A DNA stretch of 53,039 nt from a virus, in the IMG/VR virus record IMGVR_UViG_3300021379_002077, positions 1 through 53,039 of that record. One strand, given 5' to 3'. This document shows, piece after piece, positions 1-53,039 of this stretch. Under the pieces are notes generated by a model. That model was not told the DNA's origin and did not search any database. It worked only from the letters and a program-made list of their open reading frames with translations. Numbering within the stretch: position 1 is the stretch's first letter; each line of letters begins with the position of its first letter. The position numbers were made by a program, and so were the translations under genes.

Positions 1-312
1 GAAGCTAAGTCTGAAACAAAGCTGATGGAATGGTTTATTTTCAATTTCTCTTATTATGAAGAGGAGTTTGGAGAAAAGAAAGAACAGTTTCCATTGTTTG
101 TTGGAGAAACTTTTGAAGATAAGAGGGAGCATTATTTAGCCCTCAACGAAGACGAAGAAGATATCAAAGATAAAGACCTCTTGAAAAACAAGAGTATTTT
201 TGATGAGAGCTTTGGTCGATTAGCTAAAGTTGCCAATATTTGGTATAACAAGCTTGGCACAAACCAGAAAGAGATTTCACAATCACTTAAGGATATCTTT
301 GGCGATGAATGA
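1..312 (+). CDS. Hypothetical protein, 5' end cut by window edge
   Basis: The reading frame is open from base 1, so this is probably the C-terminal part of a longer gene; the first internal ATG is at 25. The visible product is acidic and rich in Phe, Tyr, Asp and Glu, without a motif I recognise. Its stop overlaps the start of the next gene as ATGA, so the two are probably translationally coupled. Two genes directly before a tape measure gene are often tail assembly chaperones, which is the best guess from position. I see no slippery heptamer for a programmed frameshift at the junction. Confidence 0.6.
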   Translation, partial: EAKSETKLMEWFIFNFSYYEEEFGEKKEQFPLFVGETFEDKREHYLALNEDEEDIKDKDLLKNKSIFDESFGRLAKVANIWYNKLGTNQKEISQSLKDIFGDE

Positions 313-1178
313 ATACAGAGGATGTAAATATAAGCGTTTGCTTATTAGATGTTCTTCGTGGCTATAGTAAAATTGTAGCCAACAATAAGACATATTACTT
401 CAGGCATTTTCGAATTTACGATGACCTTGAACTCTCTGAGTTTGAGAGTGAGGCTTTTTTGGCTGCTTTAAAAAGAGGTATTAAATCCAAGAGTGAATTG
501 CTTGAGATCGCAATTTCAAAGGGTTTTTGGACTAAACAAGAGGAAGAATCTGTCAAGAGTTTAGAATGGGTTATTGATAAATCAGAGACAGCTTTGTCAA
601 AGGTTTCTGATTACATGGCAAGGAAGGCTATGGAAAACTCTATCAATGAAGACAAAAAAAAGTTAAAAGATCTTTTAGACAAGAAGAACTCTATTATAGC
701 TCATTGTGCTGAAAACCTAGCAAGCAAAAAGAAATATACAAAAACTCTGGAAGATAATCTCTTTGAGGACGAGGAGATGACTAAAAATATCAACAGGGAA
801 GATTTATTCTATCTGATCCCAAAAATGGGGGAAAAGATAGAGCAGATTGGAAGTAGGGATAATATGTTAAAGATGGCGTATGATGCGTCTTTTTTTGACA
901 TCTATAGTAATATGTACAGGAATCCATTTGATATCTTTAAAACAGATATTTACAGCATTTCTTTGTGGCAAAAGAATCTTATTTCTTACGCTTCAGTATT
1001 ATTAAATAAGCTTAAAAATTACGACATGCCTACAGAAATTAAATCTGATCCATTGAAGGTTTATAAGTTTAATCCCAAAACAGAAGAGTCTAAAGATAAG
1101 TCTGTTGTTCATGGTGTAGACGACTTAAGACAAAAAATGGCTAAAAAAGGCGGTAAACTTGAGGCTTCTGACTTTTAA
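309..1178 (+). CDS. Hypothetical protein upstream of tape measure (possible tail assembly chaperone)
   Basis: 289 residues, Lys/Glu-rich and predicted mostly helical. The middle (about residues 90-180) has long charged segments that could form coiled coil. No enzyme motif is visible. It starts inside the previous stop codon (ATGA overlap) and ends 25 bases before the tape measure gene. Position between a small acidic gene and the tape measure gene is typical of tail assembly chaperones, but the sequence alone does not prove this. It could also be a small tail completion or tail tube associated protein. Confidence 0.6.
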   Translation: MNTEDVNISVCLLDVLRGYSKIVANNKTYYFRHFRIYDDLELSEFESEAFLAALKRGIKSKSELLEIAISKGFWTKQEEESVKSLEWVIDKSETALSKVSDYMARKAMENSINEDKKKLKDLLDKKNSIIAHCAENLASKKKYTKTLEDNLFEDEEMTKNINREDLFYLIPKMGEKIEQIGSRDNMLKMAYDASFFDIYSNMYRNPFDIFKTDIYSISLWQKNLISYASVLLNKLKNYDMPTEIKSDPLKVYKFNPKTEESKDKSVVHGVDDLRQKMAKKGGKLEASDF

Positions 1179-1186
1179 TACGATTT

Positions 1187-1203
1187 TAGTGTATTAAATT
1201 ACA
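1187..1203 (+). promoter_or_regulatory. Candidate phage promoter motif (GTGTA type)
   Basis: GTGTATTAAATTACA lies directly before the tape measure ATG, with the first G 15 nt from the start codon. The same GTGTA plus A/T-rich block precedes at least nine other genes in the window at gene-cluster starts. It may be a -10-like element for the phage sigma factor, which would give a very short leader. This is inference from recurrence only. Confidence 0.4.
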
Positions 1204-4200
1204 ATGGCAGCTCCAATCAATTTACAAGCAAATATAACGCTTAATCCTGCGAGTTTAAACGCATCTGCTAAACAGGTGCAACAAGCTTTGGGGAGGATTA
1301 CAGGTCAAGCTTCAGAATTCCAGAAATCGCTTGATGCTTCTACTGCTCGTGTTTTTGCTTTTGGAGCTACTACATCTGTTATTAATGGAGTTACGCAGTC
1401 ATTTAAATCTCTAGTTTCAACAACTGTTACTGTTCAAGCTAAATTAATTGAGATTAACTCGATCTTGGGGGCAGGAGCCGCAGAGTTTAATAAATACAGA
1501 AATGCTATTTTTAATGTAGCTAAGAATACAGGGCAATCTTTCCAAACCGTTGCTGATGGTGCTGCCGAATTAGCTCGTCAAGGTCTTGATGCCGCTGAGA
1601 GTGCGAAAAGACTAGAGGCAGCATTGATCTTAACTAGGATATCTGGTTTAGGAGCGCAAGACTCTGTAAAGGCTCTGACAGCCGCTATGAATGGTTTTAC
1701 TTCAGCAGGTCTATCAGCAACCCAAATTGTTAACAAGATTGTTGCGGTAGATACTGCGTTTGCGGTTTCTGCTCAAGACCTCGCACAAGGTTTTAGTCGT
1801 GCTGGATCTACAGCAGAGGATGCTGGAGTTAGCTTCGAAGAACTTCTTGGATTGATTACGGCGGTTGAACAAAGAACTGCACGAGGTGGTGCTGTTATTG
1901 GTAACGCTTTTAAATCTATTTTTACAAGACTAAGTAGGGGTGATACCATTGATCAACTTCAAGAACTTGGTGTTGCTATTGATGCTGGGCAAAGTGGAGT
2001 TCAAAAACTACAGGCTTTGTCAAAAGCTTTGGATTCTGTTTCTGATCCAGCTGTAGCTTCTCAAATTAAAGAACTTGCTGGTGGTGTTTATCAAATTAAC
2101 GTGGTTAGTGCTGCCTTAAAAGATTTAAGTAATGAGGCTTCTGTTTTTGGAAATGCTACCGACAAAGCTTATAACGCATCAAATGAAGCTATCGAAAAGA
2201 ATGCTCAACTTAATGAAAGTTTACTAGCTCAAATCAATGACCTTACTGTTTCTGTAACAGCTTTCGCAGATCGATTGGGAGGACTAACACTTGGTCCACT
2301 TCTTGAAAATGTGGTTGGTTTTGCAACAGCTTTATCTGAAGGATTGAACGATGCTCTTGACCCAGAAAAGGGCAATACTTTTGTAAAAGGATTGTTTGCC
2401 GTTATTGGAAAATTTATATCAGGCCCAGGGTTAGCCCTTTTTGTAGCAGGGTTTGTTAAGATTTTTGGGGCTGTTATTAAGTTTGCTAAAGAGGGATTCC
2501 AGACCATTATTGAAATGGGTTCTGCTACAGAAAAGCTTAGGAGTGTTGAGTCTGGGATTGTTAATTTATTACAAAAGGATGATAAATTAAGGCAAAGCAT
2601 TGGAAGTGCTACCTTAACCCAAGAGCAAAAGCAGAAGTTGATTATTGATGCTATCAAGACTCAAAACGGCCTTTTAGCAACACAAGAAAAACTTGTTAGA
2701 GATATTGCTCAAGCTTCAATGGCAGCTGGTGTTACTGGTTATTCTGAGAAAGGTTTTACGGGTAAAAGGGGAAAGCGTTACGCTGCTGGTGGATCTGGTC
2801 AAATGGAGCCTGATTTACTTACTGCTATGGCTAATGAAGCTAGAGACGCTCCTGCTGGTGCTATGCCCTATTTAACAACATTTAGAGGTCAACCAGCAGT
2901 GATGAACACTTCAGAGCTGCAAACTAAAATCAATGGAAGAGAAGAAATTCTTACTCAAGACCAAATTCCTAGATTTAATGATGGGTCAAATGCAATAAAA
3001 ATCTCTCAACAACAAAGGCAGAAATTTAAAGGCAAAAAAAATATCGGGAATAGATATGTATTCCTAACTCCAAAAATTGATGAAGTTGGTTCGATTGGGC
3101 CTATGACTGTCGATAAGATACATCACCCTTATACACACCCAGTTAGAGGAATTCAGAGTAGTCAGTTAAAAGGCATTTCCGACAAGTCTGAAGATAAGTT
3201 GGAAGATGAAATAAAGGAAATGATGTTCAAAAAAGCTGCTGATTGGACTTCAAAAATTAAACCTCTAGATAAATCTGCCCCAATTTCAGAAATTAAGAAA
3301 GGATATGACCAAATAGGTGGGGCAAAAGGTGCTCTCAATGCTGCCATTGGAGCGGCCTTTGAAGTTGGTATTAAAAAATCTCTTGGGTATGAAGCTGACG
3401 AAAGGGATGCAGGTGGTGATTTTGACGTTCGTGGTGGAGCAAACCTTGGCTTAATTCAAAAACTTTTTGGTATTACGCAGTCAGTAGGTGATATGAAAAA
3501 CTCATCTGATAGCGATGGTAATAGAAGATCATTTGTTAAAAAAGTGCGGAAAGAGGTTGGGGCTGGAGTAATGACAGATGATGAAGCTAAAAGGCAAGCT
3601 GCTAAAAAGACAGCAACAGCAATGAAGGCTGCTGGTATTAAAGGAAGGACATCTCCAGCCGCACAAAAAATGTATGACACGTATTTGAAAAGTGCTAGAA
3701 GAGGGGGAGCATCTTCTAATCTATCTAATCTATCAAAAGGAACTATCCCAACTTCAAGACTTAAGCGTTACTCTCGTGGTAGTACTCCTAGCCAAAGGTA
3801 TAAAGGTTTAATTAAAAGGTATGCTAGAGGTTCTGGGCCTCCAAAGATGGAAAGTTCAATTGATATTTCTGAATTACAAGAAATGGCTAATGTTCTTAAA
3901 GATGCTAATGATTCTGCCCTCGATACTAAAGAAGGAATAAAACAATTGGCAGATGCTTACAATGTTTCAGAAGAAACTGCACAAAAAGTTGTTGATACGA
4001 CAAAAAAACAGAACAAATCCATGCGTGAAACTGGCAAGGAGCAAGGTAAACTTGCTAGAGGTTTTAGTAAGCTAAAGGCCAGTATGAAAGGTGCAGCTGC
4101 CGATCCAATGATGAGAGGCATGGGCCTTCAAATGCTTGGTAGTACTGCTGCTGCTGGAGTCGATTACATTGGCTCTAGGATGGATGAGAAAGATCCAACT

Positions 4201-5787
4201 AAAGATATCGTATCAGCTGCTGGTGGAGCTATTCAAGGTGCTGCCACGGGAGCAATGATTGGAAGCATAATTCCTGGGGTTGGTACGGCTATTGGTGCTG
4301 GTGTTGGTGCGCTTGTTGGTGGTGTAACTTCATTATTTGAGAGTAAGGGGGCAAGAGAAGAGATCTTAAAGAAGGAAGAGGAAGAGAGGGGTATACAAAA
4401 CAGGAAAAACGAATCTATGAAAGGTGCTCTTGGCATGGTTTCAGATAGATTTGGAGGACAGAGTATAGGAGATGTTAGTGGTAGATTGTCTCAACTAGCT
4501 AAAGCAACAGGAAAAGAGCAGTTTAATATGGGGCCAATGCTTGAAAGAATGCAAAATTCTTTTAAGAATGTAGAAAAAGGTTCTGAGGAATGGAAGCGTT
4601 TAAACCTAAAGTTTGGAACAGCTCTTGAGGCTGCTTCTATAGCCTTAGAAAATGCTGATTTAATGGCATTCAAAGAGAATATGGACAGGGTTAATCAACG
4701 GATAGATGAACTGTCTAAAAATAATGCAGCCATAAGTGCGGGGCAGCAATTGGAAACTCTAGGAATGGATAATAGTATGAGGTCAAGCTTGCTTGGTAGC
4801 ATGGGTGGAAAATTTGCCAAACCACTTCAAGATCAAGCTAGAATGGGACAAGCTTTCATTAATACTGGGGAAGCTAGAAATCAAGTTGATCAATTAAGAG
4901 TACAACAGGCTCAATTCGCTCCAGATTCAGAACAGTTCAAAGAGTTTGGAGAAAAAATTAAAGAAGCTGAAGCTAAGTTTAAAGAAAGTGTTATTCAGTC
5001 TGCTCAACAAATGGGTCAGATTATGCTTCAAAACCAACAAAGAATGGCAGAGTTAGATAAGCAAAATGCAGAGCTAACTTCAAAACAAGGAGTTTCACAA
5101 TTCGATACTTTAATGAAGCAATTTGAAACTGGTGGTATTAATCTAGATACTGCGAAAAAGTTGGGAGAAGATGTCAACAAGGCTATGGAGTCTGGAGACA
5201 CAGAAGCCTTAAAGAGAGCCATGATTAGGTTTGAAAAGTATGCTTCTGAACAAACAGGTTCTAAAGCAGAAAGAGATGCATTGATTAAAAATTACACCAA
5301 CTTTGGAAACGTAGTTACAGCGGGACAAACATATGATCAAGCTTCGATGAGCATGATGCAAGGAGGAACAGAAAAAGAAAGGAGAGATCTACTTGCCTTG
5401 AGAGAACCTGCTCAAATTACTGCTCAAATCACTGAGAATTCTGAAGAGGCAAAGATGCTTAGAGAACAAGCTAAACTAGCTGCTGAGAACTTGTCTCGAT
5501 TTGGTTCTGCATTTGGGGAAACGGAAATCACAGATAAGGTTGCAAGTATGGTAGGTTCTATAACAGACATTGGAGAGAATATGGGTAAATTTAAAGATTT
5601 CTCTTCTGAAATTGCTGGTCTTGGAACAAAGGTTTCACAAATTATCAGTCAAAACGCATCGCTTGTTGAGGCTGATGTTAAAACTATGGAGAAGCTTGCA
5701 GAAGAAAAGGCAACAATTCAAAAAGGTTTGGATACAACTATTCAGAGGTTGGAAAGTGTTGTATCAAAACTTGAACAATTAGAATAA
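1204..5787 (+). CDS. Phage tail tape measure protein, with an embedded nuclease-like segment
   Basis: 1527 residues, the longest gene here. About residues 40-270 resemble the TP901-type tape measure core: helical, Ala/Gly-rich, with motifs such as NTGQSFQTVADGAAELARQG and TARGGAVIGNAFKSIF. A Gly-rich hydrophobic stretch at about 995-1045 (repeated GxxxG, e.g. GAATGAMIGSIIPGVGTAIG) is a likely membrane-active segment. The C-terminal 450 residues are Gln/Glu/Lys-rich and coiled-coil-like. Residues about 715-770 show Glu720, Asp739/Asp741 in GDFDV, and Asp763-x-Lys765 in GDMKNS. That spacing fits a PD-(D/E)XK nuclease fold and is unusual in a tape measure. A basic linker with KRYSRG/KRYARG repeats follows. 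The protein sets tail length and is normally ejected with DNA. There is no clear Shine-Dalgarno; the ATG follows a GTGTA motif. Confidence 0.93.
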   Translation: MAAPINLQANITLNPASLNASAKQVQQALGRITGQASEFQKSLDASTARVFAFGATTSVINGVTQSFKSLVSTTVTVQAKLIEINSILGAGAAEFNKYRNAIFNVAKNTGQSFQTVADGAAELARQGLDAAESAKRLEAALILTRISGLGAQDSVKALTAAMNGFTSAGLSATQIVNKIVAVDTAFAVSAQDLAQGFSRAGSTAEDAGVSFEELLGLITAVEQRTARGGAVIGNAFKSIFTRLSRGDTIDQLQELGVAIDAGQSGVQKLQALSKALDSVSDPAVASQIKELAGGVYQINVVSAALKDLSNEASVFGNATDKAYNASNEAIEKNAQLNESLLAQINDLTVSVTAFADRLGGLTLGPLLENVVGFATALSEGLNDALDPEKGNTFVKGLFAVIGKFISGPGLALFVAGFVKIFGAVIKFAKEGFQTIIEMGSATEKLRSVESGIVNLLQKDDKLRQSIGSATLTQEQKQKLIIDAIKTQNGLLATQEKLVRDIAQASMAAGVTGYSEKGFTGKRGKRYAAGGSGQMEPDLLTAMANEARDAPAGAMPYLTTFRGQPAVMNTSELQTKINGREEILTQDQIPRFNDGSNAIKISQQQRQKFKGKKNIGNRYVFLTPKIDEVGSIGPMTVDKIHHPYTHPVRGIQSSQLKGISDKSEDKLEDEIKEMMFKKAADWTSKIKPLDKSAPISEIKKGYDQIGGAKGALNAAIGAAFEVGIKKSLGYEADERDAGGDFDVRGGANLGLIQKLFGITQSVGDMKNSSDSDGNRRSFVKKVRKEVGAGVMTDDEAKRQAAKKTATAMKAAGIKGRTSPAAQKMYDTYLKSARRGGASSNLSNLSKGTIPTSRLKRYSRGSTPSQRYKGLIKRYARGSGPPKMESSIDISELQEMANVLKDANDSALDTKEGIKQLADAYNVSEETAQKVVDTTKKQNKSMRETGKEQGKLARGFSKLKASMKGAAADPMMRGMGLQMLGSTAAAGVDYIGSRMDEKDPTKDIVSAAGGAIQGAATGAMIGSIIPGVGTAIGAGVGALVGGVTSLFESKGAREEILKKEEEERGIQNRKNESMKGALGMVSDRFGGQSIGDVSGRLSQLAKATGKEQFNMGPMLERMQNSFKNVEKGSEEWKRLNLKFGTALEAASIALENADLMAFKENMDRVNQRIDELSKNNAAISAGQQLETLGMDNSMRSSLLGSMGGKFAKPLQDQARMGQAFINTGEARNQVDQLRVQQAQFAPDSEQFKEFGEKIKEAEAKFKESVIQSAQQMGQIMLQNQQRMAELDKQNAELTSKQGVSQFDTLMKQFETGGINLDTAKKLGEDVNKAMESGDTEALKRAMIRFEKYASEQTGSKAERDALIKNYTNFGNVVTAGQTYDQASMSMMQGGTEKERRDLLALREPAQITAQITENSEEAKMLREQAKLAAENLSRFGSAFGETEITDKVASMVGSITDIGENMGKFKDFSSEIAGLGTKVSQIISQNASLVEADVKTMEKLAEEKATIQKGLDTTIQRLESVVSKLEQLE

Positions 5788-5789
5788 TT

Positions 5790-7340
5790 ATGAGTTTATT
5801 AGTCTATAATGTTATTAGCTCTTCTTCGGAAATTAATTACTCCTACTTAGGTAGTCAGGAGATTTTTGGATATTTAATTAGTTTAAATTACACTTTAAAC
5901 GTACAAGATATTAACTTCGACAACAATGATGGAGTTCTGCTGAGTGGTAGAACTGCAATTAGACAAGCTTATAAACAAAGAAATATAACAGCAAGAATTG
6001 GTGGTGATGAAATTCTTAATGGAGAGATTGTAAGTTTGTCTTTTGATGAGAGTTCACTAACTGGAGAAGATACTGTCACTATCACAATTATAGAAAGAAG
6101 AAGATTAAGCGATTATAGCTCGAAAACTTTTGCAAAGTATATACCAAGCCCACATCTGTTAGAAGACTTTTCTGAGACTTATAGTTTCTCAAGATCTGGA
6201 AGTAGCTATACATATGATAGAAATATTTCAATTAAATATGCTCAAGATGCTGGAGATCAATTCTTGAAAAAAACAAAAGATTTTTTAACACATTATTATT
6301 ACGAAAATAGACCAGCAATTGGATATTACGAAGATGGTATTTCTGAGAATGCAAGATTTAACAAGGGTTTTAATGTTGGTACTTTAAATGAGACAATAGA
6401 TTTAGTAAATCTATCAGTTTCTCTTCAAGAGAATTTCCAATCATCATTTATAGAAGAAGTTAATAATGTTTCTAAAATTAAAACAGAATCTTACAGTATT
6501 GATACAGGAGGTTTTTTAACAAAGACTATTAATGTTAGTTTAACTTCTCTTAGATATGATTCGCAGAATGTATTGCAAGAAGCTATTGGAAATACTATTG
6601 ATGACATTGTTGCAGATGAAGCTATCCAATTTGGTAATCCAATTTCCATCCAAAAGGGAATTACAAAAGACAGCTCTAAAGCAAATGTGAGTTTGCAGTT
6701 CTCAGCGAATCCAACAACCCCAGAGACTAATATTGTAACATACCAATGTTCTAAACAAAAGCAAGGTTCATTTGTAGATTATACTTTGAGTGTAAATTAC
6801 ATGTCTAAGGGTAAAAATAATCAGGACAAATATAATAATCTTCTGGCAACTTGGGATGGAGCCAAGTCAGATAATGAAGCTAAGGTTATAGCCTTGTTCT
6901 CAGAAGCTAACGGAGAAATTTACGAAAAATCAAGATCTATTCAAATCTCAAAAACAAAGGGGACAGTTTCGGAAAGTATTGTTTATACAACTCAAGAAAT
7001 TTACGATGTATCTGGACTTCCAGATGGTATCATTAAGTTTGGAATTACGACGAATAAAACCCAAAAAGTAAACAGAACTACTCCTGTTCTTGACTTGGAA
7101 ACATTGAAGCAAAAGCTAGTTGTTTCTAGCCAAAAAACTTTAGGGCAAGCTACTGTAACTGCAACAGCTGTAGCTCAACCATTTTATGGAATGTTTTATG
7201 CTAAACATTTCCTTCAGTCAAAAACTGATGACATGAATGCCGCTTTAGGAGAGGACACTTATTATGGAACATCTGACAAGATTTCCATTGATTTGTCGAG
7301 TGGAACTACAACCCGTGTAATACAATATATAATAGCTTAA
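5790..7340 (+). CDS. Tail/baseplate structural protein A (paralogue of next gene)
   Basis: 516 residues, rich in Ser, Thr, Tyr, Asn and alternating beta-type sequence; no signal peptide or enzyme motif. The order of segments resembles the next protein: an N-terminal strand-rich domain, a repeated SVSL/NVSL type beta segment, and a Tyr/Ser-rich C-terminal part. The two look like a tandem duplication that has diverged. It begins two bases after the tape measure stop, in a tightly packed tail operon. It is probably a distal tail or baseplate component; the exact role is not readable from sequence. Confidence 0.7.
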   Translation: MSLLVYNVISSSSEINYSYLGSQEIFGYLISLNYTLNVQDINFDNNDGVLLSGRTAIRQAYKQRNITARIGGDEILNGEIVSLSFDESSLTGEDTVTITIIERRRLSDYSSKTFAKYIPSPHLLEDFSETYSFSRSGSSYTYDRNISIKYAQDAGDQFLKKTKDFLTHYYYENRPAIGYYEDGISENARFNKGFNVGTLNETIDLVNLSVSLQENFQSSFIEEVNNVSKIKTESYSIDTGGFLTKTINVSLTSLRYDSQNVLQEAIGNTIDDIVADEAIQFGNPISIQKGITKDSSKANVSLQFSANPTTPETNIVTYQCSKQKQGSFVDYTLSVNYMSKGKNNQDKYNNLLATWDGAKSDNEAKVIALFSEANGEIYEKSRSIQISKTKGTVSESIVYTTQEIYDVSGLPDGIIKFGITTNKTQKVNRTTPVLDLETLKQKLVVSSQKTLGQATVTATAVAQPFYGMFYAKHFLQSKTDDMNAALGEDTYYGTSDKISIDLSSGTTTRVIQYIIA

Positions 7341-7341
7341 T

Positions 7342-8937
7342 ATGGCAACCTCTATAACATATGGCTCTTACAGCTTCCCAGAACCACTTCCTCTTTTTTC
7401 AGAAGAAGATGAACCAGTAAAGCTTGCTGGTTTATATGATCATAGCGCGATTAGGGTTAATATTGTTGGATATCTTACTGGTGCTGATCTTAGTGGATTG
7501 GACCTTCAAAAGATGCAAATGATCAGTGGGTTTTTAAATGAATATGAAGATCTTACTGTAACTGTAGAAAATGAAAGTAAAGTTTGCTCTGGTGCATATG
7601 TTGAATCAATTAGTTTTCAAGATAGTGATTTAACAACATTTTTACCTTACAGTTTAACAGCTTTATATTATTCTGGAGAAACTTTTTCTGATTATTTTAA
7701 GGTAGCGGACCCATCAAATTCTTGGAGCTATTCAGAAGGGGAGAATAAAATCATTACTGCTACTCATTCTGTATCTGCCCGTGGATTGAAAGTTGATAGT
7801 GTAGATGCTTTGGTTAATGCTCGTAATTTTGTGACTGGAAAGTTGGAGAATGGATTTGAAGCTCTATCTTTGTTTAATACAGGTTCTTCCAATGCCTTCC
7901 TAACTTCTAGAAGTGAAAGTATTGATAAAAAATCAAGCACTTACTCTGTTGAAGAAGTCTATCAGTATTCTGCTTCAGATGATCCAATTTCAGATAGTGG
8001 TGTTGTTAGTGTTAGCACCTCTATTACTCATAATATCCAAGGTGGACTTTCTGTATCCGTACAAGGAAGCGTTCTTGGAGCTATGAACGCTAGTACAGGA
8101 GATGGTTTATTATCAACTGGTAACTTCACTCCAAATCAAGCGACTGAGATCGCAATGAACGCTGTAGTTAATTCTTATTCTGATTATGAATCAGGTATGT
8201 ATGATTTTATTGCTGATGGTCCAACAACATTTAATTATGATTTAGATACGGGTTCAAATACATTAGGGTTTTCTTTTGCTTTTGAAGACATTGAAAATTT
8301 AGAGTTGATCAATGGAAATGTATTACATACATATACAACATCAGTTTCCTTTAACAAGGATAATCCAGCTGCTAGCATTTCAATTCAAGGAAACTTAAAG
8401 TATCATGGTGTTGAGCCTATTAGTTCAACTGGAGACTTTGTTAACAATTCTAGATTTACAGCTGTGGAGTCAGCGTTTGATGAAATTGATACTTACTCTT
8501 TAGCTAAAAGTGACTTCATAGATTGTATTGATATTGCAACAGGATACAAAGTTAATTCATCTTATTTAAAAGATACTCCAAGTCAATATTCGATCAGTAA
8601 GAATCCTATTGAAAATACATTAAGTTATAATTATACTTATAATAACATAACAGATTTTTCTTCTGGTACATTGGATAATATGACAATGACGATTGAGGAT
8701 ACTGTTCCAATTAGCTTAACTAGCGTTCAAGAAATGCTTGTTGGTTATGGAGCGCAAACAATTGTTACGAGAACTCTGGGACAATATGCCGTAAGCGCAT
8801 CATCTCAAAACCCTGCTGAAGATTTCGAGGTGTTGAGCGGACTTGTTGATAAATATTGCAGTGGTAAGTATAAAATATCAGAAGCATTTTCAACAGGAGA
8901 AAACAATATTTCTTATAACTTATCAAGATACTATTAA
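7342..8937 (+). CDS. Tail/baseplate structural protein B (paralogue of previous gene)
   Basis: 531 residues of strand-rich, Ser/Thr/Tyr-rich sequence. The segment around residues 85-150 (VESISFQDSDLTTF, then THSVSARGLKVDS) can be laid against the corresponding part of the upstream protein (VSLSFDESSLTGE, then NISIKYAQDAG), suggesting duplication. Several Gly-Asn-rich beta segments (SVSVQGSVLGA, SISIQGNLKYHG) recur in the middle. The start follows the previous stop by one base and the stop overlaps the next ATG. A structural tail role is inferred from context and composition. Confidence 0.7.
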   Translation: MATSITYGSYSFPEPLPLFSEEDEPVKLAGLYDHSAIRVNIVGYLTGADLSGLDLQKMQMISGFLNEYEDLTVTVENESKVCSGAYVESISFQDSDLTTFLPYSLTALYYSGETFSDYFKVADPSNSWSYSEGENKIITATHSVSARGLKVDSVDALVNARNFVTGKLENGFEALSLFNTGSSNAFLTSRSESIDKKSSTYSVEEVYQYSASDDPISDSGVVSVSTSITHNIQGGLSVSVQGSVLGAMNASTGDGLLSTGNFTPNQATEIAMNAVVNSYSDYESGMYDFIADGPTTFNYDLDTGSNTLGFSFAFEDIENLELINGNVLHTYTTSVSFNKDNPAASISIQGNLKYHGVEPISSTGDFVNNSRFTAVESAFDEIDTYSLAKSDFIDCIDIATGYKVNSSYLKDTPSQYSISKNPIENTLSYNYTYNNITDFSSGTLDNMTMTIEDTVPISLTSVQEMLVGYGAQTIVTRTLGQYAVSASSQNPAEDFEVLSGLVDKYCSGKYKISEAFSTGENNISYNLSRYY

Positions 8938-10334
8938 TGAGTGCAACAGGTTTACTATGGCTAACAGAACAAATGACCAGAGGAGGATTCTCTGCTTATT
9001 ACGATTTTGAGTACTCAACTGATACGATAGAAGTAATTGGTGATAATGTTAACGATGGTTATACAGGTGTATTTTTAAATTCTAGCTTGGCGCAATATCC
9101 AGACAGACATTCTGGAATTCATTTAGGAATTGAAGGTAGTAATGAGGCTGATGTTAGGACTGGTTTAATGAAAAATGCTACCGTTGGAGATAAGTTAGAT
9201 TTAACTTATGGTAATTTATCTATTGATTTTGATGGACTAAACGCAAAAAGCTTTTCTGCATTTATAGATTTTGAATTTAAAGGAGAGGTCCATGATGGAA
9301 TTTTATTTGGTTGTCTTTCTTCTGGGCAAGAAACTGTAAATGGGAACACTATCAATTTTTCATCTGGATTTAATGTAGGAGTTACAAATAGGGGTCATTT
9401 ATTTTGTCAAACAATTGGGCTTTATGGAGATTCAATTCGAGTATTGAATGGAGTTGAACTTTCGAAAAGAAACTTAATAGGAATCTCTGCTTCTAGAAGG
9501 TTTATTGATATTGGATATTTTGATTTCTTTAATGACGTTGTAAGTAAAATCGAGGTTCCGATTGATGAAAAGTATATCTCTAATGAGGGGCATTTTGTCA
9601 TAGGTGGATCAAATTATTATTTTAGATCTCAAGATGAGACTACTCCAACATTTAGTGGATATTTAAATCACTTAGCTTTTCTTTCTGGGTATCGTCCGCT
9701 TACCTATATGAAGGATGTTGCTGAAAGTGTTTTATCGACTTACGAATATACAGCAGAAGTTCAAACTGCTTATGAGAGGATTACTGGATACAATGAACAG
9801 GTTCATTATAGAACTGGAATTACTGGATATGAATATATATCAACTGGAACTTTGACAATTCAAACTGGAAGAGAAGAATCTGTAGGAAGTATATCATTAA
9901 CTTCTTCAGAATCTATATCAGAAGGAGAAAAATATTATAAATATTATACATTTAGCAATGGATTGTCAGAGAGTTTTTACAAAGAGGAACTTGGACATTT
10001 GAATGATTCATCTGGTTACCTTTATTATCCAACTGGAGAAGGAGCTTATGACACATTGGGATTAAATGATATATCTTCTTCAATTCAAACTTATGCAGAA
10101 ACAACAGGTGTTGAAAGAAGGGGTTCTATAAATACAGGTTCTATAGTGATTGATCTTTATGGGAAAAGGTTATTGACTGGATTTTTAAATGAAATTAGCG
10201 GGGTTTCAATTACAACGGGTATTGAAACATATTATGAAGTGACACCACCATCTTCTGGTTTGATTTTTAGTGGAGATTCAACGTCACTTAAAAAAGATTA
10301 TATTTATTATTTAGGAGAAAGAAGTGAACTTTAA
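8937..10334 (+). CDS. Tail protein with LamG/lectin-like N-terminal region
   Basis: 465 residues. Residues about 15-260 have the character of a concanavalin/LamG-like jelly roll: YYDFEYS near the start, SFSAFIDFEFKG, DGILFGCLSSG, and SGYLNHLAFLSGYR at the end, all typical of strands in such domains. The C-terminal 200 residues contain short Gly-Tyr-Thr repeats (ITGYNEQVHYRTGITGYEY). This suggests a carbohydrate-binding or scaffold protein of the tail tip. Its start overlaps the preceding stop, and its end overlaps the next start by 11 bases. The lectin-like call rests on pattern only. Confidence 0.6.
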   Translation: MSATGLLWLTEQMTRGGFSAYYDFEYSTDTIEVIGDNVNDGYTGVFLNSSLAQYPDRHSGIHLGIEGSNEADVRTGLMKNATVGDKLDLTYGNLSIDFDGLNAKSFSAFIDFEFKGEVHDGILFGCLSSGQETVNGNTINFSSGFNVGVTNRGHLFCQTIGLYGDSIRVLNGVELSKRNLIGISASRRFIDIGYFDFFNDVVSKIEVPIDEKYISNEGHFVIGGSNYYFRSQDETTPTFSGYLNHLAFLSGYRPLTYMKDVAESVLSTYEYTAEVQTAYERITGYNEQVHYRTGITGYEYISTGTLTIQTGREESVGSISLTSSESISEGEKYYKYYTFSNGLSESFYKEELGHLNDSSGYLYYPTGEGAYDTLGLNDISSSIQTYAETTGVERRGSINTGSIVIDLYGKRLLTGFLNEISGVSITTGIETYYEVTPPSSGLIFSGDSTSLKKDYIYYLGERSEL

Positions 10335-11139
10335 TTATACATTAGTAACTGGGGATAGTTCGATTTCAGGGAGTCTTGTTGAAATCCCTTATTCTCATCG
10401 AAGAACTGCATTAGCGTTAGCGCATCCTCTCGCATATTATACCACCTTCTTTATGTTAGATAGAAATGGTGAGTATAAAGAAGAGGCATTTCCATTAGAT
10501 ATTAATCTTGTCGATGAGAGACACCAGACAATATTATCATACAATTCTCAAACAATGTTGGAAGAAACTCCGACAACTGAATCTATTAAATATGGAGATA
10601 TTTATTCATTAAAAACTGGAGATTATCTTACTATTAATCACTTTGGATATAATCTATGTTATTTTGATTATGATCCAGCAAGCACAGAAGATGTTGTTTT
10701 TTATAACAAGAGGCCGACCTCTACTGGGATAGCAGTTACAAAATACGGAACAACTTCATCTGTTTCATCCAGTTTAACTTACTTGGCAGGAGCAACAGAT
10801 ACTGCAAATGGTAATGCGTCATCAATATCAGAGTTATTTGAAAATTATGATGTATTTTTAAATGGTCAAAAAATTACAGAGTCAGATTACCCAGCTGATA
10901 CTGTTACAGGAAAATTATTTTCAATACAAAAAGTAAGTAATACAGTAGATATTAAATCAGATACTCCTGATTTATATGGAACAGGATTTATCCAAGGATT
11001 AAGTAATTTGTACTTAAATGGTATGGAGCAAGATCCATTTGATATGCTAGCACTCTATACAGGTGTAACTATGGTAGAAACTGGTATTCAAGCTTCATTT
11101 TTCTTACCAACATCTGAAACTGACACATATACATTATAA
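10324..11139 (+). CDS. Tail structural protein with LNG motifs
   Basis: 271 residues. Two segments, VFLNGQKITESDYPADT (about residue 175) and LYLNGMEQDPFD (about residue 235), resemble the repeated LNG...DY elements of phage tail-fibre and baseplate connector proteins. The rest is strand-rich with no catalytic motif. It overlaps the upstream gene by 11 bases and the downstream start by one base, so it belongs to the same translationally coupled tail operon. The specific role is unknown. Confidence 0.62.
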   Translation: MNFNYTLVTGDSSISGSLVEIPYSHRRTALALAHPLAYYTTFFMLDRNGEYKEEAFPLDINLVDERHQTILSYNSQTMLEETPTTESIKYGDIYSLKTGDYLTINHFGYNLCYFDYDPASTEDVVFYNKRPTSTGIAVTKYGTTSSVSSSLTYLAGATDTANGNASSISELFENYDVFLNGQKITESDYPADTVTGKLFSIQKVSNTVDIKSDTPDLYGTGFIQGLSNLYLNGMEQDPFDMLALYTGVTMVETGIQASFFLPTSETDTYTL

Positions 11140-13691
11140 TGAACTTTCAAGATTACGAAACCATTACATCGTTAGATATGAATTTTTCTAACGGTTCTGG
11201 AGGTCATACTGCTACAGTCACTACAACCCTCGGAGCAAAAGATTTAACAGAAGATGAAAAAGAACTTGGTAGTTTGATTGGTAGTGCTGGTAGTGTTACA
11301 TCTTTCACAAATACAAATATTCAAAATTTGTTGGATAACTTCGAAGTAGTAGAAATAACTAAAAATAAAACTCCAAAGGGAATAACATGGAGTAGAAAAT
11401 ATCAAGATAGGACATCTTTGACTTTAAAAGCTAATTGCTTAATCGTTCGTGGTAAAGATTCTCACCCTAAAGATTTAGGAGCATCAGGAATTTCTTTTGC
11501 AGCAAATTCGACTAGGAATCTTGGTGGTAATGGTAATATGTATAATTATTATTCAGCTCTACAAGCGTTAACATCATCTAGCGGAAGAAATAATGAACAA
11601 ATCATGCCATACTTTGGAGAGTGTGCAAATAGCCCAATCACAGGAGCTAGTCAATTATTCCCTTATAGATATCCCACTAAAAAGGGTGCTTGTATTTTTA
11701 TTGGAAATATTTACAACGAGGAAAGTAGTGTTAATAGCGATGGACAGAAAGTATCTTTAGTATATCAAGGCAAAGCTTTTCAACCCAAACTGAGTCAAAA
11801 TTTTGAAAAAAATATTAGCGAATATTACAAGCAAAACCCTGATTACTCAAACTATAATTTAAAATACGGTTACACTATTAATGAATTAAAATCTGCTTTT
11901 GGGAAAGCAGGAATAAATTTAGATGGTTTACCATTTGACGAAAAAACTCTATATACAGATTCTGGTACTTTAGATTCTATTTTATCTTCTGTTGCATCTA
12001 AGTATGGGTATTATTGGTATATTGACCCGTTTGCATTTGGAAAAATTATATTTATTAATTCGGCAACAACATCAAACTTGACAGTTTTCGATCCTTTAAG
12101 TCAACCAGATGAAGTACAGCAAACATATTTAAATGCATCTTATACTCAGAGTAGCATTAGGCCAAAAATCGTTTCAGTTTTTAGTTCAAAAATTGAGAAA
12201 CAAGAGCAGACTTTTGAATTTGATCAAAAAGAAAGATACACTCGTTTTTATCCATTGGATTTAACGGACCTTATGCCAAAATTAAAAATAAGTAAAACTT
12301 TAGCAGCGGCTTTTTATGGACTTCATGTTGCTGGTAACTGGAGTACAGATACCTTTAAAGTAATGGCTTATCTTGCTGCTCATTTGGCAGCGAAAGGAGA
12401 TTTGGAAGAAAAAATAGATTGGGGAGAATTTTGGGAAGATGGAAATTCAATTACAGATGAGGAAGAAGCTTGGGGTGATGTTGAGACCGCTCCGTTCAAA
12501 GATGAAGCTGAGAAGAAATGGAAGCATCCACTTGCCTTGGCAGATGCCAAATTTATTGATTTAGGTATCTCTGGTGAAGGTGGAGGTACTGATGTAGATT
12601 CGGAAGACCCTTCAAAATCTAAAATGTTTAAATATTTAGAAAACGTATATTCGAGTCTTGTCAATACAATTTATGTTTCACATAAATTTAGTCACTGGAA
12701 AGCTGTCAGAATGACAATTAATGGAAGTGGTTTATCTGTTTCTGGGCCTTATGCTGTTGATGGTGCTGATGCAAACAATCTAGATGATGTAGATGCATTA
12801 AGAGGTGTTAACACGCTTCTAGTCGAAGCTGGATTTGATCCAGAAGATTTGAAATTAAGTACGGTTTGGGGAGAATCCACACAAGCGAAAGGTAATGGTA
12901 ATTTTGGATTTATTGGAGTAGCTCCACAAAACTCTAGAAATCATGCGGGTCTTGACAAAGATAAATTTGATTTTTCAAAAGTTAATGATAAGAATTATGG
13001 TTTTTACACCAGTAGTGCAGATGTTAAATATTTACTCGTAAGTGATGATCTTATGAAGGCTGCTAAAGATTTAATCGAAAGTAGCATGAAAATGTGGAAC
13101 AAGGTTACCAAAGATAAGGGAGAAAAAACTAGTAAAGGTTCTAGCATTAAAGTTTCTTATACAAGGGGCAAAAAACCAGTTAATGAAGAACAAACTGGTC
13201 CTAATAAGGAAGACGAAGAGAAAGAAAGTGATAGGCAAGCTGGGCTTGACGCTCTCCAAGAAAAGTTAGAAGAAATTTACGAAAGGTTTGATAAAAGATA
13301 CTTTAGTATTAACCAAAATGGTGCTGGAGGTCATTGGTCTAATCCAGTTCAGTTGGATATTAAAAACGGACCAATTTTTGATATTAAAAAATTAGAACAG
13401 AGTGGTCTTAGTACTGCAATTTCAGCACAACAAGCACCAGCCACATCTTCTAGAACTTTACTTGGTTTACAATTACCAACTCCAGAAAATTATTCTCCAA
13501 CAATATCTGGGATATCATTTAAACTTGGAGCTTCTGGTATCACTACAACAATCAATGAATCTACAATTAAGATGCTAAATCCAGCAGAAAGTTTAATTAT
13601 AGATGGTAATGGACAAGCATTTGGAATTCAGAATGCAGCTGGTGCAAATGCAAACTTCTCAGCAGGACAAAGAAACTTCTTGAAGTTATAA
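11139..13691 (+). CDS. Large tail protein, possible baseplate hub
   Basis: 850 residues. Around residues 270-305 the sequence DSILSSVASKYGYYWYID followed by a hydrophobic strand resembles the hub-type domain of gpD/gp27-like proteins, in which a tail protein evaluates a 'long-lived' beta domain. Residues about 675-720 form a highly charged Lys/Glu linker, and the C-terminus is Gly/Ala/Asn-rich. It is the last gene of the tail operon, and its stop overlaps by six bases the stop of the convergent gene on the other strand. A hub function is inferred; it could also be another baseplate or tail-tip protein. Confidence 0.6.
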   Translation: MNFQDYETITSLDMNFSNGSGGHTATVTTTLGAKDLTEDEKELGSLIGSAGSVTSFTNTNIQNLLDNFEVVEITKNKTPKGITWSRKYQDRTSLTLKANCLIVRGKDSHPKDLGASGISFAANSTRNLGGNGNMYNYYSALQALTSSSGRNNEQIMPYFGECANSPITGASQLFPYRYPTKKGACIFIGNIYNEESSVNSDGQKVSLVYQGKAFQPKLSQNFEKNISEYYKQNPDYSNYNLKYGYTINELKSAFGKAGINLDGLPFDEKTLYTDSGTLDSILSSVASKYGYYWYIDPFAFGKIIFINSATTSNLTVFDPLSQPDEVQQTYLNASYTQSSIRPKIVSVFSSKIEKQEQTFEFDQKERYTRFYPLDLTDLMPKLKISKTLAAAFYGLHVAGNWSTDTFKVMAYLAAHLAAKGDLEEKIDWGEFWEDGNSITDEEEAWGDVETAPFKDEAEKKWKHPLALADAKFIDLGISGEGGGTDVDSEDPSKSKMFKYLENVYSSLVNTIYVSHKFSHWKAVRMTINGSGLSVSGPYAVDGADANNLDDVDALRGVNTLLVEAGFDPEDLKLSTVWGESTQAKGNGNFGFIGVAPQNSRNHAGLDKDKFDFSKVNDKNYGFYTSSADVKYLLVSDDLMKAAKDLIESSMKMWNKVTKDKGEKTSKGSSIKVSYTRGKKPVNEEQTGPNKEDEEKESDRQAGLDALQEKLEEIYERFDKRYFSINQNGAGGHWSNPVQLDIKNGPIFDIKKLEQSGLSTAISAQQAPATSSRTLLGLQLPTPENYSPTISGISFKLGASGITTTINESTIKMLNPAESLIIDGNGQAFGIQNAAGANANFSAGQRNFLKL

Positions 13692-14456
13692 TTTCTTCAT
13701 TAAGGCTCTAATTTTGCGAGCTTCTTTGGCTGGGATATCATCCCAGTCATTCCATTCGGCTGCATCTCCATTTTTATACGCTTTTTCGATCCAGAATTGC
13801 CGTAGAATCTCTTTGAACTCTTCAAAGGTCTTCCCACCCGTTTTTTCTCTAAAGACTTGTTTAAGTTGAGATAGAGGCGAAAGAGAGGCAATTGGATTTT
13901 CATCACTTGATGATTCGATAGAAATAGCATTATTAGCTTCTTTAGACTTATCGATTTCATCTGCACCGACAATATGGATATTTAAAAAGTTACGAACGCA
14001 ACGGACAAAAGCTCTGTTACAAGCAATAGTTTCTAAAAACTTAACTGCAAAAGAACTTGTATTGTTAATAGTCGCATTTGCTACGTCTTGATAAACAACT
14101 TTCTGTGATCCACTTTCATAGTTCGGTGACCAAGTGATTTCACAAGAAGCTGTTACATAGTTATCTGAAATATTTTCAGTATTAAAGGTAACGCTTTCAA
14201 AGCCTCTTAGACGAGCAAGTTCTTTAATGCCTCCAAGCATAATGAAAAGCTGATTATCTTTTAGCCCTTCAATGGAAGTTGGGACAGGTTGTTTGCGAGC
14301 TTCAAACCAATCTTTATTTGGATAAAGAAACTCTGGCTTAATCATTGCTCTCCAATCAACGGAACCATCTTCATTAAAAATGTATTCTGCATTTTCAAGA
14401 AGACCATGTTCATTCCTCTTATAAATGTCTGGCCCGTAGATTTTATCCTTGTTCAT
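13686..14456 (-). CDS. Hypothetical protein, possibly a recombination/annealing protein
   Basis: 256 residues. The middle (about residues 85-165) reads as a strand-rich segment followed by a helix, FLETIACNRAFVRCVRNF. This recalls the 'E-x-x-A-x-x-R-A' helix of Rad52/Erf-like single-strand annealing proteins. The C-terminal 60 residues form a charged helical segment after a Ser-rich linker. It is in the same leftward unit as an ssDNA-binding protein, which would suit a DNA-annealing role, but two glycosyltransferase ORFs lie between them. I do not recognise it firmly; the annealing idea is a weak inference. Confidence 0.5.
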   Translation of the reverse strand: MNKDKIYGPDIYKRNEHGLLENAEYIFNEDGSVDWRAMIKPEFLYPNKDWFEARKQPVPTSIEGLKDNQLFIMLGGIKELARLRGFESVTFNTENISDNYVTASCEITWSPNYESGSQKVVYQDVANATINNTSSFAVKFLETIACNRAFVRCVRNFLNIHIVGADEIDKSKEANNAISIESSSDENPIASLSPLSQLKQVFREKTGGKTFEEFKEILRQFWIEKAYKNGDAAEWNDWDDIPAKEARKIRALMKKL

Positions 14457-15567
14457 GTGACTCTTTATAAATCATAAGAGAGTCTAGGTCAACAAAAATG
14501 TCATTTAAATTTTCTTCGCCATTTGCGGCATACAAAGACCCATAAGCTTCTCCATTTTTTAAATAAACTGAACAAGACTTAGCTTTAAATTTATTTTTCT
14601 TTAAAGAAACTCTCTTTTTATTATTTGAGATTTTTTTATGTTCTTCAATTAGTAGAATCAAATCATCAATAAACTTCACTCTTTGATCAGATAAGTATTT
14701 CTTTTTTGTGCAAATAAGTCTTAAAGCGACCCCATGCTTTTTTACTCTTTTGACAAAATCTTCGTCAAACTTATCTGCGAAGTAAGAAATGTTATTAATG
14801 TTTTTTGATTTTAGAATTTCATCACTGACTGGCTTTTTAGTCATGATGGAAATTTTATTATTATTAAAAAAGTGGAGACAATTTTCTTCATTGTGAAGCA
14901 AGTCCAACCTTAAAACAATATTAGCTTTTGACAAAGAGTATTTTTTATCAGGAATAACGTGAACAAGTTGTTCTTTATATCTATCTCCGATAAATAAAGT
15001 TTTTCTCTCTGATTTTTCTTTACCAAGTTTTTCTAAAATTGAGTTTGCAATAACTTCGGGTTTGATCATGTTGATAGTTTTGGGGAACTCCTTTAAAGAG
15101 AAAGAGGGTTTATTTCCATTCCTATCTGATTCAATGATTGTTTGTTTTTCTTTTGAACCCCACAGAGGATCACAAGTTTTTGCGTAAGTATGTCCGTATA
15201 TGGCTACGATTGGAGTATCTAAATGAGAAGCGATATGGACTGGACAACTATCAATACCAACATGCATTAAGGCATTCTTGATTAGGAAAGCTGATTGTTT
15301 TATAGACTTAGTTTCAATAAACTTGTAAACATTTTTAATTTTAGGTTCTTTCCCACTTCCAATTTGGATAAATTTTACGTCTTCGTATTTAGTCTTTACA
15401 ATGTTGATTACTTCTTCCCAGTAATCGTAATGCTTTGAGTCAACTTTGTTATCTGTGTGGATCGTAATATAGTTTTCTTCAACAATTGGGTAAAAGTGAG
15501 GGAGAAAAACTGGGGTTCCAATTTTTACACCTAAATCTTTTGCATATACTTCTGCTAAGTGACTCAT
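14443..15567 (-). CDS. Glycosyltransferase family 9 C-terminal domain plus unknown domain
   Basis: 374 residues. Residues about 30-175 match the C-terminal nucleotide-sugar-binding half of heptosyltransferase-like GT9 enzymes; the block VGIDSCPVHIASHLDTPIVA followed by IYGHT (residues 103-126) is diagnostic. The N-terminal Rossmann half is missing here but is present at the C-terminus of the gene just upstream, and the two meet at an ATGA stop-start overlap (15564-15567). Residues about 195-374 form a Lys-rich unknown domain. Likely transfers a sugar, perhaps a heptose, from a nucleotide donor. The split could be natural (two-chain or frameshifted enzyme) or a sequence error. Confidence 0.75.
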   Translation of the reverse strand: MSHLAEVYAKDLGVKIGTPVFLPHFYPIVEENYITIHTDNKVDSKHYDYWEEVINIVKTKYEDVKFIQIGSGKEPKIKNVYKFIETKSIKQSAFLIKNALMHVGIDSCPVHIASHLDTPIVAIYGHTYAKTCDPLWGSKEKQTIIESDRNGNKPSFSLKEFPKTINMIKPEVIANSILEKLGKEKSERKTLFIGDRYKEQLVHVIPDKKYSLSKANIVLRLDLLHNEENCLHFFNNNKISIMTKKPVSDEILKSKNINNISYFADKFDEDFVKRVKKHGVALRLICTKKKYLSDQRVKFIDDLILLIEEHKKISNNKKRVSLKKNKFKAKSCSVYLKNGEAYGSLYAANGEENLNDIFVDLDSLMIYKESHEQG

Positions 15568-17282
15568 CTTAATTCGAATTGATTTTTATTTTTGCCGTTG
15601 TGGATGTAGTTGAGAACTTTTTGAGTTCCTACATTTGGTATAAATGCCATATCAAAATAACCTTTATTTGGGCCACTACCTTCAAGCTTGAGGAGATTAT
15701 CTAGTTGAGGGTCATACTGTAACACTTTATGGACAAATGGGTTGTCATCAATAAAGGGGAAGAATTCTTTTTTAGTGAAGAAGAAGATTTTTTTATCTGG
15801 ATAAAGACCGTTTAAATTCTTCATCAGAGAGTTGACCATTAAAACGTCTCCACCAGACTCAGGCATTAAAACAGCAATTCTATTTTCAATTTCTACATCA
15901 CTCAAAAGATCTTCGAAAGATGTTTTATTTGTTTTTTTATTTTCTTCTTTTTTATCTTCTTTTGAAGAACGTAGTTTTACGTTTTTAATATAATGCTTTA
16001 ATTGGGATACAGTATTTTGAACTGAGAATTTTTCTTGGACATATTTCATTCCAGTCTCAATAAGTTTAGATTTGGATTCTTCGTCCATTTCGTAAACTTG
16101 TTTTAGTCTTTCTGCAATGCTGTCAGGGCAAGTAGTTGCTTTAATAAACTGAGTGCTTGGTTCTCTATATTCATTCCAAGCTAGTGGAATGCCGCCTTGA
16201 TGTTCGTAAGCAGAATCTGTTCCGCAAGAGTAGTCTGTGACAAGCGTGATTAGCCCAGCAGCCTTTGCTTCTTGGATCGGGAGTTCTTGGCCACCACTTG
16301 TAAATGGGTGGCAGTAAACATCCATGATATTATAAATCTCATTGAGTTCTTTTTCTCTTACTCCGCGACCACTATTTTTTGTTTTAACACATTTTTCTCC
16401 ACCACATGATGAGCAGCTTTTATCTTCTCCATCATAAGGTTGTAAAAAGTAGTCATCACATTTGTGGCAAACATAAGTTGCCAACACACTCCCATCTTCG
16501 AGATTTTTTTCTTTTAGGTATTTTGGGATATCCCAACCCATTTGTTTTTCTGCCCAGTCTGTATGTAAAAGAAGTTTTGCTTTAACTTCTGGATTTTCTT
16601 TTCTAAATCTATTGAAGCCTTCTAGAAGATTTGGAACAGATTTTCTCAACTGATTCTTAAAAACAAAACCAATAACATAACTATCGTCAAGATTATGAAG
16701 CTTTCTAAGTTCATCTCTATTTTCTAAAGGTTTGAAGTGGCTATAGTCTACAGCACCATGAACGGTGGCAACAGTATCATGTCCAAGCTCTTTCATTGCA
16801 TCTTCAGCGAATGAAGCCCAAACTAACATTTGATCACACTTTGGTTCCATGTCTAAAGCTTGATCTAAAATTGGCAAACTATCTAAAGTAGTCCAAATAA
16901 TCTTTTTAGTTGTGTTCCACCAAGGCTTCTTTTCGTATTCTCTGAAAGCCCATACATCTTCGATACCAAGGAAAACATCTGGATTAACTTTTTCTACAAT
17001 ATCATCAATATTGTAATATCCATATTGAGCTGCTCTTTTTTTTGCAGGTTCTTTTTGTAAAACTTGAAGAATTCTTGGGTTGTTTGGATATGTCCCATAT
17101 GATTCCCAAGGTGTTTGTAGATCTTTGCCAAATGGAACTCCATTTGCGGCTTCTACAACTTCAATGTCTGGATCTTCATGTAGAGCGAGAAGAATATTTT
17201 TCATATTCTTCCCGAACCCAGTTACCATTCGGCAATAATTGGATTGTACTAGTACTTTAATTTTCTTAGAATGGGACATCAT
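15564..17282 (-). CDS. GT4 glycosyltransferase with zinc ribbon, fused to GT9 N-terminal half
   Basis: Numbered from the ATG at 17282, the N-terminal ~430 residues are a GT-B, group 1 glycosyltransferase: YRVIGFVFKNQLRKS-type start of the donor domain (read as YVIGFVFKNQLRKS) and SGGQELPIQEAKAAG near residue 330. The first Glu of the usual EX7E motif appears replaced by Gly. A four-Cys zinc ribbon (about C272, C275, C290, C293) is inserted in the donor domain. After a Lys-rich linker, residues about 460-570 match the N-terminal Rossmann half of GT9 (RIAVLMPESGGDVLMVNSL). The gene overlaps the SSB-like gene; ATGs at 17288, 17282 and 17279 and a TTG at 17297 are possible. 17282 lies nine bases after a GAGG. 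Confidence 0.78.
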   Translation of the reverse strand: MMSHSKKIKVLVQSNYCRMVTGFGKNMKNILLALHEDPDIEVVEAANGVPFGKDLQTPWESYGTYPNNPRILQVLQKEPAKKRAAQYGYYNIDDIVEKVNPDVFLGIEDVWAFREYEKKPWWNTTKKIIWTTLDSLPILDQALDMEPKCDQMLVWASFAEDAMKELGHDTVATVHGAVDYSHFKPLENRDELRKLHNLDDSYVIGFVFKNQLRKSVPNLLEGFNRFRKENPEVKAKLLLHTDWAEKQMGWDIPKYLKEKNLEDGSVLATYVCHKCDDYFLQPYDGEDKSCSSCGGEKCVKTKNSGRGVREKELNEIYNIMDVYCHPFTSGGQELPIQEAKAAGLITLVTDYSCGTDSAYEHQGGIPLAWNEYREPSTQFIKATTCPDSIAERLKQVYEMDEESKSKLIETGMKYVQEKFSVQNTVSQLKHYIKNVKLRSSKEDKKEENKKTNKTSFEDLLSDVEIENRIAVLMPESGGDVLMVNSLMKNLNGLYPDKKIFFFTKKEFFPFIDDNPFVHKVLQYDPQLDNLLKLEGSGPNKGYFDMAFIPNVGTQKVLNYIHNGKNKNQFELR

Positions 17283-17847
17283 CGTCATCGTCCTCAATTA
17301 CTGAGGATTTAGGTTCAGGTTTTTTATAAGTTTTTTGTGCTGGTTGATCTTGCTTATAAGATTCGGCTTGTGCGGTCATACTTTCTTTGATGTATGATTC
17401 AAGGAGAATAGCTAGACATTCAGCTTCTCCAGCTTCAATTGGGAGTTTAAAAAATTGAGCTGAGTTTTTAGTAATTGTAAGTCCCCAAGCGGGAGATTTG
17501 AAAGTTTCTTGAGTGTCTTTTCCTTTGATTACTCGATTTTTATCCCAAGGTGTAAGCTTGATGATTGTTGTTTTATCCTCAGTCTTATGGAATCCAACAA
17601 ATGGAATGCGTGTTTTGAAACAGGAGAGGAATTCCCCAGCTTCAATTTCAGTTAGTTTAATTGTAGTGGACTTGTCTGGATTCTTAGCATTTTCCTTAAA
17701 CGAGCCAGTTTTTGTATTATCGTTCCAGCTATGCTGGAGAATCATAGATACAAATAATACAGGCTTATTATTGCGATCTTTAGTGCTATCAAAAGTAAAA
17801 GCAGCACCTGTATTTTTAGCATTTGGCTTGTAAAGTGTAAATTTCAT
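17266..17847 (-). CDS. Single-stranded DNA-binding protein with SSB-like acidic tip
   Basis: 193 residues. The protein ends in DDDDDVPF, essentially the acidic tip used by bacterial SSB to recruit replication partners (DDDIPF in E. coli). The N-terminal 130 residues are strand-rich (MKFTLYKPNAKNTGAAFTF, then KSTTIKLTEIEAGEFLS). They look more like a PC4/Whirly-type ssDNA-binding fold than a classical OB-fold SSB; this is a judgement by eye. A Gln/Pro/Lys linker (about 150-180) separates core and tip, as in SSB. It is the first gene of a leftward operon and overlaps the glycosyltransferase start. Confidence 0.72.
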   Translation of the reverse strand: MKFTLYKPNAKNTGAAFTFDSTKDRNNKPVLFVSMILQHSWNDNTKTGSFKENAKNPDKSTTIKLTEIEAGEFLSCFKTRIPFVGFHKTEDKTTIIKLTPWDKNRVIKGKDTQETFKSPAWGLTITKNSAQFFKLPIEAGEAECLAILLESYIKESMTAQAESYKQDQPAQKTYKKPEPKSSVIEDDDDDVPF

Positions 17848-17853
17848 AGAAAA

Positions 17854-17869
17854 AGTGTATTATTTAACA
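17854..17869 (+). promoter_or_regulatory. Candidate phage promoter motif (GTGTA type)
   Basis: AGTGTATTATTTAACA lies in the divergent gap between the ssDNA-binding gene and the fibre-like gene, with GTGTA 31 nt before the rightward ATG at 17886. Closely similar to the motif before the tape measure gene. The spacing is longer than at most other sites, so a real leader would exist here. Confidence 0.35.
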
Positions 17870-17885
17870 GATAATCTATTGTAAC

Positions 17886-18971
17886 ATGCCATTTACAAAA
17901 ATTCAACCACAACAATTGCAACTTCCGACTTTTTTAAGTCCAAGTGGAGATTTCACTTTCCAAAATAACTCTACTGGATTTAATATTGATTTAAATAGGG
18001 AATTGGATGGTAGTTTTAACTTTACAGATTCAGTAACTGTAAACGATGGACAAAGAATAGTCACATCATCATCAACCAATAGTTATTCAGAATATAGTCT
18101 TGCTCTTGGAGGTACAAACAATGAAGTAACTGGAAATTACAATTTATTTTTAAATGGTGTTTCTAATACAGCTGGATCTGGAAATTATAATGTAATTATA
18201 AATTCAGAGAGTATTCAACTTGGGCAAAGTGGTAAATATAATACTGCTATAGGTGGAGATAGTTTGCAATTTGGCAATCAAACAACAGGTGCTGTTATTT
18301 TAGCTGATCATGAAACAGCGGTAACTAATAGTACCAATCATTCTTTGTTAGTTTCTTTCGGAAGTGGAATCACTTTTCAGAATGGAGATATTTACCACAA
18401 TGGAGATAGGGTTCATCTGAAGTCTCATTTATCTATCGATAGCCAACATTCTGGTATTTTTAGTGGTAATGTTTTGGTTGGGGGTCAATTTCAAGCTGAT
18501 GGTAGTGCAGAAATCGAAGGACCACTTTATGTTAATTCACAAACAGATAAAAGTATTTTTAGTGGAGATTTAAGTTGCGATGATCTTTTTTCAAATAGTC
18601 TTACATTGCAAGGTAGTGCAGAGATAACTGGAAATTTAAGCGTTAGTGGAATAGTTATATTGAATGATGGGACAGAAGCTATGTCAAAAGGATTTGGATC
18701 TCAAAGGTTTTCTCATCAGGTAAGTAATACTTTGACTGGAGCTGGAGAAAATTTCTTTAACGAAGGTGGCTCTCAATTGCTGTATGGTACTGTTGGGAAA
18801 ATTGTTCCAGATGATCATATTGTTACTGGTCATATTCTAACGGGATATGATCCAGCTGACCAAACGAGTGAAATAGCATATTTTTTATTAAAATCAGCAG
18901 GTTTCACAGGAGCAATCATGTTTGATAAATACAGAGACTTAAATGGTGTTCACATCCCTCCTGCTCCATAA
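17886..18971 (+). CDS. Fibre/adhesin-like structural protein with YadA-type repeats
   Basis: 361 residues. Residues about 70-130 carry imperfect 14-16-residue repeats ending in Gly/Asn (LALGGTNNEVTGNYNLFLNG, GKYNTAIGGDSLQFGNQ), like the beta-roll of YadA-head and phage fibre proteins. A second beta-rich stretch (about 180-265) has repeats of the type FSGNVLVGGQFQADGSAEI and GSAEITGNLSVSG. The C-terminus lacks a clear enzyme. The 408-residue protein at 47852 shares the repeat style, so they are probably paralogous virion fibres. It is a single rightward gene between leftward units and is convergent with the next gene. Confidence 0.68.
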   Translation: MPFTKIQPQQLQLPTFLSPSGDFTFQNNSTGFNIDLNRELDGSFNFTDSVTVNDGQRIVTSSSTNSYSEYSLALGGTNNEVTGNYNLFLNGVSNTAGSGNYNVIINSESIQLGQSGKYNTAIGGDSLQFGNQTTGAVILADHETAVTNSTNHSLLVSFGSGITFQNGDIYHNGDRVHLKSHLSIDSQHSGIFSGNVLVGGQFQADGSAEIEGPLYVNSQTDKSIFSGDLSCDDLFSNSLTLQGSAEITGNLSVSGIVILNDGTEAMSKGFGSQRFSHQVSNTLTGAGENFFNEGGSQLLYGTVGKIVPDDHIVTGHILTGYDPADQTSEIAYFLLKSAGFTGAIMFDKYRDLNGVHIPPAP

Positions 18972-18976
18972 GGATA

Positions 18977-19360
18977 TTAATCTAAATCAATCTTAACTCT
19001 AGAAGTTTCAATAGTCTTCTTTTTATCAGAAAGATGCTTCTTTCCAGTCTTCTTCTCGTAATCGTTAAAAACTTTACGTCTTACTGGGTCTTCTCCACCG
19101 TTAGCTTCAGCTCTTTTGGCCGAAAGCTCTGAGGAGTAATCCATAACATCTCCTACAGTTCCTTTCATTTTGCCAGTTTTCTCAATGAACTGATTTTTAT
19201 TCCAAGCATTTTCTCTTGTATCAATGGCTGCATTTGGAATAGTAAATACTCTTTGCCATTGTAAACCAGATTCATCAATATAAACATGTTCCTCATTCAT
19301 TGTCTGAACGATTTCTTTGTATTCTCCAGTTTCTGGGTGCTTATAAGTATAGATTGGCAT
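18977..19360 (-). CDS. FmdB-like small protein lacking zinc cysteines
   Basis: 127 residues. The start MPIYTYKHPETGEYKEIVQT has the layout of FmdB-family zinc-ribbon proteins (MPxYxYxC..CG..FE), but the metal-binding cysteines are absent. The second half is Lys/Glu-rich and ends in KIDLD. FmdB-like genes are seen in several phage groups; their role is not established. It starts one base from the stop of the glycosyltransferase upstream and is the last gene of the leftward unit that starts with the sigma factor. Confidence 0.55.
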   Translation of the reverse strand: MPIYTYKHPETGEYKEIVQTMNEEHVYIDESGLQWQRVFTIPNAAIDTRENAWNKNQFIEKTGKMKGTVGDVMDYSSELSAKRAEANGGEDPVRRKVFNDYEKKTGKKHLSDKKKTIETSRVKIDLD

Positions 19361-19361
19361 C

Positions 19362-20444
19362 TTAGTAAATTTTTTCTAGGATCTTCTCGATTGTCTTTTC
19401 GTAAGTAAATTCTTCTTGTAGTTTTAATCCTTCAGTGTTTTTAGATTTGGCAGATTGGACTGCTTTATCCATAGCAGTACCAATATCAACACCATTTAAT
19501 CTATAATATTGTCCTTGATTAAATTGGCCACCTTCACGGAAAAATACATTATCATAACAAGGTTGCTTGCCAATTGGTTCAACCAAGATTGCATTTTTAT
19601 CATTCGCCCAATCTTTATGAGATGTGCAGTTACTTACAATTGACCATTTACCAAGAGCAGTCGCATTAAAAGCGGGAAGGTTCCACCCTTCACCATTAGA
19701 CAATCCAGACAGGTCAATATCAATAGAGTTGACCACTTCATTGACTTCACTATTTGTTTTTAAGCGAGGTAAAAAGTTTACATTTGAAACATTTTGACTA
19801 CCAAGAGCTTGCTTGATTTGCTCTTGCATTTGTTCTTTTTTGAGAAATGGATTTTCGATCAAACAAGTCAATTGATAACGGGGATTATTGCCAAATTTCT
19901 GGACCCAAAGTTGAATTAAAGCTTGTGTATTTTTGCGACGTTCCATTTTTCCGATAAGACCAAAATGAATGATGTCATCCCCTAAGTATTCTTTATTTGT
20001 TTCTTTAAAATCTGTGTCGAAACCCAATGGTACATAAGATACATTATCACATCCCCTTTTCTTAAAAATCTCTGCTGCTTCAGAGCAAGAAAAGAAAACA
20101 TGGTTTTGAGCTTTAACAATAGCGATCTCTTCTTCTGTTGGGGAATCTACTTCATAAAAAGTGTAAAGGAACTGATTATCAGACACTTTCCTTTCTGAAC
20201 CGTTGATGTGCCAAACCCTTAAAGTCGGTGTATTTCTATCGAGTGATTTAAGTTGTGTTTTTGTCTTGTTGACCAAGTACTCAAACATATCTTCTTCCAA
20301 TAAGTCAAAAGCAGATAAGTCTAATTGACCAGTTGGGAAAATATTAATATCTAAATCTTTTTTCTTTAATTCTCTGAGAAAATTTAAAGATACATTTCCC
20401 AAACTGAGGGAATTAAATGGGGCATCAAAATTTAATTTATGCAT
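19362..20444 (-). CDS. Glycosyltransferase, GT-B fold (group 1-like)
   Basis: 360 residues. The segment HFGLIGKMERRKNTQALIQL (about residues 161-180) is the typical start of the donor-binding domain in group 1 glycosyltransferases, followed by SNVNFLPRL and SIDIDLSGLSNGEGWNLPAF, equivalent to the region around the EX7E motif. The N-terminal acceptor half is more diverged; FSCSEAAEIFKKRGCDNVSY (about 118) is the expected hinge strand. The start overlaps the sigma factor stop by eight bases, so the gene is co-transcribed with it. Substrate is unknown; it may act with the other sugar genes of the window on a virion or host surface glycan. Confidence 0.8.
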   Translation of the reverse strand: MHKLNFDAPFNSLSLGNVSLNFLRELKKKDLDINIFPTGQLDLSAFDLLEEDMFEYLVNKTKTQLKSLDRNTPTLRVWHINGSERKVSDNQFLYTFYEVDSPTEEEIAIVKAQNHVFFSCSEAAEIFKKRGCDNVSYVPLGFDTDFKETNKEYLGDDIIHFGLIGKMERRKNTQALIQLWVQKFGNNPRYQLTCLIENPFLKKEQMQEQIKQALGSQNVSNVNFLPRLKTNSEVNEVVNSIDIDLSGLSNGEGWNLPAFNATALGKWSIVSNCTSHKDWANDKNAILVEPIGKQPCYDNVFFREGGQFNQGQYYRLNGVDIGTAMDKAVQSAKSKNTEGLKLQEEFTYEKTIEKILEKIY

Positions 20445-21027
20445 TTTTCTTAATCTGTTTCTGAAATTCTTTTAATGTTTTGTCGTGGATGTTGATGCAT
20501 CCCTGAGCAGAAAGGCCAATCTTTTTACCAATATTTTTCCATGTATTCAACTTACCCTTTTCTCCTCCAAAATACCGTTCTTTAAAAATAATTTTTACTC
20601 TGTGATCCTTGTGAGAATTTATTAAATCAAGGATTGCTGTGAAACTCTCGTTGATTTCACATTTTGCGTTAGGATGCATTTCACTTGACTCTTCTGCATA
20701 ATCAATAGAGTCAAAAGATAAAGTTCTGTTGTTTTTCTTACTTGCTGTTTTCTTGCTTAAACAGAGATATTTTGCTTTATTACCAACATGAGTGGAAAAC
20801 TTAGCTTTATTTTCGTCATAGTCTAAGGCTGCTTTGTAAATGACATAATCTTTTTCATTCATTATGTCGTAAATCTCATTAATCGATAATGACTTAGAAG
20901 CGTATTTTTTTACCATATCGGCATAAACTCCAGAATGCCTGTTAATCAGAAGTTCAAGTGCCTCCTCATTGTCATGATGTCTGACAAGTTCGGTTAGTTC
21001 TGGGTCTGAAGCTTCAAAGTATTCCAT
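20437..21027 (-). CDS. Sigma-70-like RNA polymerase sigma factor
   Basis: 196 residues. Residues about 22-95 fit sigma region 2: EALELLINRHSGVYADMVKK, then DYVIYKAALDYDENKAKFST, like the (Y/F)D..kg.kFsTy signature. Residues about 143-190 fit region 4 with a helix-turn-helix: IIFKERYFGGEKGKLNTWKN, IGKKIGLSAQGCINIHDKTL. Small two-domain sigma factors without region 1 or 3 are known in phages, T4 gp55 being the late-gene example. It heads a leftward operon next to the control region at 21028-21300. It is the natural candidate to read the repeated GTGTA promoter-like motif. Confidence 0.82.
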   Translation of the reverse strand: MEYFEASDPELTELVRHHDNEEALELLINRHSGVYADMVKKYASKSLSINEIYDIMNEKDYVIYKAALDYDENKAKFSTHVGNKAKYLCLSKKTASKKNNRTLSFDSIDYAEESSEMHPNAKCEINESFTAILDLINSHKDHRVKIIFKERYFGGEKGKLNTWKNIGKKIGLSAQGCINIHDKTLKEFQKQIKKNA

Positions 21028-21042
21028 ATCTTAACAACGATT

Positions 21043-21072
21043 TATAATCGTTATAACTAGTGTTTTTGTCAA
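21043..21072 (-). promoter_or_regulatory. Candidate sigma-70-type promoter for the sigma factor operon
   Basis: On the minus strand TTGACA (21072-21067) is followed after 18 nt by ATTATA (21048-21043), a reasonable host-type promoter 16 nt upstream of the sigma factor start at 21027. This would suit early expression by host RNA polymerase. No GTGTA motif is present in this direction. Confidence 0.4.
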
Positions 21073-21114
21073 GTTAATTTTTTTTCTTGACTAATTATTT
21101 TTTGATACGATCAT

Positions 21115-21190
21115 ATACGTATCGGTAGGATACGTATCCTTTACAGTACTGTTAGGTTACGTATCCTTACAGTACTGTTAGGATGCGTAG
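21115..21190. repeat. Palindromic direct repeats in the divergent control region
   Basis: TACGTATC occurs at 21116, 21131 and 21158. Two longer units, 21128-21154 and 21155-21180, each join a GGATACGTATCC-type palindrome to an ACAGTACTGT palindrome; a third, partial unit begins at 21181 (GGATGCGTAG). Repeated palindromes between divergent genes are typical of operator sites or of a replication origin with iterons. Which of these applies cannot be told from sequence alone. Confidence 0.7.
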
Positions 21191-21232
21191 TTTATTAATA
21201 CTCACTACGTTCGTATTAATAAAGGCTTCGCC
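21191..21232. repeat. Long AT-rich inverted repeat plus short GGC hairpin
   Basis: TTTATTAATAC (21191-21201) and GTATTAATAAA (21213-21223) form a perfect 11-bp stem with an 11-nt loop. Directly after it GGCTTCGCC (21224-21232) can form a small hairpin followed by a run of A. Together they could be an origin unwinding structure, a transcription terminator for a leftward transcript or a structured leader. The gap 21028-21300 holds no ORF that I would call. Confidence 0.6.
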
Positions 21233-21282
21233 AAAAAAATATTGAAAATGTTGTTGACTAGCATCCCAACTCGATTAGCATT

Positions 21283-21300
21283 TGTGTAAATTATTAAGAC
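21283..21300 (+). promoter_or_regulatory. Candidate phage promoter motif before nrdB
   Basis: TGTGTAAATTATTAAGAC runs straight into the nrdB ATG, with GTGTA 17 nt before the start. A host-type -35 (TTGACT at 21254-21259) also lies upstream but without a convincing -10 at normal spacing. Interpreted as one member of the GTGTA motif family. Confidence 0.4.
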
Positions 21301-22272
21301 ATGATTTTTGAAGAGCAAGTATCACGCAAGCCTGACCATTATCCATGGGCAGGAGAATTCATTGAGGCAATGCATAACGGGTTTTGGACCGACAAAGAAT
21401 TCAGTTTTGCCTCTGATATTCAAGATTTTAACGTGTCTCTTGACGATCAAGAAAGGGAAATTATTGTGCGGACACTCTCTGCTATTGGGCAGATCGAGGT
21501 TGCTGTGAAAAAATTCTGGAGTAAGTTGGGCGACAATTTGCCACATCCATCTCTTAGTGATTTGGGGTTTGTCATGGCTAATGTCGAAGTTATACACAAC
21601 AATGCTTATGAGCGTTTACTTGAAGTATTAGGATTGGAAGAAGTGTTTGAGCAGAATCTTAAACTGGATTTCATCCAAGGTCGTGTGAATTACCTTCGAA
21701 AATATACACATAAGTTCTATAAGAATAACAAGAAGCAGTATGTTTATGCGCTAATCTTATTTACTTTGTTTGTAGAAAACGTGTCTTTGTTTTCCCAGTT
21801 TTATGTAATCAATTGGTTTGCTCGCAATAAGAACGTATTAAAAGATACTGACCAACAAGTGAAGTATACTAGGAATGAGGAGAATCTTCATGCTCTTGTT
21901 GGAATGAAGATTATTAATACTATTCGTGAAGAGCATCCAGAGTTGTTTGATGCAGAATTAGAAGAGCGTATTTTGGACGAGGCTCAACAGGCATTCGCTG
22001 CTGAGAGCAAGATTGTAGACTGGATGATCAATGGTATTCGTCAAAAAGGATTGAACGCTATTGTTCTGAAAGAATTTATTAAAAATAGAATCAACGATTC
22101 TTTAGAAAAAATTGGCTTTAAACAAGCTTTTGAAGTTGACAAAAACCTGCTGAAAGATACAATTTGGTTTGAAGAGGAGTTACTTGGCAATAACGCTACT
22201 GACTTCTTTTATTCTAGACCTGTTGAATACTCTAAAAATTCGCAGACTTTCAATGCAGAAGACTTGTTTTAA
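21301..22272 (+). CDS. nrdB: Ribonucleotide reductase beta (small) subunit, class Ia-like
   Basis: 323 residues, normal length. The radical-bearing subunit that, with NrdA, reduces ribonucleotides to deoxyribonucleotides for phage DNA synthesis. Metal ligands and radical residue are visible: E66 (first ligand, in GQIEVAVKKF), E96 and H99 in VEVIHNNAY, the radical Tyr103 four residues after the His, the Glu in FVENVSLFSQF, and Glu/His in RNEENLH. It stops directly before the nrdA ATG, so the pair is one operon. Starts after the control region, behind a GTGTA motif. Confidence 0.95.
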   Translation: MIFEEQVSRKPDHYPWAGEFIEAMHNGFWTDKEFSFASDIQDFNVSLDDQEREIIVRTLSAIGQIEVAVKKFWSKLGDNLPHPSLSDLGFVMANVEVIHNNAYERLLEVLGLEEVFEQNLKLDFIQGRVNYLRKYTHKFYKNNKKQYVYALILFTLFVENVSLFSQFYVINWFARNKNVLKDTDQQVKYTRNEENLHALVGMKIINTIREEHPELFDAELEERILDEAQQAFAAESKIVDWMINGIRQKGLNAIVLKEFIKNRINDSLEKIGFKQAFEVDKNLLKDTIWFEEELLGNNATDFFYSRPVEYSKNSQTFNAEDLF

Positions 22273-23919
22273 ATGACTGAATATTACTGGCTAAATGAGG
22301 ACTCAAGGACTTTCCTTGAGAGGGGTTATCTTAAGGATGGTGAAACGCCAGAAGGTAGAATTAGAGATATTGCTGATACTGCTGAGAAATATTTAGGTAT
22401 TAATGGTTTCGCTGATAAGTTTGTAGGATATATGAAGCAGGGATTTTATTCCCTTGCTTCTCCTGTCTGGTCTAACTTTGGAAGAACTAGAGGTTTGCCA
22501 ATTTCTTGTAATGGGGTTTACGTTCCAGATAGGATGGATGGTATTCTCGCCAAGCAATGCGAAGTTGGAATGCAGACCAAGCATGGTTCTGGGACTTCTG
22601 CTTACTTTGGTGATCTTCGTGAACGTGGTGCAAAGATTAATTCTGGAGGAGAATCTTCTGGAGCAGTCCACTTTATGGAGTTATTCGATAAAGTAGCTTC
22701 TGTTGTTTCTCAGGGAAATGTTCGTCGTGGATCTTTTGCAGCGTATTTGCCAATTGAACATCCTGATGTTAAGGAGTTTTTGCGTATTAGGAGTGAAGGT
22801 AATGCGATTCAGGAAATGTCTTTTGCAGTTACTGTAACAGATGATTGGATGAAATCAATGATTGGTGGAGATCCAGATAAACGTCAACTTTGGGCTTCCG
22901 TATTAAAGAAGCGTTTTGAGACAGGTTATCCATATTTATTTTTCCAAGATACAGCAAATAAACAAGCCCCTGATTGCTATAAAGATAAAGATATGAAGAT
23001 TTATGCTTCTAATCTTTGTAATGAAATTGCACTTCCTTCAAAAGAGGATGAGTCTTTTGTTTGTTGTCTTTCTTCTCTTAACTTAGTCCAATGGGATCAG
23101 ATTGTCCAAACTGATGCTATTGAAACTCTTACTATGTTCCTTGATTCTGTCATGGAGGAATATATTCAGAAGACCAAAGGTATTCCATTTATGGAAGCTT
23201 CTCACAACTTCGCCAAGCGTCATAGAGCTTTGGGAATGGGAGTTCTTGGTTGGCATTCTTATCTACAAAGTAAAATGATTAGCTTTGAGAGTATGGAAGC
23301 TAAACTTGAGAATAGTTCTATTTTTAAAGCTATTCGTAATAGAGCAGATAAAGCTACAGCAGAATTAGGAAATCTTCTTGGTGAGCCATTGTACTGTCAA
23401 GGTTATGGTCGCCGCAATACAACTACTTTAGCTATTGCTCCTACTACAAGTAGTTCATTTATTTTGGGACAAGTCTCTCCTTCTATCGAGCCACTTAACT
23501 CAAATTACTTTGTTAAGAATCTTGCTAAAGGTAAGTTTACTTATAGAAATCCATATCTTAAAACTCTTCTTGCTGAAAAGGGCAAGGATGACCAAGATAC
23601 TTGGATGAGCATCCTCGAAACTGGTGGTTCTGTTCAACATTTGTCATTTTTGACTCCAGAAGAAAAAGATGTATTTAAGACATTCGGGGAGATTACACAA
23701 AAAGAAATTGTAATTCAAGCAGCCCAAAGACAAAAGTTTTTAGATCAGGGTCAATCACTTAACTTAATGATTGCTCCAAAAGCTCCTCTCAAAGAAGTAA
23801 ATCAATTGATGATCTTTGGTTGGGAGAGTGGTCTTAAAGGTTTCTACTATCAGAGAAGTGCTAACCCAAGTCAGGAATTAGCAAGATCTTTGATGGAATG
23901 TAAATCTTGTGAGGGATAA
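22273..23919 (+). CDS. nrdA: Ribonucleotide reductase alpha (large) subunit, short form
   Basis: 548 residues against about 760 in E. coli NrdA. Catalytic residues are in place: C79 in PISCNG, N247-C249-E251 in SNLCNEIALP, C264 (or C265) in CCLSSLNL, the radical-transfer Tyr pair in GFYYQRS, and a C-terminal Cys pair C543/C546 (ECKSCEG) for reduction by thioredoxin or glutaredoxin. The N-terminal ATP-cone is missing, so dATP feedback inhibition through that domain should be absent, as in other virus enzymes. It follows nrdB with no gap. Confidence 0.94.
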   Translation: MTEYYWLNEDSRTFLERGYLKDGETPEGRIRDIADTAEKYLGINGFADKFVGYMKQGFYSLASPVWSNFGRTRGLPISCNGVYVPDRMDGILAKQCEVGMQTKHGSGTSAYFGDLRERGAKINSGGESSGAVHFMELFDKVASVVSQGNVRRGSFAAYLPIEHPDVKEFLRIRSEGNAIQEMSFAVTVTDDWMKSMIGGDPDKRQLWASVLKKRFETGYPYLFFQDTANKQAPDCYKDKDMKIYASNLCNEIALPSKEDESFVCCLSSLNLVQWDQIVQTDAIETLTMFLDSVMEEYIQKTKGIPFMEASHNFAKRHRALGMGVLGWHSYLQSKMISFESMEAKLENSSIFKAIRNRADKATAELGNLLGEPLYCQGYGRRNTTTLAIAPTTSSSFILGQVSPSIEPLNSNYFVKNLAKGKFTYRNPYLKTLLAEKGKDDQDTWMSILETGGSVQHLSFLTPEEKDVFKTFGEITQKEIVIQAAQRQKFLDQGQSLNLMIAPKAPLKEVNQLMIFGWESGLKGFYYQRSANPSQELARSLMECKSCEG

Positions 23920-23941
23920 AATTTCCCGAAGATTTTCATAT

Positions 23942-23958
23942 GTGTATATACATGCACT
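23942..23958 (+). promoter_or_regulatory. Candidate phage promoter motif (GTGTA type)
   Basis: GTGTATATACATGCACT immediately precedes the ATG at 23959, with GTGTA 17 nt upstream, the same spacing as before nrdB. It overlaps the small palindrome TGTATATACA. This supports treating the downstream tiny ORF as a real gene start. Confidence 0.35.
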
Positions 23959-24060
23959 ATGACCGAATCAGACACATTTTTTACAGACGAGGTAGAACTC
24001 GATGAAACAATAGCATTTATTTTAGATCGTATCGACGAAGCACAGCTCGACGAGGACTAA
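23959..24060 (+). CDS. Tiny acidic protein (33 residues)
   Basis: A 33-residue ORF beginning MTESDTFFTDEVELDETIAF and ending DED. Very acidic, one probable amphipathic helix, no known motif. It sits between nrdA and the small heat-shock gene, in a gap otherwise unexplained, and its ATG is 17 nt after a GTGTA motif. There is no clear Shine-Dalgarno. The codon use and context favour a real small gene, but chance cannot be excluded. Confidence 0.45.
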   Translation: MTESDTFFTDEVELDETIAFILDRIDEAQLDED

Positions 24061-24137
24061 TTTAAGTGATATTGTCTGCGGATTTCCAGCACCCAAATGG
24101 GGCTAGAAAAACAAAAACACTAACTAAAAATAGTAGT

Positions 24138-24560
24138 ATGACAATGATGATAAACAAGATGATGGCTCCTTTCGTTTTCGAAGGAGATATATTCAAGCGC
24201 ATGAATCAAATTATTGAGGAGAGTCGCGCTAATCCATATCGTGGCTCAGAGCCTTACGATATTTATAAGAAAGATGACTCTTTTATTGTTGAATTCGCGC
24301 TTGTTGGTCTAGACTCAGAAGACATTAGTGTCTCTGTATCTGGACAGACGTTAAAAATTGAAGCAGAAGCCAATCAAGATGATGAAGTTTCTGAATTCTA
24401 CCATAAAAAAATATCTCGACGCTCCGTCAAGAAGCACTTTACATTGCATGAGAGCATCGACAAAGACTCCATTGAGGCAGAATACAAGAATGGCCTATTG
24501 AGAGTCAAATTGCCTCTTGAAAAAGAGGAGAAAAAAGATATAATGATCAAAGTTAAGTAA
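24138..24560 (+). CDS. Small heat-shock protein (Hsp20/alpha-crystallin family)
   Basis: 140 residues from the ATG at 24138 (MTMMINKMMAPFVF); an in-frame GTG at 24066 would add 24 residues that do not look like the family. The alpha-crystallin domain covers about residues 40-138: YDIYKKDDSFIVEFALVGLD, the loop with DISVSVSGQTLKIEAE, and the conserved YKNGLLRVKLP near the end. ATP-independent holdase chaperone in the cytoplasm, likely protecting proteins during the phage cycle. Related genes are known in cyanophages. A strong terminator-like hairpin follows. Confidence 0.92.
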   Translation: MTMMINKMMAPFVFEGDIFKRMNQIIEESRANPYRGSEPYDIYKKDDSFIVEFALVGLDSEDISVSVSGQTLKIEAEANQDDEVSEFYHKKISRRSVKKHFTLHESIDKDSIEAEYKNGLLRVKLPLEKEEKKDIMIKVK

Positions 24561-24582
24561 CGCTTTGAAGTGATTTATATCG

Positions 24583-24618
24583 CCCTTCTAGGTTGTGCTT
24601 ACCTAGAAGGGTTTTTTT
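24583..24618 (+). terminator. Rho-independent terminator overlapping the next gene's ribosome binding site
   Basis: CCCTTCTAGG (24583-24592) pairs perfectly with CCTAGAAGGG (24602-24611), loop of nine, followed by seven T (24612-24618). It ends the heat-shock transcript. The T-run touches the ATG of the next gene at 24619, and the AGAAGGG in the right arm is the best Shine-Dalgarno for it. The same hairpin could thus both end transcription and hide a start site. Confidence 0.85.
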
Positions 24619-25548
24619 ATGAAATATTCTTTATTACACAGGGAGAAAGATGATATCTTAAATCCATCTGTTGTTTCTGGAGTTGGCAAAAGAGCTAATG
24701 TTCTTATGCGATACCTTGAATCAATTGATTCTTTATCTGGGGTTTACGACTACGATGATATAGAAAATATTGATAAAGACTCTATTATTATAGCTTTCAA
24801 TATTGAAGAGCAACATGCCTTTGATAAACTTGAATCTAGGAATTTAAAAGTTTGTAATTCTTATTGTTCTGGAGCTGATAAGCCTACTAACAAGATATAT
24901 ACATCTAAGAATATAAAAGTTAGATTTTTAAGTGAGGCAGTTAAGAATCTTTGTGATGGATTTTTTGATGAAGAAAACTCTTTTGTTTGTCATCATGGAT
25001 TTGGAGATTTTGAATATAAATCCTTAGATCGCGAAAAGAAATATTTTTTATGGTGTGCTAGCTTAGGTTGGGGTCCAATTGCCAAGGGGTTAAATCACTT
25101 TGTAAGAATGGCAAATTTAAACCCGAATTACGAATTCCTTGTTTATGGAGGCAAGTGGAACTCTGCTGCTTTAGAGCATGAATTACTAAAAGCATCTGAT
25201 CAAATTAGCAATCTAACTGTTAAGTTTGATTTAGCTGACGAAGATAAAGATGAGGTATTTTCTCAAGCTTTGGCTTTTTGTCAGTTTTCTCTTTTGATTG
25301 AAGCTGGAAATGTTCTTACTATCGAGTCTTTATTGAGAAATACTCCTGTTGTGACTCTTGATGTTGATAACGGATCTGTAAAAGAATATTTGAGTGACGA
25401 CAACATAAAGATGCACGATTATTTAATTAATGATGAATTTTTAAATCAAATTAATTCAGTTAGAGAGAGACTCATTGATAAAAACATTTATCGCGATAAA
25501 TTCTCTTGTGAATCTGAAATTAAAATTATAGCAAATCAATTTTTATGA
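24619..25548 (+). CDS. Glycosyltransferase-like protein, GT-B fold
   Basis: 309 residues. The second half has the layout of a GT4-type donor domain: KYFLWCASLGWGPIAKGLNH (about residues 139-158), YEFLVYGGKW, and FSLLIEAGNVLTIESLLRNT (about 227-247), where Glu residues occupy the positions of the EX7E motif. The N-terminal half is short and diverged. The gene starts right after the T-run of a terminator hairpin, with AGAAGGG in the stem as likely ribosome site. It overlaps the next gene by four bases and opens the sugar island. Sugar and acceptor are unknown. Confidence 0.7.
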   Translation: MKYSLLHREKDDILNPSVVSGVGKRANVLMRYLESIDSLSGVYDYDDIENIDKDSIIIAFNIEEQHAFDKLESRNLKVCNSYCSGADKPTNKIYTSKNIKVRFLSEAVKNLCDGFFDEENSFVCHHGFGDFEYKSLDREKKYFLWCASLGWGPIAKGLNHFVRMANLNPNYEFLVYGGKWNSAALEHELLKASDQISNLTVKFDLADEDKDEVFSQALAFCQFSLLIEAGNVLTIESLLRNTPVVTLDVDNGSVKEYLSDDNIKMHDYLINDEFLNQINSVRERLIDKNIYRDKFSCESEIKIIANQFL

Positions 25549-26369
25549 AAAAAATATTAGTAACTGGATCTTCGGGTTATATTGGATCTCATCTTCTTAA
25601 AAAAATCCCAACTTCATTTAATGTTTTTGGCTTAGATAAAAAGGAGACTCAAGTTCCTGTAAAATTTTATCATGCTGACATTAGAAAAGATGTTTATTTA
25701 AAATATAAGGAAGACTTTGATTGTGTCATTCACCTTGCGGCAGAGATGCGTGTTGGAGAGTCTGTAAAAGATCCAATTCTTTATTATGAAACAAATGTTG
25801 TAGGTACTTTGAATTTATTACGCAATATTAGAACGAAGCATTTTATTTTTGCATCTACTGGTGCTGCTGAAGGTCTTGCTTCTCCATATGGAATCTCTAA
25901 AAAATCAGCAGAAGAAATTATAACACAGTTTTGTTTAGAAAAAGGTATCGATTACACTATTTTCAGATTCTATAATGTTATTGGGTCAGATGGTATAACC
26001 GTACAGAATCCAGATGGTCTATTTTATAATCTTTTAAAATCAAAAGATACTGGAGTTTTTAAAATCTTTGGTAACGATTATGATACTAAGGATGGGACTT
26101 GTGTTCGTGATTATGTCCACGTAAATGAGATTTGCGAATCAATAATTTCAGCTATCGATAATCCAGCCAATCAAATCGAGAATCTTGGTCATGGAAATGG
26201 TACATCAGTTTTGGAGATGTTTAATTTATTCAAGTCCTGCAATAATTTGGATATTTCTTTAGAATATGCTCCACGAAGAGAAGGTGATATGCCAGTTAGC
26301 GTTTTGAAAGATGTCAGCCCTTATATGAAGAAAATATATTCAATAGAAGATCTATTAAAAAATGAATAA
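25545..26369 (+). CDS. NAD-dependent sugar epimerase (GalE-like)
   Basis: 274 residues, shorter than GalE (about 338). Short-chain dehydrogenase fold: GSSGYIG nucleotide-binding motif at the N-terminus, DIR at the end of the third strand, HLAAEMRVGESVKDP, and the catalytic YGISK (Tyr-x3-Lys). The stretch YDTKDGTCVRDYVHV is the GalE-type signature. It probably epimerises a UDP-sugar such as UDP-glucose/galactose or an N-acetyl form. It overlaps both neighbours by a few bases, so it is in a tight operon with the glycosyltransferases. The shortened C-terminal sugar-binding part leaves the substrate open. Confidence 0.87.
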   Translation: MKKILVTGSSGYIGSHLLKKIPTSFNVFGLDKKETQVPVKFYHADIRKDVYLKYKEDFDCVIHLAAEMRVGESVKDPILYYETNVVGTLNLLRNIRTKHFIFASTGAAEGLASPYGISKKSAEEIITQFCLEKGIDYTIFRFYNVIGSDGITVQNPDGLFYNLLKSKDTGVFKIFGNDYDTKDGTCVRDYVHVNEICESIISAIDNPANQIENLGHGNGTSVLEMFNLFKSCNNLDISLEYAPRREGDMPVSVLKDVSPYMKKIYSIEDLLKNE

Positions 26370-27198
26370 CTTTTGGATTACAGGAATTACCTGCGAAGGT
26401 AATAAAGAAAATCTAATTGAGTTACTAGAACCAATTAGAAAATATTTTAATGGATTGATTTGGACATTTCATTATCCAAAAGATGATGGGGCTGATTATT
26501 TAGAGTCAATCAAAGGAGAGGGAGAGATTATTTACAGTAAGTGGTGTAATAGATTTGATTTTAGTCGTAACACATCTTTGTTTCAGTCTCCAATTAAAAA
26601 TGGTGATTGGTTTGTTGTTGTTGATGATGCTGAGAGGATTGATGAAAAGTTCGCAGCTTCTTTGAAAAACTTCACAAGGCAGTTTGATCAAAATGGTATT
26701 GATGGTGTTTACTTGAGAGGTAAACATTTTATGTTTAGATTTAATGAGTCTACAAAGTTTAAATTGAATCCACATTGTGGAGTAGATGGTGTTAATAGAA
26801 GTTTTGAAATAACATCTATTGAAGGTTGGGATGATTCTTTTTTTACAAACGTCAGAGGTGAACAAAGAGATAAGTTTGATTTTGTTCGCCACAATTTAAA
26901 ATATTATTTATACCCACAAACAAATCACCTTGTTTTGAAGTGTGAACATGACATGGACTTCATTAAAAAACGGTTTGACATAAGAGCTAAGTTTTTCAAT
27001 GAGTTGTATTCTCTAGGTTTAGACCCATATGACCTCGAAGATGTTTTTTCATATATTGTCCATGAGGATCTTAGTGAAGTAGCCAAGGAGTGTATTAATC
27101 AAGAAAAATACTTGAATGATGTGTACCGCTTCTATAAGATGGATTTAGACGACTTTGAAGAAGACTTCGATTTTAAAAATTTGATAAAAGTAAAATGA
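26362..27198 (+). CDS. Possible GT-A glycosyltransferase-like protein
   Basis: 278 residues. The middle block GDWFVVVDDAERIDEKFAAS (about residues 88-107) looks like the strand-turn carrying the metal-binding Asp pair of GT-A enzymes, and LIWTFHYPKDDGADYLESIK resembles the first strand region. The C-terminal 80 residues are helical and acidic. No definite family can be assigned by eye. It overlaps GalE-like and GT2 genes at both ends, supporting a role in the same sugar pathway. Confidence 0.6.
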   Translation: MNNFWITGITCEGNKENLIELLEPIRKYFNGLIWTFHYPKDDGADYLESIKGEGEIIYSKWCNRFDFSRNTSLFQSPIKNGDWFVVVDDAERIDEKFAASLKNFTRQFDQNGIDGVYLRGKHFMFRFNESTKFKLNPHCGVDGVNRSFEITSIEGWDDSFFTNVRGEQRDKFDFVRHNLKYYLYPQTNHLVLKCEHDMDFIKKRFDIRAKFFNELYSLGLDPYDLEDVFSYIVHEDLSEVAKECINQEKYLNDVYRFYKMDLDDFEEDFDFKNLIKVK

Positions 27199-27962
27199 AG
27201 ATTTCAATTTATAGATCTGCTTTCAATCTTGTAAGAAATCATTTCCAAGGCTGGGAGGAGTCTATACGTAAATCTTGTGATTTCGCTGATGAAGTCGTCA
27301 TTGCTATAAATACATCTTCTGATGGGACGTTAGAACTAATAAAAGATTTAGGTATTCCCAATTTAGTTATTTTAGAATGTGACATTCCGTATTCTGATCC
27401 ATTACTTGACGGGAAGTTGAAGAATGAGGCTTTACAAAAATGTTCTGGAGATGTTCTCATTCAATTAGATTTAGATGAATATATTCCTAAGTGGCAAAAG
27501 CCAATTTGGATTAAGTACGCAGAAAGTTTACTTGATGATTTTGTTTCATGCTATATGATTCCTTGTGTTGATATTTATGGTGACTTAAATCATTACAAAA
27601 GTATTGGAAACAAATGGTATCTTCATAAAAGGGGCTTGAATCGTGGTCCAGTTAATTTTGCAAGAAAGGAAGATGGAACGGTTGATACACATAAGAGTGA
27701 CACTTGTGAATTAATTGATTCAGAAGGAAACTTACTTCCTTCAAAAATAGTTCCTAATGATGTTTCTTTATTGGAAACGAATAAGATCCCTTTTGTTGTC
27801 CATTTGGGGTATCTAGATTTTTCTTCTAGAATTAATCGTAATAAAGAGTTTTGGGGTGAGCATTGGATAAAAGAGTCTGGTGGAGAAGAGCCTCCACACA
27901 AAATTCATTTATCTATCGATGATTTTGACGAACAGATTTTCGAACATAATTTAAATTTATAA
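27195..27962 (+). CDS. Glycosyltransferase family 2-like protein
   Basis: 255 residues. GT-A features: an N-terminal strand MKISIYRSAFNLVRN, the sugar-nucleotide turn EVVIAINTSSDGTLELIK (about residues 33-50), and the metal-binding QLDLDEYIPKW (about 92-102). The acceptor side after residue 110 is longer and polar. It overlaps the upstream gene by four bases and precedes the sulfotransferase by 12 bases. It likely adds one sugar to the glycan built by this island. Confidence 0.8.
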   Translation: MKISIYRSAFNLVRNHFQGWEESIRKSCDFADEVVIAINTSSDGTLELIKDLGIPNLVILECDIPYSDPLLDGKLKNEALQKCSGDVLIQLDLDEYIPKWQKPIWIKYAESLLDDFVSCYMIPCVDIYGDLNHYKSIGNKWYLHKRGLNRGPVNFARKEDGTVDTHKSDTCELIDSEGNLLPSKIVPNDVSLLETNKIPFVVHLGYLDFSSRINRNKEFWGEHWIKESGGEEPPHKIHLSIDDFDEQIFEHNLNL

Positions 27963-27974
27963 ATATAATAAAAT

Positions 27975-28598
27975 ATGAACATGCATTCTAATACTTATTC
28001 TATAAGTGAAGATCAATGGGTTTTTATTCATTTACCAAAAACTGGTGGTACATCTTTGCATCACGCAATAAAAGATCCAAGAGTCATTGGTAAAAATATC
28101 CATTTATTTATTAATCCAAATTATCCACCTTCAAAATATAATTATTTTACTTTTTTAAGGCATCCTGTTGATCGCGCTTGGTCTTATTATCAAATGTGTT
28201 TAAGGCTTGGTAGTCGGGAATATTTGAGGTTAGGTAGGGATTTGAAAAATCTACTTTCTTGTTGTTGGGAAACTCATAATGCAATGACAATGATTTTTTC
28301 TGGCAAAGAATGTGGAGATTATTATTTATCAATATATCTTAATGGCGGTATTGTATCTGATTCAGATTTCAAAGAACTTTACAAATCAGCATTAAATAAT
28401 TTAAACAATTTTAAATTCATTGGATTTATGGAAAATATAGAGCAAGATTCGCTTCTCTTGAAAAAATATATAGATATTGATAATATAGAGCATAGGAATA
28501 AACATTCTTATCCAAAAATCTCAGATCATGATCGGGAACAGATTGAAGAAAAAAATTATTTTGACTTAATGCTTTACAACACAATAAAGAATCAATGA
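27975..28598 (+). CDS. Carbohydrate sulfotransferase (PAPS-dependent)
   Basis: 207 residues. Both PAPS-binding signatures are clear: the 5'-phosphosulfate loop HLPKTGGTSLHH (residues about 19-30) and the 3'-phosphate motif LRHPVDRAWSYY (about 61-72). This is the arrangement of carbohydrate sulfotransferases of the Sulfotransfer_2 type. It transfers sulfate from PAPS to a sugar hydroxyl. It lies between a GT2 gene and gmd and overlaps gmd by four bases. The host would have to supply PAPS, as no PAPS synthesis gene is visible. No signal peptide or membrane segment, so it acts in the cytoplasm. Confidence 0.88.
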   Translation: MNMHSNTYSISEDQWVFIHLPKTGGTSLHHAIKDPRVIGKNIHLFINPNYPPSKYNYFTFLRHPVDRAWSYYQMCLRLGSREYLRLGRDLKNLLSCCWETHNAMTMIFSGKECGDYYLSIYLNGGIVSDSDFKELYKSALNNLNNFKFIGFMENIEQDSLLLKKYIDIDNIEHRNKHSYPKISDHDREQIEEKNYFDLMLYNTIKNQ

Positions 28599-29623
28599 AG
28601 AAAGTAATTATCACAGGAGTTACAGGTCAAGATGGCAGCTTTATGGCTGACTATTTACTGAAGAATACTGAGCATACTATTGTTGCTGGTGTTAGGAGAC
28701 TTAGCGTTAAGAATCACAAGAACATTTCTCACTTGCTTAATCACCCTCGATTTAAGTTAATTGATTTAGATGTTTCTGATCAAGCTAATACAGAAGAAGT
28801 AATTGCTAAAGAAAATCCTGATTACTTTATTAATTTTGCGGCTAATTCATTTGTTGGTGTGAGTTGGACTCAACCAGTTAATCATATGCAGACAAATGCG
28901 ATGGCTGTTTTATATCAGCTCGAAGCTATTCGCAAGCATTGCCCAAAATGTCGTTATTACAATGCTGGCTCCTCAGAGGAATTTGGAGACGTTGTAGAGA
29001 CTCCACAATCAGAAACTCATCCACTACGCCCAAGAAGCCCCTATGGTGTTTCTAAAGCCAGCGCAAGGCACATGGTAAAGGTTTGGAGAGAGTCTTATAA
29101 ACTTTATGCTATTCAAGGATGGTTATTTAACCACGAAGGAACTCGTCGAGGAGAAGAGTTCGTTACTCGCAAGATTACCAAGAATGTAGCTCGTATTAAA
29201 AATGAATATGTTAATGGTGATTTCAAGCCTCTTGAATTAGGCAATGTAGATACTAAAAGGGATTGGAGTGATGCCGAAGACTTTGTGGAAGGTGTTTGGT
29301 TAATGCTCAATCAAGAAAAGCCTAAAGAGTATGTTCTATCTTCAAATGAGACTCATACTATTAGAGAATTCATTGAAGAAGCATTTAACTTTGCTGGATT
29401 TGCAAGAGAACAATGTGAATGGCAGGGTTATGGACTTAACGAGAAGTATATTCATGAAGGCAGGGTTTTAGTTCAAATCAATCCTCAGTTCTATAGACCA
29501 GCAGAAGTAGATCTATTATTAGGTGATTCTAATCTAGCTAGAAGAGAGTTAAATTGGGAACCTAAAGTCAACTTTATTAACTTAGTTAGAAAAATGGTTG
29601 ACAGAGATCTATTGGAATATTAG
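28595..29623 (+). CDS. gmd: GDP-mannose 4,6-dehydratase
   Basis: 342 residues, full length for the family. GVTGQDGSFMADYLL is the Gmd nucleotide-binding motif; NFAANSFVGVSW, the active-site AGSSEEFG and YGVSKASA (Tyr-x3-Lys) follow in order, as does FNHEGTRRGEEFVTRKIT, all typical of Gmd. Converts GDP-D-mannose to GDP-4-keto-6-deoxymannose, the precursor of fucose, rhamnose, perosamine and similar sugars. No clear GDP-fucose synthase (Fcl) is in the window, so the next step is unassigned. Last gene of the sugar island. Confidence 0.95.
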   Translation: MKKVIITGVTGQDGSFMADYLLKNTEHTIVAGVRRLSVKNHKNISHLLNHPRFKLIDLDVSDQANTEEVIAKENPDYFINFAANSFVGVSWTQPVNHMQTNAMAVLYQLEAIRKHCPKCRYYNAGSSEEFGDVVETPQSETHPLRPRSPYGVSKASARHMVKVWRESYKLYAIQGWLFNHEGTRRGEEFVTRKITKNVARIKNEYVNGDFKPLELGNVDTKRDWSDAEDFVEGVWLMLNQEKPKEYVLSSNETHTIREFIEEAFNFAGFAREQCEWQGYGLNEKYIHEGRVLVQINPQFYRPAEVDLLLGDSNLARRELNWEPKVNFINLVRKMVDRDLLEY

Positions 29624-29631
29624 TCTTAGTT

Positions 29632-30072
29632 ATGCCTAGAGGTAAAAGAACTTGTCCCGAATGTAATTCTTTATGTTCGGTTCGTTCTTCATCTTGCTCT
29701 TGCGGTCATAAGTTTGAGCGAAAGGTTCGCAAAAAACCAGTTTTCTTTAAAGAGAGAAAGGAATTCATCAAGCGAATGCTTGAAGGGCAGAAATCTCTTG
29801 ATTATAAACTTGATATGATGGTCGCGACAAAGATCTTCAAAGAGTTTGAGGATAATATTGATTTTCTTGAAAAAGTCCGTTCTCCATTTAAATTTGACGG
29901 TTCAATTAAATTCTTCTTAACCAAGGAGGGAATGGATTACTTAAAGAAAAAAAAGCTTGAATTTGAATACAAGCCAAAAAAATCTGAAAAAATAGTTGAC
30001 CATAAAAAGAAAGTCGGAGAAGATAGATTGATCGAAAGAAGAAAAACCCTGAGAGATTTTTTAGATGAGTAA
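29632..30072 (+). CDS. Small zinc-ribbon protein of unknown function
   Basis: 146 residues. An N-terminal zinc ribbon is visible: CPECNSLCSVRSSSCSCGHKF with the first pair C8-x2-C11 and a second pair near C22 and C24. The rest is Lys-rich and helical. It leads the replication block and overlaps the recA-like gene by eight bases. The basic nature and position suggest a DNA- or protein-binding accessory to recombination or transcription; this is only inference. Confidence 0.65.
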   Translation: MPRGKRTCPECNSLCSVRSSSCSCGHKFERKVRKKPVFFKERKEFIKRMLEGQKSLDYKLDMMVATKIFKEFEDNIDFLEKVRSPFKFDGSIKFFLTKEGMDYLKKKKLEFEYKPKKSEKIVDHKKKVGEDRLIERRKTLRDFLDE

Positions 30073-31174
30073 AATAAGTACATCAGAATATACGGAGCAA
30101 TTTTTTAAAGCTAATAAAGACTACCATTATAACCTACAAGAGACTGCTGAAGAGTATGTTGTTTCTAGTGGTTCAATGATTTTGGACTCATTTCTTAGTG
30201 GAGGTTTCTCTGCTGGAGTTCATAGATTTGTTGGAGCAAATGAAGGTGGTAAAACAAATGAAGCTCTTCATGTTATGTTCAACATGATGAATTCTGTTGA
30301 TAATTCTAAAGGGCTTTTTATTAAAGCAGAAGGTCGTTTATCTTCAGATGTTCAGAAGCGTTCTGGATTGAAATTTGTCTTTGACCCAAAAGATTGGGTA
30401 ACAGGAACGTGTTTAGTTTTTGAATGTAATGTATTTGATGTAGTTTTTGATTATTTGAGAGGGTTGCTTCGAAACAACCCAAACAAGGAAAAGTTTTGCA
30501 TTGTCATCGACAGTATGGATGGCTTGCTTCCTAAAGCTGAACTTGATAAGACAACCAGTGACGCAGCTAAAGTCGCTGCTGGTGCTTTGATGACTTCAGA
30601 TTTCTTAAAGCGAGTTAGTATTGGAATGGCAAAGTTTGGACATATGTGTATATTAATCTCTCAGGTTCGGTCAAGGATTGATGTCAACCCTTACGCTAAG
30701 GGTGATCCAAACAACCAAACCAATGCTAGCGGTGGCAATGCAGCTCTTCACTATCCTGATTGGATTCTCGAATTCCAGAAACAAAACAAGTCTGATAAGA
30801 TTCTTGAAAAGCCAAATCAACAGATTACCCCAGATAACAAGATCTATGGTCATATGGCTAAAGTTCTTATTTGCAAGTCAACCAATGAGACTACTGGTCA
30901 AATTGTAAAGTATCCAATCAAACATGGTCGTACTGATGGTAAATCAGTTTGGATCGAAAGGGAGATTGTTGAGATGTTGATGATGTGGGAGTATATTGAA
31001 AAGTCTGGTGCTTGGTTTTCTATTGATGAAGAAGTTATTTCATTTCTTGCTGGAGAGGGAGTTGAGATTAAACCTAAGTTTCAAGGCATGGCTTCTATCT
31101 ATGAATATCTTGAAGAAGACGAGAAGGCTACAGCCTCACTAAGAAAATTCGTTCAAGAGAAGATTCTGGAATGA
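30065..31174 (+). CDS. RecA/UvsX-like recombinase
   Basis: 369 residues. Walker A GANEGGKT at residues 57-64 and Walker B FCIVIDSMDG with D149; the catalytic Glu is probably E89 in KAEGRL. ISQVRSRIDVNPYAKGD and the block around NASGGNAALHYPDW match loop L2 and the following strand of the RecA/UvsX family. It catalyses strand pairing and exchange on ssDNA, acting with the SSB-like protein of this phage. It overlaps the small nuclease gene downstream by four bases, so it is co-transcribed with the helicase and primase. Confidence 0.92.
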   Translation: MSKISTSEYTEQFFKANKDYHYNLQETAEEYVVSSGSMILDSFLSGGFSAGVHRFVGANEGGKTNEALHVMFNMMNSVDNSKGLFIKAEGRLSSDVQKRSGLKFVFDPKDWVTGTCLVFECNVFDVVFDYLRGLLRNNPNKEKFCIVIDSMDGLLPKAELDKTTSDAAKVAAGALMTSDFLKRVSIGMAKFGHMCILISQVRSRIDVNPYAKGDPNNQTNASGGNAALHYPDWILEFQKQNKSDKILEKPNQQITPDNKIYGHMAKVLICKSTNETTGQIVKYPIKHGRTDGKSVWIEREIVEMLMMWEYIEKSGAWFSIDEEVISFLAGEGVEIKPKFQGMASIYEYLEEDEKATASLRKFVQEKILE

Positions 31175-31578
31175 TTTTTTTAACGACAACGGGTCGTGAA
31201 CAAAAGCTGAAAAATTCTTCTAAGTACTTAATAGACTGGGATAAAAAATGTCGCAGCAAGATTCAGAAGAATGTTAAAGATCTTTTATATCGACATTGGA
31301 TTGCTGACATAGTGTTTGAAGAACTCCCTGTTCTTGGTACTAGGATGACTTTAGACTTCTACAATGCTAATAGAAAAATAGCTGTAGAGGTTGATGGGAA
31401 TCAACACTATAAATATAATAAATTTTTTCATTCTAATTCGAGGCAGAATTTTTTATCTCAACTACAGAGAGATGAGAAAAAGGAATATTTCTGCGAGATT
31501 AACAAAATTAGACTTGTAAGAATCCTAGAGAGGGATACTTTAAATACGGAACTGCTTAAGAAACTAGATTTAATATGA
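31171..31578 (+). CDS. PD-(D/E)XK-type nuclease (DUF559/Vsr-like)
   Basis: 135 residues. The core RMTLDFYNANRKIAVEVDGN followed by QHY (about residues 65-90) has the D...ExD/Q-H arrangement of DUF559/Vsr-type endonucleases; the last part KKEYFCEINKIRLVRI is the usual final strand. Such small nucleases occur as free-standing genes in phages, sometimes as homing endonucleases or as recombination partners. It overlaps recA-like and the next gene by four bases each, so it looks like a settled operon member rather than an inserted parasite. Confidence 0.82.
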   Translation: MIFLTTTGREQKLKNSSKYLIDWDKKCRSKIQKNVKDLLYRHWIADIVFEELPVLGTRMTLDFYNANRKIAVEVDGNQHYKYNKFFHSNSRQNFLSQLQRDEKKEYFCEINKIRLVRILERDTLNTELLKKLDLI

Positions 31579-31796
31579 GCCTTTTTGACAAGACCGATAA
31601 CACTTTACCTAAAAGTATACTGACTAAATTGTATGATTGTACTGGTTCTCCGACAGGTGGGAACAAAGGCTTCTTTATGTTTTATATAAATGATATGGGT
31701 CAACCGACTTTTGCAACTAAGACTGAAAATTCTTGTGTTGACATGGCCCTTACTAAACTTGTAGAACTATCTTTAGAGAAAGGGGCTAATGAATGA
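31575..31796 (+). CDS. Small hypothetical protein in replication operon
   Basis: 73 residues, starting MSLFDKTDNTLPKSILTKLY. No known motif; it contains a Gly-rich turn (GSPTGGNKGFF) and a short helix near the end. It overlaps both neighbours by four bases. The tight coupling supports a real gene; function unknown. Confidence 0.65.
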   Translation: MSLFDKTDNTLPKSILTKLYDCTGSPTGGNKGFFMFYINDMGQPTFATKTENSCVDMALTKLVELSLEKGANE

Positions 31797-33343
31797 TTGC
31801 AAACATGGATTTAGAGAAGACTGTTTTAAAAGGTCTTCTTCAGCACCCAAACAAATGGGCAGAGGTTTCTATATTCTTAAATGACAAAGATTTTTACAGC
31901 GAGGACTCTCAAGTCCACCTTTCTATCTTTAAGTTGATTCGCAATGCATTAGATAATGCTGAGACTATTGATGATACTATTTTAATCCCAAGGTTGGAAC
32001 AGCTTAAAGTAAGTTTCCCAGATAGCATTGATCTGGCAGAATATATTCGTTCTTTAGCTTATCAGAAGATAACGGAAGAGATTTTTATTTCCTCTGTCAA
32101 AGAGTTGAAGAAGTTTTCTGCTCGTAGGGAAATTTACAATTCTTGTAAGGATGTCGCTAATTATGTAAAGAAGGTAGATCCGAACCTCAAGTATTCTGAA
32201 ATTATTGATCGTGCAGACGAGATGTATAACAAGAATATTAAAGAGTTTGAGTTTACAGATGAAGGACCAGTAAATCTTTTTGATATTATGGAGGATCTTA
32301 TTGAAGAACGTGGAAACAATCCTGTTGAAGAGGCTGGATTGATGGGTCCACATCAAAGAATTAATGATATTTATGGCTCTCTTCTTTTAGAAGGTAACAT
32401 CTCTGTTATTGTAGCTCGTTCTGGCGTTGGTAAGACTCAGTTCTGCATGGATTATACCACTAGAACAGCAGCGAAATACGATATTCCAGTTTTGCACTTT
32501 GATAATGGTGAGATGAGTGAGGAAGAGCTTGTTATGCGTCAATGTTCAGCTATGACGGGAATTCCTATTTATCTCCTTCAAAGTGGTAAGTGGAGAACTT
32601 CTAGCTACAAAGAGTGGAGTGCTGAAGAGGTTGTTGAAAAAGTTCGTTCTGCTTGGGATAAGATAAGGGATGGTAAAATGAAGTTTTACTATGAGAATGT
32701 TGCGGGTATGTCTGCTGATGAAATGTGCTCTTACCTTAAACGATTCTATTACTCAAAAGTTGGTCGTGGTAATCCAATGATCTTCAGCTTTGATTATATT
32801 AAAACTGACTTTAATAATTTAGGCAAAGTAGATGGATGGCAGCAAGTTGCTTCTATGGTTCACAAGTTTAAGCAAACTATTCATAGAGATCTTTGTTTTG
32901 ATGGAAAGCCTTGTGTTTCAATGATGACATCTGTTCAGGCAAACCGTCTTGGTATCACGGGGAACAGGGGAGCAGATTCAATTGTTGATGATGAAAGCGT
33001 AGTTTCTCTTTCTGATGGTATTACTCAATTTTGTTCTCATCTTTTCTTACTTCGTCGTAAAATACCTGATGAAATTCATGAGGAGGGAGATCGATTCGGA
33101 ACCCATAAGTTAATCAACTTAAAAGCTCGCCACTTGGGTAAAGATGCTCTTCGTGCTATTAATCCTGTAGAGATGCCAGATGGCTCCAATAAGAAAAACT
33201 TTATCAATTTAAATATTGAAAACTTCCGTGTTGAAGAAAGGGGTGACTTGCAAGACATTGTTGATTCAATGAATAATACAGATATTCAATTGCAATCAAG
33301 TGCAGAAGTTAATGCTATCCCAGCTGCTTTTTTAGATGACTGA
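31793..33343 (+). CDS. Replicative DNA helicase (DnaB family)
   Basis: 516 residues. The N-terminal domain (about 1-130) is DnaB-like: MDLEKTVLKGLLQHPNKW. The RecA-like motor starts with ISVIVARSGVGKTQF (Walker A near residue 210), then FDNGEMSEEELVMRQ, FSFDYIKTD (Walker B position) and a C-terminal motor segment HLFLLRRK. DnaB unwinds the fork 5' to 3' and partners with the primase encoded just downstream (overlap of eight bases). This helicase has an intact N-terminal domain, unlike many T7-type helicases, so it is closer to bacterial DnaB or T4 gp41. Confidence 0.94.
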   Translation: MIANMDLEKTVLKGLLQHPNKWAEVSIFLNDKDFYSEDSQVHLSIFKLIRNALDNAETIDDTILIPRLEQLKVSFPDSIDLAEYIRSLAYQKITEEIFISSVKELKKFSARREIYNSCKDVANYVKKVDPNLKYSEIIDRADEMYNKNIKEFEFTDEGPVNLFDIMEDLIEERGNNPVEEAGLMGPHQRINDIYGSLLLEGNISVIVARSGVGKTQFCMDYTTRTAAKYDIPVLHFDNGEMSEEELVMRQCSAMTGIPIYLLQSGKWRTSSYKEWSAEEVVEKVRSAWDKIRDGKMKFYYENVAGMSADEMCSYLKRFYYSKVGRGNPMIFSFDYIKTDFNNLGKVDGWQQVASMVHKFKQTIHRDLCFDGKPCVSMMTSVQANRLGITGNRGADSIVDDESVVSLSDGITQFCSHLFLLRRKIPDEIHEEGDRFGTHKLINLKARHLGKDALRAINPVEMPDGSNKKNFINLNIENFRVEERGDLQDIVDSMNNTDIQLQSSAEVNAIPAAFLDD

Positions 33344-34385
33344 TTATAAGTCAGTTTTAGAGAGTTTAGGTTATCGCCTCAAAGATCACGGTTCTTATTG
33401 GAGAACAAGTGCGCTTTATAGGTCTGGTGATAATTCAACTGCTTTACAGATCTACAAAGATACTGGAGTATGGAAAGATTATGTTGAAGATTCAATGTTT
33501 CTTCCCTTCGAAGCTTTGCTACAAAAAACATTAAATACTAATGATAAGTCTGTTTTAAAATCTTATTTGAAGAGTGATAGTGTAAATATATATAGCAAAC
33601 TTCCTAAAAAGAATTTATTGAGCGAAGAAAAGTCATTCCCAGCTTCTGTTTTAAACAAGCTCTTGCCGCATTATGATTTTTATTTCAATAGAGGTATTTC
33701 AGAAAACACTCTAAAGAAATTTCAATGTGGCCTAGCTATGTCTGGAAAAATGTATCAGAGAGTTGTATTCCCCGTATTTCGCTCTGACGGACGCATACAC
33801 GGCTTTTCTGGCCGCAAGGTAACAGATGACCCTAGACCCAAGTGGCTGCACAATGGACGCTGTTCTGATTGGTTTTATCCGTATTATACAATTGATGAAG
33901 TTGTATCTTCTATTGAAGAAGAAAGATCTGTTCATATTGTAGAATCAGTTGGTGATTGTGTTTCGTTATTTGAAGCGGGAGTCAAAAATGTTCTTGTTTC
34001 TTTTGGCTTAAATATTTCTCCTAAATTTATTTCTAGATTAAATGGATTATCTTTAGATAAGATTTTTATTTCTTTTAATAATGATTTTAATTCAGATCAT
34101 AATAGAGGTTTTGAAGGAGCAATCAAATCTATCTTCAAGCTTAGTGAACAGATTGACTTTGAGAAAATTTACTTTTGTCCTCCAGCAGAAAATGACTTTG
34201 GTGAGATGACAAAAGAACAGATTGAGAAACATGTTGAATATTCTAGTCTTCTTAATCATAATGAATCAATGGCCAATGTTATTGATTTCGCTAATGAAAT
34301 GAATAAGCGGGGGGTCAACAAAACTTTCGCTGCGAATTTACGGAAGTTTCAAAAGAAATACGACTTCCATTATGGAGAAATTTGA
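33336..34385 (+). CDS. DnaG-type DNA primase without zinc-finger cysteines
   Basis: 349 residues. The N-terminus (YWRTSALYRSGDNSTALQIY) aligns with the zinc-binding CHC2 domain but carries no Cys. The catalytic core follows: RVVFPVFRSDGRIHGFSGRK, then a TOPRIM domain with VHIVESVGDCVSLFEAGVKN (catalytic Glu, about residue 200) and ISFNNDFNSD (Asp pair). Makes RNA primers at the fork. It overlaps the helicase and the downstream nuclease. No C-terminal helicase-binding domain of the bacterial type is obvious. Confidence 0.87.
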   Translation: MTDYKSVLESLGYRLKDHGSYWRTSALYRSGDNSTALQIYKDTGVWKDYVEDSMFLPFEALLQKTLNTNDKSVLKSYLKSDSVNIYSKLPKKNLLSEEKSFPASVLNKLLPHYDFYFNRGISENTLKKFQCGLAMSGKMYQRVVFPVFRSDGRIHGFSGRKVTDDPRPKWLHNGRCSDWFYPYYTIDEVVSSIEEERSVHIVESVGDCVSLFEAGVKNVLVSFGLNISPKFISRLNGLSLDKIFISFNNDFNSDHNRGFEGAIKSIFKLSEQIDFEKIYFCPPAENDFGEMTKEQIEKHVEYSSLLNHNESMANVIDFANEMNKRGVNKTFAANLRKFQKKYDFHYGEI

Positions 34386-35418
34386 AAACAAGCCTCTCTC
34401 AGCATCGCGTATTAAAACAATGCAAACTTGCACTTGGCAGTATTGGGCCAAGTATCATCTGAGGCTACCAGATAAATCTAATCATGGTTCTCTTCGTGGC
34501 ACAATTTGTCACGCAGTATTTGAGAATCTTGGTAATCCACGCCACAGGAAGCATTATAAGGCAATTATCAAAGCTCAGGATATAAATGCTAGTCCACCAA
34601 TTAAACGCATGGTAGAGGCTTATGCGAAGAAATATGAGATTGATGATTTTGAAAATATGGATCTCATCAACAAGATGACTGTTGAGGGTCTTAACTTTGA
34701 TTTCTTTGGTGACACAGACAGTAAACCCACAGAAGCTATTTCAGAAAAAGATTTTGATATTTCTGTAAATGAAGATGACAAGAACTACAGAATATTAGGT
34801 TTCATTGATAAACTTTTTTTATTTAAAAGGAAGAAGACGGCAATCATTAGAGACTTCAAAACATCAAAAAGTATTTTTGAGGGTAAAGAGTATACTGATA
34901 ACATGCAGGATTATATGTATTGTCTTGCTGTAAAATATTTATATCCAGAATACCTCAAGCGTAAGATGGAATTTTTATTCTTAAAATTTGACCTTCAAGG
35001 TGAAGGTTATTTAGAAATGGAGCCACTAGATGAATTGGATCTTGAAGGTTTTGAATATTTCCTTACAGATGTTCAAAAGGTCATCAATAATTTTAATGAG
35101 GAGACTGCAAAGAGTGGCCTTGCCTTTGATAAAGGATATCCATCTAAAGAAGAGGGGTTTGCTGGTAGGATTGTTTGTGGTAGAGCTGAATATGTTGGTC
35201 AACTAAAGAAGAATGGAGATTTAATGTGGCATTGTCCTTTTAAATTTCCGTTTGATTATTACCATCTGCTTGGAGAGGATGATCAGTTTATTAAATCTTC
35301 TTATACAAAAGGAGAACTCCAAGAGATGCTTGATGAAGGTATTGGAGTTAAAATTGAGCAAAAAAAATATAAAGGTTGCCCCGCTTTTTCATTTGACAGC
35401 CCGATGGATTTGCTTTAG
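34372..35418 (+). CDS. RecB/Cas4-like PD-(D/E)XK nuclease
   Basis: 348 residues. Start LSASRIKTMQTCTWQYWAKY is the typical first motif of RecB/AddB-type nucleases. GTICHAVFENLG holds the His, ILGFIDKLF the Asp of motif II, and IIRDFKTSKS the D-x-K of motif III (about residues 160). MQDYMYCLAVKYL is the usual QxxxY helix. Cys residues near residue 17 and in CGRAEYVG and HCPFKF could bind an iron-sulfur cluster as in Cas4, but this is not certain. Processes DNA ends in recombination. It overlaps the primase gene by 14 bases. Confidence 0.85.
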   Translation: MEKFENKPLSASRIKTMQTCTWQYWAKYHLRLPDKSNHGSLRGTICHAVFENLGNPRHRKHYKAIIKAQDINASPPIKRMVEAYAKKYEIDDFENMDLINKMTVEGLNFDFFGDTDSKPTEAISEKDFDISVNEDDKNYRILGFIDKLFLFKRKKTAIIRDFKTSKSIFEGKEYTDNMQDYMYCLAVKYLYPEYLKRKMEFLFLKFDLQGEGYLEMEPLDELDLEGFEYFLTDVQKVINNFNEETAKSGLAFDKGYPSKEEGFAGRIVCGRAEYVGQLKKNGDLMWHCPFKFPFDYYHLLGEDDQFIKSSYTKGELQEMLDEGIGVKIEQKKYKGCPAFSFDSPMDLL

Positions 35419-35427
35419 TATTCTTGC

Positions 35428-36129
35428 ATGACCCCGCTTTTTAAGAGTCAATTTAGTATAGGTAGATCTATACTTACTCCAGAAAAGATTCTCCAAATAG
35501 CTCAAGAAAATTATTTGGAGCGTGTCGTTCTTGTAGAAGACTCTTTTTACGGGTTTAGGATTTTTAACAAGCTCTTTCAAGAAGAGGATATACCTTTTGT
35601 TTTTGGGCTAAGGCTATCTGTTGTTAATGATGATATCGATCCTAATGAAAAGCCTAGTAAGTTGGTATTCTTTGCTAAGAATAATGACGGCATAAGAGCT
35701 TTAAAGAGGTTTTATTCTGACGCATCTCTTGACGAGAAAAATGCCTTAGTGTTAAGTCGTTATCCTACGGAGGACTTTGCTAATGTTTTGGTTGCTGTCC
35801 CGTTTTACGATTCCTATATCTTTAATAATATTTTTTATTTTGGTTTATCTCACTTAAATATTGATCGTTTAGATCCTATTTACTTTGTTGAAGATAATGA
35901 TCACCCTTTTGATTTTCAAATCAAGTCTGTCATTAATGGTCTTGCCGTGAAGACATCTAATGTTAAAACTATTCTTCATGAGAATAAAGAAGACTTTGAG
36001 GCTTTTCAAATGTATAAGGCTGCTTGTAGCAGATCTCAGGGCAAGAGTCCCACTTTTCAAAAACCTAACTTAGACCACTTCTGTTCAGACAAGTTCTGCT
36101 GGGAGTCATATAAAGATGCTACCTCATAA
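35428..36129 (+). CDS. PHP-like domain of C-family DNA polymerase, degenerate
   Basis: 233 residues. The segment order matches the N-terminal PHP domain of Pol III alpha: the first strand region MTPLFKSQFSIGRSILTPEK, ERVVLVEDSFYGFRIFNKLF in place of the usual LTDHGN helix, IPFVFGLRL and a final helix set. The metal-binding His/Asp residues are mostly lost (for example SQFS for HSxYS, and TSNVKT for ATNDVHY), so it is probably a structural piece rather than a phosphatase. It overlaps the exonuclease gene by 14 bases. Confidence 0.75.
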   Translation: MTPLFKSQFSIGRSILTPEKILQIAQENYLERVVLVEDSFYGFRIFNKLFQEEDIPFVFGLRLSVVNDDIDPNEKPSKLVFFAKNNDGIRALKRFYSDASLDEKNALVLSRYPTEDFANVLVAVPFYDSYIFNNIFYFGLSHLNIDRLDPIYFVEDNDHPFDFQIKSVINGLAVKTSNVKTILHENKEDFEAFQMYKAACSRSQGKSPTFQKPNLDHFCSDKFCWESYKDATS

Positions 36130-36730
36130 TCAAAAATATTTAGTATTCGATACTGAGACTGAAGGATTGAATCTTCATTCTTCTCGTCCTTGGCAAGTCG
36201 CTTGGTTGATTTGTCAAGGCAACAAAGTCTTGGAGAGGCATGATCGTCTTATTAATTATAAGGATCTTGAGATGAGTAAAACTGTAGAGAAGTTAACTGG
36301 TTTTACTTGGGATAGATATAACGCAGAGAAAGAGCCTCTAAAGAAAGTTTGGTCTGATTTTAAAAAGTATTTATTCAATCCAGAATACAAGATTGTTGGG
36401 CAGAACTTACTTGGCTTCGATGTTTATATGGTTGCGATTATGCAACGTCTTTTAGGCGAGACTCCAGACTATTCTTATTTGACCAGAATCTATGACACTA
36501 GGGCTTTAGGAAAAGCTTATAGAGAAGAGTTAGATAAACCCAATAAAGATTTTCTTAGTTGGCAATATAAGATAATTCATGACAGGACTCTAAAAGCAAG
36601 AGTCTCTCAGCTTCAGTTGTTGAAGTTTTTTGGTATAGATTTTGAGGAAGATAAATTGCATGATGCATTATATGATAACGAGATGTGCTTTAAGGTTTTT
36701 TGTGCGCTTAAAAAAGAAATGGGGTTATAA
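36116..36730 (+). CDS. 3'-5' exonuclease (DEDDh, DnaQ/PolC-type)
   Basis: 204 residues. LVFDTETEGLN gives Asp12 and Glu14 of motif I; QNLLGFDVYM carries the motif II Asp; HDALYDN is the HxAxxD motif III of DEDDh enzymes. It is probably the proofreading exonuclease of the phage polymerase. Its place exactly between the PHP-like ORF and the polymerase core mirrors PolC, where the exonuclease is inserted in the PHP domain. It overlaps both neighbours. Confidence 0.9.
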   Translation: MLPHNQKYLVFDTETEGLNLHSSRPWQVAWLICQGNKVLERHDRLINYKDLEMSKTVEKLTGFTWDRYNAEKEPLKKVWSDFKKYLFNPEYKIVGQNLLGFDVYMVAIMQRLLGETPDYSYLTRIYDTRALGKAYREELDKPNKDFLSWQYKIIHDRTLKARVSQLQLLKFFGIDFEEDKLHDALYDNEMCFKVFCALKKEMGL

Positions 36731-39285
36731 TGTTTGAAGATTTTACAGTTTATGATGATTGCGAGCCAGTTGGTGTAGAGCTACCTAAAACAGAGGTAAG
36801 CAATGAAGTTCTGAAGGATTTAGAACTTTTAGAAGGAGCTTCTAACGAAGATATTATGTATCAGCTTGCTCGTAAGGGTCTGAGGGAAAAGGGTATTACC
36901 AAATATCCCAACAAAAAAGTTTATTTTGATAGGACGCTACAAGAGCTTGAGACTTTTGTTGAGTTGGGGTTTACTGATTACATCTTGCTTAACTGGGATG
37001 TTTTAAACTTCTGTCACGAGAATGATATTCCAACTGGTGCTGGTCGAGGATCAGCTGCTGGTTCTTTAGTTTTATATCTACTTGGAGTAACCAATATTGA
37101 TCCGATTCCTCACAATCTTTTCTTTGAGAGATTTGTTTCAAAGAGTCGAGCTAAGAAGGTTTATGATGTTCGGAATAAGGAGTTCCTCGTTGGTAGTCTT
37201 CTCCCTGATGTTGACTCTGACATTAGTTATGAGCAGCGGCAAAAAGTTATCGAATATATTGAGAAGAAGCACGAAGGTAGAACGGCCAAGATTTTAACCT
37301 TTAATACTTTTAGTTCTAAGCTTTGCATTAGAGAGGCAACAAAATATTTTGATGAAGCAAAAGAAGATCAGGCCAATGCAGTTAGTGATATGATTCCCAA
37401 ACTACATGGAAAAGTTTCTTCCTTGTCTAATGCTGAAGATGAGAGTGAGAAGTTTTCTGCTTGGGTTAAAAAGCATAAGAGGACTTTTGAGAACGCAAAG
37501 AAGGTTGAGAATCTAATTAAGAATACAGGAGTTCATCCTTCTGGTATCGCGATCTGCTCTCAAACTATTCGTGATGTTGTTCCAATCCAAAGAACTAAAG
37601 ATGGTGACTTTGTTACTGGATACAATATGCATGATGTGGCTGACTTAATGGTTAAGTTTGATATTCTTGGACTGAGGACTCTTACCATCGCACATAGAAC
37701 CTGTGATAAGATTGGTATTGATATAGATGACATTGATCCAAATGATAAGTTCATCTATGATGCTTTGCAGGATTACAATCATCCAGAGGGTTTGTTTCAG
37801 ATTTCAGCAGAGACAAACTTTAGGGTTTGCCAAGAAGTTAAGCCCGAATCTCTTAATGAACTTTCTGACGTAGTTGCTTTGGCTCGGCCTGGGGCATTAC
37901 AGTTTGTTGATACATATGTCAATCAAAAAAATGCTCCATCTGAATTAAATCTTCACCCCGAATTAGATGAGATTCTTTCTTGGTCAAAGAATGTTATTCT
38001 TTATCAGGAACAGTTGATGCAGATTGCCAACAAGGTATTTGAACTGACTCTTGAAGAAGCTGAGATTCTCCGTAGAATTGTTGGTAAGAAGAAGGTGGAT
38101 GAGATGCCTCAATGGAAAGACCGAATTTATGAAGCTGGAGAAAAGTTAGGTCTTGATGAAAGGATTAGTGATTTCTATTGGAATGCCTTGCAAGCATCAG
38201 CAGACTATTCTTTTAACAAGTCTCATAGTTTCGCTTATGCAGAACTTGCTGCTAAAACGGTTTACTTGAAGTATAAACATCCACAGGAATTCTTTTTATC
38301 TGTTCTTGAGTCTTCGGAGTTTGATCCAGATCCTTTAAATGTTGTTGCATCTGTTCATGAAGAGCTTGGTGATTTTGGAATTAAACTTTTGCCACCAAAT
38401 TTATTTAAGTCTCAAATGAATTTTAGTATTGAAGATGGCAATATTCGTTATGGGTTAAATAGCATCAAGGGAATCTCTCAGAAGTCTATTGAAAGCCTTA
38501 TTGCTTTTAGAGGAAAGAGTTTTGACAGTAAGTATGATGTTTTTGAAGCCGCGAAAGAATGTGGCATTAACATTTCTGTTTTGGCTGCTCTCATTCAAGC
38601 TGGAGCTATGGATGACTCTACAGAAGGAAGAAGTAGGTTGGTCCTTGAGGCTCAAGCATTCAATATTTTAACCGATAGAGAAAAACGTAATTTTATTAAA
38701 TATAAAGATAGATTTGGCGATGATATTTTAAATGCCATTGCTGAAGCAATCAAAGTAAATGCTATCGGTGATGACAACAAACCAATGATGAAGGATAGTC
38801 GCTTTGAAACATTTAAGAAGAAGTTTAAAGGTTACAAAGACATCTTTGACAAGAATAAATCTCATCAAAAGTTCTCTAATTGGTGGTATGAGAATTCACT
38901 CCTTGGTTACAGTTATTCCCACGATTTAAAAGATTGTTTTGAGGATCAGTTTGGCTCTATGCATTCTCTTAAAGAAGCAAATGATCTTTCTGAGCGATCT
39001 CCTTTCAAAACAGTTTGCCAAGTAAAAGATTATTATGTCCGTACTTCTCAAAATGGGAATAAGTATATGGTTATCATAGCTTCTGATAATACAGCTTCTT
39101 CTAAATTTATTTTTATGGATAATAGTGAGTCTGACAAACTTACTGATTTTTTAAATACCTACAAAATGTCAAAAGATGCGATTTTAGTCTTGAATGCTAG
39201 CAAAAACCGTGATAGTAGTTTTATCAATTCAGCGAGGGTTATCGATACTAAGATCATGATGAAGCTGAAGGATCTCAAAAAATAA
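36730..39285 (+). CDS. DNA polymerase III alpha-type (C-family) catalytic core
   Basis: 851 residues, against about 1160 for DnaE because the PHP is separate. Signature GAGRGSAAGSLVLYLLG (about residues 104-120), catalytic Asp162 and Asp164 in PDVDSDIS, and the third Asp, D311, in KFDILGLRTL. ALARPGAL, YQEQLMQ and KSHSFAYAELA are further DnaE blocks. A C-terminal OB-type domain is seen from about residue 760 (VCQVKDYYVRTSQNGNKYMV). Replicates the phage genome together with the separate exonuclease and helicase-primase. No sliding clamp or clamp loader is recognised in the window. Confidence 0.95.
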   Translation: MFEDFTVYDDCEPVGVELPKTEVSNEVLKDLELLEGASNEDIMYQLARKGLREKGITKYPNKKVYFDRTLQELETFVELGFTDYILLNWDVLNFCHENDIPTGAGRGSAAGSLVLYLLGVTNIDPIPHNLFFERFVSKSRAKKVYDVRNKEFLVGSLLPDVDSDISYEQRQKVIEYIEKKHEGRTAKILTFNTFSSKLCIREATKYFDEAKEDQANAVSDMIPKLHGKVSSLSNAEDESEKFSAWVKKHKRTFENAKKVENLIKNTGVHPSGIAICSQTIRDVVPIQRTKDGDFVTGYNMHDVADLMVKFDILGLRTLTIAHRTCDKIGIDIDDIDPNDKFIYDALQDYNHPEGLFQISAETNFRVCQEVKPESLNELSDVVALARPGALQFVDTYVNQKNAPSELNLHPELDEILSWSKNVILYQEQLMQIANKVFELTLEEAEILRRIVGKKKVDEMPQWKDRIYEAGEKLGLDERISDFYWNALQASADYSFNKSHSFAYAELAAKTVYLKYKHPQEFFLSVLESSEFDPDPLNVVASVHEELGDFGIKLLPPNLFKSQMNFSIEDGNIRYGLNSIKGISQKSIESLIAFRGKSFDSKYDVFEAAKECGINISVLAALIQAGAMDDSTEGRSRLVLEAQAFNILTDREKRNFIKYKDRFGDDILNAIAEAIKVNAIGDDNKPMMKDSRFETFKKKFKGYKDIFDKNKSHQKFSNWWYENSLLGYSYSHDLKDCFEDQFGSMHSLKEANDLSERSPFKTVCQVKDYYVRTSQNGNKYMVIIASDNTASSKFIFMDNSESDKLTDFLNTYKMSKDAILVLNASKNRDSSFINSARVIDTKIMMKLKDLKK

Positions 39286-41570
39286 TGAATAGTTTACCAT
39301 TTACTCCTCAAATACGTTCTGTATTTAACCAGTCTCAAGATTTATCTTTAGAATTACAAAGGAGCGGGGTAGATCTCGACATATTTTTCCATTGTTTTAT
39401 TCATAATTTGAGTTTGTCTTGTGAGACTATTTTAGATCGATATGATCTTATAGAACCACTTCAACTTTCTTCAACGAATATCTTAACTAAGAAAAAGCCG
39501 ACTAAGACTGTATCTGGGAAGTTCACTCCAAAGCTAAATAAGTTTGTAGATAATTGTGAGAGAATGCAGGATCTGTTTAAGGGTGATTACATTACCCCAG
39601 AGGTAGTTCTTCTGAATTTTCTTAATGAAGATTATTGTCCAAAAGCTTTTAGAGAAGTCGTTGATAATGAAATGATTTCTGAGTTAATTAGTGACATCAC
39701 TCTTTTTTCTAAAGATAAAGAGTTAGAAGATTTCTCAGATACATTTCTTGATTCTATCACAGATAGTTCTCCAGAAAACTGGGTGGATATGTTTGATGAT
39801 AATCCAATTTTAGATGAATTTGCAGAAAATTTAAATAAGAAGGCAGCTAATGATGAATTTGATAAGATTGTAGATTTTGATGACAAGATTTCTGAGATAG
39901 CTACAATTCTTTGTAGGAAGAAAAAGCCAAATGCTATCCTTGTTGGTCCTGCTGGAACTGGTAAGACCTCTTTGGTAGAAGGTTTGGCGGCTAAGATTGT
40001 AAATGGAGAAGCTCCAGAGCTTATTGCTAATAAAGTCATCTATTGTTTAAGTTTGTCTAGCATGGTTGCTGGTACACAGTATCGAGGCCAGTTTGAAGAG
40101 CGTTTAGAAAAGTTTGTTAATGAAGTCAAAAAGCATGATAACATTATTTTGTTTATTGATGAGATCCACACTTTAGTTGGTGCAGGAGGCACTACAGAAA
40201 ATTCTCTTGAAGCTTCTAACATTCTCAAACCAGAGTTGGCTAGAGGCACTATTAGTTGTATTGGTGCTACTACAATTAATGAGTATACAAAGACAATCAA
40301 AAAGGATACTGCCTTAGATCGTCGATTTGAGAGGGTAACGATTAAGGAGCCTTCTAAGTTTCAAATGAAGGAGATTCTTCCTACAATTACATCTTATTAC
40401 GAAGATTTTCATGGCGTTACTTATACAGAAAATTTTATAAACAATGTTATTGATTACTGTGAAAAATATTTGCCGAACAAATATTATCCAGATAAAGCAA
40501 TTGATGTCATTGATCATTGTGGTGCTCAATCTAAAGTTAGTTATTGGGAACTTGATCCTTCTATAAAGAGTCTTCAAGAAGAGATTGTTGTTAATATTAC
40601 TCAAGGATCTTCTACAGACACTCTGCTTAATTTAATGAATGATAAGTTAATGAAGTGGGGGGAGGATATGAAAAAAGAATCTCCTAAAGTCACTCTTAAA
40701 CATCTTCAAGATTTCTTTTCAAAGAAGGAGAATCCTTTATGTAAGCCGAATATTCTTTCTGATTTATCTGAAGGTTTGAAGGATAGGTTTGTTGGTCACA
40801 ATCAAATGATTAACAAATTAATTGATGGAGTTTCTCTCTCAAACTATGGGCTTCATAAAAAAGGTGCTGCTCCAAGTATTTATTGTGTGACTGGACCAGC
40901 TTCTAGTGGTAAGAGTTTTTTCTGTTCTATCTTGAAGGATACTCTTGAAAAGAATGGTGTTAATGTTCTTCGTTATAGTGGCGTTCATTTTTCAGACGAA
41001 TACGCTAAATTTAAAATTCTTCCAGAATTGAATAACAATACTTCTCTTTGTGAAAAGATTAATATTCACCCGAATAGTGTTATTATTATTGATGACTTTC
41101 ATCGTGTTCACTTGTCTGTTAAAACTTTATTCGCTCAAATTTTAAAAGAGGGTAAGTTGCAAATGTCTAATGGTGATATTGCCGATTTTTCTAATGCTAA
41201 GATTTTTGTGACTAGTAATGTTGAGAACCATAATTCCATGGGTTTCAACTCTAACTCTGAGGAGCCAACCTCTTCTGTGTTTAAAGAATTAGTATCTCTC
41301 TTTGATAGCCATGTGTTTTTAAAACCATTGAAGAAGAAGGATATCTTTAGAGTTTTGTATCAAAAGCTTCAGAAGATTAATTTTGATTTAAAATTGAATA
41401 ACGTTCAAGTTAATTATACCCTCAAGTTCCTTAAGAAGTTTGCTAAGGATTCCGAAAACCTAATTGATTTTGAAGATCGTTTCGAGAAGCAAATAAATAA
41501 ATATATTAGTGATCAGATCACTTTGAATAAATCAAAAATTAATTTAGATAAAATGCCTAAATCTACTTGA
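39285..41570 (+). CDS. ClpA-like AAA+ unfoldase
   Basis: 761 residues, two AAA+ modules. D1: Walker A GPAGTGKT near 220, Walker B ILFIDEIHTLVGAGG near 290, GTISCIGATTINEYTKTI and DRRFERVTIKEP with an Arg finger. D2: GPASSGKS near 536, VIIIDDFHRVH near 600. The N-terminal 150 residues look like a shortened N-domain. In D2, residues 652-654 are Met-Gly-Phe at the position of the ClpP-docking IGL/IGF tripeptide. Likely unfolds proteins for host ClpP, or remodels replication complexes; its last position in the replication operon fits either role. Confidence 0.88.
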   Translation: MNSLPFTPQIRSVFNQSQDLSLELQRSGVDLDIFFHCFIHNLSLSCETILDRYDLIEPLQLSSTNILTKKKPTKTVSGKFTPKLNKFVDNCERMQDLFKGDYITPEVVLLNFLNEDYCPKAFREVVDNEMISELISDITLFSKDKELEDFSDTFLDSITDSSPENWVDMFDDNPILDEFAENLNKKAANDEFDKIVDFDDKISEIATILCRKKKPNAILVGPAGTGKTSLVEGLAAKIVNGEAPELIANKVIYCLSLSSMVAGTQYRGQFEERLEKFVNEVKKHDNIILFIDEIHTLVGAGGTTENSLEASNILKPELARGTISCIGATTINEYTKTIKKDTALDRRFERVTIKEPSKFQMKEILPTITSYYEDFHGVTYTENFINNVIDYCEKYLPNKYYPDKAIDVIDHCGAQSKVSYWELDPSIKSLQEEIVVNITQGSSTDTLLNLMNDKLMKWGEDMKKESPKVTLKHLQDFFSKKENPLCKPNILSDLSEGLKDRFVGHNQMINKLIDGVSLSNYGLHKKGAAPSIYCVTGPASSGKSFFCSILKDTLEKNGVNVLRYSGVHFSDEYAKFKILPELNNNTSLCEKINIHPNSVIIIDDFHRVHLSVKTLFAQILKEGKLQMSNGDIADFSNAKIFVTSNVENHNSMGFNSNSEEPTSSVFKELVSLFDSHVFLKPLKKKDIFRVLYQKLQKINFDLKLNNVQVNYTLKFLKKFAKDSENLIDFEDRFEKQINKYISDQITLNKSKINLDKMPKST

Positions 41571-41594
41571 TTTTATTGATTTATGATTTATAAT
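41567..41594 (+). promoter_or_regulatory. Candidate sigma-70-type promoter before small-gene cluster
   Basis: TTGATT (41567-41572) and TATAAT (41589-41594) are spaced by 16 nt, a good match to a host-type promoter. The start codon at 41604 follows closely. It would drive the small genes downstream independently of the replication operon. Confidence 0.45.
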
Positions 41595-41603
41595 AATGCC
41601 GTG

Positions 41604-41813
41604 ATGAAACTAAATCGCAAGCAAACAATCGCTCTCAATGCGATTCGTAAAACAAAAGGCCGCTTTTTTGGTCTTTACACCACTCAAGGAGAAGCTGTAA
41701 ATGCTCAGTTTCTTGGAGAGACAAATGCGTATATTCGCATTTTTGATCGTAATAATCGTACTACTCGTCGGCTTGCAAAAACAAGCCTTGATCGAGTTTC
41801 TTGTGGAAAATAA
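41604..41813 (+). CDS. Small basic hypothetical protein
   Basis: 69 residues from the ATG at 41604 (MKLNRKQTIALNAIRKTKGR); an earlier in-frame ATG at 41583 would include the -10 region of the candidate promoter, so the later start is preferred. Basic, with a strand-rich middle (FFGLYTTQGEAVNAQFLGE) and RTTRRLAKTSLDRV near the end. Possibly nucleic-acid-binding; function unknown. Its stop overlaps the next ATG (TAATG). Confidence 0.6.
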   Translation: MKLNRKQTIALNAIRKTKGRFFGLYTTQGEAVNAQFLGETNAYIRIFDRNNRTTRRLAKTSLDRVSCGK

Positions 41814-41962
41814 TGAGCGGCTCAACTTCTAAGTATCTTAGGAGCTTGATTTCATTTCAAGCAGATCCAATCATGAAAAGAGTTTACAAGCGTTTGAAAA
41901 AGCGTTATACAGAACTCCCACATAACAAAAAACATCTAATTAAATCTTACATTAATCTATGA
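41813..41962 (+). CDS. Small basic hypothetical protein (49 residues)
   Basis: A 49-residue ORF beginning MSGSTSKYLRSLISFQADPI and rich in Lys and Arg (KRVYKRLKKRY). Its start overlaps the upstream stop as TAATG and its stop overlaps the next ATG as ATGA. This stop-start chaining, with no gap, supports a real gene though it is very short. Perhaps a nucleic-acid-binding peptide; not recognised. Confidence 0.6.
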   Translation: MSGSTSKYLRSLISFQADPIMKRVYKRLKKRYTELPHNKKHLIKSYINL

Positions 41963-42159
41963 ACGAAGAAAACAAAAGTAGTGAGTGGTCAGAGCGCGAA
42001 GTTGGTGCTCTGTGGCGCAAGGGTGGAGATAAGCCCTTTTATTCTGGAAACTTAACAGTCAATGGTGAAAAACTTGAGATTGTGATTTTCCCAAACAAGT
42101 ACAAAGAGAAGGATACTCAGCCTGATCTTCGTATTTATAAAAGCAAGGCTCCTCAGTAG
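41959..42159 (+). CDS. Small hypothetical protein
   Basis: 66 residues. REVGALWRKGGDKPFYSGNL and KLEIVIFPNKYKEKD are typical of the small DUF736-like beta proteins found in phages and plasmids (GALW followed by strands). Function of that group is not established. It chains with the previous gene by ATGA. Confidence 0.65.
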   Translation: MNEENKSSEWSEREVGALWRKGGDKPFYSGNLTVNGEKLEIVIFPNKYKEKDTQPDLRIYKSKAPQ

Positions 42160-42161
42160 GT

Positions 42162-42362
42162 ATGAACGAAAGTTTAACTGAGGAACAGCTAAACAATCTA
42201 AAACAAGCTTTGGTTAACAAGATTGCTGGTAATTTAACATTCAATGAGTTGATAGATATTATTACGACTTTATCTCTCGAAGAGGTTGAGAAACAGCTTA
42301 AAGAAATGACTGAAGAAGAAAAACTTCAAACTTATAATGAAGTTTTTGCAGAAGAAGTGTAA
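42162..42362 (+). CDS. Small acidic helical hypothetical protein
   Basis: 66 residues: MNESLTEEQLNNLKQALVNK then helices with many Glu and Leu. Probably two or three amphipathic helices. No motif recognised. It lies two bases after the previous stop and nine before the next start. Confidence 0.55.
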   Translation: MNESLTEEQLNNLKQALVNKIAGNLTFNELIDIITTLSLEEVEKQLKEMTEEEKLQTYNEVFAEEV

Positions 42363-42371
42363 CAACCATTA

Positions 42372-43346
42372 ATGGAATACGATTTTTCTAAAGAAGCAAA
42401 AGAATTTCTTGAATCTCAGTCTGCCAAGCGATCTGGGCCTAAAAGCGGAGCGCAAACTCCTGCAAAGCCTAGTGAGCGCAAAAAAGGTTCTAGTAAGAAC
42501 GAAAAGGGTAGTGCTGGTAAAGACGGAAAATCCATTACTTTTTCAGAAAAAGTCGTTAATGCTCTCAAAACTAAAGTAAAAGAGCATAATGAGAAGTATT
42601 CTAAAAAGGTTTCACTGACTCAGCTTAAAAAAGTATACCGCAGAGGTGCGGGAGCATTTAGCTCTAGTCACCGTCCTAACAAGACCAGAGGTCAATGGGC
42701 GATGGCTAGGGTTAATATGTTTTTAAAAATGATGCGTGGTGGTAAAGTTAAAAAAGCTTATCGTGCAGCGGATCAGGACATTGCAAAAGGTTCTGAAGAT
42801 TATTATTTAGAAGAAGAGGGAAGAGCGTTTGTCGATTTTGATGAACTTGATTTTGCTCTTGCTCGTTTGGATTTTGTAAAGATTGATGCTTCTGAAGAGT
42901 CTCATAAAGATATTGAAGATATTGATTACTCAGAGGCAGAAAAAAAGACTTTAAATAAACCATTTAGATTACCGAAAGGATCTAAAAAGAAGTTTGGTGT
43001 TTATGTTAAAAACCCAAAGACTGGTAATGTGATTATGGTTAAGTTTGGTGATCCTAATATGGAGATCAAACGTGACGATCCAGATCGTCGTCGTAATTTT
43101 AGAGCGAGACACAAATGTGATACCGCTAAAGATAAAACTACTCCTCGTTATTGGAGTTGTAAATTCTGGGCTAAGAAGCCTGTAAGTTCTATGGCATCTG
43201 AAGATGTCCTTGCTTGGGATGATGAAGAGCAGTTCTCTGAGTGGGGCTGGGATGATGAGTCATTCGCAGAGCATCAGGATCTACTTAATGGCTTCCCATT
43301 CTTAGAGGAAGTTGAAGTTGTTGTTGAAGACGAGGACGAGCTTTGA
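42372..43346 (+). CDS. Phage structural/prohead-type protein with conserved basic motifs
   Basis: 324 residues. Two recurring phage motifs are visible: KKVYRRGAGAFSSSHRP then GQWAMARVNMFLKMM (about residues 88-125), and DPDRRRNFRARHKCD then TPRYWSCKFW (about 236-268). These occur together in head-associated proteins of many large phages; their biochemical role is unclear. The ends are acidic (EVEVVVEDEDEL) and the N-terminus is Lys/Ser-rich. A capsid-associated or scaffolding function is inferred. A TATAAT box overlaps its 3' end and the gap after it, before the next gene. Confidence 0.55.
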   Translation: MEYDFSKEAKEFLESQSAKRSGPKSGAQTPAKPSERKKGSSKNEKGSAGKDGKSITFSEKVVNALKTKVKEHNEKYSKKVSLTQLKKVYRRGAGAFSSSHRPNKTRGQWAMARVNMFLKMMRGGKVKKAYRAADQDIAKGSEDYYLEEEGRAFVDFDELDFALARLDFVKIDASEESHKDIEDIDYSEAEKKTLNKPFRLPKGSKKKFGVYVKNPKTGNVIMVKFGDPNMEIKRDDPDRRRNFRARHKCDTAKDKTTPRYWSCKFWAKKPVSSMASEDVLAWDDEEQFSEWGWDDESFAEHQDLLNGFPFLEEVEVVVEDEDEL

Positions 43347-43352
43347 TATAAT
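43347..43352 (+). promoter_or_regulatory. TATAAT box just before the HldD-like gene
   Basis: TATAAT at 43347-43352 in the context TTTGATATAATG, preceded by TG as in an extended -10, lies six bases before the ATG at 43358. If used, the transcript would be almost leaderless. No good -35 was found. Confidence 0.35.
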
Positions 43353-43357
43353 GTATC

Positions 43358-44158
43358 ATGCAAAGAGTTCTAGTCACTGGAAGTGAAGGCTTCATAGGCA
43401 AAAACTTGTGTCCATATCTTTCTAAAAGGGGTATTGAGGTTGTAGAATACGATATTAAATTTGGTGGATCTCTTCCTGCTTTAAATGGAATTGATGCAGT
43501 TATTCATCTTGGGGCTAATTCAAGCACTACCGAAACTGATTTAAAAAAGATTTTAAATGAGAATTTTATCTTCTCTGGCACACTTTATCAATTGTGTGCT
43601 AATATGGGAATTAAATTCCAATATTCTAGTAGTGCTTCTGTTTATGGTTTAGCGGAAACCTTTAATGAGGATCAGTTCTGTGTTCCTCTAAGTCCATATG
43701 CTTATAGCAAGTATATGTTTGATAACTGGCTTCTAAATGAGAAGCATCCATACCAAGGGTTTAGGTATTTCAATGTGTATGGTCCACATGAGGAGCATAA
43801 AGGAGATCAAGCAAGCCCAATTACTAAATTCATTAAACAAATTCAAGAAAATGGTGAGATCAAAGTATTTAGGACCAAAGCAAGCAGAGACTTCGTGCAT
43901 GTTGAAGACGTTTGTGAAGTTCATTACCGTATGCTTCACCATGACGATTCTGGTATCTTCAATGTTGGCACTGGCAATTCCGTATCTTTTAAAGCTATCG
44001 CTGACAAAATGGCAGAAAACTCTGGTGCGAAAGTAAAACAGATTGCAATGCCAGAGAAGCTAAAAGGACAATATCAAAAGTTTACTCAAGCAGATATTAC
44101 AAAGCTCACTTCTGTGATTGGAGAGATTGAGTGGAAACAGGTTTTAGAGTGTATATAA
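43358..44158 (+). CDS. NAD-dependent epimerase, HldD (ADP-heptose epimerase)-like
   Basis: 266 residues. N-terminal GSEGFIG nucleotide-binding motif, HLGANSSTTETDLKKILNEN, the catalytic SSSASVYG and YAYSKYMF (Tyr-x3-Lys), then GFRYFNVYGPHEEHKGDQAS and ASRDFVHVEDV. The GANSSTTE and FNVYGPxExHKG segments are characteristic of ADP-L-glycero-D-manno-heptose 6-epimerase (HldD/RfaD). It would supply heptose for LPS-like glycan. It is shorter than HldD (about 310). A partner heptosyltransferase-like (GT9) protein is encoded at 14443-17282. Confidence 0.85.
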   Translation: MQRVLVTGSEGFIGKNLCPYLSKRGIEVVEYDIKFGGSLPALNGIDAVIHLGANSSTTETDLKKILNENFIFSGTLYQLCANMGIKFQYSSSASVYGLAETFNEDQFCVPLSPYAYSKYMFDNWLLNEKHPYQGFRYFNVYGPHEEHKGDQASPITKFIKQIQENGEIKVFRTKASRDFVHVEDVCEVHYRMLHHDDSGIFNVGTGNSVSFKAIADKMAENSGAKVKQIAMPEKLKGQYQKFTQADITKLTSVIGEIEWKQVLECI

Positions 44159-44165
44159 TAAAGCA
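44149..44165 (+). promoter_or_regulatory. Candidate phage promoter motif before the spanin genes
   Basis: GTGTATATAATAAAGCA precedes the ATG at 44166, with GTGTA 17 nt upstream and a TATAAT inside it (44154-44159). It overlaps the end of the HldD-like gene, so lysis genes may have their own start. Confidence 0.4.
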
Positions 44166-44462
44166 ATGATGTCCTTAATTAAAACTCTTGCTCAAAGTTT
44201 GAAGCTTTACCTTGCTTTAAGGAATAAGTTAGCATTCTTTGAAATAACAGAAAAACATAACAAAAAGAAAAATGAACTTATCGAAGAAATTGAAAGGTTA
44301 CGTGCTATTGGCGACAATGACTCCAATGATCGGGCTGACTTCCTGCGGGGGCAGCTCAGAACCCAAAACGACCAGTTTAAACATATATCAGCCGTCTTCC
44401 TTGAAGCTGAAGGCGGGTCAAGCGATTCAGACTCAGGAGGGGATTTACACTCCTCAAAGTGA
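44166..44462 (+). CDS. Inner-membrane spanin candidate (Rz-like)
   Basis: 98 residues. The N-terminal 30 residues (SLIKTLAQSLKLYLALRN) are hydrophobic to amphipathic, followed by a charged helix KKKNELIEEIERLRAIGDND and DRADFLRGQL. The C-terminus is Gly/Ser/Asp-rich. The layout resembles Rz, an inner-membrane helix plus coiled coil that meets an outer-membrane partner to fuse the membranes in lysis. Another gene is nested in a different frame inside it, as in Rz/Rz1. A clear single transmembrane helix is not obvious, so the call is moderate. Confidence 0.6.
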   Translation: MMSLIKTLAQSLKLYLALRNKLAFFEITEKHNKKKNELIEEIERLRAIGDNDSNDRADFLRGQLRTQNDQFKHISAVFLEAEGGSSDSDSGGDLHSSK

Positions 44463-44523
44463 CGAGGTTTGGCATTCAGATGCTCGTTACAGAAAGATTG
44501 AGCGAGAGCTTTATAATCAGTAA
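44272..44523 (+). CDS. Outer-membrane spanin candidate, lipoprotein (Rz1-like)
   Basis: 83 residues. N-terminal signal KKLKGYVLLATMTPMIGLTS and lipobox LTSC with Cys25, so the mature protein would be a lipid-anchored outer-membrane lipoprotein. After the Cys come GGSSEPKT and a short polar domain. It begins in a different frame within the 98-residue ORF and runs past its stop, the usual Rz/Rz1 layout. Together they would disrupt the outer membrane at lysis. Confidence 0.75.
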   Translation: MNLSKKLKGYVLLATMTPMIGLTSCGGSSEPKTTSLNIYQPSSLKLKAGQAIQTQEGIYTPQSDEVWHSDARYRKIERELYNQ

Positions 44524-44524
44524 T

Positions 44525-44552
44525 AAAAAAGCCCCTCTTTCGAGGGGCTTTT
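44525..44552. terminator. Bidirectional rho-independent terminator
   Basis: GCCCCTC (44531-44537) pairs with GAGGGGC (44542-44548), four-base loop TTTC, flanked by A-run on the left and T-run on the right. It sits between the rightward spanin genes and the convergent leftward outer-membrane protein gene and can serve both. Confidence 0.9.
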
Positions 44553-44581
44553 CATTTCATGAATAAGGTTATCCACTAACC

Positions 44582-45256
44582 TTAAAAGGTATAATTGAAA
44601 GCTACAGCGTAGCCCCAAGATCCATCGAGTGAACCAGCACCATCTGCGTCATTGTCTTTGAAGGCAGTTTTAGCAGAGATTGAGCGTCCAGCTCCAAGGT
44701 CATAAGAAACGGTAACTCCAGCTTCGATAGCGGTGTATTCGTCAGCAAAGTTAGTTTCAACGAATGGCACGAAAACAAGACCTTCTTGAATCAACTCAAA
44801 TCCTTTTGAAAGGCCAAGTTGAAGTCCAAGGAGATTGTCTCCACCAACTTCAGTCCAAGCTGCTGCACTAAGATCAACATATCCAAGAGGATATACAGTT
44901 CCAAGTGAAATAAGATCAAATCCACCCCAAGTAGAGTCAAGTTGACTGTAGCTAAGGTCTGCAACAAGATCTTGTCCAAGGACATTCACAGAACGAGCAT
45001 ATGAAAGAGAAAGATCAGTATCAGTTCCTCCTCCATCTACATCGTAAACGCCAACTGAAACAGCAACATTACCACCAGCTGCTTCTGTAGAAACAAAAAC
45101 ATCTGCTGAGATAGAGTCTTCGCGAAGGATGAGTCCTTGGCTAAGAGTTGAAGTGCTGAACTTAAGTCCAGCTTCAGCGTCAAGTCCATTAAGGATTGAG
45201 GCGTTTGTTGTGCTAATAAAAGCACCCATCAGTAGTGTAAGAATAGTATTCTTCAT
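44582..45256 (-). CDS. Outer-membrane beta-barrel protein with signal peptide
   Basis: 224 residues. Signal peptide MKNTILTLLMGAFISTTNAS, then alternating beta strands (e.g. GLKFSTSTLSQGLI, VSVGVYDVDGGGTDTDLSLS) and a C-terminal strand ending AVAFNYTF. A terminal Phe with aromatic residues before it is the usual BAM recognition pattern. Small barrels of this kind are known as phage morons (for example lambda Lom) and host porin-like proteins. It faces away from the lysis genes, in the same leftward direction as the PEP-CTERM-like protein. Possible role in host-surface change. Confidence 0.8.
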   Translation of the reverse strand: MKNTILTLLMGAFISTTNASILNGLDAEAGLKFSTSTLSQGLILREDSISADVFVSTEAAGGNVAVSVGVYDVDGGGTDTDLSLSYARSVNVLGQDLVADLSYSQLDSTWGGFDLISLGTVYPLGYVDLSAAAWTEVGGDNLLGLQLGLSKGFELIQEGLVFVPFVETNFADEYTAIEAGVTVSYDLGAGRSISAKTAFKDNDADGAGSLDGSWGYAVAFNYTF

Positions 45257-45301
45257 ACGTGTTATATTTTGCTTAGTTTATGTAGAAAAGTCAACTAGAA
45301 A

Positions 45302-46033
45302 TTAATATCTTCTTCTTCTCTGCAAAAGTAGCAAGCAACCTAAACCGCCAAACAAAGAAGAGCTGAGTTCTGGGGCAGCAGCTAATTCTAATTCAACTCC
45401 ATTACCAAGAATAAGTTCTTGTGGCACAACTTCATCAAAAACAAAGTTATCCATTCCATAACAGAAAGCAGAATATTCAGCTTGAACCCACTCACCAGTT
45501 TCCCATTGAGCTAAGTCACGAATAACGACTTTATCAACATTGTCGAAAGATTCTGGAAGGAATACGTCTTGATAATCTCCACCCCAGTCATCACTAGGTA
45601 ACATATATTCTTCTGTTACAGCGACTCCTTCAAGCCATCCTTGGATAGCGATAATTTCTGTTCCAGTTGCTGCTCCACCACCGATTTCAGTATTAGAAGT
45701 CATGTGGAAGAACTGGAGATCAAATGGTACATTGTTTTCGCGAGAAATCTCAATTGCAGAGATTGCGGTCCAGTGGCCATGGATTACATCATCTCCAGCT
45801 CCATAGTAGTTTCCTACAGTTTGGAAGCTGTAGTCGTTAACAGGAGAAACGTAATTTAGGATAACAGTTCCTTCTTGGTAGCTAACAATATTAGAGTTCT
45901 GTGACTGAGTGTTTGTTACAAATTCAGTTCCATCTGGGCTAATTGCAGTTCCACCAGTAAAGGTTACAATAGCAGCTTCTGCGAAAGAAGACAAAGCTAT
46001 TAATGGCAGTAGTAGAGGTATTAGTTTGTTCAT
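45302..46033 (-). CDS. Secreted protein with PEP-CTERM-like sorting signal
   Basis: 243 residues. N-terminal signal peptide (MNKLIPLLLPLIALSSFAEA) and a C-terminal sorting tail: APELSSS, a hydrophobic stretch LFGGLGCLLLL, then RRRR before the last Tyr. This is the layout of PEP-CTERM proteins processed by exosortase, with PEL in place of PEP. The mature part is strand-rich, with Gly/Asp and GTEIIAIQGW. An exosortase must come from the host, as none is in the window. It starts inside the stop of the preceding small membrane gene (ATGA at 46033-46030). Confidence 0.85.
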   Translation of the reverse strand: MNKLIPLLLPLIALSSFAEAAIVTFTGGTAISPDGTEFVTNTQSQNSNIVSYQEGTVILNYVSPVNDYSFQTVGNYYGAGDDVIHGHWTAISAIEISRENNVPFDLQFFHMTSNTEIGGGAATGTEIIAIQGWLEGVAVTEEYMLPSDDWGGDYQDVFLPESFDNVDKVVIRDLAQWETGEWVQAEYSAFCYGMDNFVFDEVVPQELILGNGVELELAAAPELSSSLFGGLGCLLLLQRRRRY

Positions 46034-46224
46034 TTATTTTTCTTTTTTAGTAGATAGTCTTTTATTTTCGTTAAATTGCCAGTCAACTTACCAAGCAGTC
46101 TGCCTAGTTTACTGTCTTCTGGGACAATATAAGAAAGTGTTCCAATGAGGCCCATAACTGAGATAATAAACTCAGGCATTGAGGACATATATGGGGCCAA
46201 GATTTTATCGAATATTTCTTCCAT
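46030..46224 (-). CDS. Small membrane protein (possible holin or envelope factor)
   Basis: 64 residues. One hydrophobic segment FIISVMGLIGTLSYIV (about residues 18-34) between a short acidic N-terminus and a basic C-terminus (KLTKIKDYLLKKKNK reads as KIKDYLLKKKNK). The shape fits a single-span holin-like or antiholin-like protein, but it could equally be a small envelope protein. Its stop overlaps the start of the PEP-CTERM-like gene as ATGA, suggesting joint expression. Confidence 0.6.
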   Translation of the reverse strand: MEEIFDKILAPYMSSMPEFIISVMGLIGTLSYIVPEDSKLGRLLGKLTGNLTKIKDYLLKKKNK

Positions 46225-46226
46225 TA

Positions 46227-47120
46227 CTAGTCTCCTACACTTGTTACTTGAGGATCATCTTTAACCTCTTCGTAATCGATTCGGTTCTTTGTTTCCTCTT
46301 TAGGTTCTGTTTTTGTTGTGTCATCTCCACCTTCTCCATCAGGAGTTTGCGCTGTTGTGTCGCCACCTTCAGTGCCACCTCCGTCTCCTCCTTCAGTGCC
46401 ACCTTCAGTTCCAACTCCGTCTCCTCCTTCAGCACTAGCATCTGTATTGGTTCCTTCGACATCGCCATATCCTTTTTCGGCATACTCGATAATTGTTTCA
46501 AAAGCAGTTACTCCAATTAATGCTTCTGAATATGAATTAAATTTAGAAAAAACTCCATATTGCTGCTCTGTTACTACAGCAATCTCCATTCCTTCAGTCC
46601 CTGCTGTTTTAGCTTGGAAGTAAGCTCCACTACCAATTGACATTACTCCAGCAGTTCCAATTGCAGCTACTTTGTTTACAGATTCTTGAACAAATGTTGT
46701 TACTGCGCTTGTTAAGCTTGGTGTTGCTGCGGCTGCGGTTTGAGTTGTTGCAGCCATTACTCCACCTCCAGCTACAGTCTTTGTTGCTTTCTTTAATAAT
46801 TCTTTATTATTCTCAGCAATCTCATTTAATTTTTCTAAAGTTGATGTTTCTGGAGCTTCTGCTTTTACCTCTTGCTCTTCTCCTTCAACTTTTTCAGTTT
46901 CTTCTGTAACCTCTTCGGTAGCTTCTTCGTCTTCTACTTCAGCCCCACATTCTTCACAAACACACTTTTGACTTTCTAAGTGTTTAATTCTTTGAAGTAA
47001 TGCCCAAGCAGTTTCTCTAGCATGGCGATCCAAGTCAGAGATAAGCTCACTGTCTTCTGGATTGCAATACTTTAAAGCGAAATCTTCTGCTTCCGCAAGA
47101 TCTTTGCTATTTTCCCCCAT
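46227..47120 (-). CDS. Low-complexity acidic/Gly-rich protein with hydrophobic centre
   Basis: 297 residues from the ATG at 47120 (MGENSKDLAEAEDFALKYCN); an upstream in-frame GTG at 47138 coincides with the GTGTA motif, so the ATG is preferred. After a helical start comes CVCEECG (possible metal site), then a Glu/Val-rich acidic linker, then two Ala/Gly-rich hydrophobic stretches (about residues 130-185) that might enter a membrane, and finally repeats of GGDG and GTEGG. Function unknown. It starts a leftward unit with the small membrane protein two bases downstream. Confidence 0.6.
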   Translation of the reverse strand: MGENSKDLAEAEDFALKYCNPEDSELISDLDRHARETAWALLQRIKHLESQKCVCEECGAEVEDEEATEEVTEETEKVEGEEQEVKAEAPETSTLEKLNEIAENNKELLKKATKTVAGGGVMAATTQTAAAATPSLTSAVTTFVQESVNKVAAIGTAGVMSIGSGAYFQAKTAGTEGMEIAVVTEQQYGVFSKFNSYSEALIGVTAFETIIEYAEKGYGDVEGTNTDASAEGGDGVGTEGGTEGGDGGGTEGGDTTAQTPDGEGGDDTTKTEPKEETKNRIDYEEVKDDPQVTSVGD

Positions 47121-47130
47121 GTATAAAAAT

Positions 47131-47142
47131 AGATACACAAAA
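47131..47142 (-). promoter_or_regulatory. Candidate phage promoter motif, leftward
   Basis: On the minus strand TTTTGTGTATCT occurs with GTGTA starting at 47138, 18 nt before the ATG at 47120. It mirrors the rightward motif at 47155 in the same short divergent gap, so both directions seem to carry the element. Confidence 0.35.
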
Positions 47143-47154
47143 TTTTCTTTTTGG

Positions 47155-47170
47155 GTGTAAATTAAGGGGA
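47155..47170 (+). promoter_or_regulatory. Candidate phage promoter motif and ribosome site before holin gene
   Basis: GTGTAAATTAAGGGGA precedes the ATG at 47171, with GTGTA 16 nt upstream. AAGGGGA is a clear Shine-Dalgarno, one of few in this window. Confidence 0.45.
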
Positions 47171-47485
47171 ATGGATTTCAAAAATTTGATCAGGGAGTTT
47201 TTAAGTGGAGGTTGGGTTATCCCTGTGATTGGTGCAGCTGGAATGGTTGCACGTATGCTGACATATAAAGGAGAATATTCTTGTAGAACATTTTGGAGAA
47301 ATGTTATAGCTGCTGCTATCCTTTCTGGAATCCTATGGTTTGTTTTAAAAGATGCGCCTATTAGCGATTTTATAAAAGCTATTTCTTATGGTGTAGTTGG
47401 AGTAGTAGCACCAGAAATTATTAATGGTATTATTGCTTTAGCTAAAAAGTTTGAGAAGAATCCTGATAAATTCTTAAAAAAGTAA
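47171..47485 (+). CDS. Holin-like membrane protein
   Basis: 104 residues with three hydrophobic segments: WVIPVIGAAGMVARML (about 15-30), NVIAAAILSGILWFVL (about 44-59) and ISYGVVGVVAPEIINGII (about 71-88), then a basic tail KKFEKNPDKFLKK. Size and layout match LydA-like phage holins. Holins trigger lysis by forming holes in the inner membrane. It faces the opposite direction to the envelope cassette and is near the spanin pair. No endolysin is recognised in the window. Confidence 0.72.
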   Translation: MDFKNLIREFLSGGWVIPVIGAAGMVARMLTYKGEYSCRTFWRNVIAAAILSGILWFVLKDAPISDFIKAISYGVVGVVAPEIINGIIALAKKFEKNPDKFLKK

Positions 47486-47490
47486 TAAAT

Positions 47491-47507
47491 TAGTGTAACA
47501 TAAAGCA
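47491..47507 (+). promoter_or_regulatory. Candidate phage promoter motif
   Basis: TAGTGTAACATAAAGCA precedes the ATG at 47508, with GTGTA 15 nt upstream. AGTGTAAC is also found before the last gene of the window (52098-52105) and, as GTGTAAC, at 49641. Confidence 0.4.
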
Positions 47508-47855
47508 ATGGCTGGGACAAAATACGATATTATTATTGAGCAGGGAGCTTGTCTTGATATCCCAATGACTCTTACGGACGATTCTGATACTCCGTATGAT
47601 CTTAGAACAGATGCAGTTTATTTAACTGGAGTTATCTATCGTGATTATGACCAAGCTGTTCAAGCTACTTTTACTTACACCGAAACTGATGCTGAAAATG
47701 GCGGTGCAAAAATGTCTCTAAGTAGTGCAGATACTCAGGCTATGGAGCCAGCTTATAGTTCCTATGATATATTTTTAATTAAATCAGATGGTTGCGTTGA
47801 TCGGTTGTTATATGGAACGGCAACTATTAGCGGAACTGCAACTCCTCTTCCATGA
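47508..47855 (+). CDS. Baseplate/fibre-type structural protein, BppU-like start
   Basis: 115 residues. The start YDIIIEQGACLDIPMTLTDD then TPYDLRT recalls N-terminal domains of tail-fibre and BppU-like baseplate proteins (EQGxxxxxxxTxxDxxGxPxDLT). The rest is strand-rich. It overlaps the fibre gene downstream by four bases, so the two are probably made together, perhaps linking the fibre to the particle. Confidence 0.65.
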   Translation: MAGTKYDIIIEQGACLDIPMTLTDDSDTPYDLRTDAVYLTGVIYRDYDQAVQATFTYTETDAENGGAKMSLSSADTQAMEPAYSSYDIFLIKSDGCVDRLLYGTATISGTATPLP

Positions 47856-49078
47856 GCATTAATGTAACGGTAACAGAAACTCCAAATGTAGACCTGACGA
47901 TAGCTTCATCGACAGGTATTAATGTTGGTGTTGGAGGCACTTCACACAATTCTCTTGTTGGTATCCAAGGTGGTGCTTCTGGTGAGTATTACCACCTTAC
48001 TTTAGAGCAATACAATCAAATTGGCGGTAATCCAGATGCATTTGTAAATATTACTGGAGAAGAAACAATCTCTGGTGTTAAAACTTTTGCTTCTGGTTTA
48101 ATTATTTCTGCTGATACAGAAGATATTGTTCTTACTGGTAATTTAATTGATGGTGATAGGAAATTATTTATTGATGCAGAGTCATTAATTGTTGGTGATT
48201 TTAACTCTGTTAACTCTCTTTACTCAGCTGTTATTCTTGGTAGTGGCAACCAGATTTATGGTGACTATGATATTATTGCTGGTGGTGAATTAAACACAAT
48301 TACTGGTGATGATTATTCTGTTATCATTGGTGGTCGTTCAAATTTAATTCAAGATGGTGGCCTTGGTTATAACACAATTAATGGAGGAACTTCTCACTCT
48401 ATTAGACAATCAAATGCTTCTCTTGTTGATGGTGGTTATGATAACGATATTTTAGGAGCTTCGAATGCTGTTGTTGTTGGTGGCCAAAGTAATAATATTA
48501 CAAGTGGGACAATTGCTCCAGATCATTCCATTATTCTTGGTGGTGAGAATAATACTATTGAAGATGCTAGTAACGCTATTGTTGTCGGAGGAACAAACAA
48601 CTATGCTAGTGGCTCATACTCTACGGTAATTGCTGGAAGACAAGGAAGGGCTATTCATGATGGAGCTACTGTTTTGGCTGATGGTAAAGTTGGAAGAGTA
48701 AAGAACTCTGTTTCTGAGCATAGTTTGACTATTGATTTTGCTAGTGGAGTTACAATGCCGACTGGTAATTTAGCAGTTACTCAGGATATTACAATGGGTG
48801 GAGAAACTGTTGCTACTAGAACTTGGGTTGAAGATAGGGATTTAGGTCAGAGATTCGATACTTCACTTGCTTCTGGCATTGAAGAAACTGGGATCTTATT
48901 CCCAACTTCATTTAGTGCGGCTCCATTAGTTCAATGTGAACTTCAATTACCAGATGGAGGAGAAAGAACCTACTTTACAGCAGTAAGAAATGTAACAACT
49001 ACTGGATTCTTCGTAGAATTTTCAGATAATATTGGTGCAGGATATACATTACAAACAAGAGCAATCCCGAATACATAA
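47852..49078 (+). CDS. Tail fibre/adhesin with YadA-like repeats and lectin-like tip
   Basis: 408 residues. Repeats of the kind VIIGGRSN, VVVGGQSNNITSG, ILGGENNTIEDA and VVGGTNNYASG occupy about residues 125-270, as in YadA-head beta rolls of trimeric adhesins. The C-terminal 80 residues (SGIEETGILFPTSFSAAPLV then FVEFSDNIGAGYT) look like an H-type lectin or fibre-tip domain, with the motif of repeated beta strands. It is likely a receptor-binding fibre. It overlaps its neighbours by four bases and one base and is similar in style to 17886-18971. Confidence 0.75.
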   Translation: MSINVTVTETPNVDLTIASSTGINVGVGGTSHNSLVGIQGGASGEYYHLTLEQYNQIGGNPDAFVNITGEETISGVKTFASGLIISADTEDIVLTGNLIDGDRKLFIDAESLIVGDFNSVNSLYSAVILGSGNQIYGDYDIIAGGELNTITGDDYSVIIGGRSNLIQDGGLGYNTINGGTSHSIRQSNASLVDGGYDNDILGASNAVVVGGQSNNITSGTIAPDHSIILGGENNTIEDASNAIVVGGTNNYASGSYSTVIAGRQGRAIHDGATVLADGKVGRVKNSVSEHSLTIDFASGVTMPTGNLAVTQDITMGGETVATRTWVEDRDLGQRFDTSLASGIEETGILFPTSFSAAPLVQCELQLPDGGERTYFTAVRNVTTTGFFVEFSDNIGAGYTLQTRAIPNT

Positions 49079-49617
49079 TGGCATTAGAAGTAAAATTAAA
49101 AAATTTAGTAGTCGAGACTCTCAATACAGAGAATGTCTCTAAAGCTATTTTTGGAGAAGGATTAGGTAATTCAAATTTAAATTCTCAGCAGAGTCAGTTT
49201 ATTATCTCTAATGGTTTTTTCTCTACCGCAGGAGATGCTCAGACTTGTTTATTTTTACTTCGTGGTCATTCAACAGATGCTTCTGAAACTGAATTATTTT
49301 TAGATGGATCTAGTGCGAGATTTATTTTAGAAGACAATACTTCTTACTTTTTTAGCTGCCAGTTTATAGCACGATCAGATAATGGTGATAGTGCAGTTAT
49401 GCATGTTAATGGTGGGGCTAAAAGGGGTTCCAGTGCTAATTCTGTAGAAATATTAGGACAACCTCATAATCACATTATTCATGATGGAATAGGCGTTGGT
49501 GACGTTCAGTTTGGAGTAAGTGCATCAAATGGTTCTTTAAAATTTTTTGCTACTGGTAAAGAATCTACTAATATCCGCTGGTTAGGAAAAGTTGATTTGA
49601 CTCAATTGAAATATTAA
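49078..49617 (+). CDS. Fibre-associated structural protein
   Basis: 179 residues. GDAQTCLFLLRGHSTDASET and LFLDGSSARFILEDNTSYFF are typical of a beta-rich domain found in many phage fibre or head-decoration proteins (GDaQxsxxxLRg pattern). No enzyme motif. It starts in the stop codon of the fibre gene, so translation is coupled. A weak hairpin AACTAG/CTAGTT follows at 49645-49662. Confidence 0.68.
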   Translation: MALEVKLKNLVVETLNTENVSKAIFGEGLGNSNLNSQQSQFIISNGFFSTAGDAQTCLFLLRGHSTDASETELFLDGSSARFILEDNTSYFFSCQFIARSDNGDSAVMHVNGGAKRGSSANSVEILGQPHNHIIHDGIGVGDVQFGVSASNGSLKFFATGKESTNIRWLGKVDLTQLKY

Positions 49618-49640
49618 AAGTTTCTGATTTGCCATTTGTT

Positions 49641-49676
49641 GTGTAACTAGAATCAACTAGTTATTTTTAATACACC
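49641..49676 (+). promoter_or_regulatory. Candidate promoter motif with weak hairpin
   Basis: GTGTAAC at 49641-49647 lies 36 nt before the ATG of the large fibre gene. AACTAG (49645-49650) can pair with CTAGTT (49657-49662), followed by A and a short T-run, which is at best a weak terminator. Confidence 0.3.
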
Positions 49677-52031
49677 ATGGCAAATAATATAATTTACAAA
49701 GGTTCAAAAAATGGCACTCAAGTAGATTTTACTACGGGTAGCCTGACAGACATCTCTACATTTACTGGAGATGTAAGAGGAGTAGCAATTCAAGATCAGA
49801 TTGTTGAAGGAGTTGCTACAATTGGTGCTTCTCAAGATGCTATTTATGCGATGTCTGGCTATTTGGCAGCTAATGCTCACCCAGATGTTACCCCAGCTTC
49901 TAATATTTCTATTGATAATTCAAATGGCACAGTTCTTCAAGATGCTAGTTTTACTTTCGATGCTGATGGTCACGTAACAAGTGCAGAGTTTGTTTCTGTT
50001 GATTTAGATTCTCGTTATACTCAAACTGGTGATTTTTATCTAAGTTCTGGTGATCTTGTTACTTATATTGATGCTGGTGATACAGTAAATAAAGGCTATA
50101 TTGATGTAACTAGTGGAAAAGTAAATTTAAATAAGGGTTACATTGACGTTACTAGTGGTAAAGCAGATGCCAACAAAGGTTATATTGATGACGTTAGTGG
50201 TATTGCAGATGTTAATACTGCTGATATTGTCACTCTTAGTGGTTTAATTGATTCTGTAGAAGCTTACGATCTTCAAGCAGTAACTGATAATGGATCATTT
50301 ACACGTAATGACATCGAAGTATCTGGTTTGCGGATTTCTGGAGATGGAACTACTGCAACAATTACTGGTCCCGCAACTCTTGTCCTTGATCCAGACAATG
50401 GAGGCCCAGAAGGTCTTGTTATTGTTCAAGGAGATTTGCAGGTTCAAGGTACAACAACCACAATTAGCTCAACAGATGTTCAAGTTGGAGACTTAAATCT
50501 TACTCTTGGCACTGGAGCTAATAATGCTCAAGCTCTTGCTGGTGGTGGTCTTCAACTTTCAGGTGTTGGAGGATTGGGTGCTGAGTTTGTTTATTTTAAC
50601 GATGGAACAGATAGTGGTTGGACAACAAATGGTTTAGATATTTCTGCTAATCTTGATGGTATTGCTACTGGTGCTGACGCTTGGGCTACCGCTCGTAGTA
50701 TTGCTTTTGAAGGTGGAGATGTTACAGGTCAAATTTTGAGTATTGATGGTAGTTCAAATATTAATAATGTTGATTTAACGATTGCTCCACTCTCTGTAAC
50801 GAATGGTATGCTCGCAGGTTCTATTGCAATTACTAAACTTGCTGATTATACCTTTAATGTTGGTGCTGGAAATGGTCTTACTGATGGTGGATCAGCAGAA
50901 CTTGGAGAAACTTCTACTATTAATGTCGCTGGTGGCAATGGTATCTCCGTTTCTTCTGATGCAGTTACTGTAAATGCAAATAGCAATCACTTCGATTTCG
51001 ATTCTAGTGAGGCACTTTATATTAAAGCAGGTGGTGTTGATACTACTGAACTTGCAAATGATGCAGTTACCGCTGACAAGCTTGCTGATACCACAGTAAC
51101 CGCAGGAGCTTATACCGCAGCTGACATTACTGTTGATGCTCAAGGTCGTATTACTGCTGCCGCTAATGGTACTATTTCATCTTCTGAAATTGAAAATGGA
51201 GCGGTTATTTCTGGTAAACTTGGTGCTGACTCAGTTGGAGCACACGAATTAGATATTTCCGTCAAAGGTGATAATATTACCTTTACTGATGGTGTTCTTA
51301 GTGTTGCTGATTCTGATATCCAAGCTGGTATTGTTGGAGCTGCAAGTACAATTACCGCTGACGATTTAACTGCTAGTCGCGCTCTTGCATCTGATGCAAA
51401 TGGTAAGGTGGCTGTAGCTACCACTACTCTTGCAGAATTAAATCATCTTGCTGGAGTTTCAAGTTCAGTTCAAGATCAATTGGACGCAAAAGCCCTTAAG
51501 ACTATTTCAATTAATGATGGTAATGGTTTAACTGGAGGTGGTGATCTTTCTGCAAACAGAACTTTAACAACTGTATCTGATCAAAGTCATCTTGATGAGA
51601 TTGAGTTTGGCTATGACAATAGTGCAGAAACTAATGTTCGGACTAAAGGTGGAGTTCTTATTCTTCGTGGAACAGAGAACAATGGCATTACTACTGATTT
51701 CACTAATGGAAACGCAATTGACCTTAATGATAAAACAACTGTTGCATTTGAAGGTGTTGTGCAATCTGCTAATGTTGGCTCTTCTGGAGAAAATGATAAT
51801 GGAAGTTATGTCGCAATGTGGAAGGTTCAAGGTGTGATTCGTAGAGATTCTGATAGCACTAACATGCTTCAATCTTTTGTTACTAAAACTTTTGAGGGAT
51901 CAAATGCGACAAGTTATGGACTTGACGTTGCTGTTAATGGCGATGGATTGAAGATTAGTAGTGATCAAACTACTACTACCTTGGTGACTTCAGCCACAAT
52001 TAATTATAACTGGATCGAAGACATAAGTTAA
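49677..52031 (+). CDS. Large tail fibre protein
   Basis: 784 residues, beta- and Asp/Gly-rich, no enzymatic motif. Three 14-residue repeats begin NKGYIDVTSG around residues 138-180. GDLQVQGTTTTISSTDVQVG and DLNLTLGTGANNAQALAGGG are typical of fibre proteins of large marine phages. The middle has many strand-turn repeats (DGVLSVADSDI, VSSDAVTVNANSN), consistent with a trimeric fibre shaft. A strong terminator follows. It probably binds or positions the receptor-binding parts. Confidence 0.8.
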   Translation: MANNIIYKGSKNGTQVDFTTGSLTDISTFTGDVRGVAIQDQIVEGVATIGASQDAIYAMSGYLAANAHPDVTPASNISIDNSNGTVLQDASFTFDADGHVTSAEFVSVDLDSRYTQTGDFYLSSGDLVTYIDAGDTVNKGYIDVTSGKVNLNKGYIDVTSGKADANKGYIDDVSGIADVNTADIVTLSGLIDSVEAYDLQAVTDNGSFTRNDIEVSGLRISGDGTTATITGPATLVLDPDNGGPEGLVIVQGDLQVQGTTTTISSTDVQVGDLNLTLGTGANNAQALAGGGLQLSGVGGLGAEFVYFNDGTDSGWTTNGLDISANLDGIATGADAWATARSIAFEGGDVTGQILSIDGSSNINNVDLTIAPLSVTNGMLAGSIAITKLADYTFNVGAGNGLTDGGSAELGETSTINVAGGNGISVSSDAVTVNANSNHFDFDSSEALYIKAGGVDTTELANDAVTADKLADTTVTAGAYTAADITVDAQGRITAAANGTISSSEIENGAVISGKLGADSVGAHELDISVKGDNITFTDGVLSVADSDIQAGIVGAASTITADDLTASRALASDANGKVAVATTTLAELNHLAGVSSSVQDQLDAKALKTISINDGNGLTGGGDLSANRTLTTVSDQSHLDEIEFGYDNSAETNVRTKGGVLILRGTENNGITTDFTNGNAIDLNDKTTVAFEGVVQSANVGSSGENDNGSYVAMWKVQGVIRRDSDSTNMLQSFVTKTFEGSNATSYGLDVAVNGDGLKISSDQTTTTLVTSATINYNWIEDIS
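50085..50210 (+). repeat. Three 42-bp tandem repeats coding NKGYID units
   Basis: Repeat units beginning AAAGG or AAGGG are at about 50091, 50133 and 50175, exactly 42 bp (14 residues) apart, with sequence divergence in the third. They code an alternating helical or beta-turn unit in the fibre. Such units can expand or contract by slippage. Confidence 0.75.
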
Positions 52032-52048
52032 TAATATTCTTACTAAAG

Positions 52049-52079
52049 CCTACCCCATTGATTTGGGGTAGGTTTTTTT
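52049..52079 (+). terminator. Rho-independent terminator after fibre gene
   Basis: CCTACCCCA (52049-52057) pairs with TGGGGTAGG (52064-52072), loop of six, followed by TTTTTTT (52073-52079). It ends the fibre transcript and precedes the motif for the next gene. Confidence 0.92.
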
Positions 52080-52097
52080 GTGCATTTATTGTTAAAT

Positions 52098-52126
52098 AGT
52101 GTAACAGAGTATATAATTTTGTAGAT
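52098..52126 (+). promoter_or_regulatory. Candidate phage promoter motif before last gene
   Basis: AGTGTAACAGAGTATATAAT lies between the terminator and the ATG at 52127, with GTGTA 28 nt upstream and a TATAAT-like box 10 nt after it. Placement right after a terminator makes a real start here likely. Confidence 0.45.
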
Positions 52127-53039
52127 ATGTCAGAGTATTTCGTAGGAACCACAGGATCAAATAACCAAACCACCTTTGAATCTCTTTCTACTTCTGAGGT
52201 TCTGGATGATTTGCAGTTGAATACTGGCGATGCTCCTACTTTTTCTGGCTTATTTTTAGAGGGTAGTGGAAACACTATTTTTTCTGTAGATGGGGCTAAT
52301 GGAAGACTTTTTGGAGTTACTGATGAAGTAACAGGCACAGTTTTCTCAGTTAATGATGCGGCTGGACTACCAATCTTGGAGGTAGAGAGTACTGCTGACT
52401 TTGATAAAATTACTATTGGTGAATATGGTAGTGATTTACTTGTTTTAAGTGGGCAGACTACAGCTGAAGTTACTGGTTCACAAATTGCCACAGAATCTTG
52501 GGTTAATAGCCTTGGATTTAGTTCTGATACGAACTATTATTTAACAGGAGTATCTAAATCTGGTAATACTTTTACTTTTGGGGTAAATGGAGCTTCTGAT
52601 CCAACTTATACTTTAACAAGCGGAGATATTACTGGGGCTTTAGGGTTTGATCCAGTAACATTACAAGATGATGGTTCAGTTGAAGCAGAAGAGTTTATTG
52701 GTGATTTAAGAGGTGCTGTTTCATTTAAAGCTCAAGCAGGTGAAGCTATAGCAAAAGGAGAAGTTGTTTTCATTTCTGGTATTTCTGGAAATACAACTGT
52801 TGTGGGTCTTGCAGACGACAATGACGCTACGAGGATGCAAGCATTTGGTATCGAATCTGAAGCAGCTAGTGCCAATAATCCTGTCACTGTTATTAATTTT
52901 GGTAGTCTTGGTAATTTAGATACAGATACTCCAAACTGGGATGAAGGTGATGAGCTTTTTGTTTCTACTACTGCTGGTGCATTAACTAATACTGCTCCTA
53001 CAAGTGAGAGTTCACTTTTGCAGAAGATTGCAAAGGTTA
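52127..53039 (+). CDS. Tail fibre/structural protein, 3' end cut by window edge
   Basis: At least 304 residues, no stop before the edge. Begins MSEYFVGTTGSNNQTTFESL. The segment SGNTIFSVDGANGRLFGVTD followed by VFSVNDAAGLPILEVES is a recurring beta motif of fibre and head-fibre proteins of marine phages. A further stretch, VFISGISGNTTVVGLADDND, fits a strand-rich repeat domain. It is the last visible gene of the fibre block, with its own candidate promoter. Confidence 0.75.
   Translation, partial: MSEYFVGTTGSNNQTTFESLSTSEVLDDLQLNTGDAPTFSGLFLEGSGNTIFSVDGANGRLFGVTDEVTGTVFSVNDAAGLPILEVESTADFDKITIGEYGSDLLVLSGQTTAEVTGSQIATESWVNSLGFSSDTNYYLTGVSKSGNTFTFGVNGASDPTYTLTSGDITGALGFDPVTLQDDGSVEAEEFIGDLRGAVSFKAQAGEAIAKGEVVFISGISGNTTVVGLADDNDATRMQAFGIESEAASANNPVTVINFGSLGNLDTDTPNWDEGDELFVSTTAGALTNTAPTSESSLLQKIAKV

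Follow-up and report, generated by a model that had tools for sequence, protein, structure and literature searches.

The window, by which we mean the whole stretch of 53,039 nucleotides that was analysed, is the IMG/VR virus record IMGVR_UViG_3300021379_002077 and belongs to an uncultured, mostly aquatic phage. It was read as a tailed phage because of its gene content, which includes a tail tape measure, a DnaE-type polymerase, a DnaB-like helicase, a ribonucleotide reductase and several glycosyltransferases and epimerases. The load of glycan genes is heavy in two regions and partly common to sister phages; these genes encode GT9 (heptosyltransferase-type), group 1 and family 2 glycosyltransferases and several NAD-dependent epimerases. 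The gene under study encodes a secreted-type protein, called here the family A cargo. The N-terminus of the window cargo, MNKLIPLLLPLIALSSFAEA followed by AIVTF, resembles a signal peptide both by eye and by hydropathy, and the C-terminus, AAPELSSSLFGGLGCLLLLQRRRRY, consists of APELSSS, a hydrophobic stretch and RRRRY. A basic n-region and a hydrophobic core were found by hydropathy in all complete cargo members, and this type of signal peptide, with small residues before the cut site, is kept across the family A alignment. The cargo gene stands third in a cassette, X-Y-cargo, whose genes are translationally coupled; X and Y lie directly upstream of the cargo on the same strand (Table 1).

Table 1. 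Features of the cassette, its surroundings and the glycan-gene regions in the window.
Feature	Position	Strand	Basis or remark
Cargo gene, family A (243 aa, secreted-type, PEP-CTERM-type tail)	45302..46033	(-)	ORF, ATG start
Signal peptide, residues 1-20, MNKLIPLLLPLIALSSFAEA	45974..46033	(-)	Sequence reading
PEP-CTERM-type tail, residues 221-243, PELSSS-hydrophobic-RRRRY	45305..45373	(-)	P221 and E222 invariant
Gene Y (64 aa, small membrane protein, basic C-terminus)	46030..46224	(-)	ORF, alignment across contigs
Gene X (303 aa, one TM-like segment AIGTAGVMSIGSGAYFQA)	46227..47138	(-)	Probable start 47120 (MGENSKD)
Optional fourth gene (224 aa, outer-membrane beta-barrel-like, signal peptide, C-terminal ...NYTF)	44582..45256	(-)	Sequence reading
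98-aa protein gene adjoining the cassette	44166-44462	(+)	Kept in many contigs
83-aa ORF in another frame, overlapping the 98-aa gene, lipobox LTSC	44272-44523	(+)	Sequence reading
104-aa multi-TM protein, holin-like by eye	47171-47485	(+)	No Pfam match above cut-off
Regions with a heavy load of glycan genes	13686-21027 and 24619-29623

Of the 19 contigs in which the start is intact, 18 have a four-nucleotide overlap (ATGA) between the Y stop and the cargo start; the T7-like contig L077 uses GTG instead. Y is recognisable in all 19 contigs except G091 and is a protein of 55-64 aa with one TM and a basic end. In close relatives it carries PEF or PEL just before the helix (SSMPEFIISVMGLIGTLSYIV), which resembles the cargo tail; this feature is absent from distant Y proteins and is possibly a coincidence. 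X precedes Y and the cargo in nearly all complete cassettes. Its N-domain is small and helical, its single TM-like segment shows a conserved G-x-A-G pattern, and its C-terminal region is acidic and variable. Neither X nor Y matched a lysis family (holin or spanin) in Pfam or PHROG. In most contigs the cassette lies on the strand opposite to the upstream gene and a promoter of its own is therefore expected, the orientation being as expected for an independent (moron-type) unit. A scan of the locus for sigma-70 promoters and terminators found sites no more frequently than in shuffles.

The 224-aa barrel-like gene follows the cargo directly in the window and in G008, and its product ends in ...NYTF or ...GYQF. 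An unrelated barrel-like protein of 388-389 aa, ending in ...YRLTF in G083, comes directly after the cargo in the T7-like carriers G083 and G091 (L102:19433 onward and L100:13309-14475). Both barrel calls were made from sequence, neither protein having a Pfam match. The 98-aa gene and the 83-aa ORF that overlaps it form a candidate Rz/Rz1-like overlapping spanin pair, and the 104-aa holin-like gene and X are transcribed away from each other, about 32-50 bases apart.

Profile searches left the window protein below the curated PEP-CTERM cut-offs, and some of its homologues above one of them. The window protein matched NF038120 (PEP_CTERM_QFxxD) below threshold (E=0.0024, 17.8 bits, cut-off 80), and no TIGR02595 or PF07589 match was obtained with it. 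The curated TIGR02595 cut-off of 16 bits was passed by homologues in 8 of the 16 phage records searched (L075, 23.8 bits; L077, 20.5; L084, 17.6), and true PEP tails (PEPST or PEPAT) occur on other phage contigs, in homologues about 41-50% identical to the window cargo. The best homologue score with PF07589 was 19.8 bits against a cut-off of 20.7, and NF038120 matched 9 of 9 close members (best 7e-6) as well as L081 (1e-8, 35.3 bits), all under its cut-off of 80. Since homologous tails carry PEP and exceed the TIGR02595 cut-off, the PEL form is, judged from sequence, a variant of a real PEP-CTERM-type tail.

Family A tails start with PELSSS, PELGSS, PESGS, PEIGTS, PEANS, PEASV, PEIST, PEPAT or PEPST and continue with a hydrophobic and a basic part. 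The Pro-Glu pair is invariant in 34 of 34 distinct family A C-termini, and its codons vary synonymously (CCA/CCT/CCC, GAA/GAG) while the following residue changes (A in 16, L in 7, P in 4, I in 3, S in 2, M and V in 1 each). The third position is a near-invariant Pro in the founding description of PEP-CTERM (PMC1569441); in the phage tails it is usually another residue, which counts against the PEP-CTERM reading. The motif-helix-basic layout is present in all 34 and in all complete C-termini of a second cargo family, family B, described below, with the strict PEP tripeptide in some members. When the 969 ORF products of 21 related contigs were scanned for a C-terminal PE, hydrophobic and basic series, 21 matches were obtained, all of family A and one per contig; composition-preserving shuffles gave 0 matches per pass, and a chance origin of the tail was rejected on this comparison. 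An earlier note on this DNA had described a signal peptide and an APELSSS-hydrophobic-RRRR end, which the translation of the cargo ORF bore out, and had singled out PEL as a motif variant, a reading now supported by the canonical PEP tails of distant phage homologues. Its central proposal of phage-borne PEP-CTERM cargo is supported by these PEP tails and by the retention of the tail when the body is exchanged. In the comparison with PEP-CTERM profiles that it had suggested, homologues in 8 records exceeded the TIGR02595 cut-off and the window protein stayed sub-threshold.

Family A was collected in a first scan that gave 11 close viral homologues, then extended through alignments and, with a wider profile, to 47 loci; homologues are present on about 47-48 viral contigs. 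The family is kept down to 36-45% identity across many phages with the same three-gene order. By the genes that they share outside the cassette, the carriers form about six groups. One group holds the window and its siphophage-like relatives, G004 is a separate group with 2 gene families in common with the window, and G086, G087 (a 122-kb contig) and G088 form another. SSB-like, endonuclease-like and exonuclease genes surround the cassette in the T7-like G083 and G091, and in the T7-like L077 it lies just ahead of a portal gene whose closest relative is that of an uncultured Autographiviridae phage (64%). The sixth group is L082. Zero homologues of family A, X or family B were found in a phage database of 50,697 records, zero homologues were found in a plasmid search, and Verrucomicrobia phage P8625 and the T7-like S45-C18 lacked a family A homologue.

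Scanning virus contigs with X and Y uncovered family B, a cargo of about 276 aa with a signal peptide, which stands as the third gene behind X-Y with the same ATGA overlap (L146:6049-6879, L187:5189-6022 and about 44 loci). The bodies of the two families show no convincing resemblance in sequence: hhalign gave a probability of 0.3%, and there was one marginal HMM match (E=0.002 in a tiny database). All complete family B members nevertheless end in TAIPE[A/V/I/S/M/F/P]-hydrophobic-basic, and in one PEP-bearing member the C-terminal 56 residues matched the exosortase-dependent protein XDP1 (E=4e-4). In the slot, a 104-aa holin-like gene is followed by X, Y, the cargo, the 98-aa gene, an epimerase gene and DUF5824. 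A family B cassette occupies the window's slot in G093, G094 and G096, with the 104-aa holin-like or a 115-aa gene on one side and the genes for the 98-aa protein and the epimerase on the other. At this one locus X, Y and the type of tail stay while the body is replaced, which suggests that the tail rather than the body is central to the cassette. This exchange is our strongest evidence that the tail is the constant part and the cargo the variable part of a cassette apparently built around the tail. In a test of recombination at the tail boundary, which was not decisive, nucleotide identity of the tails was 0.63 between families A and B vs 0.68-0.69 within them. Megablast of a region of a 118-kb family B phage contig against phages gave no match.

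These sequence features point to a surface-display cassette, with a probability that we put at roughly 0.7, in which a host exosortase would process the phage cargo for display on the infected cell. X and Y would be small inner-membrane proteins translated together with the secreted cargo. Sec would export the cargo, whose C-terminal helix and RRRR anchor would keep it in the inner membrane; a host-supplied exosortase would cut it at the Pro-Glu motif, and the cut cargo would reach the outer surface or the exopolysaccharide of the infected cell. Sec export, retention by the tail, cleavage at the motif and delivery to the outer surface are steps of the established pathway model (PMC1569441, PMC3237569, PMC12188702); for the phage cargo, we infer its export, processing by the host and surface location.

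Work on exosortase sorting has treated it as a cellular system tied to exopolysaccharide, and the route of its substrates across the outer membrane is still unclear (PMC12188702). The phage cassette resembles the PEP-CTERM/exosortase (EpsH) system (PMC1569441; PMC3237569) in its signal peptide, its motif-helix-basic tail, the Gram-negative type of envelope and the variable bodies on a constant tail, but it differs in consisting of phage genes, in being a coupled three-gene cassette instead of a single-gene operon, in a third residue that is usually not Pro and in having no exosortase alongside. The variant signals PEF-CTERM, VPDSG-CTERM, MYXO-CTERM and others (NCBIfam) share the layout and several of their models match sub-threshold; however, the phage tails reach the cut-off of no variant exosortase or archaeosortase model, and the phage families would therefore need a model of their own. 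The weak similarity to the NF038120 family covers the tail and the greater part of the body, but with 16-35 bits vs a cut-off of 80 the relationship is distant at best. TIGR03118 proteins on hot-spring virus contigs (PMC11003980) likewise place an exosortase-interaction-type C-terminus on virus DNA, although there they are an entry in a list of horizontally acquired proteins, with no cassette and with the tail unstudied. No earlier phage-borne PEP-CTERM cassette was described in the literature searched, which consisted mostly of open-access papers.

A simpler role for the tail would be that of a plain C-terminal membrane anchor (stop-transfer, positive-inside), with the cargo left on the periplasmic face of the inner membrane and no exosortase needed. 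By its length the tail could cross a membrane once, it ends in basic residues, and no exosortase was found in the 33 phage records searched or in the sole co-binned genome. This is nonetheless quite unlikely, as about 60 distinct tails from two unrelated cargo families drift in their helix and basic residues yet all keep Pro-Glu, the sole invariant pair, and as an anchor would leave unexplained the homologues that pass the PEP-CTERM model. The main functional rival is egress, for which Y would be holin-like, X would span the envelope and the cargo would loosen the outer membrane or EPS for progeny release. The cassette of the window group does adjoin the holin-like gene and the Rz/Rz1-like pair, and the size, single TM and basic end of Y are consistent with such a module. 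It lies, however, on the strand opposite to the holin-like and spanin-like genes, occupies the positions given above in the T7-like G083, G091 and L077, and X and Y lack lysis-family matches, which together make egress unlikely, if still worth keeping in mind. The capture by chance of a host PEP-CTERM gene, with no role selected in the phage, appears highly improbable: phages do acquire host genes and the body weakly matches the bacterial family NF038120, but the gene is kept at the identities given above in many phages with one gene order, and its sole relative in a genome scan for close relatives was itself on a phage contig in a MAG.

This MAG, G001 (CAKZOO, a species representative labelled Flavobacteriaceae), bears on a further explanation, namely that the hosts are Flavobacteriaceae and that some sorting enzyme outside the known exosortases recognises the tail. 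Several contigs of the phage group are indeed found in it: at least 2 phage contigs with family A genes, and two more sampled contigs that match these phages. Contigs L013, L270, L272, L284 and L277 of G001 were named for the phage DNA in the bin. Were G001 really the host, the exosortase model would not hold, as no exosortase was detected in it with PF09721, TIGR04128 or TIGR04178 and no PEP-CTERM protein with TIGR02595. The bin is 4.1 Mb, vs 1.4-2.7 Mb for its first-listed relatives, and its phage contigs differ but have similar GC. We regard the bin as inflated and apparently contaminated by phage DNA; its excess size and its mix of phage contigs with similar GC make the co-binning weak, and this explanation is in our view very unlikely. 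The family A profile, run over 296 genomes of the phylum of G001, matched only two phage contigs of G001, and the EUB338-III-type 16S site, a Verrucomicrobiota marker, was absent in 60 of 60 drawn from the group of G001 itself. Verrucomicrobiota are a possible host phylum, a guess from the style of the tail. There is a report of a marine Verrucomicrobia phage group whose host has 42% GC (PMC3861242), from which it follows only that hosts of this kind exist. Of the homologues that the earlier note had proposed to look for, those in other phages were thus found in number, and the one in a host genome proved to lie on a phage contig in a MAG; the exosortase that it had proposed to look for in candidate hosts was missing from G001, an oversized and phage-rich bin, by all three models. 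Its claim that the phage uses the host sorting pathway fits the tail and the cassette and, with no exosortase-bearing host linked, is still inferred.

Within the surface-display reading, X and Y could themselves be a phage partner that captures or steers the host exosortase, such that any PE-tailed cargo behind Y would be displayed. We consider this doubtful; if true, unrelated tailed phages would share a modular viral platform for the display of exchangeable cargo. More generally, a cassette in which the cargo is swapped but the signal and two helper-like membrane proteins persist would show viral use of the exosortase pathway. It would offer small natural substrates and candidate partners for studying exosortase sorting, and X, Y and the tail would give a sequence handle for finding phages of exosortase-bearing, mostly uncultured hosts.

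The purpose of display may be sought in the body of the cargo. AlphaFold2, run with 24 sequences, predicted a beta-sandwich for the family A body (pLDDT 74.5; 65-75 across models). The nearest solved structures were carbohydrate-binding or galactose-binding-like sandwiches and DUF4465, all weak (Foldseek E 2e-3 to 6e-3, with none below 1e-3 among solved structures), with a structural TM-score up to about 0.5 by target length in the galactose-binding-like/CBM32-type comparison; the viral structure library gave nothing significant. Glycan binding by the predicted body is a lead. A change of adsorption is favoured as the purpose because the secreted body is lectin-like, a barrel gene and glycan-modifying genes are present and the cassette is independently oriented, and it could take the form of superinfection exclusion or of masking of a receptor or EPS by the glycan-binding-like beta-sandwich. 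We hold this tentatively, at somewhat less than even odds for the two forms jointly, superinfection exclusion being argued from location and type of cargo only. Superinfection-exclusion and surface-modification genes (reviewed in PMC11436027) share a moron-like independent orientation and products that act on the envelope, as the phage cargo would, but exosortase sorting is not described for them in the literature searched. Profiles of families A and B gave nothing meaningful against PDB sequences, and family B was without known relatives in our searches. Its N-terminal half is acidic, and a conserved part, LEINVDSTSSLTLRG...NSQTERSIVNLSPNA, looks repeat- or solenoid-like.
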